DNA from: a virus
Strand: one strand, 5' to 3'
DNA length: 24,545 nucleotides
IMG/VR virus record: IMGVR_UViG_3300020183_000446
Coordinates: 1 to 24,545 of that record
Of this stretch, positions 1 to 24,545 are shown piece by piece. The translations under genes and the position numbers were made by a program. Under the pieces are notes generated by a model, which did not search any database, had not been told where the DNA came from, and saw only the letters and a list, made by a program, of their open reading frames with translations. Positions within the stretch are counted from its first letter, which is position 1. Each line of letters opens with the position of its first letter.

Positions 1-1019
1 TGAAGTTGTGCAGCATCGGCCTTCTTTACGCCAGATGGGAAGTAGTTCTCACGAATCGTCTCAAGTTTTTCTACGAATTCTTCCTCTGTGGAAAATTCTA
101 CACTCTCTGCAAGTGCTTTGATTTTTTCTACTTGAGTTGCTGTGAGTCCTTCGCATACTTCATTTACAAGTTGTACTTTAATTGCTTCAGTAAGTTGTTT
201 CTTGTACTGAATATTTGCTTCAATTTCTTCATTCAGTTTAACTTCCAGTTCTTCAACTTTAGATGCTAGTTCATCCACAAGTTCTACTTTGTCTTCTGGA
301 ACGTTGATATAGTTTTCGGCAAACAGATTACGCAGACCAGCAATAAAGTCTTCTGTGATTTCAGAACGCAGACCGCTTTCAATTGCGATTTCGTTTTCTT
401 CCATCCACTGCTCTACTACGTAGTTCAAGTAATCATCTACTTTTTCTGTAAGTTCTGCTTTGATTTCTTCAACAGCTTCAGCTAACATGCCAGCATACTC
501 AGATTCCATTTGTTCTTGGATCTGTGCTACACGATCAAATACGCGTGCTTCGAAGATTGTTGCAGCTTTTACTTTGAAGTCTTCTGAAATAGTTTTGTCA
601 TCAGCAAACAACGCATCAACATCTTCTTTCATTTTTTTCTTCATCTTGTCTACCATATCTTCATCATCATCGTCCTCATCATCTTCATCAACATCTTTGC
701 CTTTTTTATCTTCTTCTTCAGGCATCATGTTTGTACCTGAACCTGGGCGCATGTGTTGATCACCAAGTTGAACGTCAGCCGATGCTGCTGAAGGTTTAGT
801 TGTAGGGGCAGCAGCACTCTTACCAGAACCTCTGCTTGTCAATTTAGCAGAATCGTCATCTGCTTTATAATTTTGTGGTGTAGGACCGCCTAAATCTTCA
901 GGTGTTCCAGAGTTACCTGGAGTGTCATGTGACAATGTAGGCATTGGCATACCCCCAGCAGATGACTTGCTTTTTGCAAGAATTTCCGCTGCGGCTTCCA
1001 TTAGTTTGTTTGTTGCCAT
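1..1019 (-). CDS. 22: Prohead core scaffold protein gp22 (3' end beyond window)
   Basis: This is the internal scaffold around which the T4-type prohead shell assembles; it is later digested by the gp21 protease. The frame is open from an ATG at 1019 to the window edge, giving 339 residues with no stop, so the C-terminus is missing. Residues 1-100 are Gly/Pro/Ser-rich and probably flexible. Residues 101-135 are extremely acidic, then Lys-rich. From about 140 to the edge the protein is Glu/Lys-rich and predicted to be almost wholly helical or coiled coil, as expected of a core scaffold. The start is supported by AAGGAG eight bases upstream. A TATAAATA late promoter box lies 22 bases before the start. 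It follows the protease gene, as in T4. The assignment rests on composition and position, since scaffold sequences diverge quickly. Confidence 0.88.
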   Translation of the reverse strand, partial: MATNKLMEAAAEILAKSKSSAGGMPMPTLSHDTPGNSGTPEDLGGPTPQNYKADDDSAKLTSRGSGKSAAAPTTKPSAASADVQLGDQHMRPGSGTNMMPEEEDKKGKDVDEDDEDDDDEDMVDKMKKKMKEDVDALFADDKTISEDFKVKAATIFEARVFDRVAQIQEQMESEYAGMLAEAVEEIKAELTEKVDDYLNYVVEQWMEENEIAIESGLRSEITEDFIAGLRNLFAENYINVPEDKVELVDELASKVEELEVKLNEEIEANIQYKKQLTEAIKVQLVNEVCEGLTATQVEKIKALAESVEFSTEEEFVEKLETIRENYFPSGVKKADAAQL

Positions 1020-1041
1020 TGAGTATCTCCTTATGATTTCT

Positions 1042-1049
1042 TATTTATA
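1042..1049 (-). promoter_or_regulatory. T4-type late promoter box for gene 22
   Basis: The minus strand reads TATAAATA, the exact T4 late promoter core recognised by the gp55 sigma-like factor. It lies between the end of gene 21 and the start of gene 22, 22 bases before the ATG, leaving room for a short leader with the AAGGAG ribosome site. Scaffold is needed in large amounts, so a private promoter makes sense. Confidence 0.75.
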
Positions 1050-1053
1050 AAAT

Positions 1054-1704
1054 TTAAAGTTTTCGTAGGAAGTTTTCGAAAAGTTGCAATCCAACAGATT
1101 CAATATCTCTGCGTGATGCTTTGCGAATTTGCTGTTTCGAATAGTTAATATCTGATTCGACAAACTTACCTTCTACGAATAACCATTCTTTGTTTTCCAT
1201 GATGCCCTGAACGAAAGCGCCAGGTGCAGAAGGATCAGCAACAATATCAGCAGCAGTTGCAAGACGTAGATCATCTTGTACCAAATTGTAACCTTCTTTT
1301 GTCATAACGACTGAGCCTAAAGCACGTGAAGAAACACCAAGATTGACACCTGATTCAATCAGATTTTTTGCAATCAAACCATATGGTGTTTCCATAATGA
1401 GTGCTTTACCAACAAATGTATTACCGTTTTCTACCAAACTTGTAATCTTGTGTGACACACGTTCTAGATTCAACGATGGTGTATCTGGGTGACCTAGTTC
1501 ACCCAATGCACGGTTTGTGTCGATGTATTCTTGTTTGTAACGAGCAACTTCGTTACGCAGTGTGTTCATTTTGTACATACGATTGTTGCGATTGACTTCA
1601 TCGCCAACAAGGAATGTACCTTCAATGTAAAGTTGTTTCTTACCGTCTTCTGTCTTTTCGGTAAGATATCTTACATTTTCAATGTGTTCTTTGATGAGTT
1701 TCAT
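1054..1704 (-). CDS. 21: Prohead core maturation protease gp21
   Basis: Serine protease of the T4 gp21 family. It is packaged in the prohead core and trims the scaffold and capsid proteins during maturation. The 216 residues are close to T4 gp21 (212). Likely catalytic residues are visible: His72 in GELGHP, Ser125 or Ser126 in GVNLGVSSRALGS, and Asp157 in VADPSAPGAF. In this family cleavage follows an I/L-x-E motif. The start ATG overlaps the stop of the preceding gene by one base (TAATG), and AGGAG lies about ten bases upstream inside that gene, so translation is probably coupled. The place between gp68 and gp22 is the same as in T4. Confidence 0.95.
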   Translation of the reverse strand: MKLIKEHIENVRYLTEKTEDGKKQLYIEGTFLVGDEVNRNNRMYKMNTLRNEVARYKQEYIDTNRALGELGHPDTPSLNLERVSHKITSLVENGNTFVGKALIMETPYGLIAKNLIESGVNLGVSSRALGSVVMTKEGYNLVQDDLRLATAADIVADPSAPGAFVQGIMENKEWLFVEGKFVESDINYSKQQIRKASRRDIESVGLQLFENFLRKL

Positions 1705-2066
1705 TATAGAGATACTCCTGTGTATGGATCAACATTGTATGTTGCCACTTTTGATAGTTCTAAAATAAGAGTTCCACCAGTTACAATCTCAATAACAACA
1801 CTTTGTGTATTATTGTTTGCAAGTGAGTGGCCATATTCATCAAAATCCATGCTGCCACCATTATGCAATGCTAATAGTGGAATACTATTTCTGACAATAC
1901 GAATATGCCCGTTTGTTGACCATTTTAGATGACGAATATCTGCTTCCGTAACAGTTTCGGTTGTTGTATTTGCTCTTAGACTGTTGAGAGTAATCGTATA
2001 TGTGCCTACATCAACTGCACGAACAATAGACGAACCTCTCAACGTGTTAGTAATTTCAAATGGCAT
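1704..2066 (-). CDS. Unassigned 120-residue beta-rich protein in the prohead operon
   Basis: I do not recognise this gene. It encodes 120 residues that look beta-rich, with alternating hydrophobic residues near positions 20-30, 55-65 and 88-105. There are no cysteines, no signal peptide and no membrane segment. It starts just after the gp68-like stop (TAAAATG) with GGGA upstream, and its own stop overlaps the gp21 start. T4 has no gene here: 68 is followed directly by 21. The location implies a virion or prohead role, perhaps a small capsid-associated or decoration-type protein, but that is inference from context only. Confidence 0.75.
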   Translation of the reverse strand: MPFEITNTLRGSSIVRAVDVGTYTITLNSLRANTTTETVTEADIRHLKWSTNGHIRIVRNSIPLLALHNGGSMDFDEYGHSLANNNTQSVVIEIVTGGTLILELSKVATYNVDPYTGVSL

Positions 2067-2067
2067 T

Positions 2068-2529
2068 TTATTTTAGTCCCATAGATTTGCGACGGCGCAT
2101 TGACATTTTTCTTTTTAGTAATGTGCGTCTGAGTTTGCTTTTTCTCGTTGTCTTCCAAGAACGTTTCAATAAACGTGCTTTACGTAATCTTACTGTTGCT
2201 GGTATACGTTTAACTGTGCTGCCACTTATTCGATATCCTTTTATACCTGATTTACGAACGTTCCTTTGTACAACAATTCTACCTTTTTTGTTGCGACGAA
2301 TACGACGGCGTATTTTAGATATACGACCCATCTTAACAATATTTGGATTGCGTCTTTTAGCCGCTTCTTCCAATACTTCTTCGTCCACTTCAATTTCTTC
2401 ATACATCGCATCAACGACATATGGCTTTGCTTCTTCTAACCGAACAGAAGCAATCTCATCTAGCCGTGCAAAGATAAGTTCTTTGGCTTCGTCTAATTTA
2501 TTCTGTAGAATTAGTTCTACAAAACTCAT
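2068..2529 (-). CDS. 68: Prohead core protein gp68-like, strongly basic
   Basis: Probable counterpart of the T4 prohead core protein gp68 (141 residues). From the ATG at 2529 it has 153 residues. Residues 1-60 form an acidic, helical N-terminal part beginning MSFVELILQNKLDEAKEL. From about residue 60 to the end the chain is extraordinarily rich in Arg and Lys, ending near MSMRRRKSMGLK. Such a tail could bind the acidic scaffold or DNA. An alternative TTG start at 2541 would add four residues; the ATG is preferred because GGAAAA sits seven bases before it. The gene overlaps the end of the preceding one by 32 bases. The gp68 identification rests on position, size and charge. Confidence 0.8.
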   Translation of the reverse strand: MSFVELILQNKLDEAKELIFARLDEIASVRLEEAKPYVVDAMYEEIEVDEEVLEEAAKRRNPNIVKMGRISKIRRRIRRNKKGRIVVQRNVRKSGIKGYRISGSTVKRIPATVRLRKARLLKRSWKTTRKSKLRRTLLKRKMSMRRRKSMGLK

Positions 2530-3169
2530 ACAGTTTTCCAAACGTTGTTACAGATTCAATTAGTTGTTGCCAGAAAATTTCTTTGCTATCTTCTTCTAAC
2601 TGACTGTATGTGTTTATGATTTTTTGTTTTGTTTCTTCACTGAGAGTAATAGAATTACCATCATTGAGCAACAATTCTTTTGCTTCTACCAATTCTTTAA
2701 TATATTCTTCTGCTTGCACTACAGCATCAAGAGCGGGGCCGTATGGCACACTGAACACACGCTTCAGTTTATCACTCCAATACATCGCAATACGAGTGCC
2801 ATCTGGATATAATCTTACCGCTTTACGCTTGATGACAAGCACAGCTGGTGGATCTGGCATCAATGGATATGCAGAACCTACAGAATCCATTCTTGCTTCT
2901 TCTAGTTCTTCACGTACCGCTTGTCTTGCTCTTGTAAATATCTGTTTATTACTTGTAATCAAATCTGCCATGCGATTGAAAAGATTACGCATGATTTCAC
3001 GATCAGCATTATTGAACTGTGGTCGTTCTTCACTCATCTTATCCATAATCTTGTGAATACGCGCTAGTTGTGCTTTATTTGCAAGACCAGCGCGAACAAG
3101 AATATCTAACTTTGAATAGTCTGACTTTTCTTCTTCTACGATAGATTTGAATTCAAGTAACGATTTCAT
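2498..3169 (-). CDS. Unassigned 223-residue protein between gp67 and gp68
   Basis: I do not recognise this gene, and T4 has none at this place. Residues 1-95 look helical and charged, beginning MKSLLEFKSIVEEEKSDYSK and including a run of Arg/Glu/Lys helices. A central part (about 105-145) is more beta-like, with VLVIKRKAVRLYPDG and a proline-rich MPDPP. The last 80 residues are helical and acidic. It starts within a few bases of the gp67 stop (TAATAATG) with no clear ribosome site, so reinitiation is likely. Lying between two prohead core genes, it is probably another core or scaffold component, or a portal-proximal assembly factor. Function is inferred from position only. Confidence 0.75.
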   Translation of the reverse strand: MKSLLEFKSIVEEEKSDYSKLDILVRAGLANKAQLARIHKIMDKMSEERPQFNNADREIMRNLFNRMADLITSNKQIFTRARQAVREELEEARMDSVGSAYPLMPDPPAVLVIKRKAVRLYPDGTRIAMYWSDKLKRVFSVPYGPALDAVVQAEEYIKELVEAKELLLNDGNSITLSEETKQKIINTYSQLEEDSKEIFWQQLIESVTTFGKLYEFCRTNSTE

Positions 3170-3171
3170 TA

Positions 3172-3366
3172 TTATTCTACTGTTTCTTCGTCTTCGGTAT
3201 TTTCTTCGTTGTTTTGCTCTTGCCCGCCAAATAAAGTAGCAGCCATTTCTTGCTTACGACCTTGCAACGCATCGAACGCTTTTGCGGATAAAACATTTTC
3301 TATACCTTCTTTTGCTGCTGCACTATCACCAGCGGCAATGTGATTAATAACTTCTTGAATTTGCAT
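3172..3366 (-). CDS. 67: Prohead core protein gp67-like
   Basis: Small prohead core protein like T4 gp67 (80 residues), here 64. The N-terminal two thirds is a helical segment with small residues (MQIQEVINHIAAGDSAAAKE, later AFDALQGRK), and the C-terminal 20 residues are strongly acidic (Glu/Asp/Asn). In T4 this protein is a core component cleaved by gp21; an I-Q-E at residues 3-5 fits the I/L-x-E cleavage pattern. GGGAG lies upstream of the ATG, and a TATAAATA box sits 26 bases before it. Its position just after the portal gene matches T4. Confidence 0.85.
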   Translation of the reverse strand: MQIQEVINHIAAGDSAAAKEGIENVLSAKAFDALQGRKQEMAATLFGGQEQNNEENTEDEETVE

Positions 3367-3378
3367 AGTAACTCCCTG

Positions 3379-5049
3379 TTATCTGCGTCTATTATTTATA
3401 TTGACAACTGATCGATTTACCTCGTCATCAAGGCCAGGTGTCAGTGATTCCTCTGTTTCCTCAGTGTTTTCAACTGTGTTGTCTTCTGGCTCTGCTTGTG
3501 GTTCTGCACTCTGTTGTGGTCCACCTAATACTGGTCCTTGCATATCATTAGGCAAAGTATCTTTTTCTTCTTGAATCTGGTTTTGCATGTCTTCGATTTC
3601 TTCATCAGTCATCATAAGAACTTTATTCATGACATAGTGATTTGAAAAATAACGACCAACAAACGGATCAACCAAGCTTACCATCTGCAATCTATTTTGA
3701 AGCAACTCGGCTTCACGCAACTCAGTAAAGTTATTGTCTTTACGAAAATCATAATAGATATTTTCTTTAAAGTCATCCCATTCTTCGCGGGTACAAATAC
3801 CTTTAAGTACCAATTGTACTTTAAGTACATCATCAAATATCTGTGAAAACTTATTACGAAGACGAACAACAAATTTTGCGAACTTTAATTCATCACGGGT
3901 AATTTCTTGACTTTTGCCCATCCCAGCAAATCCACCTTCTTGCGATTCTAGTCTCGAATATGGTACATTGAGAGATTGTAAAAGTTTCTTTTGAAAGTAT
4001 TTAACATCTTCTAATTCACCAAGATTCTGACCTGCTGGTAAAGTAGTAATTTCTGTACCTTTACCACCTTCTCTTCGTGGTAACCAGAAGTCTTCAAGCA
4101 TCGACATGTGTTTGCGTTCGTCACGAATCTCACCAGTGTTCGCATCATAAACTAATTTGTTACGATATTTGATCATGATATCACGCAGATATTGCTCTGC
4201 TTTACCGCGTGGCAAGTTACCAACGTCGATGTAAAAAATACGGCGTTCTGGTGCGCGTGAAATACGATAGATAACAATCGCATCTTCAATCATTCTTAGT
4301 TGATTGAGTGGCTTGATTGCTTTGTGTAGGTACGAAATGACAAATGTATTCTTTGCATCCATCAAACCTGAATTGATATTAATAATCGAATCTGGTGCAA
4401 TACGAATACCTTGTCCTACATTTGAAGTAAATGTTTGCGTGGTTGTGCCACGATCATTGTAGACATAGTATTCAGCAACCGATACAACGATCATTGCTCC
4501 TGTTTTTGGATCACGATCTTTTTTAATCTCACGCACCTTACGAATTTTGCGTGGGTCAATATATCTAAGTTCTTGAATACCTTCTTTAGGGTTTTTGTCA
4601 TTAACTACGATATGATAAAACATACGGCCATCAATGTACCAACGTTTGAATAAATCGTCAGCAAGATTACTGAAGTTCAACATCTTCAGTACATTATCAA
4701 ACTCTTCAATGATTTTTTTCTTAATTGTTTCTGGCTGCTTTAGATTATCTAAAACAATATCGACAACTTTACCTGCTTCATCGTGAGTGATAGCTTCATT
4801 GACAATTTCATCAATTGCCATTTGACATTCAGGATGATTAGACATTTCACGATATCGAGTGATGAGTTCAATTTCATTTCGAACTGAACCCTCTAAATCG
4901 ACATATGTACCATAGTACGCATTTTGCGTAACGGTAACTGCACCATCATCTACGGTCGCAGAAGGCAAAGCAAAGGATGCCTGTTCGGGTTTTTCAACCT
5001 CGACGACATCCTTTGAGCCTATTGTAAAGCCAAAAAGTTTAATTGCCAT
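3379..5049 (-). CDS. 20: Portal vertex protein gp20
   Basis: The portal forms the twelve-fold ring at the unique capsid vertex. It starts prohead assembly, docks the terminase and connects to the neck. The 556 residues compare with 524 in T4. The N-terminal region has the T4 portal signature YYGTYVDLEGSVRNEIELI followed by the helical stretch MSNHPECQMAIDEIVNEAI. The core contains RELRYIDPRKIRKVREI-type strands and the conserved APERRIFYIDVGNLPRGKAE segment, then LPAGQNLGELEDVKYF. The last 50 residues are an acidic, disordered tail. AGGAT precedes the ATG. The gene lies directly downstream of the terminator that ends gene 19, and no clear late promoter is seen in that short gap. Confidence 0.96.
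   Translation of the reverse strand: MAIKLFGFTIGSKDVVEVEKPEQASFALPSATVDDGAVTVTQNAYYGTYVDLEGSVRNEIELITRYREMSNHPECQMAIDEIVNEAITHDEAGKVVDIVLDNLKQPETIKKKIIEEFDNVLKMLNFSNLADDLFKRWYIDGRMFYHIVVNDKNPKEGIQELRYIDPRKIRKVREIKKDRDPKTGAMIVVSVAEYYVYNDRGTTTQTFTSNVGQGIRIAPDSIININSGLMDAKNTFVISYLHKAIKPLNQLRMIEDAIVIYRISRAPERRIFYIDVGNLPRGKAEQYLRDIMIKYRNKLVYDANTGEIRDERKHMSMLEDFWLPRREGGKGTEITTLPAGQNLGELEDVKYFQKKLLQSLNVPYSRLESQEGGFAGMGKSQEITRDELKFAKFVVRLRNKFSQIFDDVLKVQLVLKGICTREEWDDFKENIYYDFRKDNNFTELREAELLQNRLQMVSLVDPFVGRYFSNHYVMNKVLMMTDEEIEDMQNQIQEEKDTLPNDMQGPVLGGPQQSAEPQAEPEDNTVENTEETEESLTPGLDDEVNRSVVNINNRRR
3393..3400 (-). promoter_or_regulatory. T4-type late promoter box for gene 67 and the prohead core genes
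   Basis: The minus strand reads TATAAATA, an exact T4 late core. It is embedded in the last codons of the portal gene, 26 bases before the gp67 start. It would drive 67, the unassigned gene, 68, the 120-residue gene and 21, the core proteins needed in many copies, without raising portal expression. Confidence 0.7.
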
Positions 5050-5066
5050 TAAAAATCATCCTATAT

Positions 5067-5091
5067 TAAAAAGTAGGGCAAAAGCCCTACT
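5067..5091 (-). terminator. Rho-independent terminator after tail tube gene 19
   Basis: A perfect eight-base-pair stem (AGTAGGGC paired with GCCCTACT) with a four-base loop occupies 5072-5091. Read on the minus strand it is followed at once by a run of T (TTTTTAATA), the pattern of an intrinsic terminator. It begins next to the gp19 stop codon at 5093-5095. The plus-strand side has no T run, so it is directional. Confidence 0.88.
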
Positions 5092-5092
5092 C

Positions 5093-5638
5093 TTAGAGAA
5101 CACCATCTGCAACTGCTTCCCACCACTGGTAGGTAAGTGTTACAGTAAACTCTTCAATCGCATCATTTGAACCCCAATCGACATCAATCGGTGTGATGTC
5201 TGTTGGATACATACCTATAAATCTATATTTTTTGATTGAGTTACCTGCTTTACCAAACTGTGTAACTTCTCCATCAACCGTGTATCCTAATGGTGTACTT
5301 GCAATTGGATTACGAACATTGAGATTGTGGCTATTGATACCATTCATCCAACGCTCAAATGCATTGCGTACAACAAAATCTTCATCATTGATGATTGTTA
5401 CTGTCCAATCAGCAAAAGTACGATTACCCACAAACTTGAGTTCACGACCAAAATATTGAACAGGTACAACACCCAAAGTAGAACCTGGAAGCTGTGCTGT
5501 CTTACACATAAAAGTCATTTTTGTTTGTGCGTTTCCTGGTAATGAGAACACAGGAAACGGCATACTAACCTCAAATAGGTTTGGGCGGGCACCGTCACCT
5601 TGTAGTTGTGATCGGAACTGGTTTACATTGAATGCCAT
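5093..5638 (-). CDS. 19: Tail tube protein gp19
   Basis: Subunit of the inner tail tube through which DNA leaves the particle. The 181 residues compare with 163 in T4. The N-terminal portion has the family pattern FRSQLQGDGARPNLFEVSMP and then CKTAQLPGSTLGVVPVQYFG, the conserved loop of T4-type tubes. The middle carries FVGNRTFADWTVTIINDEDF, and the end is the strand-rich VDWGSNDAIEEFTVTLTYQW. AGGAG lies a suitable distance before the ATG, and the gap to the sheath gene is short. A strong terminator follows the stop, so tube messages end here. Confidence 0.96.
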   Translation of the reverse strand: MAFNVNQFRSQLQGDGARPNLFEVSMPFPVFSLPGNAQTKMTFMCKTAQLPGSTLGVVPVQYFGRELKFVGNRTFADWTVTIINDEDFVVRNAFERWMNGINSHNLNVRNPIASTPLGYTVDGEVTQFGKAGNSIKKYRFIGMYPTDITPIDVDWGSNDAIEEFTVTLTYQWWEAVADGVL

Positions 5639-5664
5639 TTATTTTTCTCCTGTTTCTCTTTTAT

Positions 5665-7350
5665 TTAAGCTGCACCTACCACTTCATTAAAACTTACACC
5701 TGTACGAACCGCTACAAAGTTAAGTTGAATGAAGTTGATGGAACGAGCAGGTTTAATGTAAATGTCACCTACAAATTCATTACGATCAATAACTTCTCCT
5801 GTGTTGTTTGTTTCATCACAGACAACACGGTAGTCTGTAATACCACGACGACCTTGAACATCACGCAGGAAAGGCTCTACGAGAGAAACGAACTGTGCGC
5901 GGGTAAACTGATCATTAAATTCAAACAGAGAGAAACGTGCCGCGCGTGAAATTGTTTTTTCAAGCGTGATGAACAAACGACGAACATTGATACGATCAAA
6001 TGCACTTGGCTTGCTCAACATTGTTTTATCACCAAACAGAACTGTACCTTCACCAGGGAAAGAAACTACTGGGTTAACGCCCTTTGTATATAGAGTGTCG
6101 CGTTCCGCCTTAGTTGGATTCCATGCAAGTTTAATTACATTCTTAATTACACCACGATTTAGACCACCTGGTGAGAACCATGGATCACGTTCGTTATCTG
6201 TACGAACACATAGTCCTGCAATGTCGCCATTAAGTGGTATCCAACGATAAACATCATTGTACTTGTCATACTGATATTTGTAACCTGAATCAATTACCGC
6301 ATAAGATGATGATGTAAGTGAATCTCTAAAATTAACAATGTCTGTAGCTTCACTGCCTGCGTTATCAACACAGTCCGCTTTTTCTGGTGAAACAAATGCA
6401 ACACAGTCTTTTCTTGTGCCTGCAATGTTATCAATAACATGAGTAGCGATTGTTGCATTGCCTGTACCAGTTACAAGTAATGAAATATCAACGGCTTCAG
6501 CGTTTACAAACTTGTCCCAACCACTCTCAAGTTGAGAGTTGCCAACGGTACCGTCTGTTCCACCAGAGAATGAAAAAGTTACATTACCTGTTGTATTTGC
6601 AAACACGGATGCGTTTGCTGATAAACCCCATGCTGTTCCTGCACCAGTATTTTGTGTAGGATGTGCAACTGACCAAATGTATTTTGATTTAGTTTCAATT
6701 ACTTTTTTGTAGTAATTTGAGTTACCTGAATCATCTCTTGCATCTGATGCTTTAGAAACAAAACCAAATTTTTCTAGAACTGTGCCTTGTGCGCCTGTCC
6801 ACAATCCATCTTCATCGATAACGATAACATGTAATTCATCAAAAGAACCATTTCTTGATGATACATATCCTGATGTTCCTGGTGCTGAAGAGAATTGTGA
6901 CTTGTAAGCCCATGTACCATATGATGCTGCATCGGCTAAAGATACTTTAAGTGAATTACCTAAAGCTCCTGGCCAACGAGCAGCAAATCCGTTGTATGAG
7001 TTTGCTGCATAACCTGTATGATTTTCATCATAATCATCTTCGCTTTTAATGACTAATGATCCGCCATTTGCGGTTGCGTTATTACCATTTGTAGGAATAG
7101 CACGAACAATCTTTAAGTTATTACCATAAGATAAGAAGTTCGCAGCAGAGAACCAATACTCATAATTTGCGCTATCTGGTTTGCCGAATCTGTCCGTCAG
7201 ACGAACTTCATCGGAAATAGTTGTGACTACACCACATGGTCCCCAATTAAAAGGTCCTACAAATGCGCCAGCAGAAGTGACAACTGAAGGAATAACTGTA
7301 GTCAGATCAATTTCTGATACATTCACTCCAGGTGATAATTGAAATGCCAT
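5665..7350 (-). CDS. 18: Tail sheath protein gp18
   Basis: Contractile tail sheath subunit. The 561 residues are shorter than T4 gp18 (659), with size differences expected in the outer protease-resistant domains. The N-terminus LSPGVNVSEIDLTTVIP and the following GAFVGPFNWGPCGVV are typical of T4-type sheaths. The C-terminal core is also recognisable: RINVRRLFITLEKTISRAA, then FVSLVEPFLRDVQGRRGI, and a final strand with YIKPARSINFIQLNFV. These conserved ends form the inner ring and arms that mesh neighbouring subunits. AGGAG stands before the ATG, and a CTAAATAG promoter-like box lies 43 bases upstream. Confidence 0.97.
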   Translation of the reverse strand: MAFQLSPGVNVSEIDLTTVIPSVVTSAGAFVGPFNWGPCGVVTTISDEVRLTDRFGKPDSANYEYWFSAANFLSYGNNLKIVRAIPTNGNNATANGGSLVIKSEDDYDENHTGYAANSYNGFAARWPGALGNSLKVSLADAASYGTWAYKSQFSSAPGTSGYVSSRNGSFDELHVIVIDEDGLWTGAQGTVLEKFGFVSKASDARDDSGNSNYYKKVIETKSKYIWSVAHPTQNTGAGTAWGLSANASVFANTTGNVTFSFSGGTDGTVGNSQLESGWDKFVNAEAVDISLLVTGTGNATIATHVIDNIAGTRKDCVAFVSPEKADCVDNAGSEATDIVNFRDSLTSSSYAVIDSGYKYQYDKYNDVYRWIPLNGDIAGLCVRTDNERDPWFSPGGLNRGVIKNVIKLAWNPTKAERDTLYTKGVNPVVSFPGEGTVLFGDKTMLSKPSAFDRINVRRLFITLEKTISRAARFSLFEFNDQFTRAQFVSLVEPFLRDVQGRRGITDYRVVCDETNNTGEVIDRNEFVGDIYIKPARSINFIQLNFVAVRTGVSFNEVVGAA

Positions 7351-7393
7351 TGGATTTCTCCTTTTATTGTTGGGTCAATATTCTTTTTATTGT

Positions 7394-7401
7394 CTATTTA
7401 G
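7394..7401 (-). promoter_or_regulatory. Candidate late promoter variant (CTAAATAG) for gene 18
   Basis: The minus strand reads ACTAAATAG in the 55-base gap between genes 17 and 18. It shares the TAAATA core of the T4 late promoter. The same nine bases stand before the 111-residue gene near 19690, which suggests a variant promoter rather than chance. It lies 43 bases before the sheath start. Confidence 0.5.
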
Positions 7402-7405
7402 TTTT

Positions 7406-9037
7406 TTACAAATTTGATGATAAATAGCCTGCTGGAGGCTCCCACATGTCTCCGTCTTCCACTTCCAATTCTCTACGCAGTCCATCTTCAATGAAACCAA
7501 ATGGCAAAACGCTTTCTTCACCTAACAAGTTCTGCTCTTCCAACATAATTTTACGGATATCAATTCTTGTTTCATCTTTAAAAAATGTCTGTGCTGTTAG
7601 CCATGCATAAAGCACCAGACCCATTACAATATCATCATTATTACCTTCTTCAGCCGCATAAGTGTCTTTCTTTCGAACGAATGTATTTAATTCTGCAATT
7701 GTGTCGAAATCATTAATAATTAACTTGTCATTTTCAATCAATGTTTTAAGGTTCGCACAACCAATTTTTTTGACAGACTTGGTTGTTTTGACGCCAAAAG
7801 CAACTGAACGTTTGAAGCCAGCGGAAATGCTTTGTCCTTTAATATGATGATGCTCTAGCTTATAAATGTTTTCATATTCCAGATCATAATGTAGAATATC
7901 TACGACTTGTTGACCTACATTATTGGTTTCAATTAGCACATATGCTTGATTGTAGCGATTAGCTAAAGAATAAATGACTGTAGGTAAAAACAATAATGGT
8001 AATTTGTTATTACGATAACGTGCAACTTGTTTATATGGAGCTTCTGTCGCATCTAAAATATTAATTGTGTGGTAATCTAGCGCAACACCTTCAGAACAGT
8101 CTACCGTTGCAATGTAAATTCGCCCAGGCTTTGGATTTTCATACACAAATAAATTTCCATCATCTTCAATACGCATAGGATCATGAAATGCCAATGAACG
8201 TAGTTTTGAGCCAGAAATGAGTGTTGCTGAAGAACCAATAAATTCCGTTTCAAATTCTTGACGAAACTGTTCTTCAGAAGTATTTCGTATTGTTTCTTCT
8301 TTCCACTTTTGATCACGTCCTGGAACTTGTGACCAGTGAATCTCTAATGTTTTGTAGAGTGAACGCCCCTCAATGGCATCCATCCACATCTTATAAAATA
8401 GATTTAAACCATTTGGTGTGGAAACAATAATTACTTTAGATGTTTTACCAGATGAAATAACAGGATAAGTCGATGTGAAAAAATCTACTGCCATGTTGTG
8501 TGGCACAAAAGCAAATTCATCAAGAAAAATTAAATTATATGTACCACCACGGACACCTGCTGCTGAAGTTGCATATGCATAAATCTTTGAGCCATTTTCT
8601 AATTCAATTGAACGTTTGTTCCAATTAATAATACCTTGTTGAAGCCACATTGGAAGGCATTCATACGCTTTTTGAATTTTGGCTAGAATATCTTGTGCAA
8701 GTTGAAGTTTGTTTGCAAGAATACCAATCACAAATTCTTCATTAAATAATGCCGACCATAACATATATCCAACAGTTGTAGTTGTTTTACCTACCTGTCG
8801 TGGCATTTTTGCAATAACGAATCGATTACTATGAAACTGTGTGACCATATCTTCTTGAAAGTCCCACATTTCAAATGGTACAAGACCTCGATCTACGTTG
8901 ACAATTTTAACGTATGTTCGAATAAAATATACTGGATTTTCAATACATTTGGCCAGTTCTATGGCCTGTTCTTCAGTATAGGATATTTTAACACCGACTC
9001 TTTTAAGTCGTGCATTACCAAGATATCCGTCATCCAT
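7406..9037 (-). CDS. 17: Terminase large subunit gp17 (packaging motor and nuclease)
   Basis: ATP-driven motor that pumps DNA into the prohead through the portal and cuts concatemers. The 543 residues compare with 610 in T4. ATPase domain: Walker A MPRQVGKT at 78-85, Walker B LIFLDE at 169-174 and the coupling motif VSTPNG at 205-210. C-terminal RNase H-fold nuclease: likely metal ligands are Asp313 in TVDCSEG, Glu370 in LIETNN and Asp468 or Asp469 in NNDDIVMG. All key residues are present, so it looks active. The gene begins four bases after the Dps-like stop, and the small terminase gene lies beyond that. Confidence 0.97.
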   Translation of the reverse strand: MDDGYLGNARLKRVGVKISYTEEQAIELAKCIENPVYFIRTYVKIVNVDRGLVPFEMWDFQEDMVTQFHSNRFVIAKMPRQVGKTTTTVGYMLWSALFNEEFVIGILANKLQLAQDILAKIQKAYECLPMWLQQGIINWNKRSIELENGSKIYAYATSAAGVRGGTYNLIFLDEFAFVPHNMAVDFFTSTYPVISSGKTSKVIIVSTPNGLNLFYKMWMDAIEGRSLYKTLEIHWSQVPGRDQKWKEETIRNTSEEQFRQEFETEFIGSSATLISGSKLRSLAFHDPMRIEDDGNLFVYENPKPGRIYIATVDCSEGVALDYHTINILDATEAPYKQVARYRNNKLPLLFLPTVIYSLANRYNQAYVLIETNNVGQQVVDILHYDLEYENIYKLEHHHIKGQSISAGFKRSVAFGVKTTKSVKKIGCANLKTLIENDKLIINDFDTIAELNTFVRKKDTYAAEEGNNDDIVMGLVLYAWLTAQTFFKDETRIDIRKIMLEEQNLLGEESVLPFGFIEDGLRRELEVEDGDMWEPPAGYLSSNL

Positions 9038-9040
9038 TTT

Positions 9041-9475
9041 TTAACGTGTAAAACTTTTCAACATCCAACCATGTTTTTGATGTGCGTCAAGAATGTCTTG
9101 CAAAAAGTTTCCAACCGCTGGTTCATCAGCAGCATCAGCTAATGCAATTCCTGCACGAAGTTCCAGAATGTATTTGTCGTTATCTGATGCAAGCTCAGAC
9201 ATCATAATAAGTGAAGAAGGAATAGCGACAACTTCGTTAATCTTTGATAGTTCTATCATTCTTGCCAAAGTTGTTGGCGCGTATGAACCTAACGCACGAA
9301 TGTGTTCTGCAATCGCGTCTGTTTGGTCATATACTGCTTCATAAAATGTACCTAAAAATCCATGATATTCAGCAAAGTTAGGACCTTCTACGTTCCAATG
9401 AAATGAATGTGCTTTAAAATACAAACCGAAGTTTGTACCTAAAATGACTTTCATTTGCTCTATTAATTGTTCCAT
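9041..9475 (-). CDS. Dps/ferritin-like protein between the terminase genes
   Basis: Four-helix ferritin-like protein of the Dps family, 144 residues (E. coli Dps has 167, with a longer DNA-binding N-terminus absent here). Dps proteins form 12-mer cages that oxidise and store iron and may coat DNA. The signature HWNVEGPNFAEYHGF is clear. By alignment with E. coli Dps the ferroxidase ligands are His26 (for H51), His38 (H63), Asp53 (D78) and Glu57 (E82), but the place of Asp67 holds Gly42. Iron chemistry may therefore be altered. The gene is tightly packed, five bases after gp16 and four before gp17, so it is co-expressed with packaging proteins. T4 has nothing here. A packaging or DNA-protection role is inference. 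Confidence 0.92.
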   Translation of the reverse strand: MEQLIEQMKVILGTNFGLYFKAHSFHWNVEGPNFAEYHGFLGTFYEAVYDQTDAIAEHIRALGSYAPTTLARMIELSKINEVVAIPSSLIMMSELASDNDKYILELRAGIALADAADEPAVGNFLQDILDAHQKHGWMLKSFTR

Positions 9476-9479
9476 AATT

Positions 9480-9881
9480 TTATTTATTTCCTTTTATCAT
9501 TTTGAGTAGTTCATTAGTAGAGCCAACAAAGACTGCTTTATCTATGTTGACTCCTTTACTAGTTTCAGATTGAGGTGCAAGCTCTTTTTTTCTTTTCTGT
9601 AACTCTAGTAAATCTTTATTCATCTCAGCCAGATTTTTCATCATCGTAGCCAAAACTTCATATGCACGTGGTGATTCCGACTGATTTGCTACTGAAGCTA
9701 ACTCAGTCAATGCTTGATTACCATTTGTAATTAACTCACGCATATTGTCGCGGGCAAATTCAGCATCAGAATCAATTTGATTTACACCATCATCAACAAC
9801 CACAGATAATGGCTCTATGATTTTTTCTTCAATAGGAGCAACATCAAATATTTCAGATAGATTTTTATTTAGCTTTTTCAT
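9480..9881 (-). CDS. 16: Terminase small subunit gp16
   Basis: Regulatory terminase subunit that recognises DNA and stimulates gp17. From the ATG at 9881 it has 133 residues (T4 gp16: 164). The N-terminus MKKLNKNLSEIFDV is typical of T4-type small terminases. A central coiled-coil pair (about 45-95), including ARDNMRELITNGNQALTELA and AEMNKDLLELQKRKKEL, forms the oligomerisation helices. The C-terminus has VFVGSTNELLKMIKG. An in-frame ATG at 9899 would add six residues, but the 9881 start overlaps the gp15 stop as ATGA and matches the family N-terminus better. No good ribosome site is seen, which fits coupling to gp15. Confidence 0.9.
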   Translation of the reverse strand: MKKLNKNLSEIFDVAPIEEKIIEPLSVVVDDGVNQIDSDAEFARDNMRELITNGNQALTELASVANQSESPRAYEVLATMMKNLAEMNKDLLELQKRKKELAPQSETSKGVNIDKAVFVGSTNELLKMIKGNK

Positions 9882-10879
9882 AATAATGTGTCGGGCCATT
9901 CTGTAATTGTTTCTGTATAACCAAAATTTGAATTTGGTAACGCTGTGTTAGGATTAGGTTCTGTTACTACAGACACCAATTTTACTGGACTTATATCCAA
10001 AGTTTCCACTGTATATGTTGCACCAGAATAGTCGCCAGTCAACACATAACCCGTTTCGATAAGCTTATTGCCATCTGTAATTATCAATGTGCCTGCAGAA
10101 GTATTGCTAAAGTATTCTACTGTACCGAAGAATCCATTTGCAGTATCACGAAGTGTTTCTCCAGTAGTAAACACATTATTGCCATTTGCATAGTCAACAT
10201 AAACCTTTTGAATATCTCTAGATGCTGTATCAAGATTAATATTTGTATTAGCGGAATTAATAATTTTGCCTGTCTTGACTGGTGGCCAGATAAAACTTTT
10301 AGCTGTAAATGTTAAATCCCAAACAATAATTCTAGTTGTTCCATCACTCATTCCACCCTCATATTCTACCGTAGAAGCGACTGAGTTTAAAATAATTGGA
10401 ACTGTATATTTTTGATCCATTGCAGGAATAAAATCTACAACAACACTAAAATCAGGCGTAAAAAATGGTAAAATCTGTTCAAGAATTTGTGTGCCATCTT
10501 CAGTGTTACGAACAAATATAGACAAACTAAATTCAAAGTTATATGGAACAGGAAAAAATTGAGTGTTTACAATTGAGTTTGTCGCACCTGAAAAGTTTTG
10601 TAGTGTGGAAATCTGTTTACGATTCGCATCATACTCAAGACTTTCTAGATTGAAAGACATTCTTGGTATTACAGCATTAACCGACTTAACCAGATTTGGG
10701 TCAGAAGTAATCTGTGTTAGATAACGTTCTTTGGGTCCATATGATAATGGTACTTTAAGTTTTTCTTTTGCCAAACCAGCTTGTGTGTAACGTACAATTT
10801 CAAGATCGTTGAACATAGTACCAAAAATAACTACCATCTTACGGATGGTACGATGATAAAATTGTGCATTACCTAGCAT
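9878..10879 (-). CDS. 15: Tail completion and sheath stabiliser protein gp15
   Basis: Forms the terminator ring at the head end of the tail and joins it to the neck. The 333 residues exceed T4 gp15 (272). Residues 1-55 carry the family pattern: RTIRKMVVIFGTMFNDLEI, then LKVPLSYGPKERYL. The middle (about 75-200) has VIPRMSFNLESLEYDANRK and FPVPYNFEFSLSIFVRN. Residues 232-296 (DNA 9992-10186) look like an added small beta domain made of two tandem units around TTGETL and TGYVLTG. The C-terminus returns to FGYTETITEWPDTL. The start codon overlaps the gp14 stop (TAATG) and the end overlaps gp16 (ATGA). Confidence 0.93.
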   Translation of the reverse strand: MLGNAQFYHRTIRKMVVIFGTMFNDLEIVRYTQAGLAKEKLKVPLSYGPKERYLTQITSDPNLVKSVNAVIPRMSFNLESLEYDANRKQISTLQNFSGATNSIVNTQFFPVPYNFEFSLSIFVRNTEDGTQILEQILPFFTPDFSVVVDFIPAMDQKYTVPIILNSVASTVEYEGGMSDGTTRIIVWDLTFTAKSFIWPPVKTGKIINSANTNINLDTASRDIQKVYVDYANGNNVFTTGETLRDTANGFFGTVEYFSNTSAGTLIITDGNKLIETGYVLTGDYSGATYTVETLDISPVKLVSVVTEPNPNTALPNSNFGYTETITEWPDTLL

Positions 10880-11787
10880 TAAGGTTCCCCAAACGGATTG
10901 ACTTCCGTAAAGTCAATGATGTTATCACTTGCAGCTTCAATTCTTGCATTATCAATAATGTCTTCGAATGCAGTGTTTTGCGTTGCAGCATCAGAAGTAA
11001 GTGTGACTGTCCACTGAGCAGAACTAGTATTACCTTTCACATTTGCTGACGCACTAAAATCTCCTTGTACACGATAAATGTCAATGTGTGTATTAGGACT
11101 AAAATCATATACAAGTGCTTGCGCTGTTGCAGTAGCAAGTGATGAGCCTTGATATATGATTTCATCATTGATAAATTTGCCTGTGCCACCAGCACCTAAT
11201 GAAATACGGGTTTTTGGATAATAATCGCGAATTGTATTATCGATTTCAGCAACACCTGTATCAACAATTTCATTTGAAAAATAATACTGCTTCATCTTTA
11301 AAGCATAAAGATAAACATTACCTCCACGTCCACGACCTAATGTATAAAACATTGCTTGATTGATTTCAGATTCAACATCAGTAATCTCAAACATTGATGC
11401 AGTCATAGGAACATAAACTAAATCACCAGAATTTGGTCGTATTAGACCATCAACTGTGTATTTAAATCTCAGTCTTGAAACAAGCATCGTCACTTCATCA
11501 CGAATTTCTAAACCAAACTTTGAAATAAAATCTTGATCTCCATCAAATCCACTTACATTTTCCAAATACATTTCGATAGGATGTGCAGTTCGATATTCTT
11601 TGAGAGCATCTTCACCAAACAAATAGTCCACTTCGTCGCGTGTTGTGCGCGGTAAATAGTAAACATCTAATCCGTAAATTTTAAGGGCTTCGATAACTAA
11701 ATCTTCAACTAATAACTGTTCTGGAGTGATTGGATTACCATCACTCAGTCTTGAAGGGAAATTATTGAAGTAAAAATTAGTTGCCAT
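10879..11787 (-). CDS. 14: Neck protein gp14
   Basis: Neck (head-completion) protein that joins filled heads to tails together with gp13. It has 302 residues (T4: 256). The N-terminus TNFYFNNFPSRLSDGNPITP and the following LVEDLVIEALKIYGLDVYYL are characteristic, and the C-terminus IIDFTEVNPFGEP is the usual family ending. Residues 203-265 (DNA 10993-11181) are a beta-rich extension with the pattern F-x-x-D-E...A-T-A-x-A, repeated as GDFSASANVKG; it probably accounts for the extra length. The start overlaps the gp13 stop by one base and the stop overlaps the gp15 start. Confidence 0.94.
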   Translation of the reverse strand: MATNFYFNNFPSRLSDGNPITPEQLLVEDLVIEALKIYGLDVYYLPRTTRDEVDYLFGEDALKEYRTAHPIEMYLENVSGFDGDQDFISKFGLEIRDEVTMLVSRLRFKYTVDGLIRPNSGDLVYVPMTASMFEITDVESEINQAMFYTLGRGRGGNVYLYALKMKQYYFSNEIVDTGVAEIDNTIRDYYPKTRISLGAGGTGKFINDEIIYQGSSLATATAQALVYDFSPNTHIDIYRVQGDFSASANVKGNTSSAQWTVTLTSDAATQNTAFEDIIDNARIEAASDNIIDFTEVNPFGEP

Positions 11788-12737
11788 TATCCAGTGAAGA
11801 TTTCTGATGGCAATGAACCCATCTGATAAATCTCTTCTTCCAATTGTTTAATTTCTTCTGTCGCTTCATCGTAAATTTTTTGTCCATTAAGTGTGACACC
11901 ACCAGGCATTTGAATACCTTCAAACTTTTTAAGATTGTTGCCCCATTGTTGTTTGATTTTTGCTGTTGCCAATTGCTTGAGAAAACGATCATTCCATACA
12001 TCTGTTGTGCCTTCAATTGAAATAGCCGAGTTACTATGCGTCAATGTTGGTGGTCCAACTAGTGTAAGGCTTGTAGGAGATTCTATATTACCTACTTGCT
12101 TAGACTCGTTGCCGATTGTAATAAAATCAAAGGGTACAATTTCTTGATCAAATTTAGTACCATAACCTGTAATTGTATTTGATGATGGATTACCTGTAAC
12201 TGTGCCTGTTAGTGTGACCGTTTCAGGTCGTAGTACACGATAACACTCAACAACAATCCATTCTCCTGGCTCAACATCTCTTGTCCAATCAATATCAAGA
12301 AAGACTTTGTTTTGATGACGATTGAAACGAAACTGTGGTGTACCAGAAAACAATAGATTCAAAGTTCGTAGATGTTGCATGGTAATTTCATAAGACACAT
12401 ACGATACTGAAGTAAAGTCGTAAAGATCGTGTAGGCGTAACTGATAACGTAAATCGAACATATTGATTGATGCATTTGAATTATCAAATGGAAAAATACC
12501 AGTTACAAACTGAATTGCATCTGGGCAATAAATCCATTGACGGTCAATATCCGCTTGCGTGATTTGATGTTTCATATACAACTTTTCGGTACCATCATAA
12601 TGATAGTCACGCCAGAAGTTGACAGCATCATCAATTCGATCATCTACTTGATCGTCATCTACGTTGATTTCAATAACTGGAAATCCAAGTCTTCGTAAGC
12701 AGTAATCTTTAAATTGTTGTCTAGTTGAGATAAGCAT
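11787..12737 (-). CDS. 13: Neck protein gp13
   Basis: Neck protein that seals the portal after packaging and binds the tail via gp14 and gp15. It has 316 residues, near T4 gp13 (309). Family features are the N-terminus RQQFKDYCLRRLGFPVIEIN, DDRIDDAVNFWRDYHYDG, the LRYQLRLHDLYDF segment and LDIDWTRDVEPGEWIVVECY. Residues 173-244 (DNA 12006-12221) read as an inserted beta-sandwich of the kind seen in phage surface proteins, with GTVTGNPSSNTITGYGTKF and later IGNESKQV and LTLVGP. The C-terminal helical part (FLKQLATAKIKQQWG onward) resumes the gp13 pattern. It starts 18 bases after the long fibre gene and opens the 13-14-15-16 chain. Confidence 0.93.
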   Translation of the reverse strand: MLISTRQQFKDYCLRRLGFPVIEINVDDDQVDDRIDDAVNFWRDYHYDGTEKLYMKHQITQADIDRQWIYCPDAIQFVTGIFPFDNSNASINMFDLRYQLRLHDLYDFTSVSYVSYEITMQHLRTLNLLFSGTPQFRFNRHQNKVFLDIDWTRDVEPGEWIVVECYRVLRPETVTLTGTVTGNPSSNTITGYGTKFDQEIVPFDFITIGNESKQVGNIESPTSLTLVGPPTLTHSNSAISIEGTTDVWNDRFLKQLATAKIKQQWGNNLKKFEGIQMPGGVTLNGQKIYDEATEEIKQLEEEIYQMGSLPSEIFTG

Positions 12738-12755
12738 AAGTTTATATAGTTCTTG

Positions 12756-15700
12756 TTATGATACACTTCCCATAATTACACAAACAGTAGGACTTACAAA
12801 CAATATTGTTGCAACGCCTCTTGTAGCAAGACTGACTGATGCTACATCTAAATTGAAACCTGCAATATAAGCGGTAGTAATACTACAAGTAATACTTACA
12901 CTAGCACCTGTATTATTGAAAATTGAGATTGCATCACCAGCAGCGAAAACATTATTTGGAATTACAATAGAACCACCTGTGCCAATTTCTACAAATTCAC
13001 CAACATCAGTTACCGCTAATGTATATTGAGATGTTTTTTGACCTACAGCGGGTATGTTTCTGAAACCCATTGTAAAACTTTGGTCTGGTATGGTAATTGT
13101 TCTGCTTGTAGTTAAAGTATCAGGAACAATGGTTGCCGAATAAGAACTTGTTCCTCCAGAACGTCCTTTAATAGTAATTGAATCTTGAGTCGTAGCGTTT
13201 TCAACGACAAGTCCATCTGTAGAGCTGACTGTAACTTTAGCTGTGACTGTACCACCATTGTTCGCGTCTAATGAATTATTCGCACGAATAAAAGCTGCGT
13301 TAGCGTGTAAGAAAGATGCATTTGTTGAGTCGAATATCGTATTTGTTCTTACTAATAAATCAATACCCTTTGTTAAAACATACGTTGAATGTAAGTTAGC
13401 ATTAAGAGTATCGATTACAAAAGAAGGATCATTGAGATCGATATTATTGTTTTCACCAATTTCTGGCGTATAGCCTTTGAACAAATGCCATTCTTTCGTG
13501 ACAGTATCACGGATTAAACCTGAATGTGCATTTGTGCCATCATTATAATGACCAGCAAATCCTAAATCTTTCAAATCGGATATATAATTTCCTGCGCCAA
13601 GAATAATTACCGTATCGTTTGCAACTAATGTGGTTGCATTTACACTAAATGTTTGACCAGTAACAACTAAGTTACCCGCAAATAAGTTATTGGTAACAAC
13701 TAAACTACCAGTAATTGTACCACCATTATTTGCGTCAATCGAATTATTTGCACGAATAAAAGCCGCATTTGCATGATCAAACGAAGCATTGGCTTGTATG
13801 AATCCAGAATTGGCGTGATCACGGGAATATTGATCTATTGATCCAGCCGCAATTGTGTTGGCAAAAACAAAAGCAGCATTTGCATGATCAAACGAAGCAT
13901 TTGTTTGAATGAAACTTGAATTGACATGAATAAATGCAGCGTTCGCTTGAATGAATCCAGAATTGGCGTGATCACGAGAATATTGATCTATTGATCCAGC
14001 CGCAATTGTGTTGGCAAAAACAAAAGCAGCATTTGCATGATGAAACGAAGCATTGGCATATTGACCTGTTGCATTCTGTGATTGATAAGCCGAGTTCGCA
14101 TGACCAAAAGCGGAATTAGTTTGAATGAATCCGCTGTTCGCATGAATAAATGCACCGTTAGCTAATGTGAATGCTGCATTGGCATATTGACCTGTTGCAT
14201 TTTGACTTATGTACGCAGCATTAGCATGATCGAATCCAAAATTGGCATGAATAAATGCAGCGTTCGCATATTGACCTGTAGTATTCTGTGACTGATAAGC
14301 CGAGTTCGCATGATTGGATGCATAGTTTGCATGTAGGAATGATGAATTTGCTTGAATGAATCCAGAATTTGCATGATCAAAAGCTAAATTAGTTTTTATG
14401 AATCCGCTGTTCGCATGAATGAATGCGGCATTGGTATCATGATAAGCTGAGTTAGCTTGAATAAATCCAGAGTTTGCATAATCAAATGATGCGTTTGCTT
14501 GAATAAATCCAGAATTTGCATGTATATAAGCAGCGTTAGCAGCGGCAAATGCACCATTAGCATTTGCGAATGCAGCATTCGCTTTTGCAAAAGCACCATT
14601 AGCATTTGCGAATGCAGCATTAGCATCATGGTATGCACTATTTGCTTGAATAAATCCAGAGTTTGCATGATGAAAAGCGGAATTAGCATATTGTCCAGTT
14701 GCATTTTGACTTTGATATGCTGCATTTGCGTGATCAAAAGCGGAATTTGTTTTTATAAATCCAGAGTTTGCGTGGATAAATGCCGCATTGGTATCATGAT
14801 AAGCTGAATTGGCTTGAATAAATCCAGAGTTTGCATGATCAAATGATGCGTTTGCTTTTGCAAAAGCGGCATTTGCGTTTGCAAATGCATAGTTAGCATG
14901 ATGAAACGCAGAATTTGTTTGTATAAATCCACTATTTGCGTGAATAAATGCAGCGTTTGTTAAATCAAAGATTATATTTGTTCTTGGTAATAAATCAATA
15001 CCTTTAATTGTAACGAAGGTTGAGCGTAAATTGGCGTGAAGAGTATCGATTTGAAAAGAAGGATCATTGAGATCGATATTATTGTTTTCACCAATTTCTG
15101 GCGTATAGCCTTTGAACAAATGCCATTCTTTCGTGACAGTATCACGAATAAAGCCAGAGTGTGCATTTGTGCCATCATTATAATGACCAGCAAATCCTAT
15201 ATCTCTAGTGTCTGCAAAATAATTACCTTCTCCTAATACAATAACTGTATCGTTAGAGACAAGTGTTCCTGCATTGATACTAAACGTTTGACCTGTAACA
15301 AATACATTGCCCACAAATAAATTATTGGTAACTGTCAAACTACCAGTAATTGTGCCGCCATTATTTGCATCGATTGAATTATTGGCTCTTAAAAATGCAG
15401 CATTCGCATATTGACCTGTAGCATTCTGTGAGATGTACGCAGCATTCGCGTGATCATATGCGCTATTTGCTTGTATGAATCCGCTGTTTGCATGATCAAA
15501 TGCAGAATTAGTTTTAATGAATGCAGCATTAGCGTCATGATACGCAGAGTTAGCTTGAATAAATGCCGAGTTTGCGTGATGATATCCATCATTTGCTTTT
15601 GCAAAAGCGGCATTTGCGTTTGCAAATGCATAAGAAGTGTAGACGTATAAATCTACAGTTCCATTTGAACCAAAGAAGTAGTTTGAGAAAATGGCATTTG

Positions 15701-18700
15701 CACCAGTAATGCTTCCATTTCCACCAACTGTTGTAACTGATTCTGTTGTTATGTTACCAGTAACACTAAATTCACCTGCAACATTAATCGACGCTGATAC
15801 GTTACCACCAACATTAGCATCCAACGAATTGTTCGCACGAATATATGCAGAATTGGCATGATCGAATGCTGAATTCGTTTTTATGAATGCAGAGTTGGCA
15901 TGATTGAATGCATAGTTTGTGTGTAAGAATGCTGAGTTTGTTTTAATGAATGCGGAGTTAGCATGGATAAACGCAGCGTTCGCATATTGACCTGTAGCAT
16001 TTTGTGACTGATAGCTTGAGTTGGCATGATTGAATGCATAGTTTGCATGAATAAAACCAGAGTTGGCGTGAATGAATCCACTATTCGCATGAACAAACGC
16101 AGCATTCGCATCATGATATGCGCTGTTTGCTTGAATAAATCCTGAATTTGCATGTATATAAGCGGCATTAGCAGCGGCAAATGCACCATTAGCATTGGCA
16201 AACGCAGCGTTGGCTTTGGCAAAAGCACCGTTAGCGTTAGCAAAAGCAGCATTAGCATCATGGTACGCACTATTTGCTTGAATAAATCCAGAATTTGCAT
16301 GAATGTAAGCAGCGTTAGCAGCAGCAAAAGCACCATTCGCATTGGCAAACGCAGCGTTAGCTTTAGCAAAAGCACCATTAGCATTTGCGAATGCAGCATT
16401 AGCATCATGGTACGCACTATTTGCTTGAATAAATCCAGAGTTTGCATGATGAAATGCCGCGTTGGTATCATGATAAGCTGAATTAGCTTGGATGAATCCA
16501 CTATTCGCATGATTGAACGAATAATTTGCATGTAAGAATGCAGAATTCGTTTTTATAAATGCTGAATTGGCATGAATAAATGCTGCATTGGCATCGTGAT
16601 ATGCGGAGTTTGCTTGAATGAATCCAGAATTTGCATGATCAAAAGATGCATTAGCTTTAATGAATGCGGAGTTAGCATACGATGATGCTGACGTTGCGCC
16701 TAAATCGTCATAACCAATACCATCGTTTGTAAATTGCCACTTATCTAGTGTTTCATTCCACAACAAGTAAACATTTGCCAAAACACCGCGATCAACTTCA
16801 ACTCCTGCGTCGGAAATAGGTGTCTGTGACTGATTTACTGCTGCATTGAGTGTAATAATATTGTCGGCAATTAATACCGTAGAAGTGTTCACATACGTGG
16901 TTTGTCCAGTTACAGTCAAGTTACCTGTAATGCGAACATCGCCTGTGACTGTACCACCAACATTTGCATCAAGCGCATTGTTAGCACGAATGAATGCGTA
17001 ATTTGCATGTAAAAATGCAGAATTAGTTTTTATAAATGCACTATTCGCTTGAATATATGCCGCATTAGATTTCGCAAAAGCGCCGTTGGCATTAGCAAAA
17101 GCAGAGTTGGCCTGTCTGAATGCGCCGTTGGCATATACACCAGCAGAATTTGCTGCAATAAATGCACCATTGGCATTTGCAAAAGTTGCATTTGCTTGAA
17201 TATAAGCCGAATTCGCGTGTATGAATCCTGAATTTGCGTGTATGTAAGCTGCATTTGATTTAGCAAAAGCGCCGTTAGCGTTTGCAAATGCAGCATTTGC
17301 GTGATCATAAGAAGAATTAGCATGAATAAATGCTGCGTTCGCATATTGACCTGTTGCATTCTGCGACAAATAAGCTGCATTAGCTAAATCAAAAGCTGCA
17401 TTTGTTTGAATGAAACTTGAATTGACATGAATAAACGCACCATTTGCTATCGTAAACGCAGCGTTCGCATATTGACCAGTTGCATTTTGGCTTAGATATG
17501 CTGCATTTGCAAGATCAAATGCAGCATTAGTTTGAATGAATCCACTATTTGCTTGAATATAAGCAGCATTAGCAGCGGCAAATGCACCATTAGCATTCGC
17601 AAACGCAGCGTTTGCGTGATGAAATCCAGAATTTGCATGAATGAATGCACCATTAGCTACCGTAAATGCTGCATTCGCATAGTTGCCAGTTGCGTTCTGT
17701 GATTGATAAGCAGCATTTGCATGTATGAATGCTGATTGTGCGTGAGTTATTGCCGCATTAGCTTGAACGAATCCAGAATTCGCGTGATTGAATCCCGCAT
17801 TGGCATATTGACCAGTTGCATTTTGTGAGATGTAAGATGCATTCGCATGATCAAATGCTGCATTCGCTTTAACGAATGCTGAGTTGGCGTAAGAAGATGC
17901 TGAAGATCCACCCAGATCATCGTAACCTACACCATCGTTTGTAAATTGCCACTTATCTAGTGTTTCATTCCACAACAAGTAGACGTTAGACAAAGCACCA
18001 CGATCAACTTCAATTCCTGCATCGGCAACTGGAGTTGATGACTGATTGATTGCAGCATTTAATGTAATGATATTATCAGCAATTAATACGGTTGAAGTAT
18101 TAACATATGTTGTATTACCTGTGACAGTAAGATTACCTGTGATACGAACATCACCTGTAACTGTACCACCAACATTCGCACTCAGAGAATTATTTGCTCT
18201 TAAAAATGCAGCATTTGCATATTCACCAGTTGCATTTTGACTTTGATATGAGGCATTTGCATGTACAAAAGCCGAGTTCGCGTATTGTCCAGTGGCATTT
18301 TGAGAAATGTAACTAGAATTGGCATGATTAAATGCCGCATTCGTTTTTATAAACGAACTATTTGCATGAACAAATGCAGCGTTAGCGTCATGATACGCAG
18401 AGTTGGCTTGATTAAATGCTGCATTCGCATAGTTGCCAGTTGCGTTCTGTGATTGATAAGCCGAGTTTGCGTGTAAGAATGCGGCGTTTGTTTTAATAAA
18501 TGCTGAATTGGCGTGAATAAAGCCAGCATTAGCGTGAATGAATGCTGCGTTAGCTTGAGTGAATGCTGAGTTTGTATATTCACCAGTTGCATTTTGACTT
18601 AAAAATGCGGCGTTTGCTCTATCGAATGCAAGATTTACTTGTGCAAAACTAGAGTTTGCGTGAATAAATGCGGAGTTAGCATATTGACCAGTCGCATTTT

Positions 18701-19097
18701 GTGAGATGTAAGATGCGTTCGCATGGTCAAATGCAGAATTAGTTTTAATGAACGCGGAGTTAGCATGTAAAAAAGCGGCGTTCTGTGAAATATAAGATGC
18801 ATTTGCATGATCGAATGATGCATTCGCTTTGATAAAAGCACCGTTTGCTTGTGCATACGCGGCTGTAACATTAGTAAGTGTGCTATTTGCCGCTTCAAAC
18901 GCGCCATTCGAACGATCAAATGCGTAGATTGAACGTAGATACGATTCATATCCACCAATAGGCACTGTTCCTGTTCCTGCTGGAGTTCCTATGTATAACG
19001 TATTGCTGCTATATGAATAACCCGGTTCACCAACATTAAGTGAAGATGGTGCATTTGTTACTAGGGATCTTTTTATTTGAATAGGTGTATTTGCCAT
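12756..19097 (-). CDS. Giant heptad-repeat fibre-like virion protein, 2113 residues
   Basis: Probable long tail fibre or whisker. Residues 1-55 (IQIKRSLVTNAPSSLNVGEP, then NTLYIGT) resemble the N-terminal attachment domain of phage tropism proteins such as Mtd. Most of the rest is well over 150 heptads of the form [AG]-[FY]-x-x-A-N-[ASG], probably a long thin oligomeric stalk. The array is broken by globular inserts: two copies of one domain (about 303-399 and 704-803), a unique one (about 1086-1152) and two copies of another (about 1236-1379 and 1782-1922). Residues from about 1946 form a beta-rich C-terminal tip ending SLATRGVATILFVSPTVCV. GGAGGT lies upstream in the preceding gene. The repeats probably change length by recombination. 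It could instead be a neck fibre; host recognition is inferred. Confidence 0.9.
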   Translation of the reverse strand: MANTPIQIKRSLVTNAPSSLNVGEPGYSYSSNTLYIGTPAGTGTVPIGGYESYLRSIYAFDRSNGAFEAANSTLTNVTAAYAQANGAFIKANASFDHANASYISQNAAFLHANSAFIKTNSAFDHANASYISQNATGQYANSAFIHANSSFAQVNLAFDRANAAFLSQNATGEYTNSAFTQANAAFIHANAGFIHANSAFIKTNAAFLHANSAYQSQNATGNYANAAFNQANSAYHDANAAFVHANSSFIKTNAAFNHANSSYISQNATGQYANSAFVHANASYQSQNATGEYANAAFLRANNSLSANVGGTVTGDVRITGNLTVTGNTTYVNTSTVLIADNIITLNAAINQSSTPVADAGIEVDRGALSNVYLLWNETLDKWQFTNDGVGYDDLGGSSASSYANSAFVKANAAFDHANASYISQNATGQYANAGFNHANSGFVQANAAITHAQSAFIHANAAYQSQNATGNYANAAFTVANGAFIHANSGFHHANAAFANANGAFAAANAAYIQANSGFIQTNAAFDLANAAYLSQNATGQYANAAFTIANGAFIHVNSSFIQTNAAFDLANAAYLSQNATGQYANAAFIHANSSYDHANAAFANANGAFAKSNAAYIHANSGFIHANSAYIQANATFANANGAFIAANSAGVYANGAFRQANSAFANANGAFAKSNAAYIQANSAFIKTNSAFLHANYAFIRANNALDANVGGTVTGDVRITGNLTVTGQTTYVNTSTVLIADNIITLNAAVNQSQTPISDAGVEVDRGVLANVYLLWNETLDKWQFTNDGIGYDDLGATSASSYANSAFIKANASFDHANSGFIQANSAYHDANAAFIHANSAFIKTNSAFLHANYSFNHANSGFIQANSAYHDTNAAFHHANSGFIQANSAYHDANAAFANANGAFAKANAAFANANGAFAAANAAYIHANSGFIQANSAYHDANAAFANANGAFAKANAAFANANGAFAAANAAYIHANSGFIQANSAYHDANAAFVHANSGFIHANSGFIHANYAFNHANSSYQSQNATGQYANAAFIHANSAFIKTNSAFLHTNYAFNHANSAFIKTNSAFDHANSAYIRANNSLDANVGGNVSASINVAGEFSVTGNITTESVTTVGGNGSITGANAIFSNYFFGSNGTVDLYVYTSYAFANANAAFAKANDGYHHANSAFIQANSAYHDANAAFIKTNSAFDHANSGFIQANSAYDHANAAYISQNATGQYANAAFLRANNSIDANNGGTITGSLTVTNNLFVGNVFVTGQTFSINAGTLVSNDTVIVLGEGNYFADTRDIGFAGHYNDGTNAHSGFIRDTVTKEWHLFKGYTPEIGENNNIDLNDPSFQIDTLHANLRSTFVTIKGIDLLPRTNIIFDLTNAAFIHANSGFIQTNSAFHHANYAFANANAAFAKANASFDHANSGFIQANSAYHDTNAAFIHANSGFIKTNSAFDHANAAYQSQNATGQYANSAFHHANSGFIQANSAYHDANAAFANANGAFAKANAAFANANGAFAAANAAYIHANSGFIQANASFDYANSGFIQANSAYHDTNAAFIHANSGFIKTNLAFDHANSGFIQANSSFLHANYASNHANSAYQSQNTTGQYANAAFIHANFGFDHANAAYISQNATGQYANAAFTLANGAFIHANSGFIQTNSAFGHANSAYQSQNATGQYANASFHHANAAFVFANTIAAGSIDQYSRDHANSGFIQANAAFIHVNSSFIQTNASFDHANAAFVFANTIAAGSIDQYSRDHANSGFIQANASFDHANAAFIRANNSIDANNGGTITGSLVVTNNLFAGNLVVTGQTFSVNATTLVANDTVIILGAGNYISDLKDLGFAGHYNDGTNAHSGLIRDTVTKEWHLFKGYTPEIGENNNIDLNDPSFVIDTLNANLHSTYVLTKGIDLLVRTNTIFDSTNASFLHANAAFIRANNSLDANNGGTVTAKVTVSSTDGLVVENATTQDSITIKGRSGGTSSYSATIVPDTLTTSRTITIPDQSFTMGFRNIPAVGQKTSQYTLAVTDVGEFVEIGTGGSIVIPNNVFAAGDAISIFNNTGASVSITCSITTAYIAGFNLDVASVSLATRGVATILFVSPTVCVIMGSVS
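13419..13511. repeat. 93-base exact repeat, copy in second B-type fibre insert
   Basis: This stretch is identical over 93 bases to 15054-15146. Both copies encode the same part of a duplicated globular insert (about residues 1782-1922 and 1236-1379). DNA identity well beyond protein need implies a recent duplication or gene conversion. Confidence 0.9.
13801..14053. repeat. 153-base tandem repeat breaking the heptad phase
   Basis: Two nearly identical segments begin at 13801 and 13954 (offset 153 bases, 51 residues). Each carries an 11-residue interruption (IAAGSIDQYSR) in the heptad array. Over about 85 bases after the offset point they differ at very few positions, which marks a recent tandem duplication. 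Confidence 0.82.
15054..15146. repeat. 93-base exact repeat, copy in first B-type fibre insert
   Basis: Partner of 13419-13511, in direct orientation, 1635 bases (exactly 545 codons) away. Recombination between the copies would delete or duplicate 545 residues of the fibre in frame. Confidence 0.9.
16128..16435. repeat. Tandem 147-base (seven-heptad) duplication in the fibre gene
   Basis: Two adjacent units of 147 bases (49 residues, seven heptads) encode the same order of heptads: AYHDANA, AFANANG, AFAKANA, AFANANG, AFAAANA, AYIHANS, GFIQANS. Matching bases are offset by exactly 147 (16251 against 16398). Synonymous differences between units show they are not brand new. A similar series occurs again near 14500-14660. 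Confidence 0.85.
16719..16769. repeat. 51-base exact repeat in A-type fibre insert, copy 2
   Basis: Identical to 17931-17981 over 51 bases and in the same orientation. It encodes the segment around LLWNETLDKWQFTNDG of the duplicated insert. Flanking bases differ at synonymous and a few replacement sites, so the whole insert (about 300 bases) is duplicated but older than this core. Confidence 0.88.
17931..17981. repeat. 51-base exact repeat in A-type fibre insert, copy 1
   Basis: Partner of 16719-16769. The spacing of 1212 bases is a multiple of three (404 codons), so exchange between the copies keeps the frame. Confidence 0.88.
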
Positions 19098-19100
19098 TTT

Positions 19101-19325
19101 TTAAAATTGACCTCCGTCAACTTTCTCAATAACAGCCGTGGCAGTTTTAAACTCGTAACGATTGTTTGCAGAATCAAAAGCTAAAAATTCCCCATCTTCA
19201 ACGCCAGCAGTTGAGACATCATTTATTTCCGACAAAGAAATATTTGGTTTCGGACGAAAATCGGAAGCAGAAATCGTTGTACGATTTGGTTGACGAATTG
19301 TGACTGTGCCAAGATTGAGTGACAT
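19101..19325 (-). CDS. Small fibre-associated protein, 74 residues
   Basis: This is not a named family to me. Residues 28-60 hold a pattern widespread in phage tail fibres: LSEINDVSTAGVEDGEFLAF followed by DSANNRYEF, in which an L-x-x-I-x-D-V strand and a G-x-x-L-x-F/Y strand frame a short beta hairpin. The N-terminal 25 residues look like an extended strand (LNLGTVTIRQPNRTTISASD). GAGGT precedes the ATG, and the stop comes three bases before the long fibre gene, so the two are co-translated. It probably belongs to the fibre complex as an adaptor or connector. That role is inference. Confidence 0.8.
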   Translation of the reverse strand: MSLNLGTVTIRQPNRTTISASDFRPKPNISLSEINDVSTAGVEDGEFLAFDSANNRYEFKTATAVIEKVDGGQF

Positions 19326-19328
19326 GAT

Positions 19329-19664
19329 TTACCTCGTTACAGAAGGCAATATGATTGCGGTTCCTTCAATCACTCTGGTTTTAGAATTATCTACAGAATT
19401 CGTAATTACCAGATCATAAACATATCTTCCAGGAGTTAATAGTGCTGTGTTTGCAGCGGTCATGGACAACGTAATTTGTCCATTGGCGTTACCCGTTACG
19501 GTTGCTGTAAGAGTATTTGCTGATGAAGAATAATAAGATTTGCGAAGTTGAGAAGATGCACTGTAATTTGCTAGATTAACTGCATCTCCTTCTACGTCAT
19601 TGACTGTGACGATGGATGTTAAGTTTGCACCCTGTTCAATAGTTAGTTCTAGATAAGCAGCCAA
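19329..19664 (-). CDS. Ig-like baseplate/fibre protein, 111 residues, TTG start
   Basis: Single immunoglobulin-like beta domain similar in pattern to the N-terminal domain of upper baseplate proteins (BppU type): ELTIEQGANLTSIVTVNDVE, then AVNLANYSASSQLRKS, an Ala/Thr/Asn-rich middle and PGRYVYDLVITN near the end. It has no membrane segment or cysteine. The start is TTG at 19664: no ATG exists in frame upstream, and AAGAGGGG stands about eight bases before it. A CTAAATAG promoter-like box lies 23 bases upstream, so this gene probably opens a transcript running through the fibre gene. It is likely a structural adaptor of the fibre; the family call is from pattern only. Confidence 0.82.
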   Translation of the reverse strand: MAAYLELTIEQGANLTSIVTVNDVEGDAVNLANYSASSQLRKSYYSSSANTLTATVTGNANGQITLSMTAANTALLTPGRYVYDLVITNSVDNSKTRVIEGTAIILPSVTR

Positions 19665-19672
19665 GATAATTT

Positions 19673-19680
19673 CCCCTCTT
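19673..19680 (-). promoter_or_regulatory. Ribosome binding site that fixes the TTG start
   Basis: The minus strand reads AAGAGGGG eight bases before the TTG at 19664. It is the only good Shine-Dalgarno match in reach, and no ATG or GTG start is available upstream in this frame, so the TTG is the probable start of the 111-residue protein. Confidence 0.7.
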
Positions 19681-19687
19681 TGATGTA

Positions 19688-19695
19688 CTATTTAG
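19688..19695 (-). promoter_or_regulatory. Candidate late promoter variant (CTAAATAG) for the fibre genes
   Basis: The minus strand reads GACTAAATAG, sharing ACTAAATAG with the box before gene 18. It lies in the 64-base gap between the 35- and 111-residue genes, 23 bases before the TTG start, which matches the distance of the TATAAATA boxes from their genes. Confidence 0.55.
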
Positions 19696-19728
19696 TCAAA
19701 AGGGAAATTAACCTAGTTATCTCATAAA

Positions 19729-19836
19729 CTATCCACCAATCGAAACGCTTGATGCTGGCTCACCTGATATAGAACCCTGTGCAGGAACTACTGTAACAAC
19801 TGCACCAGAAAAAAACGTCATTATGATTCCGCTCAT
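19729..19836 (-). CDS. Very small protein, 35 residues
   Basis: A short frame with strong translation signals: AGAGGT lies six bases before the ATG, and the ATG follows the stop of the 88-residue gene directly (TAAATG). The protein starts MSGIIMTFFSGAVVTV and ends SGEPASSVSIGG. The first 18 residues are hydrophobic, the rest small and polar with Gly, Ser and Pro. It could be a short membrane or virion-associated peptide; I do not recognise a family. The tight spacing on one side and the promoter-like gap on the other support a real gene rather than leader sequence. Confidence 0.68.
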   Translation of the reverse strand: MSGIIMTFFSGAVVTVVPAQGSISGEPASSVSIGG

Positions 19837-20103
19837 TTAAGTACCTCTTGCGAAAACTACAGTATCTTTATCAATAAAGACTGCGTTGATTAAACCTCGT
19901 GGTGGAAACTCAATGAAGTTCATCTTTTTAGCAAATCCGGAACGATATGTGTTTGGAACATCACATCGAATTGTTCCAAACTTGTCGCTGTTATTAAAAA
20001 GAATAAGAACATCACCTTCAGAAAACTCATTTTCTTCAATAAAAATCAAGTCTTGATCCACGATGTTTATCAATTTATTTACATGCTCTTTTTTTAAAAT
20101 CAT
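19837..20103 (-). CDS. 88-residue protein resembling the fibre C-terminal tip domain
   Basis: About 70 residues align with the last 70 of the 2113-residue fibre. Shared positions are G-D-x-x-x-x-F-N-N, then C ten residues later, Y six further on, G-F three later, and an R-G followed by a hydrophobic strand ending in F. Spacing is the same without gaps for the first 45 or so positions. In this protein they are seen in EGDVLILFNNSDKFGTIRCD and FPPRGLINAVF. The domain is beta-rich. The start overlaps the stop of the preceding gene (ATGA). It may be a detached fibre-tip or cap protein. The resemblance is read by eye from the sequences; the role is inferred. Confidence 0.8.
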   Translation of the reverse strand: MILKKEHVNKLINIVDQDLIFIEENEFSEGDVLILFNNSDKFGTIRCDVPNTYRSGFAKKMNFIEFPPRGLINAVFIDKDTVVFARGT

Positions 20104-20537
20104 GATTTAGGATACTTTTCTTTAATTGAACGAATTTTATTTGCCATGGCAGTCATAGCATCACCACCTTTCCAAATCGCATCCAACTGTTCAGCTATTG
20201 GCGGATACTCATTTTTTCGTTTCACATAATAATCAGGAATCTCAGGTCGAACAATTTCTGATTTACTTATGTTCACAACGGTAACTTGTCGAGACATTGG
20301 ATTAGTAATTTCTCTCGTCTTTGCAGACAAATTATTCCATTCAGTTTCTTTTCTATCTATCTCAGCACGTATTGTAGCTTCTTTTGATTGTATGAAACTT
20401 GCCAAATCTGTATCTAGATTTGGTGGAATAAAAATAGCCCAATCATAGACTTCTCCGTTGTGTTCTACTGTAAGTTGTGCTAATAATCGATCATCGTTGG
20501 AACCAGCAGATCCCAAGCCAGTTATCGCAACACTCAT
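20100..20537 (-). CDS. Tail-fibre-associated protein, 145 residues
   Basis: The C-terminal motif YYVKRKNEYPPIAEQLDAIW, followed by KGG and an Lys-rich helix ending KEKYPKS, is widespread in phage proteins near tail-fibre genes, including XkdW-like proteins and some fibre assembly factors. Residues 20-40 form a beta hairpin (VEHNGEVYDWAIFIPP), and residues 48-80 form a charged helix. There is no signal peptide or membrane segment. It overlaps the preceding fusion-enzyme gene and the following 88-residue gene by ATGA, so all three are translationally coupled. It is probably a minor virion protein or an assembly aid; exact function is unknown. Confidence 0.8.
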   Translation of the reverse strand: MSVAITGLGSAGSNDDRLLAQLTVEHNGEVYDWAIFIPPNLDTDLASFIQSKEATIRAEIDRKETEWNNLSAKTREITNPMSRQVTVVNISKSEIVRPEIPDYYVKRKNEYPPIAEQLDAIWKGGDAMTAMANKIRSIKEKYPKS

Positions 20538-21877
20538 TTAACTGCCTCCAGTCTAAAGTTTTTACCAGGATGTTTTCCTGTTTGTGGTAATATCTTAACG
20601 TCTTTAAATCCAACAGATTTACACAAGTCTGTAAGTGTTTTTGGTGTATATCCCCATAAATGTGGATACAATGCACCTCGTTCTTCTGTTTCTGCACTCT
20701 TTTCTTCGGCTGCAGCACCAAAGATACAAGTCAAAGTCATGATTCTATCTTCATCATCTTGTTGTAGAAAATCTTTACATAGTTCTTCAATGTGTGGAGT
20801 TTCAACTACTAACTTGCCTTTAGGCTTGAGTGTTCTGTACCAATTAGAAATAATTTCTGGCGCACGATGTTGAGGTAAATGTTCAATCAAGTGACTAGCC
20901 AAAATTTCCTCAGTAACATTTTCAGGCAAATCCATCTTCATTACGTCAATGATAATATCAGCTTCTTTACTATTCTTGTCAACATTTAAATAGCCCTCAA
21001 GCTTGTCGTTGCCTGAACCCATGTTGAAACGAATAGTCTCTTTCTTTTCAACCTTATGTGCGATGATCGACTTGTAAGCAGTACCATCAGGCAATCGATT
21101 GACCCAACGCTGATCGATGAATTCTTTATCATCCATAGTCAAACGTCTTGTTGGTTTAATATTAGTATAATATTTTGTCAAGTCTACTGAAGGATGCGCT
21201 GTGTACATACCACTAGCTAAATCCATGTGCAGACATTGAACGTCAGTATTTACAAGAAGTTTTGTTCCTCTCTTGTGCAAACGATGTACAAAGAAGTTGT
21301 CTTCACCAATAAATGGAATTTCATCATTGATGTTGTTACCGATACAGCAGAATGGAAGTTCTGGATCTTCTTCTTTCATCTTTTTTAATAGTTCAACTGG
21401 AATCAACATAGCGTCCATACCTGTTTGCCATGCTTCAATGATTTGTCCAGGATCAACATTCGGAATTACGATCCAATCGTTTTCTCTTGTCATAATCATT
21501 GCGTCGGAACACTTGATGTAGTAAACACCAGTAACAACAGCACCAGGATTCTCTTCAGCCGTTTTCATAAGCTGTTTAAATCCATCATAAGGAAGAACTG
21601 TGTCTTCACCTACAAACAAAAGATATTTCGCTCCACTTTCAAGTGTTTGTTCAATGAGATAATTTCTTGCGACATCAACTTTTTCTCCACCAATATTACA
21701 GTAGCCGTGTGAGAATCCCATCAAATCAATATGAAGTCCATCATAACCGTCAAAATTTTGTGCCGCTTTTTCATTCAAATCTCTTCTTGGTTGTGCTATA
21801 ACTACATAGGGCTTAATTGTTCTTGACTCACTATAAATTTCTTTCATCGTGTCAATAATTTTATCTCTGCTATACAT
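20534..21877 (-). CDS. Glycosyltransferase-methyltransferase fusion protein
   Basis: A 447-residue protein with two apparent catalytic domains. Residues 20-245 resemble a GT-A glycosyltransferase: a first strand KPYVVIAQPRRDL, the helix VARNYLIEQTLESGAKYLLF, and an acidic GEDTVLP at 90-96 in the place of the DxD metal/sugar-nucleotide motif; IGEDNFFVHRL (190-200) fits the later acceptor-side motif. Residues 280-447 are a class I SAM-dependent methyltransferase: FNMGSGNDKLEGYLNVD for the SAM loop, DVMKMDLPE, LASHLIEHLP (327-335) and LKPKGKLVVETP. A charged linker joins them. GGGAAA precedes the ATG. It may add and methyl-cap a sugar on a virion or host surface; substrate and target are unknown. 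Confidence 0.88.
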   Translation of the reverse strand: MYSRDKIIDTMKEIYSESRTIKPYVVIAQPRRDLNEKAAQNFDGYDGLHIDLMGFSHGYCNIGGEKVDVARNYLIEQTLESGAKYLLFVGEDTVLPYDGFKQLMKTAEENPGAVVTGVYYIKCSDAMIMTRENDWIVIPNVDPGQIIEAWQTGMDAMLIPVELLKKMKEEDPELPFCCIGNNINDEIPFIGEDNFFVHRLHKRGTKLLVNTDVQCLHMDLASGMYTAHPSVDLTKYYTNIKPTRRLTMDDKEFIDQRWVNRLPDGTAYKSIIAHKVEKKETIRFNMGSGNDKLEGYLNVDKNSKEADIIIDVMKMDLPENVTEEILASHLIEHLPQHRAPEIISNWYRTLKPKGKLVVETPHIEELCKDFLQQDDEDRIMTLTCIFGAAAEEKSAETEERGALYPHLWGYTPKTLTDLCKSVGFKDVKILPQTGKHPGKNFRLEAVK

Positions 21878-21905
21878 AATTTCCCACTTTCAGTTTAAAT
21901 AATTG

Positions 21906-24545
21906 TTAAAGATTACCATTAAAATATGCTGCTGTAGCGATTCCTAAAGGAATTTTCATTCCTGTTGAAATTTTTTGTCCTACTTCTGCTGAATACGGAA
22001 CAAAATGAATTTCACCATTCGACATAAGTATACCACCTCCATAAGCTGATGTATTAGTATACACTAAAGAGTATGTAGACACAATACCTGAAGCGGATAT
22101 TTTTTGACCTACGATTGCGTTGCCTGGTACAAAATGCACATCACCATTTGGTGCAAGAACTGCACCGTCATAATTAAATTGTGTACCGTATTTTACAGGC
22201 GTGCTATATTGTTGATTTTTAACGATAAAGACTCTTCCTAAGCCATCCGAGTATTGAAATACTAAATGTCCGTCTGCATCTATCGTAGCATTTTTACCGA
22301 ACGGATTAAAAAAACCATTAAAAGGACCTGTATTTTCATATTCAGTAAACAATCCATTTGGAAACATTCTTGATGGAAAAGGAGAAGCATGAGGAATAAA
22401 ATAAATTGATCCATTAGGAAGTAAAACGCTTCCCCAATTCGTGCCTGAGCTGTAATTTGTGTTTATAAGTGAATATGTTGAAACCGTACCAGTTCTTGAT
22501 ATTTTTTGTCCAACAAGGGCTTGAAATGCAGCAAAATGAATTTCACCATTTGGAGCAAGAGTACCTCCAATATAAGCTGATGTAGTAGTATACGCTAATG
22601 CATATGTTGACACGATACCGCTAGCGGATACTTTTTGTCCTCTATTCGCATTATAAGGTATAAAATGTATGTCTCCATTTGGTGCAAGAACACCACCAGA
22701 ATAAAGTTTGGGTTCCGCTGCTGATGTTGTATAAACCAATGCATATGTCGATGCAACACCATCAGCAGATATTTTTTGTCCTCTGTTTGCATTATACGGA
22801 ACAAAATGAAGTTCACCATTTTGTGAAAGAACTCCACCATAATATCCAAACGAAGTAGTATATGCCAATGCATATGTTGATATTATGCCATTCACGCCGT
22901 TATTATTAAACAATGAACCTCGATCAACATTTCTTTGCAGAGTTCTGTTTAAACTTATCTCAGCTTGCTCGGAAAGGTATTGATATAACGGTGGATTAAC
23001 AGGATCAGCATAATAAAATATTGCATTCGCAGCTGGATAAGATGCGGTAGTATCAGTAGAAACTAAAGTACCGGGTAAAGATTTTGGTAATATTGCAGCA
23101 GTTAAAGCTTTTTTCGCTTTTGTAAAAGGTGTTTGTCGTGATATGAGTTCGTATTTTCCAATTCCTAACTCATAACCAACGGGAACAAGTGATTGAGGAT
23201 AAGAAGAAATGGCATATGGAATAACATTTGAAGTGTCTGAAGAATCATGCGCTCGTCTTATAAGGACATTTGGTTTATTGACAAGCTTCATCCCATATCG
23301 CTGAGTATTTTGTTGAATAAAATACACATCTCCAGATTCGGAAAGAACACCTTCTTGATGACGATTTTGCAATATCGAATACGTTGATATTACACCAGCG
23401 GATGATATTTTTTGTCCAACTAGGGCACTATCAGGAACAAAATGAATATCGCCGTTACTATCAAGAACACCACCTCGATAAGCAGTACCAATTGTGTATA
23501 CTAACGAATATGTCGATACAACACCAGCAGAGGATATTTTTTGTCCAACTCTTGCATTATAATTTACAAAATGTGTGTCACCATTTGGTGCAAGAACACC
23601 ACCCCAATATGCAGCACTAGTAGTATGCACCAATGAATATGTTGATACAACACCAGCAGAGGATATTTTTTGTCCAACTCTTGCATTATAATTTACAAAA
23701 TGTGTGTCACCATTTGGTGCAAGAACACCGCCGCGGTATGCAAGTGATGTGGTGTGTACTAGTGAGTATGTCGAAACATAAATGGGAACACTTTCATTAA
23801 TTAATAGTTTTTGACCTCTATTTGCATTAGAAGGCACAAACTGAACATCTCCACTAACATCAAGAACACCACCGGCGTATGCAGCGGCTGTTGTGTACAC
23901 TAATGAATATGTTTGTACAATTCCATCAGAGAATATTTTTTGGCCAACTCTTGCACTATTTGGAACAAAATGAATACTGCCATTACCGTCAAGAACACCG
24001 CCATCATATGCACCAGCTGCGGTAGTATACGCTAGTGAATATGTTGTAGGATGTTGAGATAAAAATTTATTGAACTCTATAACTTGTCCAACTCCTGCAT
24101 CTTGTGGAGCAAGATAAAAGGTGTTGCCTGTACTATCCATGGCACCACCCATATAAGCATTAGTAGTTGTATATGCCAATGAATATGTGGATACAACACC
24201 AGCAGAGGATATTTTTTGTCCTCTGTTTGCATCATACGGAACAAAATGTATGTCACCATTATATGCTTTTCCGCCAAAAACATATGCACCAGCAGTTGTG
24301 TACACCAATGAATATGTTGATACAACACCAGCGGATGATATTTTTTGTCCTACAGACGCATTAAAAGGAACAAAATGTATGTCACCATTGTTATCAAGAA
24401 CACCACCGTCATATGCAGCACCAGTGGTAAATACTAATGAATATGTTGATACGACACCAGCAGAAGAAACTTTTTGGCCAACTCTTGCACTCGAAGGAAC
24501 AAAATGTATATCATCATTGTTATCTAAAACACCACCGCGATAAGC
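21906..24545 (-). CDS. Repeat protein of ~43-residue beta units, propeller-like (5' end beyond window)
   Basis: The frame is open from the window edge to the stop near 21906, giving 879 residues; the N-terminus is missing. Nearly all is a repeat of about 43 residues. The core is A-Y-x-G-G-V-L-x-x-N-G-D-I-H-F-V-P, then a variable stretch and GQKISSxGVVSTYSLVYT. At least ten units are seen before a non-repeat island (about residues 425-550) and seven after it. Unit length and four-strand character fit beta-propeller blades. Two repeat units are unusually divergent (near residues 690-770). No membrane anchor is visible. It lies at the end of the fibre region next to a sugar-modifying enzyme, so a surface-binding role is plausible but inferred. 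Start, full size and any attachment domain cannot be seen. Confidence 0.88.
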   Translation of the reverse strand, partial: AYRGGVLDNNDDIHFVPSSARVGQKVSSAGVVSTYSLVFTTGAAYDGGVLDNNGDIHFVPFNASVGQKISSAGVVSTYSLVYTTAGAYVFGGKAYNGDIHFVPYDANRGQKISSAGVVSTYSLAYTTTNAYMGGAMDSTGNTFYLAPQDAGVGQVIEFNKFLSQHPTTYSLAYTTAAGAYDGGVLDGNGSIHFVPNSARVGQKIFSDGIVQTYSLVYTTAAAYAGGVLDVSGDVQFVPSNANRGQKLLINESVPIYVSTYSLVHTTSLAYRGGVLAPNGDTHFVNYNARVGQKISSAGVVSTYSLVHTTSAAYWGGVLAPNGDTHFVNYNARVGQKISSAGVVSTYSLVYTIGTAYRGGVLDSNGDIHFVPDSALVGQKISSAGVISTYSILQNRHQEGVLSESGDVYFIQQNTQRYGMKLVNKPNVLIRRAHDSSDTSNVIPYAISSYPQSLVPVGYELGIGKYELISRQTPFTKAKKALTAAILPKSLPGTLVSTDTTASYPAANAIFYYADPVNPPLYQYLSEQAEISLNRTLQRNVDRGSLFNNNGVNGIISTYALAYTTSFGYYGGVLSQNGELHFVPYNANRGQKISADGVASTYALVYTTSAAEPKLYSGGVLAPNGDIHFIPYNANRGQKVSASGIVSTYALAYTTTSAYIGGTLAPNGEIHFAAFQALVGQKISRTGTVSTYSLINTNYSSGTNWGSVLLPNGSIYFIPHASPFPSRMFPNGLFTEYENTGPFNGFFNPFGKNATIDADGHLVFQYSDGLGRVFIVKNQQYSTPVKYGTQFNYDGAVLAPNGDVHFVPGNAIVGQKISASGIVSTYSLVYTNTSAYGGGILMSNGEIHFVPYSAEVGQKISTGMKIPLGIATAAYFNGNL
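21935..22895 (-). repeat. Second repeat array: seven ~43-residue units
   Basis: Seven units follow the island, each with a recognisable strand such as GVLAPNGDIHFIP. Five are close to consensus and two (the fourth and fifth) are divergent but keep the strand pattern. Seven units of this length would be enough for one closed seven-bladed propeller. Confidence 0.7.
23515..23600. repeat. 86-base exact repeat (unit copy 1)
   Basis: Identical over 86 bases to 23644-23729, offset 129 bases (43 codons). It covers the segment from SSAGVVS back through the NGDTHF strand of adjacent repeat units. Exact DNA identity in neighbours marks a very recent tandem duplication. Confidence 0.9.
23644..23729. repeat. 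86-base exact repeat (unit copy 2)
   Basis: Partner of 23515-23600 in direct orientation. Neighbouring units elsewhere in the gene differ much more, so this pair records unit gain by unequal exchange or replication slippage. Confidence 0.9.

Follow-up and report, generated by a model that had tools for sequence, protein, structure and literature searches.

Within one large clade of T4-like phages, a gene for a Dps-family mini-ferritin has become fixed in the gap between gp16 and gp17, the genes of the small (TerS) and large (TerL) terminase subunits. We describe it here from the window, i.e., the whole stretch of 24,545 nucleotides that was analysed (a 24.5-kb virus record, IMGVR_UViG_3300020183_000446). 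Phage Dps are already known; what is new is this fixed site and, in other phages, the fusion of Dps to head proteases. The account that we favour, and hold to be somewhat probable, is that a true Dps mini-ferritin removes Fe2+ and peroxide near the phage DNA late, at or in the head, and that the gap itself is a cargo site. The terminase-gap Dps and the protease fusions make it directly testable whether phages protect their packaged DNA from iron and peroxide.

The Dps ORF is complete on the minus strand, and the plus strand of its frame contains many stops. It is separated by 4 nt (9476 to 9479) from the stop of gp16 and by 3 nt (9038 to 9040) from the start of gp17. An earlier note on this DNA had recognised a complete Dps-type gene between these two genes, without giving its strand and with gaps of "four to five" bases, and had rightly pointed out that T4 has no gene at this site; there, gp16 and gp17 overlap by 17 nt. 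The surrounding genes run gp13-14-15-16-Dps-17-18-19-20-prohead core-protease, which, Dps apart, is the T4-like structural operon order:

11787 to 12737, minus strand: gp13, head-tail adaptor (PHROG 211, 2.9e-42)
10879 to 11787, minus strand: gp14, neck / head closure (PF11649, 1.5e-28; PHROG 460)
9878 to 10879, minus strand: gp15, tail sheath stabiliser (PF16724, 2.5e-61)
9480 to 9899, minus strand: gp16, terminase small subunit, directly upstream of Dps (DNA_Packaging PF11053, 5.3e-11; PHROG 445, 9.2e-32)
9041 to 9475, minus strand: Dps-family mini-ferritin ORF, 144 aa (P0001; PF00210, 2.3e-20; PHROG 3636, 3.7e-30; AlphaFold pLDDT 96.7; VIA Z 23.4 to 2c41_B)
7406 to 9037, minus strand: gp17, terminase large subunit, directly downstream of Dps (Terminase_6N PF03237, 9.4e-30; PF17289, 5.7e-16)
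5665 to 7350, minus strand: gp18, tail sheath (PF04984, 4.7e-17)
5093 to 5638, minus strand: gp19, tail tube (PHROG 45, 1.7e-60)
3379 to 5049, minus strand: gp20, portal (PF07230, 2e-183)
3172 to 3366, minus strand: 64-aa prohead-core (gp67-like) ORF (PHROG 1064 'prohead', 6.1e-5; families of unknown function match better)
1054 to 1704, minus strand: gp21-type prohead protease (PF03420 Peptidase_S77, 1.9e-34; PHROG 207, 2.6e-72)

The collinearity of these genes and their tight spacing suggest that the Dps ORF would be expressed late. Exact matches to TATAAATA, which we take to be the T4-type late promoter consensus, are at chance level in the window (2, versus a shuffled mean of 2.2).

By its profiles and its AlphaFold model, the predicted protein is a Dps mini-ferritin. 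The Pfam Ferritin profile spans residues 12 to 142; 66 PDB sequences match at E ≤ 0.001, the best being a solved Dps (2.9e-20), and the NCBIfam Dps models match as well, under their equivalog cut-offs. The single-chain model (mean pLDDT 96.7) has helices at residues 2-28, 34-49/52-61, 70-76, 88-115 and 119-143, i.e., the four-helix bundle with a short mid-chain helix that makes the Dps fold; we take helix 70-76 to be the BC helix typical of Dps. All 144 residues align with Dps of T. elongatus (2c41_B) at an rmsd of 0.9, and the model of the relative L072 likewise supports the family and fold. The fold is the same over the whole length in cellular Dps of P. aeruginosa (PA0962, 8ff9), T. elongatus (2c41) and A. 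tumefaciens (1o9r), with VIA Z of 23.3, 23.4 and 21.1 at 32, 21 and 22% identity. Unlike these proteins, the window protein is phage-encoded within a packaging gene run, lacks a tail and has Gly at the fifth ligand. The family call, which the earlier note had considered firm, is thus confirmed by the profile search and structure prediction that it had proposed, profiles (PF00210, PHROG 3636) and fold agreeing.

The core ligands of the predicted inter-subunit ferroxidase centre are H26, H38, D53 and E57 (two His, Asp, Glu), presumably corresponding to E. coli Dps H51, H63, D78 and E82. All four are invariant in 185 of 185 aligned rows (63 from the terminase slot, 53 from other phages, 22 of S-SRM01 type and 47 cellular), and H38, D53 and E57 are also present in two stray slot rows outside this set (L295 and L302). 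A fixed-offset reading had given 'HHIA' in 3 of 22 rows classed as 'else'; in the full alignment, 53 rows out of 53 read H, H, D, E, an indel shift being the likely cause of the first reading. The fifth ligand position, which we take to be that of E. coli Dps D67, is Gly42 in the window protein. It is G in 29, N in 16 and D in 14 of the 63 slot-clade rows, with few others, and M in 28, E (acidic) in 17 and G in 2 of the 47 cellular rows; the idea that phages in particular have lost the fifth ligand was rejected, since the nearest cellular Dps vary there too. Gly42 could weaken the second iron site.

The earlier statement that Dps proteins bind or protect DNA is, as far as binding goes, not supported for this one. 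Its first helix begins at residue 2 and its last ends at 143 of 144, leaving no N-terminal tail; 25 residues precede H26 in 62 of 63 slot rows, versus commonly 30 to 43 in cellular rows (starts chosen by script). Because the basic N- or C-terminal tail that contacts DNA in DNA-binding Dps of the E. coli type is absent, and the pI is 4.96, we do not file it among them. A Dps that binds phage DNA and compacts it for packaging, in the manner of E. coli Dps during starvation, would suit the family name and the site between the terminase genes; we consider it improbable, given the lack of an N-terminal extension, a pI of 4.74 to 5.92 across the slot clade, and fold matches that include A. tumefaciens Dps (1o9r), titled as protecting DNA without binding it. 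With the tail absent and a pI of about 5, iron or peroxide detoxification is therefore likelier than DNA coating.

The position of the gene is strongly conserved among close relatives. For both the Dps and the gp17 collection scans, the best 80 relatives were used. The 144-aa Dps is encoded by 80 of the 80 best viral-contig relatives and, because the same 144-codon ORF recurs in all of them, it is not a chance ORF. Directly upstream lies gp16 in every case (gap of -17 to +11 nt), and gp17 is directly downstream in 76 of the 78 that could be tested; the other two (L041 and L042) have a 568-nt insert between Dps and gp17. The L041 insert holds a 190-aa ORF (8439 to 9008 of that locus) with a NUMOD3 match, of homing-endonuclease type, and the L042 insert is of the same size. 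In eight relatives (L054, L055, L056, L058, L061 and L066-L068), gp17 is 43-57% identical to that of the window (two of them cut short) and Dps 69-72%; the position of Dps is therefore kept across two gp17 lineages, and gp17 seems to have been exchanged beside a retained Dps.

Scans anchored on gp17, which exclude loci already collected by the Dps queries (11 of 80 and 4 of 80), gave a wider view. With gp17 of L079 as anchor, Dps is directly upstream in 60 of the 64 uncut new loci among the best 80, and gp16 abuts gp17 in 4. With gp17 of L054, the 68 uncut loci among the best 80 divide into 27 with Dps, 24 with gp16 next, 14 in which the closest recognised gene is gp15, and 3 with none; in 4 of the 24 with gp16 next, a 142-aa ORF lies between gp16 and gp17, that of L541 being an SNase (PF00565, 2.7e-10). 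On a gp17 tree of 122 rows (FastTree, with a long-branch warning; Dps rows partly chosen by Dps; thinned at 97% over the last 400 residues), the presence of Dps in the slot takes 6 state changes versus a shuffled mean of 32.

Dps is missing from a few relatives nested among Dps carriers. In L427, gp16 abuts gp17, which is 97% identical to that of the Dps-bearing L432; the absence is most simply a recent loss. Dps was not found in the records behind L427, L428, L455 and L471 (fragments of 6.6-33.5 kb). These cases bear on whether Dps is a direct part of the packaging motor, e.g., a cofactor of TerS/TerL, as its tight spacing and co-inheritance with the terminase genes could indicate. Since Dps is missing in nested lineages or replaced, it is therefore not a required motor part, and with L427 lacking it and other genes or nothing taking its place in sister phages, we hold any direct motor role to be very unlikely.

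Nearly all slot Dps group together. In a Dps tree of 187 rows, 63 of them make up a single clade (100/100), whereas the slot rows L295 and L302 are placed with other phage Dps, and the 47 cellular rows stand apart; the tree was thinned above 93% identity (phage) and 85% (cellular), the cellular rows coming from the nearest 80 genome loci rather than from a survey. The branch of the window protein is separate from the nearest cellular rows in both Dps trees (for the second, see below). The gene is under purifying selection: the protein is maintained, because the median dN/dS of Dps is 0.069 (1122 pairs), similar to that of gp17 (0.053) and gp19 (0.075), over pairs limited to dS of 0.1-1.5, the median dS of the Dps and gp17 pairs being close to 1.1. 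Two other scans were listed whole, one with 292 relatives (of which the best 80 were kept) and one with 69 loci; L167-L239 repeat some contigs of the best-80 Dps scan, and counts over them are uncorrected.

Outside this clade, the gap between gp16 and gp17 serves as a general cargo slot. In S-PM2 it contains three hypothetical ORFs, in HTVC008M genes for a 2OG-Fe oxygenase and a tryptophan halogenase, and in the cyanophages S-SSM7, Syn1 and S-H9-2 one to six ORFs; in S-CAM1, gp17 is preceded by hypotheticals and a 2OG-Fe oxygenase, gp16 being outside the stretch viewed. The sister phages L533, L534, L541 and L557 have an SNase-type nuclease ORF in the gap (e.g., 3042 to 3467 in L541). Dps, in turn, can lie elsewhere. 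Of six sister records searched, G027, whose slot holds an SNase, and G028 carry it at another place, and none was found in G029-G032 (47-79 kb). Dps and gp17 are more than 30 kb apart in at least 10 further records having both (nine contigs and S-SRM01). In one of these contigs, L087 (from a Bacteroidetes MAG), two of the ORFs around Dps match families of virion structural proteins, and in S-SRM01, Salmonella 7-11 and S-EIVl Dps sits among non-head genes. The 132-kb L087 contig is apparently a T4-like phage binned into a bacterial genome, and its gp17 match is split into two parts separated by about 1.4 kb. A psbA-family gene (PF00124) was found in 0 of 16 records, 11 of them behind slot-clade loci and many of them fragments, with a positive Synechococcus control, and the idea that the slot-clade phages are cyanophages was rejected on this count.

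From the site, the earlier note had suggested a role in packaging, in DNA protection or in iron handling. The linkage stands within the clade, where Dps is locked to the terminase pair; position alone implies no packaging role, because the gap is a cargo slot, Dps lies elsewhere in other T4-like phages, and nested relatives lack it. The note had also taken a gene that moves around independently of the terminase genes as evidence against its reading, and the gene-order survey that it had proposed shows such movement outside the clade, where other T4-like phages place Dps elsewhere, and not inside it.

The main rival to our account is that Dps is ordinary stress cargo, which helps the infected cell against peroxide or iron from a gap that is functionally meaningless and simply accepts genes. 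The other contents of the gap in S-PM2, HTVC008M, the three other cyanophages and the SNase-bearing sister phages fit this reading, as do the large Dps-gp17 distances and the placement of Dps in G027 and G028. Host dps is, moreover, among the most induced genes during YerA41 infection, according to an excerpt of PMC7354516. On the contrary, Dps occupies the slot in 63 of 63 clade rows, across two gp17 lineages about 43% identical, and is thus more fixed than loose cargo. We regard the stress-cargo reading as a serious possibility, if a less probable one than the removal of iron and peroxide at the head.

A head-associated role is suggested by phages in which Dps is joined to head proteins. Foldseek searches of viral models, for which the model of the relative L072 was the query (that of the window protein itself was compared only with solved Dps, by VIA), found Dps domains within proteins that carry the name prohead protease (BFVD entries). 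Among 77 phage Dps loci, which are HWNVxGPxF motif carriers taken first-come and not at random, the terminase slot accounts for 10, and in 6 Dps is part of a fusion at least 379 aa long. In L590, a single ORF (726 to 2024) joins Dps (residues 18-154) to a Peptidase_S78 domain (222-363, 7.3e-31) and has portal (4.2e-51) and capsid (1.7e-19) as its immediate neighbours on either side. In L614, sheath, tube, portal and a 66-aa ORF follow one another in T4-like order, and then comes a 440-aa fusion with a central Dps domain (616 to 1935); a near-identical fusion in L639 (4361 to 5680) lies two ORFs from gp20. Both occupy the site where prohead-core genes usually lie. The fusions of L568, L630 and L631 follow portal-like genes, Pfam matches being below cut-off for L568 (0.008) and L631 (0.005) and the L630 match coming from an iterated model only.

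A scan with L590 brought 68 further loci, 48 of them with a Dps ORF of at least 250 aa, some ended by contig edges; the 52 fused rows of this set include four reference loci. An N-terminal head maturation protease match was found in L697 (937 to 2925; 2.4e-6), with portal before and major head protein after, and in L700 (1585 to 4062; 4.7e-6). The match is weak in L720 (1936 to 3990; 1.3e-3), where portal is the third ORF upstream and major head protein the second downstream. Pfam reports Ferritin only, and no protease, for the L697, L700 and L720 type. By eye, some Dps-protease fusions carry a coiled-coil-like stretch after these domains, in the portal-capsid region. The H, H, D, E ligands of the window protein are kept in 18 of 18 thinned fusion rows. 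In a 92-row tree (fused and single rows thinned at 85%, other groups being samples), the fusions form their own Dps subclade (100/97), to which 9 unfused rows also belong. This subclade is nested in a larger phage group (95/82), together with the slot clade and the L614 fusion, the latter on a long branch.

The window Dps is unfused and adjoins TerS and TerL in a structural gene run, whereas the Dps of the fusions is covalently part of prohead proteins. The fusions suggest a head-associated role for it by analogy only, because their Dps falls in another subclade and the phages that carry them are for the most part unrelated. Of the 77 motif-found loci, 20 contain a recognised gene for head or packaging functions; such a gene is the immediate neighbour of Dps in 18 of these 20 (10.9 expected), or in 8 of 10 when slot loci are left out (3.5 expected); these counts are descriptive, the portal and capsid models having been seeded from genes near Dps, which favours adjacency. 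PHROG tallies of 102 Dps neighbours, among the matches listed, gave 7-8 for cytidyltransferase-like families and 3 for portal, with DNA polymerase reaching up to 11 of 102 controls (from 211 control ORFs), and are too scattered for a count. DUF5824, 'CWxGY...NCVP', 'SFCARM' and cytidyltransferase-like modules recur beside phage Dps or fused to it (L581, L596, L718).

The removal of iron and peroxide that we favour can be laid out as follows. As in its family, the protein would assemble into a cage of 12 subunits with ferroxidase activity. This cage would bind Fe2+, oxidise it with peroxide and store the resulting rust, and hydroxyl radicals would thereby be kept from forming beside the phage DNA. 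Such protection would most likely be chemical rather than by DNA binding, because the basic tail of the E. coli Dps type is absent. Encoded alongside the terminase and neck proteins, Dps would act late, while replicated genomes are packaged, and its most likely site of action, given its head-linked relatives, would be at or inside the head.

A narrower form of this account is that the prohead incorporates the cage, which then remains with the DNA inside the capsid and protects it during entry or in transit between hosts. The protease fusions, the T4-like site after the portal and the adjacency counts, with their seeded models, all lean this way. On the other hand, the window protein stands alone, neither joined to a protease nor bearing an extension recognised as capsid-targeting; its neighbours TerS and TerL are not known as virion proteins in T4; and in 57 of the 77 sampled loci no gene for head or packaging functions is recognised. 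A ferritin-like protein, modelled by Phyre2 at 22% identity, was detected in a virion preparation of a Vi01-like phage, as an excerpt of PMC10892097 reports. We consider virion cargo possible and rather doubtful. We would extend it, equally tentatively, to a widespread class: in many aquatic phages a ferroxidase cage may become part of the prohead, through protease fusion or through co-expression with terminase and core genes, and be packaged with the genome, the window gene being the stand-alone, terminase-linked form. If so, virions would carry their own iron and peroxide scavenger.

For the Vi01-like phage, the protein was treated as an aid to entry, a 'Ferrojan horse' whose iron in the particle would promote uptake via iron-uptake receptors (PMC10892097, excerpt). 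The abstract of the same paper reports no such dependence for the single host tested, and a head-linked cage would meet no receptor; we hold iron bait to be the least likely reading for the window phage.

Elsewhere, phage Dps have been treated as an aid against host oxidative stress, in excerpts on gut phages (PMC8008677) and Lactobacillus phages (PMC6669764). The PHROG 3636 Dps of Salmonella 7-11, Lactobacillus phages and S-SRM01 are of the same family as the window protein, and the fold of the Lactobacillus phage Semele protein matches that of L072. Unlike the window gene, the PHROG 3636 Dps inspected lie near replication, metabolism or other non-terminase genes (PMC6669764, excerpt). The DPS of 'Gratiaviridae' and other gut phages were likewise proposed to limit oxidative damage, and the excerpt of PMC8008677 mentions neither a terminase-slot site nor a fusion to head proteins, unlike the phages here. 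Among isolate phages, 46 records match the window protein, at 31.5% identity at best, so that none is close. Within the best-ranked part of the literature (titles and abstract starts, with subscription papers and preprints outside), we found no paper on Dps in the terminase gap or on Dps-protease fusions, and the text of a pelagimyophage paper (PMC7029224) does not contain 'ferritin'. Three candidate mentions were set aside: a giant-virus match in a Lake Baikal paper (PMC9611531), 'DPs' as a capsid protein in a paper on phage 7-7-1 (PMC12796354), and a ribonucleotide reductase (PMC7765460).

Two further ORFs of the window, both on the minus strand, deserve mention. The first (12756 to 19097) encodes 2113 aa with no Pfam match; parts of it match many places in relatives, i.e., it is repetitive, and it is perhaps a fibre-type structural protein. 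The second (21906 to 24308; 800 aa, with a TTG start as listed) contains repeats such as 'TYSLVYTTAAAY', matches Pfam Vgb_lyase over part of its length (3.7e-15) and is perhaps beta-propeller-like.
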